DNA of 64,000 nucleotides from Undaria pinnatifida (lineage: Eukaryota > Sar > Phaeophyceae > Laminariales > Alariaceae): the NCBI GenBank assembly GCA_012845835.1, contig JABAKD010000023.1:11062421-11126420 (forward strand), in the 5' to 3' direction. Both the position numbers and the translations under genes were made by a program. Positions 1-64,000 of this stretch are shown here, piece after piece. Under the pieces are notes generated by a model. That model made no database searches, was not told the origin of the DNA, and saw nothing but the letters and a program-made list of their open reading frames with translations. Position 1 is the stretch's first letter. Each line of letters begins with the position of its first letter.

Positions 1-338
1 GAAAAATTTGCCGACCAACTGATGATTGATTAGTGACAGAGCCAAATAGCTTGTATTTTTGGATTTAGTTGGGGAGGGGATCTGATAGCAAAAACTAGAT
101 GGAAATAGACCTGAACTTCGATTTCAAAACGACGGGATTTGGGGATTGTTGCGATTTTTGCCTACAGCACCCAGAGACTATCGTCGCTGGGAATTTTTTA
201 CTACAGCACGCAGAGGCTATTATCACTGGGAAAATTATACTACAGCACCCAGAGACTTGTAATATGAATTGAACTCGGCTCGCTCGGTCTGGTGAATCTC
301 ACTCGCGAGACTGCTGTATGCTCGCTACCTGTCCAAAC
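1..338. repeat. Left flank with a 39-bp tandem repeat
   Basis: No gene is visible. From 162 to about 258 a unit beginning CTACAGCAC recurs at 162, 201 and 240, a period of 39 bp, with two full copies and one partial. The rest is unique-looking AT-rich to mixed sequence that ends in AAAC at 335-338, the probable target duplication of element R. Confidence 0.6.
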
Positions 339-438
339 TGTAGTGGTACTCCGAGTGGGGGGATGCGTGGTTGGTCGGTGTTGGGAAGCGTGTTCCTCAT
401 GGGTTCCGGTGCCCTTGTTTGGTCTCTCCTCATGGCTC
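339..438 (-). repeat. R 3' LTR, outer piece
   Basis: These 100 bp match 22347-22446 with about two differences and end exactly at the 4-bp target duplication GCTC of element A. Together with 13166-13469 they form one LTR of about 400 bp. Confidence 0.85.
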
Positions 439-707
439 TGTGAAGTTATGGGTGGGGACACAGAGTACCCCCTGCAGGTCTGCCAATTGTGCAGGTCCTC
501 GGAGAGTACTCGCTTTCGTTTCCTTCCTAGAGTCGAAGCTATATTCGTTTCCACCAGAGCCCCGGATAGCTTCTAAGATCGGAGGCTCGTGCCTCCGATC
601 TATTTCCTAGCTTTCCCGGATATAAAACGCCAACCTTATCATACGAAACTCATCTAAATGATCTCAAATTCGGATATTTTCAGACCATTCGAGGCCGTAT
701 CATAACA
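439..707 (-). repeat. A 3' LTR
   Basis: This 269-bp LTR runs TGTG to AACA on the plus strand. It contains an inverted repeat centred near 584 in which GATCGGAGGC faces GCCTCCGATC. The element interior next to it reads, on the minus strand, CAGGGTGGGCTAG, the likely polypurine tract. Confidence 0.9.
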
Positions 708-1511
708 CTAGCCCACCCTGATGAGTCGCATATGCAGAGATATTAGAGATTCGGGAATCTCCGGTTCTACGAACTAGACCATGAGTCGAAGATGCGGCTC
801 CTCAAAACCCACTCCCACACCTCTAAGCGTCTGTCTATGGAGCCAGGAACACGCGAAGAAAAGCAGTTGAGTAGACCCTACAACAAGGCAAAATCATCCA
901 GTCAAAAACCTGCCGCGTGCCGCCGGTGCGGCGGGGGGAGCAGAAAGGCTCTACGGCAAACCAACCACAGAAAAGGTACCATTGCGAGGCGAGCCCTCGT
1001 CGATATCGGGAGGGACACAAGTGCTAACACAAGGGAGAAGTTGTGCGAAAAACCTCCCGCGGGCCATCGCCATGACGGGGGGGTTGACGAGGAAACGACA
1101 AATACCCGGGATGGAAGGTGGCAACACCTACAGCCCCGCTAAGGGGGGGAGCGTCTAGACGAAAAAACGAGGTAGAACAAATACGACACATAAAAAGTAA
1201 AAGATGACGCACAGACCCGTACATAGCCCTGTACCACTTTACGCGCGAACAGGGTACCCTGGTCGCCCCCCGGCTCTAGACTGAGGGGGGCGTCGGCAGG
1301 GCGAAATTGAGCAATGACGAAAAATCGACAGCCCTGCGCCTCAGATAGCGGCATTTTACCCGAACCCTGGCCCGGCACTGAGTAGGGGGTTCGGCAGGGC
1401 AGAAAGAAAAATTAATGGCAAAACCGTCCCAAAACCCGACGAAGACCCTCAGGACACTACGAACAACCCAAAGACAAAGACTCAAAACTCATAACCCCAA
1501 AAACTGAAGAA
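708..1511 (-). other. A 3' untranslated region
   Basis: This stretch corresponds to 41737-42631 of B and 47369-48263 of C and shows no gene. It holds one copy of a C/G-rich unit containing CCGCCGGTGCGGCGGGG near 910-940; the same unit is present twice in B, C and M. Confidence 0.7.
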
Positions 1512-4050
1512 CTATCGAGGAGCGGTGGCGGCTTGGAAGTCAACTAGCCACGGCCGCGCCTCGATATTCATCTGCGTTATGTTGGATTCCCCGAGGAAAC
1601 GCACTGGCGATGTGAACTTGCAATCACCTAGAGCCTCGTACGGCTCCCGTCGAAGTCGTGTAGCGCGCCGGGGGAAGAGGAAGTTTAATCGGTCCCGGGT
1701 CGTCCATAAAGCGGGCCAAGTATACCTTGTCGTCGGTCTTGCTCGCGCTGATTTTTCCGAGCCACCATAACCCATCGTCTCCCTTAAAGTGGCAAGAACC
1801 AATCGGCGCGGGGAACACAGGCGTAGCCCGGCGCTAGGAAACGTTCCCCGTTGTTGCGGGAGAGCTCACCCTGTGCCGCCACGATCCGCATTCGGCAGTA
1901 GAGGCGGTTGGTTTGGCGGTGTTTGTCCGGGGTTCCGGCCCAATAGCGCAAGATGTGGGGGCGGGAGAGGTGAAGGTCAATTTCCCGCTCCCAGGAAGGT
2001 TCGGAGGGTCCCGCTCAATGCGTCTTGTATAGCACCGCGATGACGGCACCTCGCCCCCGTGCCGACTGATCACCAGTGATCTGCTCCACCTCCAGCCGTT
2101 GGAGGGGAGTCGAAACGTCGTCTTGAGTGACATGGTACGGCGGGGACTTCTTGGGAAAATTGTTGAGCAGGTACTGTGTCAGCCCCGCCGGTAGGTATTT
2201 GGGCATGTCCCCGCTGTCGTGAGGGTTGGCACAGGGTTTGCAGCGCTCGATGGTCACACGCCGACAAGCGTCCGAACCAGGCAGTTCGGAAGGGAAATCC
2301 AAATAGAGGAGGTTGCTCCCGAGCGGCGAGCCGTCCGGGGTCTTGGCGACGAAGCAGGGACCGACGTCCAGGACGTTGTACGGGCCCGTCCAGTTAAGCG
2401 CGACTTTGGCCTTGAGTACCTTGGCGTCGGTGTTCGCCTTCACACCCTGGCGGATGAAAGAGGCAGAATTGTATACCCATGCCCAACCACCCACAGTGAA
2501 GTTAGGTGCTGGACGCAGCGCGTCGGCGAGGGCGGAGTTTCAGCGGTTGACACGGGAATCGGTAAGGGCGTGGTGTGCGCGGATAATGTCGTTCGCGCGC
2601 TTTTGTCGGTCGGTGGCCAGGTCACAATAGGCCAGGTGATCACGGGCCAGACTCTGGTGTCCCACGACACCAGTGCGGTCGAAACCCGTCAGGAGGAACC
2701 GTGGGAGTCTGCCCATGTGAACCTCGTTGGGCGCCAGACCCGTCGCCGCGCTGACGGAGTTGTTGTAAGCGAGTTCTACGTGGGAAAGATGCAAGTCCCA
2801 ATCGTCTTGTCGCTCGTTGACGACCATAGCCAGCATTGGCGCCATAGTGTGATTTACACGCTCAACGCCCCCGTTACAGTTTGGATGATAGGAGCTTGTA
2901 GCAAGCGTGTGCACACCTAACAGATGATATACAGCTTGTGAAAGCTTGGAGCAGAACTACCGTCGGTTGTCCGAGAGTATGGTGCGCAGGCACCCCAACA
3001 AGGGGATGTATTGGTTCACATATTGGCTGTACCCTCCGCGGTGAACTCAGCGGCAGTGATGGGGAACATGTCGGCCCAACGACTGAAGCGATCGGTGAAC
3101 AGCAGGATGTAGGTGTTACCTCGTGGTGTGACCGGAAGGGGGCCGAAGTAGTCAACACTGACGGCGACATCTGGACCTTCTGGCAGAGGCATTGTGATGA
3201 TAAGCCAGTGGACAGTCAGCCGTGGGGTTTTCCGCGCTTGGCACTTCAAGCAGTGGCGAAGCCACATCCGGGTGCACACATTCATGCCAATCCACCAATG
3301 AAAACGCTCCAGCATGCGCAACGTGCGCGTGGTGCCAAGGTGACAAGAGGCCGTCGAGTGACAAGCTTGCATGATCCAAGAGCGCATGAGCAGGGGAATG
3401 TAGATGCGAGCTGGCTCATCGTTTAGCAGGCAAGCAATTCGTCCCACAGAGTTGGGTTTGTCAGACCTTGTTGGCGGCAGTGTCGGGTTACGGATGATTA
3501 GGACGATGTCGTCGTCGGTTGTATGTAGTAGACCCTTATCCGCCAACTCCTTGGTCTGAGAGAGATGGACGCTTGTGCGAGAGGTAGCACGCCAAACGTT
3601 CGGCCGGCCGGTAGAAGCGTAACGCATCATGGCGTGGCACGTCCGCTCAGCGTGGTGCTCTCGCTTCCATTCGTCACGTGAATAACGCGCGACGGAATCA
3701 GCGAACCGCAATTCAGCAGTGTCATGAAGGGCATCCGACCTTGTATATGCAGTCGGCGTGTCACCAGGAGAAAGCGTGAGCCGTAAGAGAGGAGTTCCCA
3801 TATAGACTCTGCGTGGTCGCGGTCGGACGGTAGTGGCACCTTGCGGACCGGCGAGTCGGCAAGAGCAGGGATCGCGGCGGTCGACGGAGTCGGCCGCGGC
3901 CGTGGGACTCGCGACGGGGATGTACCTCGTCTGGAAGATGGCCGAGGGGCCCCGCCGGGCACGATTCCATATTCTACAGCGGGGGTGCATTGCCCGTTGT
4001 TGTCGCTGTTCGTCGGCGCGTCGTCGAAGACGGAGGGGCTGGAGTGCCAA
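1512..4050 (-). pseudogene. A integrase-chromodomain region and upstream linker, broken
   Basis: Translated pieces match the intact integrase frames of B and C: the HHCC zinc-binding module, the VDYFG core start, the YHPNCNGG stretch of the catalytic core, the GPY-type segment and the chromodomain with its Tudor-like tail. In the host cell such a protein inserts the DNA copy into chromatin. The upstream part (about 3430-4050) matches the linker between RNase H and integrase. Several breaks are present, so this copy cannot give one continuous protein. Confidence 0.85.
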
Positions 4051-4359
4051 GAATGGCGGAGACGGACACCGTCGATCCGGTGATTGCGGCCGGGGCCGTC
4101 TTCTGTAATGAACGCCGGGATAGATAAGTCAGCTGTGCGATGGGCGTCGATGCAGCCAAGGCTTCTGCGGAGCCCTTGCCGCCCTCGATGGGTATGGCAT
4201 AAACCGCGGCGAAAACGGTGTCAGCAGCAAGTGAAATCGACCCGCGGCCGGTACAGCCTTTGGTAGTGGCGACGGAGGCAGAAACACGAGCGAAAAATCT
4301 CCCCAGGGAAGCAGAAAAACCGTCTATCCTTATACGTGACTCGTGTATGCGAAAATCGT

Positions 4360-4640
4360 GAAACGCGGTAGAGGTGAAAGGGAGCCCACCCAAGGCAGCA
4401 TGTTTAGTGCGGGGTACGAACCCACCAAAAACAGTGCTTTCGGCGAAGGGTTCGAGTCCACCTAAAGCTGTGATTTCGTTGTGGGGCACGAGCCCACCCA
4501 AGACAGTGCTTTCGCCGAGGGCGCGAGTCAACCCAAACCGATCCCTGGGATCGGCGAGGCGGGAGCGCGCAGCCCGCGGGTCCGTAGGAGGTAGATACCG
4601 CCATCTCCAACAGGGTTGGGGCTTGTGGACCCCACGAGGT
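4360..4640 (-). repeat. A short repeats with GAGCCCACCCAA core
   Basis: Units of roughly 46-60 bp recur with the core GAGCCCACCCAA followed by ACAGTGCTTTC. Equivalent arrays lie at about 38590-38870 in B and 51130-51330 in C. The last unit carries CCGATCCCTGGGATCGG, which resembles repeats at 19780-20240 in element R. Confidence 0.65.
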
Positions 4641-4654
4641 TGGAGTTTGTCAAG

Positions 4655-5085
4655 TCACTTCGGTTGTACTCCGTGACAGGCTGAGGAAAACGGCAGAAAA
4701 ATCGGTGATTCCGTTGGTGCTGCCTTTGCGGAACTCAAGTGTGCGATCGAACGCGGTGACGAACTCAAGCTACCACTGAACTCGTGCATTGAGGGTCCCC
4801 ACCTTGCCAATGCTCGCCTGTGTCTTGTGACCAGAGGATATGCGGAACTTTGTTTCCCACAGTACCCTCGGAGGCGTTTGGGAGCCCAAACAATGCTGCC
4901 GGTCCCCAAATCTAGAGAAGTCCAGTGCCTCTCCGAGTCGAGCGTTGCTCGACTGATATACGCGATTTTCATAGTGAACAAAACGTCGTCCAGCGTCACA
5001 GTATCCTCGACAAAACAGGGGCAGTGTTCTGACTGCGCAAGGTCAGGGCCGACGCTAGAAGCTATCTCCACAACTTCACGGCTTT
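4655..5085 (-). pseudogene. A RNase H remnant
   Basis: Minus-strand translation contains KIAYISRATLDSERHW and SIVWA, which follow the Ty3/gypsy RNase H pattern (AYASR..L..aErnw...e.a.vWA.kh). RNase H degrades the RNA of RNA-DNA hybrids during reverse transcription. The region is broken. In this copy, as in B and C, it lies directly beside the NADAR region with no space for a reverse transcriptase. Confidence 0.65.
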
Positions 5086-5257
5086 TAGTTGGCCAACGCG
5101 CCCGAGAAACAGGTCGGAAACGCTGAAGGGGAAGCTTTGCGAGCGCTGGCCGCTGTTAACGGTCAGGTCGCGGCGCGGACGAGATTTCTTGGTTCTTGCA
5201 TTCGCAGTGCAGGTGCGGAACCAACTAGGGGAGGCCGGGTGCGCCGACCCGGTCTCA

Positions 5258-5737
5258 TTGTCGCGAATATCCTCACGAACGGCAAAAATGCCTCACCGAG
5301 CAAGTTTCCTCTACCCTGGCATGGGTTGTTGGCCCTGGGACCATCCGCCCGGAGACCAATGCCCCACACTGGGTCTAGAGGGCTGGATTCAGCCAGACGG
5401 CTGTTGTCAGAGCCCAAAACGTGAATTTATTTTATTGTATTCTGCGTGAATTTGGCATAGGTGCCAGATAACACGGCGGTTTGCTTCTCTCTGTCCCCAA
5501 CACCGGAATCAAAGTTGCGCACGCCTCGACCAATGCGTTCGCGTGTGCTTGGACTAGGCAACGACATGATGAGCCCCACTGCTCGATGGTCATGGAAAAG
5601 CTTGGTCTTTTCGGCCATCATGTACTGCTCCGCGCAAGAAAATTACGTCATCCACGGCAAACGACGAAGGGGACCACGGTGGAAAATAGGATGTGGGCTG
5701 CCAGAACAACACCACTTTGGCTGTGCAGTATTCGAGA
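5258..5737 (-). pseudogene. A NADAR-domain remnant (YbiA-like)
   Basis: The minus-strand translation shows MMAEKTKLF, IGRGVRNFD, GTYAKFTQN and GIGLRADGPRA, in the order found in the NADAR superfamily (Pfam NADAR, E. coli YbiA). Characterised members are N-glycosidases acting on riboflavin-pathway intermediates or removing ADP-ribose from guanine. The conserved Lys of the MAEK motif and the WGIG-type motif are visible. What it does for an LTR element is unknown. This copy is broken. Confidence 0.8.
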
Positions 5738-6420
5738 GAAGGGTCAAAAGCCGTGTTGGAATTTGGGTCTGCAATGTCTCCGTTCGGAAACACCAGGCCT
5801 CGGAAGCTCGACGCAAATCCGACCCCGTGGTATCTCGCCTCGGGTGTTTTATCGCTCGTTGACGGAAAAACGCGAGAATTCGCTCGAACTGGGCCTGAAC
5901 AATGGCAAAAACCGACGTTGCCAACCGGTCGGTAGCCTCGTTGGACATTTGTGGGTCTGTAATATCCCCTTCTGGGAACACCCGTCCTCGGCTCTTTGGG
6001 CCTGTAATCTCCCCTTGCGGGAGCACCAGGCCTCGGGAGCCAGATGCGAGTCCGAACCTGGGATTCCTCGCCTCGGGTCCTCCTCACTCGCTGGCAAAAA
6101 CTCGTAAGAAGCCGCCCTCGCTGCACCCGAAAAATAGTCCAACATCAACGGTGCCAACCCGTCGGTAGCCTCGTTGGGCATTTGGGTCTGCATTGTCCCC
6201 CTCTGGGAACACCAGTCCTCGGCTATTTGGGCCTGTCGTGTCCCCCTCAGGAACACCAGGCCTCGGGAGCACGACGCGAGTCCGAACCCACGGTTTGTCG
6301 CATCGTGGCCTCTTCGCTCTTTGGCGAAAAATCGCAAGAAAACTGCTCCAACTGCGCCCGAAGGAGCAGGGGCTCTGAGCTGTTTCTGTTTGACGAGAGG
6401 CGCGATTCATCCTTAAAATT
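5738..6420 (-). repeat. A block of about 230-bp repeats upstream of NADAR
   Basis: Units containing GAGGCTACCGACGGGTTGG and CCCGAGGCCTGGTG-like segments recur about three times. In one frame they read NEATDGLAPS ... GTLQAQ, a degenerate repeat of about 77 residues. B carries the same block at 36870-37475 and C at 52455-53065. I recognise no known domain. Confidence 0.7.
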
Positions 6421-7644
6421 ACGGGAATAGCGTCCAGCTGATCAGGCTGGAGGCCGTGGAGTCACCACTGGCCCGTCGCGCAGTGTCGGATCTTCTTCCT
6501 GTGCCACTGGGGCAGACGTAGCCTGACGTACGTGGGTTAGCGTGTCAAAAGACAAAGCAGGGTCCGTAGACCCTGTGGGCGTCTTTTGGAGCGGGGCTCG
6601 GGGAAGTGGCAATAGTGTGTTTACCCGAGGAGGCTCTTTTCCGTTATGCCTTTTGGAGAAGGGAGACGAGGTAGCTAATCTTGTCGACTCCTTCTTGATG
6701 AAACATAAAAGGACAGAGCGCCCACTGTTATCGCGAGCAAACACCAGATCGAGCCTCGCAAAAGATCTCGGTGTTTTAGTGTTGGCCTTCCCCTACCTCA
6801 AATCGACCGCCACCTCGTGGTCAGAAAAAAGTGTTTCGAGGGTCGACCGTCTCACACCTCAAACCGACCGCCACCGCCTGGTCAGGGGGAGGGGGGGATG
6901 AACACATACACGTAAAAAGGCGACGCGCCGTCTCCGCAGCTATATTGTTGCGCGACGCGAGCCTGGGGGGGGAGCGCGCAAAGCGCACGCTCCCGTGCCA
7001 TGGTTGATGGGGGCGGCGTTTGGAGCGCGTACCCCCATTGCTGAGTGCTGCCGCGGTTGAGGGAAACGGCGCTGGAAGCGCGGTTCCCGTCGCCGAACTC
7101 AGACCATGGCCGAGAAGAACGTCGCTGGAAGCGCGCGTTCTCGCCGTCGAAAAAGAAAAAAATTAACTGGCTGGAGGAAACCACGTTCGAAGCGCTAGTT
7201 CCCGCCGCCGGTACTACAATGTGAGAATCGTCCGCAGACGGCGTGGGAGCCCGTGGGCTCTTGACAGAGGAAATCTGTGCTGCGTTACTGGGCAGGCTAG
7301 TAATAGAACACAAGCATCTTCTGAAACCAAAATAGGTACCCCCCGACAGTATTGTCGACGGTGCCGTATCGCCGTCGAGCGGTCGATTGCTGTTACGGAA
7401 TGTGCCAGGTTGGCGCGCGAGTGTATTTTCGCCCGAGTTGTGGGCGGCTCCAAAGCGCATTCGAGGAGCAGGAGCGGGGGCAGAAGAGGCGGGCGAGCGC
7501 AGGATACCATCGTGGTGATCCGACGTGTATGTGGTAGCGTTGTGACGGTTTACCTGACCCTGATCCTGAAAGATGGCGACGATTTTTCGTGTGGTTGTTC
7601 GGGCGAGAAGATTTGTCGTCTCGGCGGTAGCAGACCATGCGTGT
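6421..7644 (-). other. A spacer between Gag and the repeat block
   Basis: No domain recognised. Near 6780-6900 a G/C-rich segment of about 60 bp containing GGTGGCGGTCGATTTGAGG (minus strand) is present twice in tandem, as in B and C. The translation is rich in Ser, Pro, Arg and Thr and may be the C-terminal tail of Gag plus linker. I found no retropepsin DTG/DSG motif here. Confidence 0.5.
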
Positions 7645-9737
7645 TTGTCAACGTGGGTGTGCGTCATCGTCGCCAAGTTGGCCAAGTTCAGGGTTGAACC
7701 AGCCACTCGCAGTAATGCAAGGATGCCTACAATGCTTGAAGGAATGGTAGTCTTCGTGGCAGTTGAGGCAAAGCCCCCGGTTTTCTCGGAGGGCATCAGC
7801 GCGAGGTGAAAGGAGGCCGCTCCAAAGGGGAGGGTCGTCTGTCTTAAACGAGGCCTTAACGGCGAAACCTTCTGCATAATGATGTTCTTGTAGCGGCCAG
7901 CAGTTTGATGTGTGGTTCGGCCAAGGATCAGAGGAATCATCGATGGGCATGACGTTGAATGATGGCTTAGTCCCGTCTGCCACGGAAGCGATTGGAATGG
8001 CACTCGGCCCCGGCCGCGCACATGATCGGCGGGCCGGGACCGACGGGACGGACAACCGCGCTCCCGTCGAAGAAACAGGGAGAGAAACAAAAAGTTTCGC
8101 CGTTGACGGCAGGTTTTCTATTTTGCGCTCAGTCACTAAAAGCCCGCCACAGAGTATCCAACGAGGCGTATGGCCGCGGGTTCATTGCCTTCAAACCAGG
8201 GTACAACGCAGGCAGGAGAGCCGACAATTGCTCATTCGCCGCCACCCAAACCACCTCCAACACCACATCCATTCCCGGAGAAAAAACACGCTCACTCCTC
8301 GTAGCGGTCACCACAAGTACGCGAAATTCCCGACTGAAGTGAGAAAAAGGCATGCCGTCACACATTTCAAAAGCATGCAACTTAGTGTAGCCCTCCTCCG
8401 TGTCAACCCCGTCGAAGTGCCTGATCAGCAGACGCAACATGAGGGTGAAAGCCTTAGGCCCAGATGCTCCTCCTGCCATGGCTCTTGACACTTTTTGCCT
8501 GCTACCACGACCACCTCGCTGTGGTCCGTGCTCGAGAACGAAGTCGAGTGGGAGGATGTTGACGATCCGTCCCACGCTGAACGTTCCTCTTGCGCCATTC
8601 CTCCGCCAGAGCTGCGGCCACTGCCCTAGGTGTTGGACGAAAGTTTCCCCTTCGGCGGCGTCCTCAGCCACACCAGCACCCGATGTGCCTCCCCCGCCAC
8701 CATTTTTGCTGCCACCCCCACGGTTGCGGTCCCCGCGGTCGCGACTGACGCTGCGTCACTGTTTCTCCCGGTTTCGTTCTGCCAACGCTTCCTTCGGGGT
8801 TCGGCCAAAAGACAGGGTCGGGGTCCTCGTCGTGGGCTATCAGCAGGGCCTTGACGAGGGTAACGGTCGGGGCGGCTCTCGTCTGTCCAGCATAGGGCGT
8901 ACAATCCACGCAAGCCCAGGCTGCTTCCACTGAAAAGATGTCCGCTTGCCGTGACGCCAGTCTCTCTGACGAGAGGAGGGCGCAGGCCGTTTCCACCACC
9001 GCGGTCGCCAACGCTGAAGAGAAGTCTACTCTCGGTGCAGACGCCATGCACGCGACGATGCCCTTGAAGAAGGCGTCGTTCCCGGATCGTGGTCGCTGGG
9101 ATGCGACACCCTGCGGGCGCGACGAAGGCGAAAGGGCCGCGGTAGCTCCCACCGAAGCCGACGCAACTGATTGAGCGAGAGTTTGTTGCGCCCTCTTCGC
9201 TACCAGGGACGCCTCCCGCGCAGCGGTCTTCGCCTGCTCGATATCTTTGTCAAACCGACGTCGGCGTGCTATCGTCTGGTTGGCGTCGCCGAGCGCCCGC
9301 TAGGCCCGCGCCGCCGCGTGTGCCAAGTCCAAGGGGGCGGCATGGGCGCCCCGGTCCCGGGAGCTCTGGCGGTGGCGCTCTGTCGAGCGCGGAGAGCCCA
9401 GGTGGCGGCGGTGGTGTCCTGTCGAGCGCGGGGGGGGCAGCTGTTGGCGCTCCCCCGGGGCTGGCGAGAGCTGGCGTCGAGGCGCCCCCGAGTCCGGCGG
9501 AGATTGGTCCGTCTTCTTCTCTGCGAGAACCGGCGAGTCGACCCTATTGGTTCGTGAATCCGGGTGGAGGTATGGTGCTCCGTATTCAGTCTCGTCACCG
9601 GAACCCGCCTCAGGTGGTTCCCCCCTTTTCGAATCGCGGGATTTCGAGCGAGCTTTCCCTGTCTCGTGGGCATCCAGGTTGGGGTGCGTGGAAGACCTCA
9701 GCCTGCCCGAGTATCCCGCTTCCTCACTGGTAGACAT
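7645..9737 (-). pseudogene. gag: A gag region, broken
   Basis: It starts at an ATG (9735-9737, minus) that encodes MSTSEEAGYSG as in B and C. Features in order: an acidic/proline-rich N-terminus, an Arg-rich predicted coiled coil (RRRRFDEDIEQAK-like), a capsid-like segment around 8150-8500 (FSREF, VVWVAANEQ) and a CCHC zinc knuckle, CLNCHEDYHSFKHC, near 7725-7780. Gag would form the particle and bind genomic RNA. Several breaks. Confidence 0.8.
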
Positions 9738-10139
9738 GTTGCTTGTTGTCTGGAGGGAGGGCAGCGGAAGGAGGGGGTGTGGGGGAAGGTGGCGGGATGG
9801 AAACGACGCGTAAAGAAGCTATGGAGGCAGATATATTGTCGTGGTGTCCCTGCTGCAAGTAGCGGTATATCTGTGTTTCAGCAAACAGCAAGACATGCAC
9901 CTCGGCTCCGTCCAGCATCAGTGATGGTAGCAGCCACTCCAACTGGCCGTATAAAAGGAGTACGGCAGTACGAAGGGTACCATCCACCAAAACAGCAACA
10001 TAAGAGCAGCGCCGACTCTGACCGTAGGGTATACGGGAAACGCCTGCACGAACCACTGTTAAAGCAGCCAGAAATGGGCAGCAATTACCCTAACGGCAGC
10101 AGTTCAGGGGGTGTAACACAGCAGTAAAGGTACGTCTGC

Positions 10140-10740
10140 ACCCATCGCACTTAAATAGGCATTATTTAACCTAGGCGGGGGGGGGAGCACAGTGTAAGAG
10201 TCGCCCAGCACGCTGACACTCATCGCACCAAAACAGGCAGCATTTAACCTAGGTGTAGTGTAGGGGTGGAAGCACAGTGAAGGGTTGCCCAACACGCTGA
10301 CACTCATCGCACCAAACAGGCATCATTTAGCCTAGGTGTAGTGTAGGGGGGGAGCACAGTGAAAGGTCAACCAACACGCTGACACTCATCGCACCAAAAC
10401 AGGCAGCATTTTACCTAGGTGTAGTAGCGTAGGGGGTAGCACAGTGAAGGGCCGCCCAACACGCCGACACTCATCGCACCCAAACGGGCAGCATTTGACC
10501 TAAGTGTAGTGTAGGGTGGTAGCACAGTAGAGGATCGCGCACCAACCGTATAAAAAAAAAACGGGCAGCATCCGCCCCAACAGTAGTGTAGGGGGGGGGG
10601 GGGGTAGCACAGTGAAGGATCGCGCAGCCAACCGTATAAAAACGGGCAGCATCTGCCCCCACAGTAGTGTAGGGGGGGGGAGGACAGTATAGTTTCGTGC
10701 ACCAACCGTATACCAGGTACAAAACGGGCAGTATAACCCC
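10140..10740 (-). repeat. A leader array, about 82-bp unit
   Basis: About seven degenerate units carry AACAGGCAGCATTT, an ACCTAGG core and GGTAGCACAGTGAAGG. The LTR-proximal units are a variant with ACCGTATAAAAACGGGCAGC. B and C have longer versions. Confidence 0.85.
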
Positions 10741-11229
10741 CCGAACAAGGTAGTTTCCCCCGACCGCGCTAAAGGGGGACGGTCGCGCCTGCAGTAGTGC
10801 TGATTGCTGCAGTATCACTGCTGTGTTAACAGGTAACGGTAATTTTTTTTCAAACGCACCAGGATGGGTAGTGTAGTGCCAACACCAGCTGTAGAAAAGA
10901 TGTGTACGCCCACAGTCGAATAGAAAGGCTGCTCGCCCCCAAAGGTACCGCATCAAACAGGCTGATCCCCACTGCACTATTAAAAGCTGTGAAGCGCAGT
11001 ATCTCCGCGAACCGTAGTAAGCGCTCTGTAACGGGCAGTAGCTGTCCGAACATGTGCCGAGAAGAAAAAAAATATATAAGCGTAGACCCTAGCAGTGTCG
11101 TGAAGGGCAGCACATGTACCAACAGCAGTAAAAAGGCAGCGTTTGCGCCTACCGTATAGAGCTGAGCGTCTCCGCCAACCGTAAACCGCATTACAATGGA
11201 CAGTACCCATCGTGGCAGATGCAAGAAAA

Positions 11230-11370
11230 AAAAAATGCGGCATTCATCCTGGCAGCATTGGCATCACGCTTACCGTAAAAACATTTGCAGCATTTATCCT
11301 AGCAGCTTTGTGGAACCCCGTAAAACAATTTGCAGCATTTATCCTAGCAGCATCGTGGAAGGGCAGCACA
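11230..11370 (-). repeat. A second leader array, short
   Basis: About three units containing GCATTTATCCTAGCAGC followed by TTGTGGAACCCCGTAA. C has about seven (58460-58820) and B about one (near 31600-31660). Confidence 0.75.
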
Positions 11371-12876
11371 TGTATCGGCAGGAGGAAGACGGCCTAGCGC
11401 CCAGACATCTGAAAAAGAAATCCGTACTCGCTCCGACCGATAAAGGGACAGTTACGTTGACAGCAGTGCAGCGTGCCGCACTGTCGCAGCTGTGCTCACA
11501 CAGAAAGTGGTATTATAGTCCCCGCGTACCCATGAATGGTGGAATATAGGGCATCACACCCGCCGACAGCCTTGCCCAAAAAAGCCAGCACAGAGTTTCA
11601 GCGTTCACTAAAATGAAGTTCTATTCACGGGGGGGCCAGGACGAAAAAAAAACTCTCGAATCGAACTTGCAAGGAACACTCGCACAGCAGCGGAGAGTGT
11701 CTGAGCTGCGGTGCTGTAACTGTGGACGCTGGGGCAGTGAAGGGTCGAGCTATGTGATGGATGGGCAAGAGCAAAGTAGGCGGCTTGGCTGCTGTACAGT
11801 GACTTCTACAGCAGAGAATCTGGCGGTATATGGCATGCACTGACAACGAGCCCATTATGCTGCGCTGTAGTTGGTACCTCTGCGAACATGATGATGGTGG
11901 TTGAAGCTACGTGACGCACAGTAGTGGAACGCTGTTGATCGAGAAAGATCGGAGAGGGGTCCGAGGTGCGTCATTAGTAGCTGTACTATTTTCGGCAGGA
12001 AGGGAGCAGCAGTTCGTCCCACGCGCAAGACGGATTTACGATAACGCGTGTACTGGAAAAATTCGCCAAACGAAAGAGCCCAAACATTCCACGAGCACCG
12101 CCTGTTCCTTCCCAGGTGGGATCACAAGGAAAGAGCCCCGACATGAGCTCCTAGAGCACGGTGCCCGTAGTCCAAGGGGGTCCCGCGAAGGGCTGTCTGG
12201 CTCCGACAGCAAAGGTGTATGCTGGTCGATGGGCTCTCTCAGCAAGCGAAGTCCCCGTCAAAGGTCATTTGAAGGGCTGATTCCAGTATGCTTGTCCGTG
12301 GCGTGTCGTGCATATATGCCTCAGAGCCCCAAAGCGCAAAACAAGTACAAGTCGATGGCCGATCTTGGGGCTTGTGCTGGCAACTCGCGGAGATGTGCTG
12401 TGCAACATGCTGGCAGAGCGCGGAGCAAACAAGTATGATGGGTGGGGCTCGGGCAGTTCCACTGCGGAGTGGTCTATGACCAGCTGGCGGTGAGCTGATG
12501 CGACCAAAGGCCGGGACGAGGAGTGTGCTACGAAGAGCAGAGTCGCCCGCACGTACTCGGAAGGTGTCGTCTGTGTGGTGCATGCGCAGCGACCAACAGG
12601 AGGGACCAAAACCCGAGACGAAGAGTGTGCTCCGTAGAGCAGTGTCGTCCGCACGTACTTGGAAGGTGTCGTCGTGTGGTACGTGTCCGGCGATCAACAG
12701 GAGAGGCCTCTGCCATCTCACTGCTGTTGTAGCCGCCGTTGTAGGAGAAAGGGCGCTCCCTCCTGTGAGAAGCCACCCGAGAAGGAACAGGGGTTGTGGG
12801 CTCGATGGAAAGTAAAAGCAAAATCGCTACGAAAAACAAATCGGAGAGATTGGAGGAACGCTGCCACAATAGCATA

Positions 12877-12894
12877 TCAAGCTCGTCGACGCCA
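12877..12894 (-). other. A primer-binding site
   Basis: The minus strand reads TGGCGTCGACGAGC two bases after the 5' LTR. The first eight bases complement a tRNA 3' end ...CGACGCCA, and the same site is present in B and C. Confidence 0.7.
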
Positions 12895-12896
12895 CA

Positions 12897-13165
12897 TGTG
12901 GAGTTATGGGTGGGGACATAGAGTACCCCTGGAGGTCTGCCAACTGAACAGGTCCTCGGAGAGTACTCATTTTCGTTTCCTTCGTAGAGACGTAGCTTTA
13001 TTCGTTTCCACCAGAGCCCCGGATAGCTTCTGAGATCGGAGGCTCGTGCCTCCGATCTATTTCCTAACTTTCCCGGATATAAAACGTCAATCTTATCATA
13101 CGAAACCATTCGAAAATGATCTCAAATTCGGATATTTACAGGCCTTTCGTGGCCGTATCTTAACA
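12897..13165 (-). repeat. A 5' LTR
   Basis: 269 bp, same layout as the 3' LTR: inverted repeat GATCGGAGGC/GCCTCCGATC, then on the element strand a TATA-like TTTATAT and an AATAAAGC poly(A) signal. It ends at the GCTC target duplication. Confidence 0.9.
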
Positions 13166-13469
13166 GCTCGCTGGATAGAAACAATAACTCATTTGCATTT
13201 TTTCCCTAAAGAGGATACTATAAGACAGACATAACAGGCCTAGGCACGGTAGTGCGGGGGAACGCAGGGAAACACAGGGTAGAACAGGTAGAGCAGGTAG
13301 TGAGATGAGGGGCGTCCTGCTTGTTCCATCATCGTCACCTACATCACCGCCCATCTATGGTGGTCTTGACGTGAACGTGACATCTAATGTCACGTGGTTT
13401 CGCCTCAACCATGACATGGGTTCACGTCGAAGCTATAAACTATCCTTCTACGGAGGGAACTCCGTTACA
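13166..13469 (-). repeat. R 3' LTR, inner piece
   Basis: This continues the LTR interrupted by A and matches 22443-22722. It holds about 20 bp not present in the 5' LTR, near 13405-13425. The adjoining interior reads GGATGGCCTAG on the minus strand, resembling the polypurine tract of A/B/C. Confidence 0.85.
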
Positions 13470-14223
13470 CTAGGCCATCCTGAATAGGCGTAAATTCAGA
13501 TCGCCTGCCAATCTAAGGATGTCAACAAAAACATCCAGAACTGGAAAGGGGATCAAAGATGCGGCTATTCGAAACAAACGAAAATGAGGCTATAGATTCC
13601 CCCACACCTCGTGATTATGAGGCTTAAATGCCTCATTGCAAGATGTACAACCCTATGATGGAGCTCACAACCGTGAGAGCTCGAGAAAGGGTACGTACCT
13701 ACGGTATACCAGTAGCAATCGGCCTACGAAAACACGAAGGGTGCGGCCACTGAGCGCAAGGATGCGAATAGGACCAAAAAGGAAGGTATAGACGCGGAAC
13801 CCAAGTCAGAAGAGAAGAAGGGAACACGTGTCACGCTGTGAAGACCAGACGAGTTTACGGCCTGAAACGTAGCGCCGAAGGGGCGTGCGTTCGGTCCATA
13901 TGCCGGAAGATAAGAGAGAAATCAAGAAACACTGCCTAACAGAACGTCAGAGTCCGCGACGTTGGACATGAACAGCTGACGTGGGACCATCGGTTGGACG
14001 GTGAAAGAGAAACAACCAAGACGCGAAAAAGTTTGCAAGCGTCGGGCCATAAGTTGAAAGGCAGAAGAGGAAGCCTGAAACGAGAGAAAATGAAGAGCAC
14101 TGCCTAAAATAATGTCAGGGTCTACAAGGTTGGACCTGGAAGGCTGACGTGGGACCAACGGTCGAAAGGCAAAACTTTAAAGAACCAGTACGCTAAGGTG
14201 TCACGGAAGCACAGGGGCCCTAA
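13470..14223 (-). other. R interior, 3' part
   Basis: No gene seen. A unit of about 60 bp (CACTGCCTAA ... GCTGACGTGGGACCA) occurs at about 13930 and again at about 14099, a period near 169 bp. The plus strand is purine-rich. Confidence 0.5.
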
Positions 14224-14596
14224 TGTTATAAGGCTTAGTTTGGGTAAGCTATTGGTTAACCTTTTGCAAGTGGTCAAACGGACTAATACTCCACTAAAGT
14301 CCTTAACAAATGGCGTCGTCGACAGACCATGGGTTTTTGGGTCGTGGGTTCGATCCCCACATCCACCATAATAAACTTTTTCAGATTTTCCCGTGGCGAA
14401 CTTGAAAAACACTCTCCCCGGTATACCCAGGAAATGAAACAGCTTGGATATATTGACAGGTCCGCCCGTATATCCGGCCGACCTGCTATCCCGCCGTTTC
14501 AGGGGGGGAGAGTGTTATAAGGCTTAGTTTGAGTAAGCTATTGGTTAACCAGTTGCAAGTGGTCAAACGGACTAATACCCCACTAATACCTTAACA
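14224..14596 (+). mobile_element. Miniature LTR element (TRIM) nested in R
   Basis: Direct terminal repeats of 85 bp (14224-14308) and 84 bp (14513-14596), each TGTTATAAGGC to TTAACA, differ by about 8 percent. After the left repeat and a 2-base gap comes TGGCGTCGTCGACAGACC, a primer-binding site; directly before the right repeat is AGGGGGGGAGAG, a polypurine tract. Flanks are CTAA on both sides (14220-14223 and 14597-14600). All structural parts of a terminal-repeat retrotransposon in miniature are present, with no coding capacity. It must use proteins made by another element. Confidence 0.85.
14311..14368 (+). other. tRNA-like 3' half inside the miniature element
   Basis: Beginning at the primer site, the sequence runs through GACC...GGTC (possible anticodon stem) to GTGGGTTCGATCCCCAC, a T-arm with a good box B (GGTTCGATCCC), and ends ATCCACCA. 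There is no matching 5' acceptor strand, so this is a tRNA-derived fragment, not a tRNA gene. Confidence 0.5.
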
Positions 14597-17500
14597 CTAA
14601 TGTGGGACCTAGGAGGCTAGCATAAGGTCCTGGTTCGGACTGTGAAACGGGAAACCGAGGCAACCAAAATAAATCGATGAAACGCAGAAAAAGACAACAC
14701 CTAAACAGTGATACAAACAACACCAAAATGGTGGTACTGGAGGCGTGTGTGATGAGCCGGAAAGCTGAACCGGGGGGCAACAGTGGAGTACCCTTAGAAG
14801 CTTTCTGGGTACCGTACCAGGAAAACGGAAAGAGATAAGTAGTGAGGTCACCTAGCCAAAGCAATACGCGAACAAGGACGAAACTGAAACGTAGACACAG
14901 AAAGACTGAAGGTACTATCGGAAGCCGGAAAGAGAGTCGACATTATATGACACCTTGAGAGGCTAACTAATAACGGGAACGACGCCAGCAAACGTAGCGA
15001 GGCTATTCAACCATAATAAAGCAAGCCAAAAAATGGGGTCAACACGAAGATATTCGTTCAGCTCGAAGCAGCGCTGCAAGTATCTAGCTCGAGAAAGAAT
15101 GCAGGGAACAGATAATACAATATGAAGAAAGCCGCAGCTAGGTACTGTACGTCGGGAACACGAGGTCGCTAACGTGGAGCAACCCTAAAAAGGTAACCGA
15201 GAAAAATACACGGAAAAACAGGAAGTAGGCAAATCGTGTCATAGCAACGTACTGGAGCCTGACAAAAAGAAGGAAGGTCCATAGCAAGGGACCTTGAAAG
15301 GATACTTTCAAAAAACGAGCAACACTAGGTACATAGCGAATACATTCCCTCGAAAACGATTTCGCCGAAAACATAACATGAAGGGGGTCAACAGGAAACA
15401 ACCAATATGGGCTGCGAAGCCAAACTGGGGTCGAAACGTGGGACCGATGCGACAAGTACGCCAACAAGCCAAGAGAAGAACGGGGGCCAAGAGAGGACGG
15501 CTTGTGGACTGCACAGTCATGACGGGCTGTAAAGCCATGATCAAGGCCGGTGTAGTTAAACCCCATGGGCAGGTATGCCGAAAAGAAACAAGAAAAAGAT
15601 AAACAAGACCTGTTAGCTGCAAAGACAGGACGGGGGTCAGTGTCGTCGTGGGACCGTAGGTGTAGGGGTGCCGAGAAAAAAGGTAAGAAATAGTGGTCCA
15701 GGGCAATAGATCCGCTGGATACAAAGCTAGAACGGAGCCCCACAGCAAGGGGCTTTTGGGGGCAGGTGCGACCAAACAAAGTAGAGGCCAAAGAGAACCG
15801 ACAGATGGGCTGGAGAGTCAGCACGAGACCGCTGACGTGAGACCTAAACGAGGGTTCTCAACGTGAAGCCAGTCGTCGACAAGGTAGGACCATAAACGGC
15901 AGCAACAGCTGGAATGCCGCAATACTAAGTGGCTGGGGATACAGCGCATTGAAGTGAGTTGTAGAAAAAAGTACGCCAAGAAGCAAATAGGGCACCACAA
16001 CAAAACAGAAGTATGCCAAGAGGCAAGGAACGTACAACAACAACAAGAAGGGAGGTAATGCCTCGCGAAAAACGAGGAGAAATAACGCGGGAAGCATCTA
16101 TGTTGTCGCCAATTGCATAACACGAGTTGAAATGGTGACGATGGGAAACCACGACATGGCTCGGAAACGCCATGGTTCGTTGGTATGCACGAAACGTGGG
16201 CAGGCTACATCGGCGGTAGAAGGCGGAAGCAATACCACAAAGGCGAACCTTCGTCGTACTGTAGAAAAGTAGAACAACTTGGGCACAAGTTCAAGATCAA
16301 GGCGCCCATGAAGATCACCGAAAAACGAACAAATGTCATACTTTGAATGAGGCGAAGAAGACAGAAGGCATACTACTACGGTAAAACGTTTTAGGAGCTT
16401 CAACGATAGTGAGACTGTAAGGGAATACTTTGGGGAGCCACAAGGCAATAACACTGACGATACTGGTACCTACCAGGTAGAATTGTACTCAGACAGTAGG
16501 GTCCAAATACAACACGCGGGCACTAGGCGTTCACGAAAAAATTCCCCCAGAAGAAAGGAGGAGGCGCACAGCGATAACAACTAAGGAGCAAGCGAATCCA
16601 GAAATATCAGGAAACAAAACTAATACCCGCATTGCATAGACGCGAAAGCGGAAGGTATAGGTTCCGAAAAATCACGAACGCCAGAGTCGGGAGGAAAAAC
16701 GTTCCGAAAATGCACACACTGCAGAGGAGAGGGGGTGTACGTTCCTATCCGGCACATAGTGCAGGGGGAAGGAAAACCAAGGTAGAAAAACCAAGCTAAT
16801 ACGATATTATTTGCACCTCATATCGTGAGAGCGATAAAAACGGGGTCTTAACACAACGGAGGGCTCAAAAACTCTGCGAAAGAGCACGCACATGGTGCAG
16901 ACGATATATCGGCTGAAAAGGAGTCAGACGCAACTGTTATGATGTCGCGGGCTGATACCGTAAGCCGGACAGAGGGAGGGGGCAAATGACGTACAATTCT
17001 AAACATGCTAGCGGGGAGCATGCACAGCGTGCAAGCAAAGTTCAGGCTAATGAGGATCAAGCGAAACTACCGTGGTTTCGGGGGTTGGTACCATAAAGAA
17101 GCCTAGAGGGGGGGTCGTGAACAACCGACGGACCCGAAAATACTAGCAAAACGTTGATGTCGTGAAACTCTGAAAATGTGGCCTACTATAGAGCCATTCC
17201 TACTGGAAGCTAAGCGACGAAAAATTTGGTAAAACATACGCGAAACCACTTGGACGTCTAACCGAGAAGAGGGAACTTGTGCAGGGCTATATGACCCAAA
17301 CAAGGCGGACAACACGCCTCAACAAGCACCTACGGCGTGCGTAGTGCGGAAAACAGAGGAAGGGCCAGAGCACATATACCACAGTGGTAAGAGAAAAAGT
17401 ACGACGCTTCAATAAGCACCTATGACGTACGTAGTGCAAAGAGTTGAGGAAGGGCTAAGACGTATATGCCACAGCGGTAGGAATCCAAAATACGACGCCC

Positions 17501-18029
17501 AAATATGCACCTATTTTGTACGTAGTGCAGAGACCAAGGGAGAGGCCAACCAAAACAAATCCACAGCGATTTCGCGGGTTGTGAAAGAAGGGTACGATGA
17601 ACCGACGAGAGGAAATGAAAACACGGCAGGTTTGGACCAAGTTACGAAAACGGAGCAGGCTAAACCGGCACAAACAGGAAGACGGAACCATCACGAATTT
17701 TCGGCCTGATTACGAACATGGAGCCAGCTAAATCAGTGGCTGGAAGGCCACGGTAGCACACCGAAACAAGCACCGAACATACGTGCTGGTCAAAAGTGTG
17801 ACAACCTGAAAAGTCAAGGCAAAGGAGAGGCACCTTAAAACTAACTGAACAACAAAATCAATCCCAAAAGAGAAAATGAAGAAGCCAGTGCGCACAAAAC
17901 AAATCCCATGCAAAAAGCTCAAAAAGGAACAAAAAAAAAATGATTAGGGTGAGGGGCAACAAGACAAATGGGTAAGTGCTGCGAGTCAACGCGATAATAC
18001 CCTGGCTGCAGATATCCCTGTCGCGTGGC
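14597..18029 (-). other. R interior, middle part, purine-rich plus strand
   Basis: Over 3 kb no known domain is visible. The longest open stretch, a 228-codon minus-strand frame at 15138-15824, is rich in Phe, Leu and Ser because the minus strand is pyrimidine-rich; I do not regard it as a gene. At 17309, 17403 and 17496 a unit with GCACCTA...GTACGTAGTGC repeats with a period of 93-94 bp. Confidence 0.5.
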
Positions 18030-19380
18030 GTTGTAGACACTCCGATCCATAGATGGTGCTCCGCGAAGATGTGCAGGAGACACGCCGTAGGTTGATTATG
18101 GAACCGGATGGTGTAGGGTCTGAAGAAAAAATCCGATCAAACGCGGATGGTGGTCGTACTAGGGTGTGCTGCAGCGCTCCGATCGCGAGACAGTAACATC
18201 GTGGTGTTCGCGGAAGATGTGGTAGGAGCACTGGAGACGGATGATGGTCCAGTAAAACGTGTTGAAGAGCTCCGAGCACGAACCAGAGAAGGCGCGGTGT
18301 TCGCGGACGATGCGGTAAGAGCTCAGTAACGAAAGAAGACGAGGCTGCAGGAGCGCAATATGGTTGGTTGAAGAAGGTGTCGGATCGCGTACGGGGCGGT
18401 GAAATGTGCGTGTTCCACAGCGTACACGTAGACGCAAGCGTTGACGCTGTAGTAGTCATTTAAAATTGGCCTGCGGAGATGCCTGCGGTTCTCCCGGTGA
18501 TGGAGTTAGCTTTGTACGCGGCGAGGATGACCGCGTGGTTGCTGGAATAGGCGGTAGAGAAGGCCTGAAGTAGGCAACGATGGCGGTGTCACCGAGGTCG
18601 GTTGGTAGCGGACTGAGCGGGCCTACCGGCACAGTGGCGGCAGGAATCGGGGAAATATGTCCCATTTGGTCGGCGCTGACGGTACAATGACGCCAGAGTG
18701 GTGGTAGTGGTCAGGAAGAGGGCGTCTCGTCGCTCGTAGCGGTTTGAAACGGCAGGCCCATCGATGCATGGCTGCAGAAGTCGGTGAAATAATTCTCAGA
18801 TTGTCGGAGTAGATGGTGTCGACGACGCCGGGGCTGGTGGTAGTGGCCAGAAAAAGAAAAGGTTGCCTTGCCGTTGGTAGTGGCTTGAAGGGGAAATACA
18901 TCGAATGTAGAAGTCGCGGGGGATGGAGGTGGAGCCCAGGTGTAAGGTGGAGCTCTGACGAAGGTGGAGCTCTGGTCGCGACGCTCAGGTGACGACAGGT
19001 GACGACGAATCTCAGTGCAGGAGGGGTTCTGGTCGCGAAGCGCAGGTGACGAGAAAGCTCTGTCGAAGATGGAGATTTGAAAAACGTGGATCTCTGGTCG
19101 TGAAGCTCGGGTGCCGACGAAGCTCTGGTGAAAGATGGAACTCCGGAAAAGGTGGAGCTCTGGTCGCGAAGCTCAGGTGACGACGAAGCTCTGGTGAAGA
19201 TGAAGCTTTAGTCGCAAATCTTAGGTGACGATGAAGCTCTGGTGAAAGGTGGAACTCCCGTGAAGGTGGAGCTGTGGTCGCAAAGCTCAGGTGACGACGA
19301 AGCTCTGGTGAAGATGGAGCTCTAGTCGCGAAGCTCAGGCGACGACGAAGCTCTGGTCGCGGTGTTCGCGCGGCAGTGGG
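18030..19380 (-). repeat. R interior: degenerate minisatellites
   Basis: Units of about 95-140 bp with GGTGTTCGCGGAAGATG occur at about 18035-18330, units about 134 bp apart with GGTGGTAGTGG at 18600-18900, and a 45-66 bp minisatellite with GTCGCGAAGCTCAGGTGACG and GAAGCTCTGGTGAA at 18940-19370. On the minus strand the last one reads SPELRRHLSFATRAP, but nothing marks it as a real protein. Confidence 0.65.
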
Positions 19381-22325
19381 GAGGCGTCGATGATCTTGGA
19401 CTTGTAGCCACAGGTACTGGCGAGAAAAACCGTAGTCGAAAGGGCTGTCCACAGTTTCCAGCAGCAGCTGTGGGCGATGACGGCTCTGGGAAAACAATGG
19501 TCCGACCAAGGATGAGGAGGGCCTCAAAAGGATGCGCCAATGGAGGGCGCTGGGGAGAACGAAGGACGGCCTGAAAGCCGATCCAGGAGGAGCGCCAGCG
19601 TCCTCGGCGCCTTTATCGGAGCTGGCTAGCGGACCGGAGACGATGCCATGGGCCGAAATAGACCCGACGGAGGTTTTGGGGCGGAGAAGGGGTCGACGGA
19701 TTTGGCATGGTCCGCGACGGTGAGTTGCCGAAAGTATTTCCAGCGAATCGTGGTGGTGCATGGGGCAGGGGGGATGGGGTTTGAGCCCACCCAAGTCAAT
19801 GCCTAGCAGGAGAGGTGCACGGTTTGCGCGTCGCCGGTGGATGGGGGCGGATGGTGATGGTGGGTCGAAACGGAGGGGGAATCAGCCCACCCAAAACGAT
19901 ACCCGGGATGAAATGCTCGCATCGTTCGACGTAGACAGCGAAGAAGCCGTGGAAGGGCCCGATTTCTGGCTTTAAAAGTCCCATACGTACCAGGCTCGGG
20001 AGGTTTAAGAGACCGAGAATTAAAAAATATATAATTCGGAAAAAGGGAAGCGGTGGAATGGTAGAGGTGGGTCGGAGAGGAGAGGGAGAAAGCCCACTCA
20101 AACCGATACTCGGTTCGAAACGCTCATGCCCGGATAGAAAATTGACTCCAACTCGGAAGATGGCTGCGGCTGGATGTGGTGGTGGGTTGGGAGGGACGGG
20201 GGAACGAGCCCATCCAAGCCGATGCCCGGCTCGGAGCGGTCATAATCGGAAAGGAACAAAACCACAGGTTCAGATGGCAAACCTATAAAAAAGCTAGGTT
20301 AGGGGAGGTGGCGATGTGTTGTCACTGACGTGCCTACAAGGACGGGTAGGGGTTGCCTAGGTTCAGGTGGCAAACCTACAGGGCTGTTGAGACAAAAGGG
20401 GGGTGGCGGTATGGTTGTCCCAGACGTGTCTTCAGGGACGGATGGGGATTCACGACCGTTGGCCTGGAAGGGAACTGTTCGGTGTTCACTGGCAACGGAA
20501 AGATAATCAGTCGGTGGTTGAACAAGGAAGACATGTACCGCAAGCTAAAAAAATTAACTGCTGGGGAATAGAACGCCGTGGTGGCGAACCAAGGTGGATA
20601 TGAGAAAGGCGGTGTAGACGGAAGCATCGACGCGCGAGCGCCGATGAACCGGGGTTGGGAAAGTCGTCCGTGGTTGTGTCGTCGAGGAAGGCTGAAGGGC
20701 CGTTGGGGGTTTTGATCTGGTTAATGGGGGGGCAGCTAAAGAGCTGGGTCGGGAGCGATAAATCGGGGGTTTGCTGTGTTTGGGGAAACCAGGGAACGCT
20801 GGTGGGTAAACTGAAAAGCTGGCCGGGAGGTACCGTAGGTGGCCTGGTATAGGCGGGATGGTTCGGGCCAGGGTAGCCGTGAAAAGGGGGCGGTAGGGGC
20901 TCCAACGTTTGTCGAAAGAAGAACTAAGCAGACCGTGAGGAGGAGGGCGGTTGCTTTCTCTAGATGGTGGGCGGTGTCTGGGACAGATCGGTGACGAGTT
21001 CGAGGAAGCCAACTCAACCAGATGGAGGGAAATGGCTGCTATCCTCGATTCCGTAGGAAACATCGCTAGGCTGTGACTTTCGGCGGGATAAACGGGTCCC
21101 GAGCACAGTGGCTCTGTTGGGTCGCGTGTGGTCACAAGCGTGCAGGTGGTGGGCCGTGGTATGGGCGGGATCGGCGGAGACCGGAGCAAGGCGGCTCATT
21201 GGTAACACGTCGGGGTGGAGAAGGGCATGGGGTAATCGGCAGGTGCGCCTAGGCGGCAATGAAGGGGGCCGGGACAGAGGTGCTCCGTGGAAACCCGTCG
21301 CGTGGGAGGGGGGGGCGCGGCAAAGTTGTTCTGTCGCGTTGGCAAGGGTCGGAACGAAGTCAGTAGTAGGAGGGTTCGATGAGAACTGCCGAGACCGAAA
21401 GGGGATAACCCGTTTGCAACGCGGTGGGTTAGGGGGCAAAGGCGGCTGCCAACCGAATAAAGGGGTTGTCGCTTCTGCCGATTAGGGATTGTCAATCACG
21501 CGTGTACCGTTGCCGAAGCTAGAGATACGAGCTGGGAGGGCGGTGGTAGATGTCGAGGGTCGCTGGGTGGTGGTATGGAAATATTTTACGGCGCTTGTCG
21601 GCCTCGGAACCATTCTCCATGACTGGTCGTAGGAACGGTTCCGATACTTGGTCGAAGCCGGGTGAGTTGCGGGGTCGTGTTGTCACTCAAAATATCGGTC
21701 TCGGGCAATGTCGGAAACTACTCCACACGGTGATAAGAAAAAAGCGTAGAAGAAGAATCCAAAAGGGTGGCACTCCTAAAGGTTGAACATCCCAGAAGAG
21801 GTAGTTCGGTGTAGGCTGGCTGCGGTGAGCCGCCAAGCAGTGGTCAGTTGCGGCTGTCTGTAGGGCTGTCGCGTTTCGATGGCGAGGGTGCAGCTGGCTG
21901 ATTCAGAGATAGAGCCGGTTGGGTCCACGTGATTGCAAAGGGAGTCTCGGTATTGTACCACCGTGGCTCTGGGAGGGCCTCCGTGGGTGGCGTATAAAGG
22001 ACCGAGGCGAAGATACCCTGGGGGTCCTGTCACCAAGCGGCGTTGGATGAGCAGGATAGAACTCGCTAGGAAATGCTATACCTGTGGTCCGTGTCCACGC
22101 AATTCACGAGGGTTGCAAGGAAGACTGGGCAGGGGGCTCAGGGCATATCCTGGTCAACTATGATCGCCAGTTTTCCGTCGTCATGACGGGACTGTACCTA
22201 GGGCCCAGGGGCCGGGGTGCTGTCAACACCGTGGCGGCGAGTGGGGATCCGTCGTTCGCGGGCCCAACGTTGCCACTGAAACGTCGCACGTCCTGTGACG
22301 AGCGGGTGAGCAGCCGCCAATCTGG
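19381..22325 (-). other. R interior, 5' part (leader-like)
   Basis: No recognisable domain. Units ending AGCCCACCCAA..CGATACCCGG recur at about 19780, 19890, 20090 and 20205. A further unit with GGTTCAGATGGCAAACCTA repeats at 20267 and 20358, about 92 bp apart. Proline-rich minus-strand frames (for example 20554-21189) reflect the G-rich plus strand and match no family I know. Confidence 0.5.
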
Positions 22326-22344
22326 GGTCCTGCCGACGACGCCA
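22326..22344 (-). other. R primer-binding site
   Basis: The minus strand reads TGGCGTCGTCGGCAGGACC two bases after the 5' LTR. Its complement GGTCCTGCCGACGACGCCA fits the T-stem and acceptor 3' end of a eukaryotic serine tRNA. The tRNA identity is inferred from the general pattern. Confidence 0.7.
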
Positions 22345-22346
22345 AT

Positions 22347-22722
22347 TGTAGTGGTACTCCGAGTGGGAGGATGCGTGGTTGGTCGGTGTTGGGAAGCGTG
22401 CTCCTCATGGGTTCCGGTGCCCTTGTTTGGTCTCTCCTCATGGCTCGCTGGATAGAATCAATAGCTTATTTGCATTATTTCCCTAAAGAGGGTACTAAAA
22501 GACATACGTAACAGGCCCAGGCACGGCAGTGCGAGGGAACGCAGGGAAACGCAGGGTAGAACAGGTAGAGCAGGTAGTGAGATGAGGGGCGTCCTGCTTG
22601 TCCCATCATCGTCACCTACATTACCGTCCATCTATGGTGGTCTTGACGTGAATGTGACACCTAATGTCACGTGGCTTCACGTCGAATCTATAGTATCCTT
22701 CTACGGGGGGCACTCCATTACA
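22347..22722 (-). repeat. R 5' LTR, with the empty target site of A
   Basis: 376 bp, TGTAGTGG to ATTACA. It contains CATGGCTCGCTGG uninterrupted at about 22439-22451, the exact site at which A entered the other LTR with duplication of GCTC. Confidence 0.85.
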
Positions 22723-23182
22723 AACCTCGTTCCATACAATATCTGCAGGTTCTTCCATCTGACGAAATAAACGCTTTTTCTGGCTTCGCAAACTGGTCAA
22801 AAAATATGAGTGATGGATCATGTGTAATTAAGCATCCTTCATCCTTCTTCTTCACTGTTGTCCGCCTACCTATCCGTCACACACTGACTTCTTTCGCCTG
22901 ATACTCGCTTCCATCAGTCTCACCCGACCCCGGTGGCTTAGCACATCGTGCATCGACTCGAGATGGCTCCAAGCCACACCCATTGAGCTTCTGGCATGAA
23001 AGGGCAACCACGACAAACCCCGGGAAATCTGCTCTCAAAACTTACCGACCTTACAACTACTGGCTGGCAATCAATTCTGTACCACGACTTTCATATTCTT
23101 CTTAACTTTTTTCCTGGAATCTGAGTAGTGTACCCAACGTCGACGTTTCCACCTACCAAAAACCCGTGATTCATCCAGCTAC
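22723..23182. other. Intergenic stretch, nothing recognised
   Basis: No gene or clear repeat. Near 22930 the sequence CCCCGGTGGCTTAGC resembles a tRNA box A region, but there is no convincing box B after it. Confidence 0.4.
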
Positions 23183-23369
23183 TGTTAAGGAATTTGTGCG
23201 AGATAGATCCATATCCTACTCCAAGATCTACCCACGACTACGAGCGAAGGTCAACTCCAACACCAGGTACTCGTATGTAGGTGTCTTGACCTATTCCTTG
23301 GATCTAGCCTACCCTGAACACTCAACTTACGTTATAATCTTTTGATTTATCTTATAAATTATTACCACA
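23183..23369 (-). repeat. Possible LTR of a further element
   Basis: The 187 bp start TGTTAAGG and end CCACA. The next bases read, on the minus strand, ATCAGGGTGGGCCAA, close to the polypurine tract next to the A/B/C 3' LTRs. That combination suggests a 3' LTR in minus orientation. I found no partner LTR. Confidence 0.35.
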
Positions 23370-23651
23370 TTGGCCCACCCTGATTTTTAGTAGCAAACCA
23401 AACAGTTTGCTACTCAAAAGCAATTATCGCAAGGTAAGAAGTCATAGCAGTAATCTCACGCAATTGATTTGATGACAACCATATGCGTGCATTACTGAGA
23501 CGTTTAATGAACTCAACGCGACCCGAACAAAACCTTTAATGACCATTCAGACTGAACAATCGATAAAGACAGAAGGACAGAACAGCCTCGCTCTGAGCGC
23601 AAACCGAAACACAAGATATAATCCAAGGTTTGCCCTACTCACCCATGCCCC

Positions 23652-24210
23652 TCAAAGTAACGTGGGGTGGCAAGCTGAGAACTTTCCTCGATACTCTAAC
23701 ATGGTCAATCGCTCAATGCGACGATGAAACCCGAATGCAATCCCATTGTTTTTCCGAAAAACAGCCTCAGTGAAACCTGGGGGCGTTGATGCAAGCGATT
23801 CCAACTCCCCAATGCTTCCCCGATCAGCAGCCTCAACGAAATATGGGGGCGTTGACGCAAGCGATTCCATGTCCCCAATCCTTCCCCGAACGGCAGCCTC
23901 AACGAAATCGGAGGGCGTGGATGCAACCGTTTCAATACTACCGTTAATATGCCTCCGGTCCACCCAGGATGCAACCCATCTTCGTGATCCAGGTAACTTC
24001 CTACAGGCCCAGATTCCATGTCCCCAATCCTTCCCCGAACGGCAGCCTCAACGAAATCGGAGGGCGTGGATGCAACCGTTTCAATACTACCGTTACTATG
24101 CCTCCGGCCCACCCAGGATGCAACCCATTTTCTTGATCCAACTTCCTACAGGCCCACTCAAGCACGAACCCGTCCTTCTTCGAAAGAATGCATGTATCTC
24201 TGAACATTTT
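23652..24210 (-). repeat. 63-bp in-frame repeat plus a 150-bp duplication
   Basis: Three 63-bp units start near 23758, 23821 and 23884; a larger segment of about 150 bp that includes the last unit is repeated from about 24013 to 24165. On the minus strand the 63-bp unit stays open and encodes 21-residue repeats like ESLASTPPYFVEAADRGSIG (103 open codons at 23652-23963, no ATG at its start). It could be an exon of an unrecognised host gene or only a minisatellite. Confidence 0.5.
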
Positions 24211-24927
24211 CCTCCCAAAGGAAACACCGAATAACTGGGAATCTTCGCAACGACGGCGCTGCGCCTATGCCTGTCTACCATTTATTTTCTTACTTGCAAT
24301 GCCAACCCCAAACAAAACAACATAAAACCAAAACAATCAGCGGCGTAGAGTGATCTGGTGTCCCCTTCCGACGGGGCGCTGGTGACGTGTCCGAACCGTC
24401 GTCCTCCAGTATCCACCATGAAATAAGTGCGAGCTTCTTCACGCCTTTCGTCAAACGTGCCTTGCCGGTTTCTGATGCTCTGGGGTAAGAACGTAACCTG
24501 TCAGGCAGCAAAACAGTGCTAGATCCCCGATGTTCCGCACGCTGTGCGGCAAGGCGTTGGTGTGTTCGGGAACACCTGTCATCGGATCCTGCGTGGGTGA
24601 TGCTACAGCTTCGGGAAACCAAAAACGAAAGAGGATCTGACAATCTCACACTGATTATCTTCGTCTAGGACTCCAAACCCGGTAATCCATACAATTTATA
24701 CGATAATAATACATGGGCTCGTTCATTATTCCGTGCAACGGATGTAGAACGTCGAACGATACTCTCCCCCCCAACTAAAATGGCAGCGGGAGGGAAATCA
24801 GCGGCATAACAGTGGGTGTTTTCCGCGCGCGACGTCTCGCGGCTTTACGCAGTACTATACTTCGGCATATCCACGATTCTGATTTACCTCTCACTGACAT
24901 ACCTGTCTACCAACAATATCATTTGAC
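24211..24927. other. Intergenic stretch, nothing recognised
   Basis: Open frames here are short, lack ATG starts or look like no family I know. No repeat was seen. Confidence 0.4.
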
Positions 24928-25703
24928 TAAGGCCATTTCTTATACAATTGGATTCCGCCGGTCGAAAACGGCCCTTTTTGACTGGACTTTTTTTCGACTG
25001 AATTATTCTGGTCCTTCTTCTTATCGTCAGTCGAGACGATACTATAGTTTTTGTGCTCTTCCTAGAGGCGGTTGGTGTGAGGGAGTACTGCTGTACAGCA
25101 GGCGAAATCGGTTGGCAGCTCTGTGCTTCGCGCTTTCTCCGCCAGCAACGGCTCGACAAACCTTCGTCCCAGAGAATTGGTGGCTTTGGGCTTAGCCGAA
25201 AGCCGCTAAAACTACGTTCGTGGAGTTGCACTCAGCCGAGAGCCACCAAAGCTACAGCAGGCGCAGCCGTTGTCGGCAACATGGGATCAAGACCGCACGC
25301 TGCTGCCGTCGTGTGATACACGCTGCTCGCGAGCGGAATTAGGAATGCGCCACGCTGACTTGCTGCGAGAAGCAACCGCAGGGATAGCCAAGCCAGCGTC
25401 AGCGCCTTGTATGACACTGCAGTGTGGTACCTGGTATGGGTGTGTGGCCGTGTGGCCGTGTGGGTGTGTGTTTGGTGGTGGGATGAGCAATGCGATCGGT
25501 TCAAAAAGCACGTGTAAAACTTTTTCGACTGAGATTTTCGACTGGAGGATCCAGTCGAAAAAGTCGAGCTTTTAGACTGGATCCGCCAGTCGGAAATCTC
25601 AGTCAAAAAAGCCCTTTTTCGAGTGTAAGAAAGCCCGATTTGGGCTTCAGTCGAAAAAGGCTGTTTTCGGCTGACAAATCCAACTGCATAGGAAATGGCC
25701 TTA
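24928..25703. mobile_element. Foldback-type DNA element with long terminal inverted repeats
   Basis: The left end (24928-24984, TAAGGCCATTTCTTATACAA...) is the imperfect reverse complement of the right end (25648-25703, ...TAGGAAATGGCCTTA). A second inverted pair lies inside at about 25519-25557 and 25575-25611, built of CGACTG/CAGTCG motifs. There is no transposase frame, so it is non-autonomous. I see no clear target duplication. Confidence 0.7.
25437..25475. repeat. GTGTGGCC/GTGTG simple repeat
   Basis: The run GTGTGTGGCCGTGTGGCCG continues into GTGTGGGTGTGTG. Low complexity inside the foldback element. Confidence 0.7.
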
Positions 25704-26043
25704 CGCCCGCGGTTGACATTGGTGCACAAGCATCAATCGAAACGCTGTAATAGTGGTGTGACAGTAACCGAAATCCTTATCCTACCATACTTCTTTGGCT
25801 AAACCTGACAGATGTGAATGATGGTGTCCGGAGCCGATGAGCTGCCAATTATACAACAGGCGGGTCTGTGGATTGTAGTAGACTCGGCACGCAATGATCG
25901 AACTGCGCTCATCGTTGCTGAAAAATGTTTTCTAAGCCAGAGACGTCTTAACCAAAAACAACACAGCGTATTGAGACGCACAACAGAGTAATGGTAACTG
26001 CTGATTGCTGATATAAAGTAAAAGGGGAATAAGCAATTGACAT
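25704..26043. other. Intergenic stretch, nothing recognised
   Basis: Short unremarkable sequence with no long frame or repeat. Confidence 0.4.
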
Positions 26044-26325
26044 TTACGTGCGCCAGTCAATCTTTCGGACGGACTCCACTATGAGAGAACATACTTGTAC
26101 AGAATACTGCTGTGGGGAACCCGTGTCAATGAAAGCTATGCCGGGGTATGTGCGTCTGGCATTAGGCCCGGCGTGAACTCGGACATGGGTGGTATGGCGG
26201 GAAAGTGTGACGTTGATTTTCCCTCCCCAGAAATGTTGAAATTCAGATAAGACATCAGGCACCTCTATCTTAGAGTCAGTGAGGTCTACATGCTTGGGAT
26301 GAGACATCTGCCAGACAGGGGACAA
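26044..26325 (-). pseudogene. Retropepsin-like fragment
   Basis: A minus-strand frame of 93 codons contains PGIAFIDTGSPQQYS, the pattern around the catalytic Asp of retroviral-type aspartic proteases (hydrophobic-D-T-G-S/A). The rest, including LSRHTTHVRVHAGP upstream, is compatible with the strand before the active site, but I cannot see a downstream flap or ILG motif. No neighbouring LTR or pol part is recognisable, and it does not match A, B or C. It is probably a fossil piece of another retroelement, less likely a host protease. Confidence 0.4.
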
Positions 26326-27561
26326 AATCGCTTTTTCTGAGACTTCCGGGGAGGGCGGCGCGGAGCCGCCACGGCCGATAGAATGGGTGTGTGCGTGTTT
26401 TGAAGCGACCGCACAGGCGATACCGGCCAGCTGATACCGGCGTTGCTACAGGCTCGGCCGACGTGGTTAGTTATTTTATTTTTTGAATCGAGACTGCCTC
26501 GTCTGCAATCGTCGACAAAAAGAAAAATTGTACCTATTAAGAGTTGCCAGGGTGCGAACGTCGTGCATGCGACCCTGCGTGTACTTTGACGAGTACGTGT
26601 TGTGATTAATAGGGGCTTTCCGAAATCATCCCCCAAGCAAATAATGGCATGCGGAAAAAAAATCGGCCACAACAATCTTGGTCATGAATAAAAAAAAGCA
26701 ATCGGCTACAAAATCTTGGTCAGGATAAAAAAAACAAGCGGCGCTACAACAATCTTGGTCAGAGGAATCTAACATCCTCCAGACAAACTGCTTTCCCATA
26801 CAAGCAATCTTATTTCTTGTTCTGAAACAACCGGTAAGGAAGGCGCGGGGCTACATCTCCGATTGAACATATTTGAGTATGCTGTTAAATGGCCATCACA
26901 GGCGTTACCGGTACTGTAACGGGCATAACCGGCGAGGAAACGTACGTGGATGTCGGGATCACCTCTTGGGCTCGTTGGTGATGGGCGACAAAATTCTGGG
27001 GGTGCAACACTACAGTATTTTTATATGCTGCCATAACCAACACCTAGCTGAAGCTCACCAAAACGAGGCGCCTTGCCACGGGCACCTGGTTTCCTACCCT
27101 GGAAAGGGGGAGACGCAATGGGCGAACCTCGTTTGCTACAATTATTCGCACCGCCTAAAGCGCCTAACTAAATCGTGTCATCAAAACGACCGGAGTTTTC
27201 CACGTCTCCTACTTAATTTGTTCCTGCAGCCTACTGGGAAATTGGCGCATGGCTCATCCATGCAAAAAAACGTGAAGCTGGTGACGAACCGAGGTCACGA
27301 CTCCTGTTTTCGTCGGCTTCATGCTGTACAACGGAAAAACAAAACACTTTAGTTAGGCCCACGGAAACTGTGGTTCAAGGTGCCCGAATTATTCCGTCAC
27401 ACGGGTCGGTACGATATCGGGAGTCCCGATCGAGGGGCAAGACGATACCGCACAATCTGGATGATCTACTCTACAGGAATCGGCGGTCACAAACAGTGAT
27501 CGGAAAGGCGGAAGAAGACGGGATGTATCGCCCCAGGTGGTTCTCGAATCACCGTCTACGG
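26326..27561. other. Intergenic stretch with a short A-rich tandem repeat
   Basis: At about 26650-26760 a unit of about 46-50 bp, AAAAAAAA..CGGC.ACAA..ATCTTGGTCA, is present three times. The remainder has no gene that I can support. Confidence 0.5.
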
Positions 27562-27951
27562 CTACTCACCACTATCGATGACTGGTGCGGGTTGGCTGCC
27601 TGCAAAAGCACCGTTCTGTTTTGTTGTACAAAATCCTAGATCCGCGAAAAAAAATGGTTTCGCAGCGCCCAGTGCATGCTGAACTGGGGATGTACCTGGT
27701 ACCACCTTGGCCACCAAGTGCGACGAATAGAAGGCCGTCAGATCGTCAAGATACGGTAAAACCAACGCACTGACGCTCGTGGGAGTGAGAAACCTGCCAG
27801 GGAAGCTAAGGTGGTGCAACCGAGAGCTACGTACTCGCACGGCAGCAGCAGCAGCAGCAGCCCCGCGCGGCCACGGAGGGCAATGCAGGGTATGACATGT
27901 ACCACGCTGGACAGAATCATAGGCGCCACTGCTGTTTAAGATGAACACCAT
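27562..27951 (-). CDS. Hypothetical 129-residue ORF with an alanine run
   Basis: It begins at an ATG (27949-27951) and includes a run of seven alanines encoded by a CAG/CTG repeat at about 27841-27862. No domain, signal peptide or membrane segment is evident, and no neighbour supports it. An open frame of this size in GC-balanced DNA can occur by chance, so it is listed only as a candidate. Confidence 0.15.
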   Translation of the reverse strand: MVFILNSSGAYDSVQRGTCHTLHCPPWPRGAAAAAAAVRVRSSRLHHLSFPGRFLTPTSVSALVLPYLDDLTAFYSSHLVAKVVPGTSPVQHALGAAKPFFFADLGFCTTKQNGAFAGSQPAPVIDSGE

Positions 27952-28294
27952 TTGTTCCTTACATTTAAGCCTTTTGTGTTCACTCGGAAAGCAATGCGGA
28001 ACAGTTTAATTACGACGTACCAGGGTACGAAGACACATACATCCGATCGTCTCATGTTTCAGTGCAGTTCGGGTCTCGAAGCGTTTTGCAAGCATGTATC
28101 CCAACAGACGGCAACACAGGACAACGCCAATGTAACAAGAATTGATTATTGGGAACTCGTCACTGGGAATGATTTTTGGCCAATTTCCATTCCGCCCCCC
28201 TGCACGCTGGGTGGCGTATCTGAGCTTCAAACCATCGATGGAAAGGTAAAGTCTTCAGCTTCCGATCAAGATCCCGAACTCCATCGTCAGACCC
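27952..28294. other. Intergenic stretch, nothing recognised
   Basis: An open plus-strand frame of 132 codons covers much of it but matches nothing and lacks context. Confidence 0.35.
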
Positions 28295-28640
28295 GTGTAT
28301 GTAGCCGGTCACCCCGGTGGCGTATCAGGTTATCCTCGGGCCTGGTATAGGTCAGTTTCGTGAGTCCGAATCCCCCCCAATGCATACACGTATAAATTCG
28401 TGGGGACTTTTTCTTGCGCACAAATTGACTTGCGGAAAGCGCGAGAGCGCGAGTTAGCAACACTCGATTAAAAATCGACGAGCAGTGGGATTGCTGAACC
28501 CTATGCGCGATAAAAATTGAAGGCAAGAACCGGGGGGGAGAAGGGACGACACCTGTGATCGCGGCTTGTCCAGAAGCGAGAAAGTAGAAGTGTACGAAAA
28601 AAAAAAATGTTTGTACAATGGGTTGAACTAGCAATGAAAA
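28295..28640 (+). repeat. SINE-like repeat with a tRNA-derived head
   Basis: The head carries a box A (TGGCGTATCAGG) near 28318 and a box B-like GTCCGAATCC near 28358, spaced as in a tRNA. The body from 28437 (GAAAGCGCGAGAGCGCGAG..., ..GAAGGCAAGAACC.., ..GTGATCGCGGCTTGTCC) matches a second copy at 62442-62600. An A-rich run (near 28600) follows. Transcription would be by RNA polymerase III. Confidence 0.5.
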
Positions 28641-29072
28641 GTTTTGGACGGACAAAATATAATAACCAAAAGAATACATTGAAAATAGTACCAGGTATTT
28701 TTTTTTCTCGTTTTCGCGTAGATTTACTCCTGTTTACAATGACTCCCAGTAATAGTAGTAGAACAGATTATCATTAGTCGATGCACGTCAGCGTAGAAAC
28801 GTTGCAATATTAATTGTTCCTGGTTAATTTTACTCTGTACATACTGCATTGTACTTCGTGCCTTGCAATTCCCCTACACAGCGCGTGTTACGGGGCGGCC
28901 TCTCCTGTTACCATATATAGTGCTTTTCCTTTATCGCACTACCAGGTTGGTGAGTTTCATGTAGCAACACGTAACCTAAGTTGGAGAGCACAGGATGTGA
29001 TATACCAAAGGATTAGTATGCACTATGATAGGGGCGGCTCTTCTTTCGATTAACCAGCTTATGCCCTTTCTC
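28641..29072. other. Intergenic stretch, nothing recognised
   Basis: AT-rich sequence without a supported gene. It abuts the truncated LTR of element B. Confidence 0.4.
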
Positions 29073-29124
29073 GAAGTGAGTACTCTCCGAGGACCTGCTC
29101 AATTAGCAGACCTGCAGGGGGCAT
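29073..29124 (+). repeat. B 5' LTR fragment, outer piece
   Basis: It matches the last third of the family LTR (GTGAGTACTCTCCGAGGACC...). It ends with GCAT, duplicated at 30021-30024 by insertion of M. Confidence 0.8.
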
Positions 29125-29393
29125 TGTGAAATTAAAGGTGGGGGACACAGAGTGCCCCCTGCAGGTCTGCCAATTGAGCAGGTCCTCGGAGAGTACTCAC
29201 TTTCGTCCCTTCGTAGAGATGTAGCTTTATTCGTTTCCACCAGAGCCCGGGATAGCTTCTGAGATCGGAGGCGCGTGCCTCCGATCTAATTCCTAACTTC
29301 CCCGAATATAAACCGCCAACCTTATCATACGAAACCCATCCAAATGATATCAAATTCGGATACCTACAGGCCTTTCGAGGCCGTATCTTAACA
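29125..29393 (-). repeat. M 3' LTR
   Basis: 269 bp, TGTGAAATT to TTAACA on the plus strand. The central palindrome here has core GGCGCGTGCC. Confidence 0.85.
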
Positions 29394-29751
29394 CTAGCCC
29401 ACCCTGATGAGTCGCATATGCAGAAATATGGGAGATTCGGGGAAACTCCGGTTCTACGAACTAGACCATGAGTCGAAGATGCGGCTCCTCAAACCCCACT
29501 CCCACACCTTTAACCGTCTGGCTATGGAGCCAGGAACACGCGAAGAAAAGCAGTAGAAAGAAAAGCAGACCCTACAGCAAGGCAATAGTCACCCATCAAA
29601 AACCTGCCGTATGCCGCCGGTGTGGCGGGGGGGCAGAAAAGGCTCTAGAACATGCCGCATGCCGCCGGTGTGGCGGGGGGGGGCAGGAAAGGCTCTACGG
29701 TAAACCAACACCACAAAAAAGGTACTATGGCGACCTGCCGACGACGCCACA

Positions 29752-30020
29752 TGTGAAATTAAAGGTGGGGGACACAGAGTGTCCCCTGCAGGTCTGCCAA
29801 TTGAGCAGGTCCTCGGAGAGTACTCACTTTCGTTCCTTCGTAGAGATGTAGCTTTATTCGTTTCCACCAGAGCCCGGGATAGCTTCTGAGATCGGAGGCG
29901 CGTGCCTCCGATCTAATTCCTAACTTCCCCGAATATAAACCGCCAACCTAATCATACGAAACCCATCCAAATGATCTCAAATTCGGATACCTACAGGCCT
30001 TTCGAGGCCGTATCTTAACA
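29752..30020 (-). repeat. M 5' LTR
   Basis: 269 bp, nearly identical to 29125-29393. Confidence 0.85.
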
Positions 30021-30024
30021 GCAT

Positions 30025-30050
30025 TCTGTGTCCCCACCTTTCATTTATCA
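30025..30050 (+). repeat. B 5' LTR fragment, inner piece
   Basis: The terminal bases TCTGTGTCCCCACC...ATCA of the B 5' LTR, adjoining the primer site. Confidence 0.8.
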
Positions 30051-30052
30051 TG

Positions 30053-30070
30053 TGGCGTCGACGAGCGTGA
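30053..30070 (+). other. B primer-binding site
   Basis: TGGCGTCGACGAGCGTGA lies two bases after the LTR end, as in A and C. Confidence 0.7.
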
Positions 30071-33000
30071 TATGCTATTGTGGCAGCGTTCCTCAAATCT
30101 CTCCGATTTTTTTTCGTAGCGATTTTGCTTTTGCTTTTCTATCGAGCCCACAATCCCTGTTCCTTCTTGGGTGGCTTCTCAATGGAGGGAGCGCCCTTCC
30201 TCCTACAACGGCGACCACAACAGCAGTGAGATGGCAGGGGCCCCTCCTGTTGGTCGCCGGGCACGTACCACACGGACGACACGTTCCAAGTGCGTGCGGA
30301 CGACACTGGTTTGCGGAGCACACTCCTTGTCTCGAATTTCGGTTCCTCCTGTTGGTTGCTGGGCACGCACCAGAGGACACCTTCCGAGTACGTGCGGACG
30401 ACACTGCTCTTCGGAGCACACTCCTCGTCCCGGCCTTTGGTCGCATCAGTTCACCGCCAGCTGGTCATAGACCACTCCGCAGTGGAACTGCCCGAGCCCC
30501 ACCCATCAGACTTGTTTGCTCCGCGCTCTGCCAGCATGTTGCACAGCACATCTCCGCGAGTTGCCAGCACAAGCCCCAAGATCGGCCATCGACTTTGTAC
30601 TTTTGTTTGCGCTTTGGGGCTCGGAGGCATATGCACGACACGCAACAGACAAGCACACTGGAATCAACCCTTCGAATGACCCTCGACGGGGACTTCGCTT
30701 GCTGAGAGAGCCCATCGACTAGCATACACCTTTGCTGTCGGAGCCAGACCGCCCTTCGCGGGACCCCCTTGGACTACGGGCACCGTGCTCTTGGAGCTCA
30801 TGTCGGGGCTCCTTCGTTGTGATCTACCTGGGAAGGAACAGGCGGTGCTCGTGGAATGTTTGGGCTTTTTCGTTTGTCGAATTTTCCAGTACACGCGTTA
30901 TCGTATGGGTTTCAGTACATACGTCGACCCGTCTTGTGCGTCGAACAAACAGCTGCTCCCTTTCTGCCGAAATTAGTACTGCTACTAATTTGATGCACCT
31001 CGGACCACTCTCCGATCTTTCTCGATCAACAGCGTTCCACTACTGCTGTGCGTCGCGTAGCTTCAACCACCATCATCATGTTCGCAGAGGTACCAACTAC
31101 AGTGCAGCATAATGGGCTCGCTGTCAATGCCTGCCATATACCGCCGGATTCTCTGCTGTAGAAGTCACTGTACAGCAGCCAAGCCGCCTACTTTGCTCCT
31201 GCCCATCCACCACATAGCTCGACCCTTCACTGCCCCAGCGTCCACAGTTACAGCACCGCAGCTCTGACACCCTCCACTGCTGTGCGAGTGTTCCTTGCAA
31301 GTTCGATTCGAGAGTTTTTTTTTCGTCCTGGCCCCCCCGTGACTACAACTTCATTTTAGTGAACGCTGAAACTCTGTGCTGGCGTTTTTGGGCAAGGCTG
31401 TTGGTGTGTGCGATGCCCTATATTCCACCATTCATGGGTAAGCGGGGACTATTAATACCACTTTCTGTGTATGCACAGCTGTGACAGTGCGGCACTCTGC
31501 ACTGCTGTCAACGTAACTGTCCCTTTATCGGTGGGAGTGAGTGGGTATTGTACGGATTTTGTTTTTCAGCTGTACGGGCGTTAGGCCGTCTTCCTGCCGG
31601 TACATGTGCTGCCCCTCCACAATGCCGCTAGAATAAATGCTGCAATTTGTTTTTTTGCAGCTGTCACGACGGGTATTGCCAGTTGAAATGCGGTTTATAG
31701 TTGGCGGAGATGCTGAGCACTATGTATACTACTGTGGGCGCAAACGCTGCCTTTCTGCTGCTGTTGGTACATGTGCTGCCCTTCACGATAATGCTAGGGT
31801 CTACGCTGGGATTTTTTTTTTCTTCTTCTCTGCACATGTGCGGACAGTTACTGCCCGTTACAGAGCGCTTACTACACAGTTCGCGGAGATACTGCGATTC
31901 ACAGCTTTTAATAGTGCAGTGGAGATCAGCCCGTTTGATGCGGTACCTTTGGGGGCAAACAGCCTTTCTATTCGACTGTGGGCGTGCACATTTTTCTACA
32001 GCTGGTGTTGGTACTACACTACCCATCTTGGTGCGGCTGAAATTGCCGTTACCTGTTAACACAGCAGTGATACTGCAGCAATCAGCACTACTGTAGGCGC
32101 GACCGTCCCTCTTTAGCGCGGTCGGGGGAAACTACCTTGTTTCGGGGGGTTATACTGCCCGTTTTTTTTTATACGGTTGGTGCGCGAACCTTCACTGTGC
32201 TACCCCCCACTACACTACTGTGGGGGCAGATGCTGCCCGTTTTTATGCGGTTGGCTGCGCGATCCTTCACTGTGCTACCCCTCCACCCCTACACTACACC
32301 TAGGGTAAATGCTGCCTGTTTTGGTGCGATGAGTGTCAGCGTGTTAGGCGACTCTTCACTGTGCTTCCACCCCTACACTACACCTAGGTTAAATGCTGCC
32401 TGTTTGGTGCGATGAGTGTCAGCGTGTTAGGCGACTCTTCACTGTGCTGCCCCCCTACACTACACCTAGGTTAAATGCTGCCTGTTTTGGTGCGATGAGT
32501 GTCGGCGTGTTGGGCGACCCTTCACTGTGCTACCCCCTACACTACACCTAGGGTAGATGCTGCCTGTTTTAGTACGATGAGTGTCAGCGTGTTGGGTGAC
32601 CTTTCACTGTGCTACCTCCCTACACTACACCTAGGCTAAATGCTGCCTGTTTTGGTGCGATGAGTGTCAGCGTGTTGAGTTACCTTTCACTGTGCTACCC
32701 CCCTACACTACACCTACGGTAAATGCTGCCTGTTTTGGTGCGATGAGTGTCGACGTGTTGGGCGACCCTTCACTGTGCTTCCACCCCTACACTACACCTA
32801 GCGTAAATGCTGCCTGTTTTGGTGCGATGAGTGTCGGCGTGTTGGGCGACCCTTCACTGTGCTACCCCCTACGCTACACCTAGGCTAAACGCTGCCTGTT
32901 TTGGTGCGATGAGTGTCGGCGTGGTGGGCGAACCGTTATTGTGATAACCCCTACACTGCACCTAGGGTAAATGCTGCCTGTTTTGGTACGATGAGCGTCG

Positions 33001-33468
33001 GCGTTTTGGGCGACCCTTCACTGTGCTACCCCCCCCGCCTAGGTTGAATGATGCCTGTTTAAGTGCAATGGCTGCAGACGTACCTTAAATGTGTTGCACC
33101 CCCTGCACTGCGGTTAGGGTCAGTGCTGCCCAGTTTTGACTGCTTTTACTGCGGTTCGTGCGGGCGTTACCCATATACCCTACGGTCGGACTGGGCGCTG
33201 CTCTTTTGTTGCGGTTTTGATGGTTGGTACCTTCTTACTGCCGCACTCCTTTTATACGGCTAGTTGGCGTGGCTGCTACCATCACTGATGCTGGACGGAG
33301 TCGAGGCCCATGTCTTGCTGTTTGCTGAAACACAGATATATCGCTACTTACAGCAGGGACATCACAACAATATATCGGCCTCCATACCTTCTTTACGCGT
33401 CGTTCTCATCCCGCCACCTTTTCCCACACCCCCTTCTTCCGCTGCCCTCCATACAGACAACAAGCAAC
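30071..33468 (+). other. B leader with tandem repeats
   Basis: This is the 3.4-kb region upstream of gag. Its first 650 bp keep an open frame of 225 codons (30028-30705) containing two copies of RADDTALRSTLLV-like sequence, paralleled by shorter frames in A and C; I cannot assign a function. The rest holds the two arrays described separately. TTTTATACGG at 33250 is conserved about 210 bp before the gag ATG; its complement reads TATAAAAG. Confidence 0.7.
32150..33080 (+). repeat. B leader array, 82-bp unit
   Basis: About ten units plus two variant units at the 5' side. Each contains ACACCTAGG, TGCTGCCTGTTTTGGTGCGA, TGAGTGTC and CCTTCACTGTGCTACC. Unit starts near 32310, 32394, 32476, 32558, 32640 and on give a period of 82-84 bp. 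Confidence 0.9.
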
Positions 33469-35535
33469 ATGTCTACCAGTGAGGAAGCGGGCTACTCGGG
33501 GCAGGCTGAGGTCTTCCACGCACCCCAATCTGGATGCCCACGAGACAGGGAGAGCTCGCTCGAGATCCCGCGACTCGAGACGGGGGAACCACCGGAGGCG
33601 GGTTCCGGTGACGAGACAGAAGACGGAGCACCACTCCTCCACCCGTTCCCACCACCCAAGAGGGTCGATTCGCCGGTTTGCGCTGAGAAGACGGACCAAC
33701 CCCCAGCGGACTCGGGGGCGTCTCGACGCCAGCTCTCGCCAGCCCTGCGGGAGCGCCACCAGCTGCCTCCCCCGCGCTCGACAGGACACCATCGCCGCCA
33801 CCTGGGCTCTCCGCGCTCGACAGAGCGCCACCCCCAGAGCTCCCGGGACCGGGGCGGTCATGCCGACGCCAACCAGACGATAGCACGCCGACGTCGGTTT
33901 GACGAAGATATCGAGCAGGCGAAGACCGCTGCGCGGGAGGCGTCCCTGGTAGCGAAGAGAGCGCAACAAGCCCTCGCCCAATCAGTTGCGACGGCTGCGG
34001 CGGGAGCTATCGCGGCCCCCTTGCCTTCGTCGCGCCCGCAGGGTGTCGTATCCCAGCGACCACGACCCGGGAACGACGCCTTCTTCAAGGTCATCGTCGC
34101 GTGCATGGCGTCTGCACCGAGGGTAGACTTCTCCTCAGCGTTGGCGACCGTGGTGGTGGAAACGGCCTGCGCCCTCCTCCCGTCAGAGAGGCCGGCGTCG
34201 CGGCAAGCGGACGTCCTCAGTGGAAGCGGCCTGGGCTCGCGTGGATTGTACGCCCTATGCTAGACAGACGAGAGCCGCCCCGACCCTTGCCCTCGTCAAG
34301 GCCCTGCTGATAGCCCACGACGAGGACTCCGACCCTGTCTTTTGGCCGAAACCCGGAGGAAGAGTTGGCAGAACGAAACCGGGGGAAATGCCGCGACAAT
34401 CGCGACCACGGGGACCGCAACCGTGGGGGTGGCGGCCAAAATGGTGGGGGTGGCGACCACCACCACCGCCGCGGGGGTAACAGCGCATCGGGTGCTGGTG
34501 TGCCTGGGGGCGCCGCCGAGGGGGCAACTTTGGTCCAACAACCGGGGCAGTTGGCCGCAGCTCGGGCGGAGGCAACGGACGGCGGAGGAATGGCGCGAGA
34601 GGACGTTCAGCGTGGGACGGCTCGTCAACCTCCTCCCGCTCGTCTTCGTCCTCGAGCGCGGACCACAGCGAGGTGGTCGTGGTAGCAGGCAATAGTGTCA
34701 ATAGCCATGGCAGGAGGAACATCTGGGCCTGAGGCTTTCACCCTTCTGTTGCGTCTGCTGATCGCGCACTTCGACGGGGTCGACACGGAGGAGGGCTACA
34801 CTAAGTTACATATTTTTGTAATATGTAACGGCATGCCTTTTTCTGATTTCAGTCGGGAGTTTCCCGTACTTATGTTGACCGCTACGGGGAGTGAGCGTGT
34901 TTTGTCTCCGGGAACGGATGTGGTGTTGGAGGTGGTTCGGGTGGCGGCGAATGAGCAAGTTCCGGCTCTCCTGCCTGCGTTGTACCCTGGTTCGAAGGCA
35001 ACGGACCCGCGGCCATACGCCTCGTTGAATGCTATGTGGCGGGCTTTTAGTGACAAACAAGCCATGTGCCGTCAACGGCGAAACATTTTGTTTCTCTCCA
35101 TGTTTCTTCGACGGGAGTGCGGTCATCCGCCCCGTCGGGGCCCCGGCCCGCCGATCATGGGCGCGGCCAGGGCCGAGTGCCGTCCCAGTCGCTTTCGTGG
35201 CAGACGGGATCGAGCCATCGTTCAACTGTCATTCCCATCGATGATTCATCTGACCCTTGGCTTGACCACACATCGAACTGCTGGCCACTAGAAGAGCATC
35301 ATTATGCAGAAGGTTTCGCCGTTAAGGCCTCGTTTATGACAGCCGACCCTCCCCTTTGGAGCGGCCTCCTTTCACCTCGCGCTGATGCCCTCCGAGAAAT
35401 CCGGGGGCTTTGCCTCAGCTGCCACGAAGACAACCATTCCTTCAAGCATTGTAGGCATCCTTTCATTACTGCGAGTGGCTTCTTGAACCCTGAACTAGGC
35501 CAACTTGGCGACGATGACGCACACCGACGTTGACA
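33469..35535 (+). pseudogene. gag: B gag region, broken
   Basis: It starts at ATG 33469 (MSTSEEAGYSGQ). The first part is open for about 265 codons: acidic/proline-rich, then an Arg/Glu-rich coiled-coil-like stretch (RRRRFDEDIEQAKTAAREA). A capsid-like segment (GPEAFTLLLRLLIAHFDG, FSREFPVLML) lies at about 34709-35070. The CCHC knuckle CLSCHEDNHSFKHC is at about 35410-35451. This matches Ty3/gypsy Gag organisation (capsid then zinc knuckle). Broken in a few places. Confidence 0.85.
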
Positions 35536-36869
35536 AACACGCACGGTCTGCTACCGCCGAGACGACAAATCTTCTCGCCCGAACAACCACAAGAAGAATC
35601 GTCGCCATCTTTCTGGTCAATCGTCGCCATCTTTCAGGATCACGGCCAGGTAGACTGTCACAACGATACCACATACGCGTCGGATCACCCATGGTGGTAT
35701 CCTGCGCTCGCCCGCCTCTTCTGCCCCCGCTCCCGCTCCTCGAATGCGCTTTGGAGCCGCCCACAACCCGGGCGAAAGTACACTCGCGCGCCAACCTGGC
35801 ACATTCCGTAACGGCAATCGACAGCTCCACGGCGGTACGGCACCGTCAACAACACTGTCGGGGGGTACCTATTTTGGTTTCAGAAGATGCTTATGTTCTG
35901 TTGCTAGCCTGCCCAGTAACGCAGCACAGGTAGCCTCTGTCAAGAGCCCACGGGCTCCTACGCCGTCTGCGGAAGATTCTCACGGCGTAGTACCGGCGGC
36001 GGAAACTAGCGCTTCAAGCGCGGTTTCCTCCAGCCAGGTAATTTCTTTTATTTTCTTTCTTTCGTTTTCAACGGCGACAACGCGCGCTTTCAGCGACGTT
36101 CCCCTCGGTCATGGTCTGAGTTCGGCAACGGGAACCGCGCTTCCGGCGCCGTTTCCCTCAGCCGCGGCATAAACTCAGCAATGGGGGTACGCGCTCCAAA
36201 CGCCGCCCCCATCAACCATGGCACGGGAGCCTGCGCTTTGCGCGCTCCCCCCCCAGGCACGCGTCGCGCAACAATATAGCTGCGGCGACGGCGCGTCGCC
36301 TTTTTACGCGTATGTGTTCATCCCCCCCTCTCCCTGACCAGGCGGTGGCAGTCGGTTTGAGGTGTGGGACGGTCGACCCTCGAAACACTTTTTCTGACCA
36401 CGAGGTGGCGGTCGATTTGAGGTGTGGGAAGGCCAACACTAAAACACCGAGATCTTTTGCGAGGCTCGATCCGGTGTTTGCTCGCGGTAACAGCGGGCGC
36501 TCTGTCCCTTTTACCATCAAGGAGGAGTCGACAAGATTAGCTACCTCGTCTCCCTTCTCCAAGAGATATAACGGAAAAGAGCCTCCTCGGGTAAAAACAT
36601 TATTGCCTTGCCCGAGCCCCGCTCCAGAAGACGCCCACAGGGTCGACGGACCCTGCTTCGTCTTTTTATACGCTAACCCACGTGTTTCAGGCTACGTCTG
36701 CCCCAGTGGCACAGGAAGAAGATCCGACACTGCGCGACGGGCCAGTGGTGACTCCACGGCCTCCAGCCTAATCAGCTGGACGCTATTCCCGTAAAATTAC
36801 GGAAGAATCGCGCCTCTCGTCAAACAGAAACAGCTCAGAGCCCCTGCCTCTTCGGGCGCAGTCAGAGCA
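35536..36869 (+). other. B spacer between Gag and the repeat block
   Basis: The translation is Ser/Ala/Pro/Arg-rich with no recognised domain. A segment with GGTGGCAGTCGGTTTGAGG-like sequence is duplicated in tandem at about 36340-36450. No protease motif is visible. Confidence 0.5.
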
Positions 36870-37477
36870 GTTTTTTTGCGATTATACGCCAAAAAGCGAA
36901 GAGGCCACGACGCGAGAAACCGTGGGTTCGGACTCGCGTCGTGCCCCCGAGGCCTGGCGTTCCTGAGGGGGACACTACAGGCCCAAAGAGCCGAGGACTG
37001 GTGTTCCCAAACGGGGACATTGCAGACCCAAATGCCCAACGAGGCTACCGACGGGTTGGCACCGTCGGTGTTGGACTCTTTTTCGGGTGCAGCGAGGGCG
37101 GCTTCTTACGAGTGTCCGCCAGCGAGTGAGGAGGACCCGAGGAGAGAAACCCCAGGTTCGGACTCGAATCTTGTTCCCGAGGCCTGGTGCTCCCGCAAGG
37201 GGACACTACAGGCCCAAAGAGCCGAGGACTGGTGTTCCCAGAAGGGGACATTGCAGACCCACAAATGTCCAACGAGGCTACCGACGGGTTGGCACCGTCG
37301 GTTTGTGCCATTTTTCGGGCGCAGTTAGAGCGTATTTTCGCGCTTTTCCGCCAACGAGCGAAGAAAGACCCGAGGCGAGATACCACGGGTTCGGATTCGC
37401 GTCGTGCTTCCGAGGCCTGGTGTTCCTGGACGGGGACATTGCAGGCCCAAATTTCTACACGGCTTTTGACCCTTCTC
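36870..37477 (+). repeat. B block of about 230-bp repeats upstream of NADAR
   Basis: About three units with CCCGAGGCCTGGTG, GGGGACACTACAGGCCCAAA and AACGAGGCTACCGACGGG. One frame reads NEATDGLAPSV ... EAWCS..GTLQAQ in each unit. No known domain. Confidence 0.75.
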
Positions 37478-37975
37478 TCGAATACTCCACAGCCAAAGTG
37501 GCGTTGTTCTGGCAGCCCCCATCCTAGTTTCCACCGTGGTCCCCTTCGTCGTTTGCCGTGGACGACGTACATATTCTTGCGCGGAGCAGTACATGATGGC
37601 CGAAAAGACCAAGCTTTTGCAAGACCGTTGAGCAGTGGGTCTCATCATGTCGTCGCCTTGTCCAAGCACACGCAAACGCATCGGTCGAGGCGTGCGCAAC
37701 TTTGACTTCGCTGTTGGGGACAGAGAGAAGCAAAACGCCGTGTCACCTGGCACCTACGCCAAATTCACGCAGAACCCAGCAGCCATAGAGAAATCACCTT
37801 TCGAGCTCTGACAACAAGCTTCTGGCTGAATCCAGCCCTCTGAACCCAGTGTGGGGTATTGGTCTCCGGGCGGATGGTCCCAGGGCCAACAACCCATGCC
37901 AGGGGAGAGGAAAACCTTGCTCGGTGAAGCACTTTCTGCCGTTCGCGCAGCTATTTGCGACAATGAGACCGGGTC
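37478..37975 (+). pseudogene. B NADAR-domain region (YbiA-like)
   Basis: Motifs in the order of the NADAR fold: VALFWQPPS, SFAVDD, AEQYMMAEKTKLL, RIGRGVRNFDFAVGD, GTYAKFTQNP, VWGIGLRADGPRANNP, and LLGEALSAVRAAI. Known NADAR proteins have exactly this succession (FY.....SNF, aEqymMa.KA, iGR.vr.F, ..KF.qNp, WGiGl..dd, nlLG.alm.vR). The Glu and Lys of AEQYMMAEK and the WGIG motif, which are conserved in the family, are present. The region is broken and its role in the element is unknown. Confidence 0.85.
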
Positions 37976-38149
37976 GGCGCACCCGGCCTCCCCTAGTCGG
38001 TTCCGCACCTGCACTGCGAGTGCAAGAACCAAGAAATCTCGTCCGCGCCGCAACCGGATCGTTCACAGCGGCCAGCGCTCGCAAAGCTTCCCCTTCGGCG
38101 TTTCCAACCTATTTCTCGGGCGCGTTGGCCAATTAAAAGCCGTGAAGGT

Positions 38150-38535
38150 TTGGAGATAGCTTCTGGCGTCGCCCCTGACTTTGCGATGTCAGAACACGGC
38201 CCCTGTTTCGTCAAGGGTACTGTGACGCTGGACGACGTTTCGTTCACTATGAAAATCGCGTATATCAGTCGAGCAACGCTCGACTCGGAGCGGCACTGGA
38301 CTCCTCTAGATTTGGGGACCGACAGCATTGTTTGGGCTACCAAACACCCTGGAGGGTACTGTGGAGAACAAAATGCCGCATATCCTCCGGCCACAAGACA
38401 CAGGAGAGCACTGGCAAAGTGGGGATCCTCAATGCACGAGTCCAGCGGTAGCTTGAGTTCGTCACCGCGTTCGATTGCACACTCAAGTACCGCAAAGGCA
38501 GCGCCAACGGCATCGCCGATTTTATATGGCCCGTT
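38150..38535 (+). pseudogene. B RNase H remnant
   Basis: MKIAYISRATLDSERHW and SIVWATKH follow the Ty3/gypsy RNase H pattern. Only about 175 bp separate it from the NADAR region, too little for a reverse transcriptase. Broken. Confidence 0.7.
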
Positions 38536-38589
38536 TTCCAGAGCCTGTTACGGAGTACGACCGCAGTGGCTTGACAAACTTCAACCCCG

Positions 38590-38870
38590 TGGGGTTGCCA
38601 AGCCCCAACCCCGTTGGAGAAAGCGGTATCCACCTCCTATGGACCCGCGGGCTGCGCGCTCCGTCTTCGCCGATCCCAGGGGTCGGTTTGGGTGGACTCG
38701 CGCCCCCGCCGAAAACACTGTCTTGGGTGAGCTCGTGCCAACACCGAAAGCACAGCTTTGGGTGGACTCGAACCCCTCGCCGAAAGCACTGTCTTGGGTG
38801 GGCTCGTGCCCCGCACTGAACATGCTGCCTTGGGTGGGCTCCCTCTCACCTCTACCGCGTTTCACGATTT
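38590..38870 (+). repeat. B short repeats with TTGGGTGG core
   Basis: Units of about 46 bp with CTTGGGTGGGCTCGTGCC and CCGAAAGCACTG; a coding-like frame gives LGWARAP/LSWVGS repeats. It matches 4360-4640 (A) and 51130-51330 (C). Confidence 0.7.
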
Positions 38871-39846
38871 TCGCACACACGAGCCACGTATAAGGATTGA
38901 CGGCCTTTCTGCTTCCCCGGGGACATTCGTCGCTCGTGTTTCTGCCTCCGTCGCCACTACCGAAGGCTGTACCGGCCGCGGGTCGATTTCACCTGCCGCC
39001 GACACCGTTTTTGCTTCGGTTTTTGCCATACCCATCGAGGGCGGCACGGGCTCCGCAGAAGCCCTGGCTGCAGCGACGCCCATCGCACAGCCGACTTATC
39101 TATCCCGGAGGTCTTTACTGGAGACTGCCCCGCCGCGACCACCGGTTCGACTGTGTCCGTCTCCGCCATGCTTGGCACTCCAGCCCCTCCGTCGTCAACG
39201 ACGCGCCGACGAACAGCGACAACAACGGGTAATGCAACCCCGCTGAAAATTATAGATTCGGGCCCGGCGGGACCCCTCGGCCATCTTCCAGACGAGGTAC
39301 AACCCCGTCGCGAGTCCCACGGCCGCGGCCGACCCCGTCGACCGCCGCGACCCCTGCTCTTGCCGACTCGCCGGTCGGCACGGTGCCACTACCGTCCGAC
39401 CGCGACCATGCAGAGCCAATATGGGAACTCCTCTCTTACGACTCACGCCTTTTCCTGGTGACACGCCGACTGCACACACAAGGTATGACGCCCTCGGCGA
39501 CGCTGCTGACTTGCGGTTCGCTGATTCCGCCGCGCGTTATTCACATGCCGATTGGAAGCGAGAGAAGCACACTGGGCCGACTTGCCACGCCATGATGCGT
39601 TACATCTCTACCGGCCGGCCATCGGTCCTGCCGCCCGACTTTTTGTCGTGCTACCTCTCGCACAATCGTCCATCCCTCTCAGACCAAGGAGTTGGCGGAT
39701 AAGGATCGACTACATACAACCGACGACGACATCGTCCTACCCTTAACCCGACACTGCCGCCAACAAGGTCTGACAAACCCAACTCTGCGGGGCGGGCTGC
39801 TTGCCTGCTAAACGACGAGCTAGTTCGCATCTACGTTCCCCTGCTC
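38871..39846 (+). other. B linker between RNase H and integrase
   Basis: The translation (for example AVRYSH/DWKRE-like and RPSLSDQG) corresponds to the stretch before the integrase zinc module in Ty3/gypsy Pol. It differs from C by more than 10 percent up to about 39607, then becomes practically identical. Confidence 0.55.
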
Positions 39847-41736
39847 ATGCGCCCTTGGATCATGCAAGCTTGTCACTTGACGTCTTCTTGTCACCTTGGC
39901 ACCACGCGCACGTTGCGCATGCTGGAGCGTTTTCATTGGTGGATTGGCATGAGTGTGTGCACCCGGTGGTGTCTTCGCCACTGCTTGAAGTGCCAAGCGC
40001 GGAAAACCCCACGGCTGACTGTCCGCTGGCCCATCATCACAATGCCTCTGCCGGAAGGTCTAGGTGTCGCCGTCAGTGTTGACTACTTCGGCTCCCTTCC
40101 GGTCAGACCAGGAAGCAACATTTACATCCTGCTGTTCACCGATCGCTTCAGTCGTTGGGCCGACATGTTCCCCGTCACTGCCGCTGAGTTCACCGCGGAG
40201 GGTACAGCCAATATCCTGGTGAAGCAATACATCTCCTTGTGGGGGTGCCCGCGCACCATACTCTCGGACAACGGACTGCAGTTCTGCTCCAAGCTTTCAC
40301 AAGCTGTGTATCAGCTGTTGGGTGTGCACAAGCTTGCTACAAGCTCCTATCATCCCAACTGTAACGGGGGTGTTGAGCTGGTAAATCACACTATGGCACA
40401 AATGCTGGCTATGGTCATCAACGAGCGACAAGACCATTGGGACTTGCATCTGCCCCAAGTAAAATTCGCTAACAACAACTCCGTCAGCGCGGCGACGGGT
40501 CTGGCGCCCAACGAGGTCCACATGGGCAGACTCCCACGGCTCCCCTTGACGTTTTTCGACCGCACTGGTGTCGTGGGACACCAGAGTCTGTCCCGTGACC
40601 ACCTGGTCTATTGCGACTTGGCCACTGACCGGCAAAAGCGCGTGAACGACATTGTCCGCGCACACCACGCCCTCACCGTTTCCCGTGTTAACCGCAGAAA
40701 CTCCGCCCTCGCCGACGTGCTGCGTCCAGCACCTAACTTCACTGTGGGTGGTTGGGCATGGGTATACAGTTCTGCCTTTACCATCCGCCAGGGTGTAAAG
40801 GTGAACACCGACGCCAAGGTACTCAAGACCAAACTCGCGCTTAACTGGAAGGGCCCATACAAGGTCCTGGCCGTTGGTGCCTGCTCCGCCGCTGAGACCC
40901 CGGATGGCTCGCCGCTCGGAAGCCACCTCCTTTATTTGGATCTCCAATTCGACCTGCCTGGTTCGGACGCTTGTCGGCGTGTGGCCAACGAGCGCTGCAA
41001 ACCCTGTGCCAACCCCCACGACAGCGGGGACATGCCCAAATACCTACCGGCGGGGCTGACACAGTATGTTCTCAACAAATTTTCCCAGAAGTCCCTGCCG
41101 TACCACGTCATTCAAGACGACGTTTCGACTCCTCTCCAACGGCTGGAGGTGGAGCAGATCACTGGTGATCAGTCGGTACGGGGGCGAGGTGGCGTCATCG
41201 CGGTGCTATACAAGACGCACTGGGCGGGACTCTCCGAACCTTCCTGGGAGCGGGAAATGGACCTCCACCTCTCCCGCTCCCACATCTTGCGTTATTGGGC
41301 CGAAGCCCCGGACCAGCACCGCCAAACCAACCGCCTCTACTGCCGAATGTGGATCGGAGCGGCACAGCGTGAGCTCTCCCGCAACAACGGGGAACGTTTC
41401 CTAGCGCCGGCCTACGCCCGTGTTCCCCGCGTCGATTGGCTCCGTCGCTACCGCGAACCAGTACTCCCTAAGGGAGCCCAATTTTGGTACAAGGGAAACG
41501 ATGGTTTATGGTGGCTTGGAAAAATCAGCGCGAGCACTACCGAGGACAAGGTATACCTGGTCCGCTTCCTGGACGATCCGGGACCGATCAAACTTCCTCT
41601 TCCCCCGGCGCGCTACACGACTTCAACGGGAGCCGTACGAGGTTCTCGGTGCTTTCAAATTCACATCGCCAGTGCGTTTCCTCGAAGAATCCAACGTAAC
41701 GTAGACGAATCTCGAGGCGCGGCCGTGGCCAGTTGA
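39847..41736 (+). CDS. B integrase with chromodomain and Tudor-like tail, open frame whole
   Basis: 629 codons from ATG; the frame is open a little further upstream, so this ATG may be internal to a longer Pol. Residues 10-49 form an HHCC zinc module (H-x5-H-x29-C-x2-C). The catalytic core has D79 (VDYFG), D141 (LSDNG) and E177 (GGVELVN) with exactly 35 residues between the last two. A GPY motif is at 336-338. A chromodomain covers about 432-484 (EVEQITGDQ...HWAG...PSWERE...ILRYW). After it, residues about 545-591 (QFWYKGNDGLWWLGKI ... VYLVRFLDD) resemble a Tudor/SH3-like reader. The enzyme joins the element DNA to chromatin; the two reader modules would steer it to marked nucleosomes. Confidence 0.9.
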   Translation: MRPWIMQACHLTSSCHLGTTRTLRMLERFHWWIGMSVCTRWCLRHCLKCQARKTPRLTVRWPIITMPLPEGLGVAVSVDYFGSLPVRPGSNIYILLFTDRFSRWADMFPVTAAEFTAEGTANILVKQYISLWGCPRTILSDNGLQFCSKLSQAVYQLLGVHKLATSSYHPNCNGGVELVNHTMAQMLAMVINERQDHWDLHLPQVKFANNNSVSAATGLAPNEVHMGRLPRLPLTFFDRTGVVGHQSLSRDHLVYCDLATDRQKRVNDIVRAHHALTVSRVNRRNSALADVLRPAPNFTVGGWAWVYSSAFTIRQGVKVNTDAKVLKTKLALNWKGPYKVLAVGACSAAETPDGSPLGSHLLYLDLQFDLPGSDACRRVANERCKPCANPHDSGDMPKYLPAGLTQYVLNKFSQKSLPYHVIQDDVSTPLQRLEVEQITGDQSVRGRGGVIAVLYKTHWAGLSEPSWEREMDLHLSRSHILRYWAEAPDQHRQTNRLYCRMWIGAAQRELSRNNGERFLAPAYARVPRVDWLRRYREPVLPKGAQFWYKGNDGLWWLGKISASTTEDKVYLVRFLDDPGPIKLPLPPARYTTSTGAVRGSRCFQIHIASAFPRRIQRNVDESRGAAVAS

Positions 41737-42631
41737 CTTCCAAGCCACCACCTCTCCTCGATAGTTCTTCATTTTGTTTTGAGTTATGAGTTTTGCGTCT
41801 TTGTCGTTGGGTTGTTCGTAGTGTCCTGAGAGTCTTCGTCGGGTTTAGAGGCGGTTCTTCCATTGATTTTTCTTTCTGTCCTGCCGAACCCCCTGCTCAG
41901 TGCCGGGTCAGGGTTTGGGTAAAACGCCGCTATCTGAGGCGCAGGGCTGTCGCCTTTTCGTCATTGTTCAATTTCACCCTGCCGACGCCCTCCTCAGCCC
42001 AGAGCCGGGGGGCGACCAGGGTACCCTGTTCGCGCGTAACGTGGTACAGGGCTATGTACGGATCAATGTGTCATCTTTTATATTTAGTGTGTTGTATTCG
42101 TTCTGCTTTGTTTTTTTCGTCTAAACACTTCCTCCCCTAGCGGGGCTGTAGGTATTGCCACCTTCCATCCCTGGTAGTTGTCGTTTCCTCGTCTAACCCC
42201 CCGCCTCGCCGATGGCCCGCGGGAGGTTGTTCGCACGACTTCTCCCTTGTCTTAGCGCCTGTGTTCCCCTCCATATCGACGAGGGCTCGCCTCGCCATAG
42301 TACCTTATCTGTGGTTGGTTTACCGTAGAGCCTTTCCTGCCCCCTCCCGCTACACCGGCGGCATGCGGCAGGTTCTAGAGCCTTTTCTGCCCCCCCCCCG
42401 CCACACCGGCGGCATGCGGCAGGTTTTGTTTGGGTGACTATTGCCTTGTTGTAGGGTCTTCGTTTATTTCTACTGCTTTTCTTCGCGTGTTCCTGGCTCC
42501 ATAGCCAGACGGTTAGAGGTGTAGGGGTGGGTTTTGAGGAGCCGCATCTTCGACTCATGGTCTAGTTCGTAGAACCGAAGTTTCCCGAATCTCCCATATT
42601 TCTGCATATGCGACTTATCAGGGTGGGCTAG
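41737..42631 (+). other. B 3' untranslated region
   Basis: No gene. Two tandem copies of a unit of about 47 bp (CCGCCACACCGGCGGCATGCGG) lie at 42345-42430. It ends in CAGGGTGGGCTAG, the polypurine tract, immediately before the LTR. Confidence 0.7.
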
Positions 42632-42886
42632 TGTTAAGATACGGCGTCAAAAGGCCTGTAATTATCCGAATTTAAGATCATTTGGATGGGTTTCGTATGA
42701 TGAGGTTGGCGTTTTTAGGAATTAGATCGGAGGCACGTGCCTCTGATCTCAGAAGCTATCCGGGGCTCTGGTGAAATCGAACAAAGCTACGTCTCTACGA
42801 AGGCAAAGAAAGTGAGTACTCTCCGAGGACCTGCTCAATTGGCAGATCTGCAGGGGGCACTTTGTGTCCCCACCTATAACTTCACA
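42632..42886 (+). repeat. B 3' LTR
   Basis: 255 bp, TGTTAAGATACGG to CTTCACA, shorter than the 269-bp family norm. It differs from the C 3' LTR at about 6 percent of positions. Confidence 0.85.
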
Positions 42887-43549
42887 TGCTGTTACCAGCC
42901 TGTTACGTGCATGTACAGCGGTGCATTTCTATCTCGTACGCAGTAAAAACCTTTCTATTGCGGGTACGACCTCGTACTAGTGTGTTTCCTTCTCGTACAG
43001 TGCCCCGTCACAATATATCCTAGCCCAGCTTAAAAAACAGTAGTAGTATATTCCGTTTCCTTCTCCCCTGGCCTCGCCCGGCCCAGAAAAGAAAACGTTT
43101 CTCGCAGCTCGTTTTGGTGCTGATCTGCCGCGGTCATCGCCTTAGCCCACTCAGTCCTCTTGTTCGCACGTACTCTCGTTCTCATCGACTTAGTTTACTC
43201 AGCCCACTCCTTGGCACGTGCTCTCGTTGACACCCAATATGCAGTCGGCTCCCCTTCTCCCTCGTCCCAACTAAACAAAAAACTGGTCCTCGCTGCTGTT
43301 GCATGCGGTGCCTTTTGGCACTGGTACGAGCCCCTCCACCACCACGCCCGCACGAGTACGTACCCAGTACGGGTTGGTGGTGATCGCCTCTTCGAACCTG
43401 CCCTCGTTGACACTTAATTCTAGTGGGCGCCCCTTCTCCCACGTGTCCCAAACCAAAACAAAATGCTTTTGGCAGATTTTGGTGATGAGGATCTGAAAAA
43501 AAAACAGTGCTGCCATATATGCTAACGTACGGTCCCCTGCACCTTCACC
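42887..43549. other. Spacer between B and C, first part
   Basis: No supported gene. The words CTCGTTGACAC and GTACGTGCTCTCGTT recur loosely around 43150-43420. Confidence 0.4.
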
Positions 43550-43750
43550 TCCGCCACCATCACCACCACCGTCCATCACCACCACCGTCCATCACCACCA
43601 CCGTCCATCACCACCACTCACCCACCCACTCACCCACCACCATCGCCACCACCCCGTACTCCGTGCATACTCCTGCCGCAGTGGTGGTGGTGGCGATGGT
43701 GTTGGTGGGTGGGTGGATGGTGGTGATGGACGATGGTGGTGGTGGTCAAC
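43550..43750. repeat. CACCAC/GTGGTG inverted minisatellite
   Basis: A run of CACCACCGTCCAT units (43555-43670) is followed after about 29 bases by its complement, GGTGGTGGTGGCGATGG and further GGTGG units (43679-43748). The two arms could form a long hairpin. Confidence 0.8.
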
Positions 43751-44459
43751 GACTCTGATCATGATAATGGTAATGTGGTACGAGACGTGTGATTGTTGTG
43801 TGGATGGGTGGAAGTAACAGCTGTGTTTGTGAAAACACCCCACCCCGCCGAGCAACTACCCCGACCAACTAGCTGGCTGGGCAAATCGGACATATCACGA
43901 GCAAGCTCTACGAATTCAAAAAGGTTGTGGACGCGGTCAGAGGTTGATGGATGTCGTGAATAGGGGCGTCTGTAACGGCCGGGTTGGTTGGGTTCGTTAT
44001 TTTTGAGGGGCCATTTTCTCTGCACAGACAGACACACACATCTGCAATAAGCCTGCGCAATTTAAGTAAAGCAAGCCTGTTTTGCCTTTTGTTGCGGTTT
44101 TTTTCTCGCTGACAGCCTGGACACAGCTGACCGTAAGATACGGAGAGACTACGTCGCACCCCTCTCGCTTCGCTCCATCACGTGCTCCGCAAAAATAAGA
44201 TCGTAGTAGTAGGGGGGGGGGTGGCTACTTAACTTTGGTGGGGGGCAGGTCCATGACGGGGAAATGGAGTCGTGTTACACGCCCTAGCTTTGTGATTTCG
44301 ATATTTATATTACTATATCATGTAAGAGAAGATTGGAGCATGGCCAAACGGGTAAGTAGGTCAATGTTTAGCAGAGACAAGGTGCCAAATGGAATTGCGA
44401 ATGGGTTCCCTTGTCTCGTATTCTTGGCCTTTCTTCTTGTTCTTTCTTCTATGGATGGT
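43751..44459. other. Spacer between B and C, unremarkable part
   Basis: No gene or clear repeat apart from a G-run at about 44212. Confidence 0.4.
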
Positions 44460-44800
44460 TGTGAGTGATTGCCAGCAAGGTTATCCTGTCCACATTTGCC
44501 GATGATGGTAGACATGAAAATACATCAAGAGGCCTAACGTGCTGCACTCCCAACCCACGTGCAAACCATCGAGATATATACAGGGCGTCAGGGCGACCGA
44601 CGTCAAACAGCATGTAACACTTTGCCGGATGGCGAGCAACAGGTTGTGAGTGATCGGCGGCAAAGCGTATCCTGCCCACATATATATGCGGATGGCAATA
44701 ATAAGAATAGAGCTGCCGGCATTCCCAATCAGCGTGCGAACCATCGAGCTAGATGCAGAACGCCTAGGTGATCGACGTTTGTTAGGGGGCTCTGCTGTGC
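44460..44800. repeat. 185-bp tandem duplication, diverged
   Basis: TGTGAGTGAT...ATCCTG.CCACAT...GCGAACCATCGAG occurs from 44460 and again from 44645. Identity is perhaps 70-75 percent. Confidence 0.6.
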
Positions 44801-45601
44801 TGCTGTCATTTAATGCGAAATATCTCAGCCATGTTGTCATCGACGCCCAATGTTATGATGTATTGTCATGTCGACGTCCAAGGCTATGATGCGCAATATA
44901 AAAATTGCACCAAAGAAGGGGGCTGCTGTGCCACAGATATTTACCAGTGCAATTCAAAGCCGGGCGTTTCCATGCATATAGAGCTGAATCCTTAAGGTCA
45001 ACAAAAAGTTCTCAACACCATGCTCAACACCATGCTCGTCATGCCTGGACACTATAGGGAACAGATACGAAGCAGATGAAAGTGGAGCCAATAATACCTC
45101 GAAAAGAAACATGATCACCAGCGCGGGCGTTTAGTTAAACAAATGAAAAATACACTTCAGCTGTGACATCGACCAAAAAGGATTTCGATCAAAACTCAGC
45201 TTTGCAAGCTAATTGTGGTACTTCGATCGCGCGTCTTACGGGGTGTGTATACCCTCGTGAAGGTTACAGGTCGGTGGCTCCCCTGTTATCATAACAGGTT
45301 ATTTTGCACAATAGACAGACGGTAATATTTGGTGTTTATTTATTTTTCTTCATCCAATTTATTATCCTCGCACTACTCTCGCGCTCCCCCGCCGTAGAGC
45401 CACAGATCTGGAGTCACATAGCGGGCCCTCCTCTCCCATCCCCACCTTGTACGGTACATGCCTTCATTTGTATCACGAGAAGACTTCAGCATTTTCTTGC
45501 CTCGTCGACCCGCATCAAATTGTGCCTACCCCCGCAGCTAGGCGTTCTCAGTAGATGATCCTTTTATATTTGTGCATTGTTGCAAATAAAGTCACAATAT
45601 C
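44801..45601. other. Spacer, nothing further recognised
   Basis: A 36-bp near-duplication with CGACG.CCAA.G.TATGATG occurs at 44840-44895. Otherwise no feature. Confidence 0.4.
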
Positions 45602-45687
45602 AACAAGGTGGGAATCGAACCCAAGGACCAATGTTACCTTGTAGTAGTATTCGAGGGTAACCACTAGACCACCGGGGCGGCCGGCAA
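45602..45687 (-). repeat. tRNA-like sequence (SINE head or tRNA pseudogene)
   Basis: The minus strand reads CCCCGGTGGTCTAGTGGTTA (box A) and, about 40 bases later, GGGTTCGATTCCCAC (T-arm, box B). The start resembles Glu/Asp-type tRNAs. The acceptor strands do not pair and the anticodon arm is not credible, so this is not a working tRNA. Confidence 0.6.
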
Positions 45688-45749
45688 TCTATGTAACCGG
45701 GTAATTGGTAATAATCCATCAATACGAGTACTTAAACAGATAATTGGTG

Positions 45750-46040
45750 TACCAGGACGCAGGACGGTTACAAATACTTGCTATCTATTGTAGGTTTATT
45801 ATGCTACGTACAGTATACAAAACGGGAACAAATAAGCGCGTAATTCTTGTTGTTATACCAGGTATAGTAAACAACACGGTAACTTATCGCTGTTTGTTAT
45901 AGGTGTAATATGCTACGTACCGTATAAAATACGGAAGCAAGTGAGTCTACGTAACCCTAGCCATTATACCATGTATAATATACAACACTGTAACGAATAC
46001 TATAATAAAATAGAAGTTGATTATACCAGATTTACTATGC
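45750..46040. repeat. Degenerate AT-rich tandem repeat
   Basis: Segments such as ATGCTACGTAC.GTAT and TATACCA.GTATA.TA..CAACAC.GTAAC recur at about 45795, 45853, 45908 and 45968, a spacing near 57-60 bp. Confidence 0.5.
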
Positions 46041-46239
46041 AGAACGGACACAACGCAAGTTTGGCCCCAAAAAAGGGGGGGAAACGGAGGTGGTGTGCCT
46101 CGAAACAGGGGCATAGGGATACTAGGGAGCCAACGCGCTACGAGTGGGGACCTTTAGGGAAAGCATGGAAACACATGGGAATGTTCCCCGCCACATTAAT
46201 AGCAAGTGAAAAGTCCCCCGAGCTCGAATATCATGGTCT

Positions 46240-46735
46240 CATTCCCGGATGCCCGTTAGGATGGCCCATGGGAATAAGTATCCGGTGGAACGCCCGATGC
46301 CACGTCCCACGGGATGAACGACACCCCACGGGCCATCTCATATTTCATCCCGCGCCATCTCCCTATTCCGCTCCACGGGACACCCCACGGAGTAGATGGA
46401 GACATCCCGCGGGATGTGTGTGATCCAATGGGATGAACCGCTCCCCATGGGCATGGGATGTAATGTCCCATAGTATCCCGTGGGACGAACAATCACTCAT
46501 GGGCGATCCCATGGAACATCCCGTGGGTTGGATGAAACCCAATGGGATAGACGACCTCCCATGAGCATGAGATGCAATGCCCTATGGGATATCCCATGGA
46601 ATGCGCGAACAACATTATAATGGGCGTCACATAGGATGTTATACGGGATACATCTCATGGAATGATGGACATCCCAATGTACGTACGAATCGACCTACGG
46701 GTAATCCCATGGAATAGCCCATGAGATTCACCCAT
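46240..46735. repeat. Cluster of degenerate TCCCATGGGA palindromes
   Basis: Roughly eighteen variants of the 10-base palindrome TCCCATGGGA (TCCCACGGGA, TCCCGCGGGA, TCCCGTGGGA and similar) lie 15-60 bases apart without a fixed period. No gene is visible in the cluster. Confidence 0.75.
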
Positions 46736-47099
46736 TATTTTTGCTCCGACCGGTTGAAATCAGTGGCTTAACGGACGATCAAGGGAACATCACGTTGTTG
46801 GCAGGACAGCTCGTACATTGAAAATAAATGATGCACTAAAAAACATGAAAGAAATGCGAAAAAGAGACGGAGGTACGTATTGTCATAAGCATAGCACTTC
46901 ACTGCTCTAATAAAGCTGTAGGTCGTCGGTGGTGAGTAGTTTAAACGGCACACTAGAATGCTGCGAAGTTATTTGTAACTCTTACTCTTTCAACAGCTGA
47001 GTTGGTGAGAAGATATAGGGGACAGAAAAACACTGGTCTTTAATGGTTACTATCCGCCAACATAGACATTTACTCCCGTCTAGTCTCGTTGTGGCTATA
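46736..47099. other. Spacer up to element C
   Basis: No feature recognised. Confidence 0.4.
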
Positions 47100-47368
47100 T
47101 GTTAAATTAAAGGTGGGGACACAGAATGCCCCCTGCAGGTCTGCCAATTGAGCAGGTCCTCGGAGAGTACTCACTTTCTTTTCCTTCGTAGAGACGTAGC
47201 TTTATTCGATTCCACGAGAGTCCCGGATAGCTTCTGAGATCGGAGGCACGTGCCTCCGATCTAGTTCCTAACTTTCCCGAATATAAACCGCCAACCTCAA
47301 CATACGAAACCCATCCAAATGATCTCAAATTCGGATAATTACAGGCCTTTCGACGCCGTATCTTAACG
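47100..47368 (-). repeat. C 3' LTR
   Basis: 269 bp beginning TGTTAAATT; the perfect palindrome with core GGCACGTGCC is present. The adjoining interior gives the polypurine tract CAGGGTGGGCTAG on the minus strand. Confidence 0.9.
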
Positions 47369-48263
47369 CTAGCCCACCCTGATGAGTCGCATATGCAGAA
47401 ATACGCGAGATTCGGGGAAACTCCGGTTCTACGAACTAGACCATGAGTCGAAGATGCGGCTCCTCAAATCCCACTCCCACACCTCTTACCGTCTCGCTAA
47501 GGAGCCAGGAACACGCGAAGAAAAGCAGTAGAAATAAACGAAGACCCTACAACAAGGCAATAGTCACCCATCAAAACCTTGCCGCGTGCCGCCGGTGTGG
47601 CGGGGGGGGGCAGAAAAGGCTCTAGAACCTGCCGCATTTCGCCGGTGTAGCGGGAGGGGGCAGGGAAGGCTCTACGGTAAACCAACCACAGATAAGGTGC
47701 TATGGCGAGGCGAGCCCTCGTCGATATGGAGGGGAACACAGGCGCTAAGACAAGGGAGAAGTCGTGCGAACAACCTCCCGCGGGCCATCGGCGAGGCGGG
47801 GGGTTAGACGAGGAAACGACAACTACCAGGGATGGAAGGTGGCAATACCTACAGCCCCGCTAGGGGAGGAAGTGTTTAGACGAAAAAAACAAAGCAGAAC
47901 GAATACAACACACTAAATATAAAAGATGACACATTGATCCGTACATAGCCCTGTACCACGTTACGCGCGAACAGGGTACCCTGGTCGCCCCCCGGCTCTG
48001 GGCTGAGGAGGGCGTCGGCAGGGTGAAATTGAACAATGACGAAAAGGCGACAGCCCTGCGCCTCAGATAGCGGCGTTTTACCCAAACCCTGACCCGGCAC
48101 TGAGCAGGGGGTTCGGCAGGACAGAAAGAAAAATCAATGGAAGAACCGCCTCTAAACCCGACGAAGACTCTCAGGACACTACGAACAACCCAACGACAAA
48201 GACGCAAAACTCATAACTCAAAACAAAATGAAGAACTATCGAGGAGAGGTGGTGGCTTGGAAG
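47369..48263 (-). other. C 3' untranslated region
   Basis: Same structure as in B with two copies of the CCGCCGGTGTGGCGGGG unit (about 47580-47665). From 47701 onward it belongs to the tract practically identical to B. Confidence 0.7.
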
Positions 48264-50153
48264 TCAACTGGCCACGGCCGCGCCTCGAGATTCGTCTACG
48301 TTACGTTGGATTCCCCGAGGAAACGCACTGGCGATGTGAATTTGAAAGCACCGAGAACCTCGTACGGCTCCCGTTGAAGTCGTGTAGCGCGCCGGGGGAA
48401 GAGGAAGTTTGATCGGTCCCGGATCGTCCAGGAAGCGGACCAGGTATACCTTGTCCTCGGTAGTGCTCGCGCTGATTTTTCCAAGCCACCATAAACCATC
48501 GTTTCCCTTGTACCAAAATTGGGCTTCCTTAGGGAGTACTGGTTCGCGGTAGCGACGGAGCCAATCGGCGCGGGGAACACGGGCGTAGGCCGGCGCTAGG
48601 AAACGTTCCCCGTTGTTGCGGGAGAGCTCACGCTGTGCCGCTCCGATCCACATTCGGCAGTAGAGGCGGTTGGTTTGGCGGTGCTGGTCCGGGGCTTCGG
48701 CCCAATAACGCAAGATGTGGGAGCGGGAGAGGTGGAGGTCCATTTCCCGCTCCCAGGAAGGTTCGGAGAGTCCCGCCCAGTGCGTCTTGTATAGCACCGC
48801 GATGACGCCACCTCGCCCCCGTACCGACTGATCACCAGTGATCTGCTCCACCTCCAGCCGTTGGAGAGGAGTCGAAACGTCGTCTTGAATGACGTGGTAC
48901 GGCAGGGACTTCTGGGAAAATTTGTTGAGAACATACTGTGTCAGCCCCGCCGGTAGGTATTTGGGCATGTCCCCGCTGTCGTGGGGGTTGGCACAGGGTT
49001 TGCAGCGCTCGTTGGCCACACGCCGACAAGCGTCCGAACCAGGCAGGTCGAATTGGAGATCCAAATAAAGGAGGTGGCTTCCGAGCGGCGAGCCATCCGG
49101 GGTCTCAGCGGCGGAGCAGGCACCAACGGCCAGGACCTTGTATGGGCCCTTCCAGTTAAGCGCGAGTTTGGTCTTGAGTACCTTGGCGTCGGTGTTCACC
49201 TTTACACCCTGGCGGATGGTAAAGGCAGAACTGTATACCCATGCCCAACCACCCACAGTGAAGTTAGGTGCTGGACGCAGCACGTCGGCGAGGGCGGAGT
49301 TTCTGCGGTTAACACGGGAAACGGTGAGGGCGTGGTGTGCGCGGACAATGTCGTTCACGCGCTTTTGCCGGTCAGTGGCCAAGTCGCAATAGACCAGGTG
49401 GTCACGGGACAGACTCTGGTGTCCCACGACACCAGTGCGGTCGAAAAACGTCAAGGGGAGCCGTGGGAGTCTGCCCATGTGGACCTCGTTGGGCGCCAGA
49501 CCCGTCGCCGCGCTGACGGAGTTGTTGTTAGCGAATTTTACTTGGGGCAGATGCAAGTCCCAATGGTCTTGTCGCTCGTTGATGACCATAGCCAGCATTT
49601 GTGCCATAGTGTGATTTACCAGCTCAACACCCCCGTTACAGTTGGGATGATAGGAGCTTGTAGCAAGCTTGTGCACACCCAACAGCTGATACACAGCTTG
49701 TGAAAGCTTGGAGCAGAACTGCAGTCCGTTGTCCGAGAGTATGGTGCGCGGGCACCCCCACAAGGAGATGTATTGCTTCACCAGGATATTGGATGTACCC
49801 TCCGCGGTGAACTCAGCGGCAGTGACGGGGAACATGTCGGCCCAACGACTGAAGCGATCGGTGAACAGCAGGATGTAGATGTTGCTTCCTGGTCTGACCG
49901 GAAGGGAGCCGAAGTAGTCAACACTGACGGCGACACCTAGACCTTCCGGCAGAGGCATTGTGATGATGGGCCAGCGGACAGTCAGCCGTGGGGTTTTCCG
50001 CGCTTGGCACTTCAAGCAGTGGCGAAGACACCGCCGGGTGCACACACTCATGCCAATCCACCAATGAAAACGCTCTAGCATGCGCAACGTGCGCGTGGTG
50101 CCAAGGTGACAAGAAGACGTCAAGTGACAAGCTTGCATGATCCAAGGGCGCAT
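48264..50153 (-). CDS. C integrase with chromodomain and Tudor-like tail, open frame whole
   Basis: 629 codons, differing from the B frame at only about five or six residues. All catalytic and zinc-binding residues listed for B (H-x5-H-x29-C-x2-C; D79, D141, E177) are kept, as are the GPY motif, chromodomain and Tudor-like tail. Its wholeness contrasts with the broken gag and NADAR regions upstream. Either the copy is young, or the tract was copied from a functional relative or from the B arm. Confidence 0.9.
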   Translation of the reverse strand: MRPWIMQACHLTSSCHLGTTRTLRMLERFHWWIGMSVCTRRCLRHCLKCQARKTPRLTVRWPIITMPLPEGLGVAVSVDYFGSLPVRPGSNIYILLFTDRFSRWADMFPVTAAEFTAEGTSNILVKQYISLWGCPRTILSDNGLQFCSKLSQAVYQLLGVHKLATSSYHPNCNGGVELVNHTMAQMLAMVINERQDHWDLHLPQVKFANNNSVSAATGLAPNEVHMGRLPRLPLTFFDRTGVVGHQSLSRDHLVYCDLATDRQKRVNDIVRAHHALTVSRVNRRNSALADVLRPAPNFTVGGWAWVYSSAFTIRQGVKVNTDAKVLKTKLALNWKGPYKVLAVGACSAAETPDGSPLGSHLLYLDLQFDLPGSDACRRVANERCKPCANPHDSGDMPKYLPAGLTQYVLNKFSQKSLPYHVIQDDVSTPLQRLEVEQITGDQSVRGRGGVIAVLYKTHWAGLSEPSWEREMDLHLSRSHILRYWAEAPDQHRQTNRLYCRMWIGAAQRELSRNNGERFLAPAYARVPRADWLRRYREPVLPKEAQFWYKGNDGLWWLGKISASTTEDKVYLVRFLDDPGPIKLPLPPARYTTSTGAVRGSRCFQIHIASAFPRGIQRNVDESRGAAVAS

Positions 50154-51130
50154 GAGCAGGGGAACGTAGATGCGAACTAGCTCGTCGTTTAGCAGGCAAG
50201 CAGCCCGCCCCGCAGAGTTGGGTTTGTCAGACCTTGTTGGCGGCAGTGTCGGGTTAAGGGTAGGACGATGTCGTCGTCGGTTGTATGTAGTCGATCCTTA
50301 TCCGCCAACTCCTTGGTCTGAGAGGGATGGACGATTGTGCGAGAGGTAGCACGACAAAAAGTCGGGCGGCAGGACCGATGGCCGGCCGGTAGAAACGTAA
50401 CGCATCATGGCGTGGCACGTCGGCTCAGCGTGGTGCTCTCGCTTCCAATCGCCATGTGAATAACGCGCGACGGAATCAGCGAACCGCAAGTCAGCAGCGT
50501 TGCCGAGGGCGTCCGACCTTGTATATGCAGCCGACGTGTCGCCAGGAGAAGGCGTGAGCCGTAAGAGAGGAGTTCCCATATTGGCTCTGCGTAGTCGCGG
50601 TCGGACGGTAGTGGCACCGTGCCGACCAGCGAGTCGGCAAGAACAGCGGTTGCGGCGGTCGACGGGGTCGGCCGCGGCCGTGGGACTCGCGGCGGGGTTG
50701 TACCTCGTCTGGAAGATGGCCGAGGGGCCCCGCCGAGCGCGAATCCATAATCAACAGCGGGGGTGCATTACCTGTTGTTGTCGCTGTTCGTCGGCGCGTC
50801 GTCGACGACGGAGGGGCTGGAGTGCCAAGAATGGTGGAGACGGACACAGTCGAACCGGTGATCGCGGCGAGGCCGTCTCCTGTAAAGAACTCCGGGATAG
50901 ATATGTCGGCCGTGCGATGGGCGTCGCTGCAGCCAGGGCTTCTGTGGAGCCCGTGCCGCCCTCGATGGGTATGGCGAAAACCGAAGCGAAAACAGTGTCG
51001 GCGGCAGGTGAAATCGACCCGCGGCCGGTACAGCCTTCGGTCGTGGCGACGGAGGCAGAAAAACAAGCGAAGAATCTCCCCGGGGAAGCAGAAAGGCCGT
51101 CAATCCTTATACGTGGCTCGTGTGTGCGAT
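50154..51130 (-). other. C linker between integrase and RNase H
   Basis: Corresponds to 38871-39846 of B. From 50393 on it differs from B by more than 10 percent. Confidence 0.55.
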
Positions 51131-51330
51131 AATCGTGAAACGCGGTAGAGGTGAGAGGGAGCCCACCCAAGGCAGCATGTTCAGTGCGGGGCACGAGCCC
51201 ACCCAAGACAGTGTTTTCGGCAAGGGCGCGAGTCCACCCAAACCGACCCCTGGGATCGGCGAAGACGGAGCGCGCAGTCCGCGGGTCCGTAGGAGGTAGA
51301 TACCGCTTTCTCCAACGGGGTTGGGGCTTG
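51131..51330 (-). repeat. C short repeats with GAGCCCACCCAA core
   Basis: Two to three units, fewer than in A or B. On the minus strand they read LGWARAP/LSWVGS-like repeats. Confidence 0.65.
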
Positions 51331-51399
51331 GCAACCCCACGGGGTTGAAGTTTGTCAAGCCACTGCGGTCGTACTCCGTAACAGGCTCTGGAAAACGGG

Positions 51400-51785
51400 C
51401 CATATAAAATCGGCGATGCCGTTGGCGCTGCCTTTGCGGTACTCGAGTGTGCAACCGAACGCGGTGACGAACTCAAGCTACCGCTGGACTCGTGCATGGA
51501 GGGTCCCCACTTTGCCAGTGCTTTCCTGTGTCTTGTGGCCGGAGGATATGCGGAACTTTGGTCTCCACAGTACCCTCAAGGGTGTTTGGTAGCCCAAACA
51601 ATGCTGTCGGTCCCCAAATCTAGAGGAGTCCAGTGCCGCTCCGAGTCGAGCGTTGCTCGACTGATATACGCGATTTTCATAGTGAACGAAACGTCGTCCA
51701 GCGTCACAGTACCCTTGACGAAACAGAGGCCGTGTTCTGACAGCGCAAAGTCAGGGGTGACGCCAGAAGCTAACTTCAAACCTCC
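51400..51785 (-). pseudogene. C RNase H remnant
   Basis: The minus strand gives MKIAYISRATLDSERHW and SIVWATKHP as in B, preceded by PDFALSEHG, perhaps the first RNase H strand. Broken; no reverse transcriptase between it and NADAR. Confidence 0.7.
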
Positions 51786-51959
51786 ACCGCTTTTAATTGG
51801 CCAGCGCGCCCGAGAAATAGGTCGGAAACGCCGAAGGGGAAGCTTTGCGAGCGCTGGCCGCTGTTAACGGTCCGGTTGAGGCGCGGACGAGATTTCTTGG
51901 TTCTTGCACTCGTAGTGCAGGGGCGGAACCGACTAGGGGAGGCCGGGTGCGCCGACCCG

Positions 51960-52455
51960 GTCTCATTGTCGCAAATAGCTGCGCGAACGGCAGAAAGTGC
52001 CTCACCGAGCAAGTTTTTCCTCTCCCCTGGCATGGGTTGTTAGCCCTCGGACCATCCGCCCGGAGACCAATGCCCCACACTGGGTTCAGAGGGCTGGATT
52101 CAGCCAGAAGCTTGTTGTCAGAGCTCGAAAGGTGATTTCTCTATGGCTGCTGGGTTCTGCGTGAATTTGGCGTAGGTGCCAGGTGACACGGCGTTTTGCT
52201 TCTCTGTGTCCCTAACAGCGGAGTCAAAGTTGCGCACGCCTCGACCAATGCGTTTGCGTGTGCTTGGACGAGGCGACGACATGATGAGACCCACTGCTCA
52301 ATGGTCTTGCAAAAGCTTGGTCTTTTCGGCCATCATGTACTGCTCCGCGCAAGAATATGGTACGTCGTCCACGGCAAACGACGAAGGGGACCACGGTGGA
52401 AACTAGGATGGGGGCTGCCAGAACAACACCACTTTGGCTGTGGGGTATTCGAGAG
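51960..52455 (-). pseudogene. C NADAR-domain region (YbiA-like)
   Basis: The minus strand shows KVVLFWQPPS, SFAVDDVPYS, AEQYMMAEK, IGRGVRNFD, WGIGLRADGPRA and NLLGEALSAVRAAI, in NADAR order. It matches the B and A regions. As there, it sits between the repeat block and RNase H. Broken. Confidence 0.85.
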
Positions 52456-53065
52456 AAGGGTCAAAAGCCGTGTTGAAATTTGGGCCTGCAATGTCCCCGT
52501 CCAGGAACACCAGGCCTCGGAAGCACGACGCGAATCCGAACCCGTGGTATCTCGCCTCGGGTCTTTCTTCGCTCGTTGGCGGAAAAGCGCGAGAATACGC
52601 TCTAACTGCGCCCGAAAAATGGCACAAACCGACGGTGCCAACCCGTCCGTAGCCTCGTTGGACATTTGTGGGTCTGCATCTGTCCTCGGCTCTTTGGGCC
52701 TGTAGTTTCCCCTTGCGGGAGCACCAGGCCTCGGGAGCAACATGCGCGCCCGAACCTGGGGTTTCTCGCCTCGGGTCCTCCTCACTCGCTGATGGAAACT
52801 CGTAAGAAGCCGCCCTCGCTGCATCCGAAAAAGAGTCCAACACCGACGGTGCCAACCCGTCGGTAGCCTCGTTGGGCATTTGGGTCTGCAATGTCCCCGT
52901 CTGGGAACTCTAGTCCTCGGCTCTTTGGGCCTGTAGTGTCCCCCTCAGGAACACCAGGCCTCGGGAGCACGACGCGAGTCCGAACCCACCGTTTATCGCG
53001 TCGTGGCCTCTTCGCTTTTTGGCGTATAATCGCAAGAAAACTGCTCTAACTGCGCCCGAAGGGGC
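52456..53065 (-). repeat. C block of about 230-bp repeats upstream of NADAR
   Basis: About two and a half units, slightly fewer than B; the same NEATDGLAPS and EAWCS..G.LQAQ motifs appear on the minus strand. Confidence 0.7.
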
Positions 53066-54345
53066 AGAGGCTCTGAGCTGTTTCTGTTTGACGAGAGGCG
53101 CGATTCTTCCGTAATTTTACGGGAATAGCGTCCAGCTGATCAGGCTGGAGGCCGTGGAGTCACCACTGGCCCGTCGCGCAGTGTCGGATCTTCTTCCTGT
53201 GCCACTGGGGCAGACGTAGCCTGAAACACGTGGGTTAGCGTGTTAAAAGACGAAGCAGGGTCCGTAGACCCTGTGGGCGTCTTCTGGAGCGGGGCTCGGG
53301 GAAATGGCAATAATGTTTTTACCCGAGGAGGCTCTTTTCCGTTATATCTCTTGGAAAAAAGAGACGAGGTAGCTAATCTTGTCGACTCCTCCTTGATGAA
53401 AAAAAAAGGACAGAGCACCCGCTGTTACCGCGAGCAAACACCGGATCGAGCCTCGCAAAAGATCTCGGTGTTTTAGTGTTGGCCTTCCCACACCTCAAAT
53501 CGACCGCCACCTCGTGGTCAGAAAAAGTGTTTCGAGGGTCGACCGTCCCACACCTCAAACCGACCGCCACCGCCTGGTCAGGGAGAGGGGGGGATGAACA
53601 CATACGCGTAAAAAGGCGACGCGCCGTCACCGCAGCTATATTGTTGCGCGACGCGTGCCTGGGGGGGGAGCGCGCAAAGCGCAGGCTCCCGTGCCATGGT
53701 TGATGGGGGCGGCGTTTGGAGCGCGTACCCCCATTGCTGAGTTTATGCCGCGGCTGAGGGAAACGGCGCTGGAAGCGCGGTTCCCGTCGCCGAACTCAGA
53801 CCATGACCGAGGGGAACGTCGCTGAAAGCGCGCGTTGTCGCCGTCGAAAAAGCAAGAAAGGATATTACCTGGCTGGAGGAAACCACGCTTGAAGCGCTAG
53901 TTTCCGCCGCCGGTACTACGCCGTGAGAATCTTCCGCAGACGGCAAAGGAGCCCGTGGGCTCTTGACAGAGGCTACCTGTGCTGCGTTACTGGGCAGGCT
54001 AGCAATAGAACACGAGCATCTTCTGGAACCAAAATAGGTACCCCCCGACAGTATTGTCGACGGTGCCGTACCACCGTCGAGCTGTCAATTGCCGTTACGG
54101 AATGTGCCAGGTTGGCGCGCGAGTGTACTTTCGCCCGGGTTGTGGGCGGCTCCAAAGCGCATTCGAAGAGCAGGAGCGGGGGCAGAAGAGGTGGCGAGAG
54201 CAGGATACCACCTTGGTGATCCGACGTGTATGTGGTAGCGTTGTGACAGTCTACCTGGCCCTGATCCTGAAAGATGGCGACGATTTTTCTTGTGGTTGTT
54301 CGGGCGAGAAGATTTGTCGTCTCGGCGGTAGCAGATCATGCGTGT
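53066..54345 (-). other. C spacer between Gag and the repeat block
   Basis: Same as the B spacer, with the duplicated CGACCGCCACC..GGTCAG segment at about 53490-53585. No domain recognised. Confidence 0.5.
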
Positions 54346-56498
54346 GTGTCAACGTCGGTTAGCGTCATCGTCGCCAAGTTGGCCAATTTCAGGGTTCAAG
54401 CAGCCACTCGCAGTAATGAAAGGATGCCTACAATGCTTTATGGAATGGTTGTCTTCGTGGCAGCTGAGGCAAAGCCCCCGGTTTTTTTCTCGGAGGGCAT
54501 TAGCACGAGGTGAAAGGAGGCCGCTCCAAAGGGGAGGGTTGTCTGTCTTAAACGAGGCCTTAACGGCGAAACCTTCTACATGGTGATGCTCTTCTAGTGG
54601 CCAGCAGTTCAATGTGTGGTCAAGCCAAGGGTCAGATGAATCATCGATGGGCGTGACAATTGATAAATGGTTCGATCCCGTCTGCCACAAAAGCGACTGG
54701 GGCGGCAATCGGCCCTGGCCGCGCCCATGACCGGCGGGCCGGGGCCCCGACGGGGCGGATGACCGCGCTCCCGTCGAAGAAACAGGGAGAGAAAAAAAAA
54801 GTTTCGCCGTTGACGGCAGGTGTCTTATTTGTCACTAAAAGCCCGCCACATAGCATCCAACGAGGCGTATGGCCGCGGGTCCGTTGCCTTCGAACCAGGG
54901 TACAACGCGGGCAGGAGAGCCGGAACTTGCTCATTCGCCGCCACCCGAACCACCTCCAACACCACATCCGTCCCCGGAGACGAAACACGCTCACTCCCCG
55001 TAGCGGTCAACATAAGTACGGGAAACTCCCGACTGAAATCTGAAAAAGGCATGCCGTTACACATTCCAAAAGTATGCAACTATGTGTAGCCCTCCTCCGT
55101 GTCAACCCCGTCGAAGTGCGCGATCAGCAGACGCAACAGAAGGGTGAAAGCCTCAGGCCCAGATGTTCCTCCTGCCATGGCTCTTGACACTTTTGCCTGC
55201 TACCACGACCACCTCGCTGTGGTCCGTGCTCGAGGACGAAGACGAGCGGGAGGAGGTTGACTAGTCGTCCCACGTTGAACGTCCTCTCGCGCGGTTCCTC
55301 CGCCCTCCGTTGCCTCCGCCAGAGCTGCGGCCAACTGCCCCGGTTGTTGGACCAAAGTTGCCCCCTCGGCGGCGCCCTCAGGCACACAAGCACCCGATGC
55401 GCTGTCACCCCCGCGGCGGTGGTGGTGGTCGCCACCCCCACTATTTTGGCCGCCACCCCCACCAGTTTTGCCGCCACCCCCACGGTTGCGGTCCCCGCGG
55501 TCGCGACCGTCGCTGCGGCGCTGTTTCCCCCGGCTTCGTTCTGCCAGCTCTTCCTCCGGGGTTCGCCCAAAAGACAGGGTCGGCGTCCTCGTCGTGGGCT
55601 GTCAGAAGGGCCTTGAGGACGGCAAGGGTCGGGGCGGCTCTCGTCTGTCTAGCATAGGGCGTACAATCCACGCGAGCCCAGGCCGCTTCCACTGAGGACG
55701 TCGGCTTGCCGCGACGCCGGCCTCTCTGACGGGAGGAGGCCGCAGGCCGTTTCCACCGCGGTCGCCAACGCTGAGGAGAAGTCTACCGTCGGTGCAGACG
55801 CCATGCACGCGACGATTCCCTTGAAAAAAGCGTCGTTCCCGGGTCGTGGTCGCTGGGATGCGACACCCTGCGGGCGCGACGAAGGCAAGGGGGCCGCGGT
55901 AGCTCCCGCTGCAGCTGACGCAACTGGTTGGTCGAGGGTTTGTTGCGCTCTCTTCGCTACCATGGACGACTCCCGCGCAGCGGTCTTCGCCTGCTCGATA
56001 TCTTCGTCAAACCGACGTCGGCGTGCTATCGTCTGGTTGGCGTCGTCGAGCGCCCGCTGGTCCCGCGCCGCCGCGTATGCCAAGTCCAAGGGGGCGGCAT
56101 GGGCGCCCCGGTCCCGGGAGCTCTGGGGGCGGCGCTCTGTCGAGCGCGGAGAGCCCAGGTGGCGGCGGTGGTGCCCTGTCGAGCGCGGGGGGGGCAGCTG
56201 GTGGCGCTCCCCCGGGGCTGGCGAGAGCTGGCGTCGAGATGCCCCCGACCGAGTCCGGTGGGGGTTGGTCCGTCTTCTTCTCAGCGCGAACCGGCGAGTC
56301 GACCCTCATGGTTGGTGGGAACGGGTGGAGGTATGGTGCTCCATCTTCTGTCTCGTCACCGGACCCGCCTCCGGTGGTTCCCCCCGTCTCGAGTCGCGGG
56401 ATCTCGAGCGAGCTCTCCCTGTCTCGTGGGCATCCAGGTTGGGGTTCGTGAAAGACCTTAGCCTGCCCCGAGTAGCCCGCTTCCTCACTGGTAGACAT
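54346..56498 (-). pseudogene. gag: C gag region, broken
   Basis: Begins at ATG 56496-56498 (MSTSEEAGYSGQAK). Coiled-coil-like RRRRFDEDIEQAK at about 55970-56040, a capsid-like segment at about 54825-55170 (FSREFPVLMLTATGSER), and a CCHC knuckle CLSCHEDNHSIKHC near 54430-54480. Broken in several places. Confidence 0.85.
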
Positions 56499-56929
56499 GT
56501 TGCTTGTTATCTGGAGGGAAGGCAGCGGAAGGAGGGGGTGTGGGGGAAGGAGGCGGGATGGGAACGACGCGTAAAGAAGCTATGGAGGCAGATATATTGT
56601 TGTGATGTCCCTGCTGTAAGTAGCGATATATCTGTGTTCCAGCAAACAGCAAGACATGGGCCTCGACTCCGTCCAGCCTCAGTGATGGTAGCAGCCCCGC
56701 CAACTAGCCGTATAAAAGGAGTACAGCAGTAAGAAGGGTACCATCCACCAAAACCGCAACATAAGAGCAGCGCCCAGTCTGACCGTAGGCTATACGGGTA
56801 ACGCCCGCACGAACCGCAGTAAAAGCAGACAAAACTGGGCAGCACTGACCCTAACCGCAGTGCAGGGGGTGCAACACATTTAAGGTACGTCTGCAGCTAT
56901 CGCACTTAAACAGGCATCATTCAACCTAG

Positions 56930-57930
56930 GCGAGGGGGGTAGCACAGGAAAGCGTCGCCCAAAACGCCCACGCCCATCGCACCAAAACGGGCAGCATTTA
57001 ACCTAGGTGCAGTGTAGGGGGGCATCACACAGTAAAGGGTTGCTCAAGAAGCCCACGCCCATCGCACCAAAACAGGCAGCATTTAACCGAGGTGTAGCGT
57101 AGGGGGCAGCACAGTGAAAGGTCACCCACCACGTCGACACTCATCGCACCAAAACAGGCAGCATTTAACCTAGGGGTAGTGTAGGGGTGGAAGCACAGTG
57201 AAGGGTCGCCCAAGAAGCCCACGCCCATCGCACCAAAACAGGCAGCATTTAACCTAGGTGTAGTGTAGAGGGGTAGCACAGTGAAAGGTCACCCAACACG
57301 CTGACACTCATCGTACCAAAACAGGCAGCATTTAACCTGGGTGTAGTGTAGGGGTGGAATCACAGTGAAGGGTGGCCCAACCCGCTGACACTCATCGCAC
57401 CAAAACAGGCAGCATTTAACCTAGGTGTAGTGTAAGGGGGTAGCACAGTGAAAGGTCACCCAACCCGCTGACACTCATCGCACCAAAACAGGCAGCATTT
57501 AACCTAGGTATAGTGTAAGGGTGGAAGCACAGTGAAGGGTCGCCCAACACGCCGACACTCATCGCACCAAAACAGGCAGCATTTAACCTAGGTGTAGTGT
57601 AGGGGTGGAAGCACAGTGAAGGGTCGCCTAACACGCCGACACTCATCGCACCAAAACAGGCAGCATTTAACCTGGGTGTAGTGTAGGGGTGGAAGCACAG
57701 TGAAGGGTCGCCCAACACGCCGACACTCATCGCACCAAAACAGGCAGTATTTAACCTAGGTGTAGTGTAGGGGGTAGCACAGTGAAGGATCGCGCAGCCA
57801 ACAGTAAAAAAACGGGCAGCATCCGCCCCAAAAGTAGTGTAGGGGGGGGGGTAGCACAGTGAAGGATCGCGCAGCCAACCGCATAAAAACGGGCAGCATC
57901 TGCCCCCACAGTAGTGCAGGTGGGGGTAGG
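56930..57930 (-). repeat. C leader array, about 83-bp unit
   Basis: About ten standard units (AACAGGCAGCATTTAACCTAGG, AGTGTAGGGG, GCACAGTGAAGGGTCG) plus two or three variant units at the LTR-proximal end carrying CGCAGCCAAC..TAAAAACGGGCAGC. Confidence 0.9.
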
Positions 57931-58459
57931 ACAGCATAGGTTCGCGCACCAACCGTATAAAAAACGGGCAGTATAACCTCATGAACAAGGTAGTGTCTCC
58001 CGACCGCACTAAAGGGGGGCGGTCGCGCCTACAGTTGTGCTGATTGCTGCAGTATCACTGCTGTGTTAACAGGTAACGGCAATTTCAACCGCACCAAGAT
58101 GGGTAGTGTAGTACCAACACCAGCTGCAGAAAAATGCTTACGCCCACAGTCGAATAGAAAGGCTGTTTGCCCCCAAAGGCACCGCATCAAACGGGCTGAT
58201 CTCCACTGCACTATTAAAAGATGTGAATCGCAGTATCTCCGCGAACTGTGTAGTAAGCGCTCTGTAACGGGCAGTGGCTGTCCGAACATGTGCAGAGAAG
58301 AAGAAAAAAATCCTAGCGTAGGCCCTAGCATTATCGTGAAGGGCAGCACATGTACCAACAGCAGCAGAAAGGCAGCGTTTGCGCCTACAGTAGTATAGTG
58401 CTCAGCATCTCCGCCAACTGTAAACCGCATTGCAACTGGCAGTACCCGTCGTGACAGCT

Positions 58460-58820
58460 GCAAGAAAAAATTGCAGCATTTATCCTAGCAGCATCGTGGA
58501 ACCCTGTAACAATTTTTGCAGCATTTATCCTAGCAGCATTGTGGAGCCCCGTAAACTTTTTGCAGCATGCATCCTAGCAGCGTTGTGGAACCCTGTGAAT
58601 TTTTTGCAGCACTCATCCTAGCAGCATTGTGGAGACCCGTACAAAAATTGCAGCATTTATCCTAGCAGCGTTGTGGAACCCTGTAAAAAAAATTGCAGCA
58701 TTCATCCTAGCAGCATTGTGGAGCCCCGTAAAACGTTTTGCAGCATTTATCCTAGCAGCGTTGTGGAACCCTGTGCAAAGTTTTGCAGCATTTATCCTAG
58801 CAGCATTGTGGAGGGGCAGC
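58460..58820 (-). repeat. C second leader array
   Basis: About seven units of 45-60 bp with TTTGCAGCATTTATCCTAGC and AGC.TTGTGGA.CCC.GT. A has about three and B about one. Confidence 0.85.
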
Positions 58821-60356
58821 ACATGTACCGGCAGGAAGACGGCCTAACGCCCGTACAGCTGAAAAACAAAATCCGTACAATACCCACTCCCACCGATAAA
58901 GGGACAGTTACGTTGACAGCAGTGCAGAGTGCCGCACTGTCGCAGCTGTGCCCACACAGAAAGTGGTATTATAATTCCCGCTTACCAATGAATGGTGGAA
59001 TGTAGGGCATCGCACACGCCAACAGGCCTTGCCCAAAAAAGCCAGCACAGAGTTTCAGCGTTCACTAAAATGAAGTTGTAGTCACGGGGGGGGGCAGAAC
59101 GGAAAAAAAAGTCTCGAATCGAACTTGCAAGGAGCACTCGCACAGCAGTGGAGGGTGTCAGAGCTGCGGTGCTGTAACTGTGGACGCTGGGGCAGTGAAG
59201 GGTCGAGCTATGCGGTGGATGGGCAGGAGCAAAGTAGGCGGCTTGGCTGCTGTACAGTGACTTCTACAGCAGAGAATCCGGCGGTATATGGCAGGCATTG
59301 ACAGCGAGCCCATTGTGCTGCACTGTAGTTGGTACCTCTGCGAACATGATGATGGTGGTTGAAGCTACGCGACGCACAGCAGTAGTGGAACGCTGTTGAT
59401 CGAGAAAGATCGGAGAGAGGTCCGAGCAGCGTCAAATTAGTAGCTGTACTAATTTCGGCAGAAAGGGAGCAGCAGTTTGTTCGACGCGCAAGACGGATCG
59501 ACGTATGTACTGAAACCCATACGATAACGCGTGTACTGGAAAATTTGCCAAACGAAAAAGCCCAAACAACATTCCACGAGCACCGCCTGTTTCTTCCCAG
59601 ATAGGATCACAAGGAAGGAGCCCCGACATGAGCTCCTAGAGCACGGTGCCCGTAGTCCAAGAGGGTGCGGTCTGGCTCAGACAGCAAAGGTGTATGCTGG
59701 TCGATGGGCTCTCTCAGCAAGCGAAGTCCCCGTCGAGGGTCATTCGAAGGGTTGATTCCAGTATGCTTGTCCGTGGCGTGTCGTGCATATATGTCTCAGA
59801 GCCCCAAAGCGCAAAACAAAAGTACAAAGTCGATGGCCAATCTTGGGGCTTGTGCTGGCAACTCGCGGAGATGTGCTGTGCAACATGCTGGCAGAGCGCG
59901 GAGCAAACAAGTCTGATGGGTGGGGCTCGGGCAGTTCCACTGCGGAGTGGTCTATGACCAGCTGGCGGTGAACTGATGCGACCAAAGGCCGGGACGAGGA
60001 GTGTGCTCCAAAGAGCAGTGTCGTCCGCACGTACTCGGAAGGTGTCCTCTGTGTGGTGCGTGCCCAGCAACCAACAGGAGGGACCAAAATTCGAGACGAG
60101 GAGTGTGCTCCGCAGAGCAGTGTCGTCCGCACGTACTTGGAAGGTGTCGTCCATGTGGTACGTGCCCGGCAACCAACAGGAGGGGCCCCTGCCATCTCAC
60201 TGCTGTTGTGGTCGCCGTTGTAGGAGAAAGGGCGCTCCCTCCATTGAGAAGCCACCCGAGAAGGAACAGGGGTTGTGGGCTCGACGGAAAGAAAAAGCAA
60301 AATCGCTCGTAAGAAAAAAAATCGGAAGAATGGAGGAACGCTGCCACAATAGCATA

Positions 60357-60374
60357 TCACGCTCGTCGACGCCA
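60357..60374 (-). other. C primer-binding site
   Basis: TGGCGTCGACGAGCGTGA on the minus strand, two bases after the 5' LTR. Confidence 0.7.
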
Positions 60375-60476
60375 CATGTTAAATGAAAGGTGGGGACACA
60401 GAATGCCCCCTGCAGGTCTGCTAATTGAGCAGGTCCTCGGAGAGTACTCACTTTATTTTCCTTCGTAGAGACGTAG

Positions 60477-60483
60477 CTTTATT
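60477..60483 (-). promoter_or_regulatory. Poly(A) signal in the C 5' LTR
   Basis: AATAAAG on the minus strand, about 30 bases after the palindrome. Present at the same place in the other family LTRs, slightly altered in B. Confidence 0.5.
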
Positions 60484-60554
60484 CATTTCCACCAGAGCCC
60501 CGGATAGCTTCTGAGATCGGAGGCACGTGCCTCCGATCTAATTCCTAACTTTCC

Positions 60555-60566
60555 CGAATATAAACC
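60555..60566 (-). promoter_or_regulatory. TATA-like element in the C 5' LTR
   Basis: TTTATATTCG on the minus strand lies about 20 bases before the palindrome, a position usual for the pol II promoter of an LTR. The same words occur in A, M and the C 3' LTR; the B 3' LTR lacks this segment. Confidence 0.5.
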
Positions 60567-60645
60567 ACCAACCATATCATACGAAACCCATCCAAATGAT
60601 CTCAAATTCGGATAATTACAGGCCTTTCGAGGCCGTATCTTAACA

Positions 60646-62441
60646 AATATCTGCTTCTGCAGCCAGCTACTTGCTGCTGCTTCTGCTTCTGTAGTTTTCT
60701 TATTGTTGGTCCTGCTGCTGTCGCTATTAAGAACTTTTAACGGCATGCCATCAGTGGCTAACGTGGCGTCGTCCACTATGCTCACGGACTCCTTCCCCCC
60801 CTCCCCTGCCTCTTTCTCCTCTTTTCGGCAATGTGATGGTATTCCGTGGAATGTACGTACGCCATCAATAAGTCGCAGCACTGGCAGCTCCTCAGTCAGT
60901 AGATGTGCATTGCCACTACATGCATATGGTACGAGTATCCGGCAGTATACTGACAGTACATACTGGACCAGGTCTTAGTCCTACGAAAAACATAAATATT
61001 TCACTTTGACGACTACCCAGCGCTCAACGGTGCCTTCAACAGAATCTTCCGTCAAGTGGAGCAACCTTTGTTCACTAATATCTATGATATAGTTTATTGC
61101 TGGCATATCGCGCCCCCTCTCGACTATGCTAGGCTCCCGCTGTCACCATTGAGTCTTCCCAAGAGGGCCAAAGAATATCGTCGATGAACTGACGGCATAA
61201 TTTGCCGCCTTGCAAAGCACCTTCCTTCGCAACCACACGCCATCGAGATACTATTAGTATACCGGTATGAATTAATTGTATCCTCACTGCAAAACATCAA
61301 ATTACGCCAACAATATAACGCGAAAACGCTACTAAAATCCCCCCAGCTATACCGTGTTCTGAGGCGGTCAACGTGGGTTGAGAAATTCGACCAAAATTTC
61401 AACTGGGCGTACGTCAAAGTGCGTGCTGATCCGTACCCCTACATCCCCTGTCGACGGCACTGTACATGGAAAATCCCCTCTGCTTTCGACTGTCACTTGG
61501 TCTGGCGCCATTAAAAACACAATGAACCTACATGGTACCACCTCGATGTGGGAGCTAAGCGAGCGCAGCGCAGAAACCCGAGGAACCTACAGGAGGAGCT
61601 ACGGAGCTACTACAGCGGTTTCTTTGTTCTTCGCCCCACCAAACGGCATAAATGGTGGGGTTAGCCCATATGCTACGCCGACAATCCTACTCAAATGATG
61701 TCCAGCAGGAGCCAAGTCAGTTTAAGGTCGCGTATCCGAGGGGACGTCGCTAGTCTGGACACGCCATAGGCCATCATGCTACGTGATTTTTTAGCCCAAC
61801 AAAGAGTTCAACCAACATGGCCTGCCGATACTTTCCCCACATCTTCGTATGGCGCCAACGTTTATGCTACACAAACGCCTGATTGCGGACCATTTTAGGT
61901 CGGTAGAGGCTGTGACACTCACTCATTCGTGCCAAAATGCGCAGGATCTCGAATACATTTCGCGTGCTTTACTAGGATGAGGCAGTTCACCATCCCCCCG
62001 TCCTCCCGGCTACCAATCACGGACATATGTTCCATGCTTGACATGGTGTGAACAACATCGCCCTTCGTGAAATTGAAGAGAAATCATGCGTATCAGATAC
62101 CGGTACATGACCATTTTCCCGTGCGAGGTTGTTGACAGGGCACCGAAAGCCACATTTATGGCGCATCTTCCTCTTGAGTGATGACAGCCGATGCGTAGCT
62201 TACGGAAGAATCCTGTTGAAGCAAACGAAAAGTATATGCCGGTGAAACAATTCAACGATTTCCGCATAAGTAAACAAGGCCGTATGAGATAAGTAAGAAT
62301 TTGCCAGAGAGGCTCAACACAACCATAACCACGGCTCCCTCCGAATTACGTTTATTACTGACTCCATGTCGGTTGCGCTGGGTTTCGAATTTTAGCTAGT
62401 CACAATTTTGTTTCAGGCACTGTTCTGCATGTTCGCCTATC
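60646..62441. other. Right flank, first part
   Basis: No supported gene. CTGCTTCTG-type low-complexity sequence lies at 60650-60700. Open frames are short. Confidence 0.4.
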
Positions 62442-62600
62442 GCTGAAAGCGTGAGAGCGTGAATTAGTCGGACAACCTGACGGAAATCGACGGGCAGTAT
62501 ATACGCGGAACCCCTTTCGCAACCCGAAGGCAAGTACCAGAGGTGAGAAGGCAAGATAATTGTGACCACGGCTTGTTCACATGGCCGTGACTGTAAACCC
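62442..62600 (+). repeat. Second copy of the SINE-like body
   Basis: GAAAGCGTGAGAGCGTGAATTAG, ATCGACGGGCAGT, GAAGGCAAGTACCAGAGG and GACCACGGCTTGTTCAC parallel 28437-28580. Upstream at about 62384 GGGTTTCGAATTTT could be a decayed box B. Confidence 0.5.
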
Positions 62601-64000
62601 ACCCACGAAACGAGCTGGAAAGCAAATCAATGACCAAAGAAACAAAGAAAGCATTTCGAAGCAATACGGGACACTAGTAATCATTGGATCGTCTAAAGAA
62701 CCTATTTATCCCTCAATATGCAGACGCCAGAAAAGCGATAAAAGATAAGCATAGGGCTGCACCTGTTTGTTTCTGAGATTCCTCATTTGCGGAGCTCCAT
62801 ATCTCACTCAAAACCCGATTTGATAAGGATTAAAGTGCAACCCTATGAGCAATGTCATTACCTAGGTTTAAAGTCGAAAGTTAATGCAAAACGTAACGAT
62901 GTGATGCAGTTCCTCGGTTGAGGAGCCCCGTCAATCAGAAGTGGTTTGGCAAGAAATTGCCACCCTTATCATAGCACGCGTCCTATCCTGGGACAGGGTA
63001 CGGGAAGAAATGCAAAAACACTACACGGGAAAAAACGAACGCTGCGGGTACACAGAAGGCAGGATGTGTGTTTCGGAAGATCGGAGCGAATCGCAGGGCA
63101 CGGTAAAATGCGCGTTCCATGAAGCGGGCTGCTCAAATCAATTCACACATGGCATGTCCTTTTAAGGCCACGGGGGATCCCCAAGAAATGTTTTGTCAAG
63201 TAGGGGCGAGTATTTAATAACAAGCTTTTCGCTGAAAAAAGCAACGACTCTAAAGTAGAATTGAGAGTTTTACAAGCAAGATGCACTTTTCTTGGATCGA
63301 AAAATATTATGAAGTTTTGAAGAATTCAGAGCTGCTTCGCCATTTCTTGCATTTTTTCTAGCCCAATATTTGACTACCTCGGGCGGCGACGAACTTTCCC
63401 CTTCCGCAATCTTTTCGGGTACGTACGCGCAGTGCTTCAAACGACCCGCGAAAATCTCGGCTAACGTTGTAAAAACCGTTTGTTCGTACACGTGATGTAG
63501 CCATCGTATTAATAGTATGCTAACTCGCAAACATGTCAACACGTGGATTTGGGAGCAAAATATCGATATTTTGGTGATGCTGGCTGGCAACGTTGACGTC
63601 GCGAAATCACGTCGTGACTCATTTCTGGGTGATTACAACAGATACCCGCTGGACCCGGCGCCCTCACGCACGTCATACTGAGCGCGTCTCGATTTCGCGG
63701 TCTGTGGTTTCTTGTGGGGACATGTAGCTGCCCTCAAGTAAAATGCCAACGTTCAGTTGAGGGTTATTTGTTTTCATTTTGTGTCTTCTAAACTTCGACA
63801 TTTTCAACCACTGCAACATCCCAAAGCCTAGACAGCCATAAAAAACTTGCGGACGACAAATCTCAACAGAATAACGAGGAAAAGTGTAGTATTGTCACAC
63901 AATGCGTGAAGACCCGTGTCTGCTGACGGACCATGGGGTTAAAGGTGGGAATGCAGCGTTAAACAAATACGACGCAATTGACTGCACCAGACAAACATCA
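62601..64000. other. Right flank, last part
   Basis: No gene I can support. A 74-codon plus-strand frame (62941-63165) has four Cys near its end and a 106-codon minus-strand frame (63270-63590) lacks an ATG at its start; both are unassigned. Confidence 0.4.

Follow-up and report, generated by a model that had tools for sequence, protein, structure and literature searches.

The three LTR elements A, B and C of the window (the whole 64,000-nucleotide stretch of Undaria pinnatifida DNA analysed here) are an RT-less derivative sharing one deletion, by which they have lost reverse transcriptase (RT); this form is new. By its sequence, the family is a Ty3/Gypsy-type LTR retrotransposon with a YbiA-type NADAR domain in Pol, and the identity of domain and element is close to certain. 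As a whole explanation, we propose that A, B and C are RT-less Gypsy copies and that NADAR is a putative particle-borne guanine de-ADP-ribosylase, a plausible reading that stops just short of probable. The features of the window, in which NADARs were located by tblastn with an intact kelp NADAR as query, are as follows.

439..13165, minus strand: element A, RT-less derivative, LTR to LTR
439-712 and 12906-13165: LTR matches of A, pair distance K=0.099
4728..4966, minus strand: truncated RNase H remnant of A (tblastn, RNase H residue 36 onward, two frames)
5286..5754, minus strand: NADAR of A (tblastn E 5e-56; two frames, one stop)
29074..42886, plus strand: element B, with only a fragmentary 5' LTR that a small LTR element breaks up
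29074-29123 and 42627-42886: LTR fragment and 3' LTR of B
33329..35818, plus strand: Gag remnant of B, several frames (tblastn with Gag pieces of the intact copy)
37459..37976, plus strand: NADAR of B (tblastn E 1e-36; stops and frameshifts)
38249..38274 in B (plus strand), 4947-4972 in A and 51655-51680 in C: deletion junction, identical 26 nt
38255..38493, plus strand: truncated RNase H remnant of B, two frames
39703..41736, plus strand: open frame of 677 aa in B with the integrase part (identity to the intact copy, 90%)
47100..60645, minus strand: element C, RT-less derivative, LTR to LTR
47100-47373 and 60377-60645: LTRs of C, K=0.054
48264..50297, minus strand: 677-aa open frame of C, integrase part
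51436..51674, minus strand: truncated RNase H remnant of C, two frames
51953..52471, minus strand: NADAR of C (tblastn E 1e-48; broken)
32286-33034, 56933-57793 and 10179-10528 in the window, and 1720-3233 of L011: tandem array of an 83-85-bp unit

A sequence-only reading of the window had assigned a NADAR domain to all three elements. This was confirmed by tblastn, which placed a YbiA-type NADAR (PF08719) in each, and the motifs AEQYMMAEK, IGRGVRNF and GTYAKFTQN were present in A, B and C. All three domains were broken by stops and/or frameshifts. Their stated position, with gag on one side and RNase H on the other, holds to the letter because the protease core, RT and roughly a third of RNase H at its start are deleted; in A the RNase H remnant directly follows NADAR. 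The copies had also been held to differ in age, which is upheld for A and C (K 0.099 versus 0.054), while the fragmentary 5' LTR of B gives no date. GCTC stands on each side of element A and was judged by eye to be a target duplication of 4 bp, and the 4 bases flanking C show one mismatch between the sides.

A Pfam NADAR profile search of the Undaria pinnatifida genome (68 contigs, 511,146,479 bases) yielded 1454 candidates; all 150 places scored exceeded the curated cut-off, the strongest with E 1.4e-49. They were distributed over 32 contigs, and 14 of the 150 lay inside open frames of 2473 or 2371 residues. The copy termed C18, whose NADAR scored 172.6 bits against a curated cut-off of 35.1, has an LTR match identical at 273/274 positions (LTR proper, about 269 bases), a target duplication GTAG (by eye) and the order Gag–NADAR–protease–RT–RNase H–integrase. 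A CX2CX4HX4C knuckle (by eye) lies close to the end of its ORF1, after which come a single in-frame TGA and then ORF2. The 2473 residues of ORF2, searched in pieces, carry NADAR at 408-557, before the protease in the N-terminal part of Pol, together with RVT_1, RNase H, H2C2 and rve; an LLDTGS protease motif lies between NADAR and RT (by eye). The piece covering the RT end and RNase H matched Ty3 in the PDB (E 1.6e-23). The integrase piece, which lacks the last residues, gave no chromodomain match in Pfam at E<=1; putative integrase chromodomains have been reported in three of four Ectocarpus lineages (PMC12477816). In seven of eight loci (L001-L008) a single TGA, then C, splits Gag and Pol in the same frame, L001 differing upstream; readthrough of this stop might therefore join Gag to Pol.

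The argument that NADAR belongs to the element was borne out by further copies. Sixty were hand-picked from the top of the 150, rows with NADAR stops and some others being omitted, and with the C18 copy they made a sample of 61 that is biased to open copies. An RT match was found downstream on the same strand in 59/61 and an RNase H match in 58/61; L055 and L068 showed neither within the stretch taken. Among the 150 scored NADAR places, at least 83 had a scored RT place 0.5-3.5 kb downstream, a lower bound, with 150 of 1651 RT candidates scored. Two proteins, P0127 and P0129, likewise join NADAR and RT in one chain.

Gypsy elements with NADAR are already in print, and the kind is therefore known: Ectocarpus elements with NADAR at the Pol N-terminus, such as Gypsy-12_Ec32, were reported in 2025 (PMC12477816). 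The kelp family is like that lineage in being Ty3/Gypsy, in residing in a brown alga and in having a NADAR of the YbiA family in N-terminal Pol; set against the published description of Ectocarpus, Undaria appears to add two NADAR types and the RT-less derivative. A Tx1 LINE of Crassostrea gigas is likewise a retroelement with NADAR (PMC12477816), but it is a non-LTR element with the domain in ORF1, whereas the kelp element has LTRs and carries it in Pol.

In comparison with the C18 copy, A, B and C have the same deletion of ~2,087 bases (2.1 kb), with one junction. It begins before the DTG motif of the protease, takes out RT entirely and extends through roughly the opening third of RNase H, leaving a short piece before the protease core. 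The order protease–RT–RNase H–integrase was not found in A, B or C, which are deletion derivatives, and the best RT match anywhere in the window had an E value of 0.27. Two copies fetched beyond the 61, L156 and L157, share the same junction. A 26-base junction marker was present at 442 places in the genome with <=2 mismatches, as compared with 0 for the reversed control; its best match differed at 6 or more positions in the 61 sampled copies and at 2 in L156 and L157. For RT, a 26-base marker that matches 54 of the 59 RT-bearing sampled copies was present at 161 places, although the ratio of 442 to 161 is rough because the two markers differ in conservation. The RT-less derivative is abundant in the Undaria pinnatifida genome, and is presumably copied in trans by RT-bearing elements. 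As such derivatives occupy hundreds of places and NADAR is broken in the three examined here, NADAR need not be intact in cis.

Selection on NADAR was assessed by pairwise dN/dS (Nei-Gojobori, codon bootstrap intervals). RT-bearing pairs gave 0.17 (0.09-0.30) for L010-L071, 0.25 (0.14-0.44) for L071-L067 and 0.66 (0.34-1.6) for L010-L067; L071 and L067 keep RT but are broken copies themselves. When RT-bearing and RT-less copies were paired, the ratios were 0.21 (0.11-0.38) for L010-L157 and 0.33 (0.20-0.53) for L010-L156. Among four RT-less copies, L157-L156 gave 0.98 (0.53-1.96) over 134 codons, and the pairs covering 67-68 codons gave 0.68 (A-L157), 0.90 (A-L156), 0.93 (C-L157), 0.71 (C-L156) and 0.92 (A-C). 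All six RT-less values thus fall between 0.68 and 0.98, each with an interval that includes 1. By these ratios, purifying selection on NADAR along RT-bearing lineages is shown in two of three pairs, and the four RT-less copies look like decaying sequence, with no detectable NADAR constraint among them. This contrast between RT-bearing and RT-less copies, as estimated here, is new. Because the RT-less figures also include decay that followed insertion, they do not show that constraint had been lost beforehand.

Shallow RT-bearing pairs scattered, with values of 1.03 for L010-L059 and 1.5 for L040-L070, both compatible with neutrality, and 0.26 for L010-L062. In 20 pooled open copies of family I, the ratio was 0.35 (0.12-1.15) for NADAR and 0.16 (0.06-0.41) for RT; seven copies of family II gave 0.48 versus 0.25, as point values without intervals. 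Constraint on NADAR in the young family looks looser than that on RT. The protease region of young copies gave 1.97 (0.32-3.8). Within-family dN/dS of young copies was considered as a decider and set aside as too shallow.

Catalytic positions were taken from the Phytophthora and E. coli C7 NADARs (PMC11543638) and placed by alignment of the kelp NADAR to 8bau. The catalytic E, K and YbiA-type Glu were kept in 58, 60 and 60 of the 61 sampled copies, respectively. All three were kept in 56/61 and one was changed in 5/61, L071 among them, in a sample from which stop-bearing NADARs had been omitted. The Phytophthora nicotianae NADAR (8bau) belongs to the same family (E 3.8e-14; catalytic E, K and E align), as does E. 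coli YbiA (2b3w) by sequence (E 3.4e-4); both are stand-alone enzymes, unlike the kelp NADAR, which is inside Pol.

Two types of NADAR were distinguished in the kelp elements. Family II (L040 and others) is ~80% identical to family I in RT and 49% identical in NADAR, a disparity that appears to be new, and both families keep the catalytic residues. Nannocystis (P0101) has a NADAR that shares 59% identity with the family I domain, and the corresponding figures are 58-62% for four named brown-algal proteins and P0065, a eukaryote protein grouping with the brown-algal ones; for family II the identities to P0101, the four brown-algal proteins and P0065 are 48-52%. Myxobacterial NADARs, such as that of Nannocystis, were among the closest named bacterial matches listed, and are stand-alone bacterial genes, unlike the kelp Pol domain. 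Mostly bacterial hits have also been reported for the NADAR of Ectocarpus elements (PMC12477816). Whether host NADAR genes are the closest relatives had been raised as a question; in this genome the P0065 query matched nothing closer than element copies, at 59%, with 150 of 1685 candidates scored, a search in which spliced genes could be missed.

In a careful tree, family II joined the stand-alone P0149/P0171 (96/92), and a grouping of family I with brown-algal and other retroelement NADARs had weak support (80/75); in a quick tree of 138 rows the kelp copies need two origins. AU tests nevertheless did not reject the grouping of families I and II (p 0.197), the wider retroelement set with family II (0.136), the same with the brown-algal proteins (0.317), and P0129 with the retroelement set (0.172). 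As the AU tests do not reject a single origin, replacement of NADAR is a possibility and not a finding. Around NADAR, families I and II are 53-59% identical in the protease region and 22-36% in some flanking windows. Because identity is low there too, the whole region may have evolved fast, a fair alternative to separate capture of the two NADARs, which is itself possible. P0127 is of the same Gypsy lineage as the kelp family (RT 67%). P0129, in which the order is NADAR–protease–RT–RNase H–integrase and RT is only 36% identical, is by its sequence a second Gypsy lineage with NADAR in the same place. Relatives of P0129 and P0127 were sought in viral contigs and none was found. In P0130 and P0131, microbial PARG, ADP-ribosylglycohydrolase and NADAR are joined in one chain.

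The nucleic-acid de-ADP-ribosylation role envisaged by the sequence-only reading agrees with the conserved catalytic residues and with published chemistry, and the steps beyond the active site are ones that we infer. The NADAR is predicted to be an active guanine-ADP-ribosyl hydrolase, which would be made as part of Pol and carried into the particle. There it would remove ADP-ribose from guanines of the genomic RNA or cDNA of the element, and this would keep ADP-ribosyltransferases of the host (or of a rival) from blocking reverse transcription or integration. Copying of the RT-less derivative would be done in trans by elements that keep RT. We count in favour of this mechanism the catalytic residues kept in 56/61 together with the low dN/dS of L010-L071 and L071-L067, the recurrence of the NADAR-to-integrase order in P0129 at 36% RT identity, and the action of published NADARs on guanine ADP-ribose in DNA and RNA. 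Counted against it are the value of 0.66 for L010-L067, the broken state of L071 and L067, the changed catalytic residue in 5/61, the looser constraint on NADAR than on RT within families, and shallow pairs compatible with neutrality. We know of no ADP-ribosyltransferase acting on brown-algal retroelements. Tested NADARs remove ADP-ribose from guanine in DNA (PMC11543638, PMC11125620) and in RNA, where they spare phosphate ends (PMC11833690); YarT-YbiA systems are described in PMC11125620.

In a bolder and rather doubtful version of the mechanism, Gypsy elements would have captured bacterial-type NADARs more than once, one replacing another in the same Pol slot, as a particle-borne guanine de-ADP-ribosylase defending reverse transcription against nucleic-acid ADP-ribosyltransferases. 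This would be a eukaryotic parallel to the conflict between DarT and NADAR seen in bacteria and phages. The main text of a virus survey of such systems (PMC9503650) contains none of the terms retrotranspos-, transposon, LTR and retroelement.

The retained catalytic residues would also suit activity on a different N-glycosidic substrate, be it a small metabolite derived from NAD or an intermediate of the riboflavin type, by which NADAR might aid nucleotide/NAD balance in reverse transcription. E. coli YbiA does cleave riboflavin intermediates (PMC11543638), but ADP-ribosylated guanosine, in DNA as well as in RNA, is likewise a substrate of YbiA, and a domain built into Pol, in place of a separate enzyme, suggests a target in the particle; we consider this substrate improbable. 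Comparably slight is the chance that NADAR is a binding or structural module for ADP-ribose or nucleic acid, with catalysis dispensable: the looser constraint in the young family and the five copies with a changed residue would fit, but 56/61 keep all three residues, as do both families at 49% identity. Processing of the RNA intermediate of the element, for instance of its ends or caps, has been suggested for the Ectocarpus and oyster elements (PMC12477816), and a role on NAD caps had been raised for the window copies. Such processing is quite unlikely, and the NAD-cap role weakened, as in experiments on RNA phosphate ends (PMC11833690) the NADARs tested left ADP-ribose in place. That NADAR was picked up a single time as a passenger and is now in decay accords with the six RT-less pairs but sits poorly with the ratios of L010-L071, L071-L067 and L010-L157 and with the same NADAR position in P0129, and is equally hard to credit.

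If NADAR is active as a guanine de-ADP-ribosylase, these retroelements would be countering nucleic-acid ADP-ribosylation, a chemistry with few known eukaryotic roles. The kelp genome offers a natural comparison between RT-bearing copies with open NADAR and hundreds of RT-less derivatives.

Several further observations were made in the window. The 677-residue integrase-part frames are still open in B and C despite their broken NADAR and Gag. B and C are inverted relative to each other and are 99.6-100% identical over ~2 kb (about 40021-42020 of B), as compared with mostly 88-98% elsewhere. Frame-breaking NADAR lesions are common to B and C, and these, together with the tract of high identity, make ectopic gene conversion likely. 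The tandem array upstream of Gag has about 4 to 18 copies of its unit. Inside the 5' LTR of B lies a mini element of about 0.9 kb (29125-30020, minus strand) with the structure LTR-internal-LTR; its LTR pair is 98.5% identical and GCAT occurs on both sides, so it is young, and it is of the same family. Outside A, B and C, a stretch at 26104-26223 (minus strand) matches the protease region of family II over 40 residues (42.5% identity, E 5e-7) and is perhaps the remnant of another element.
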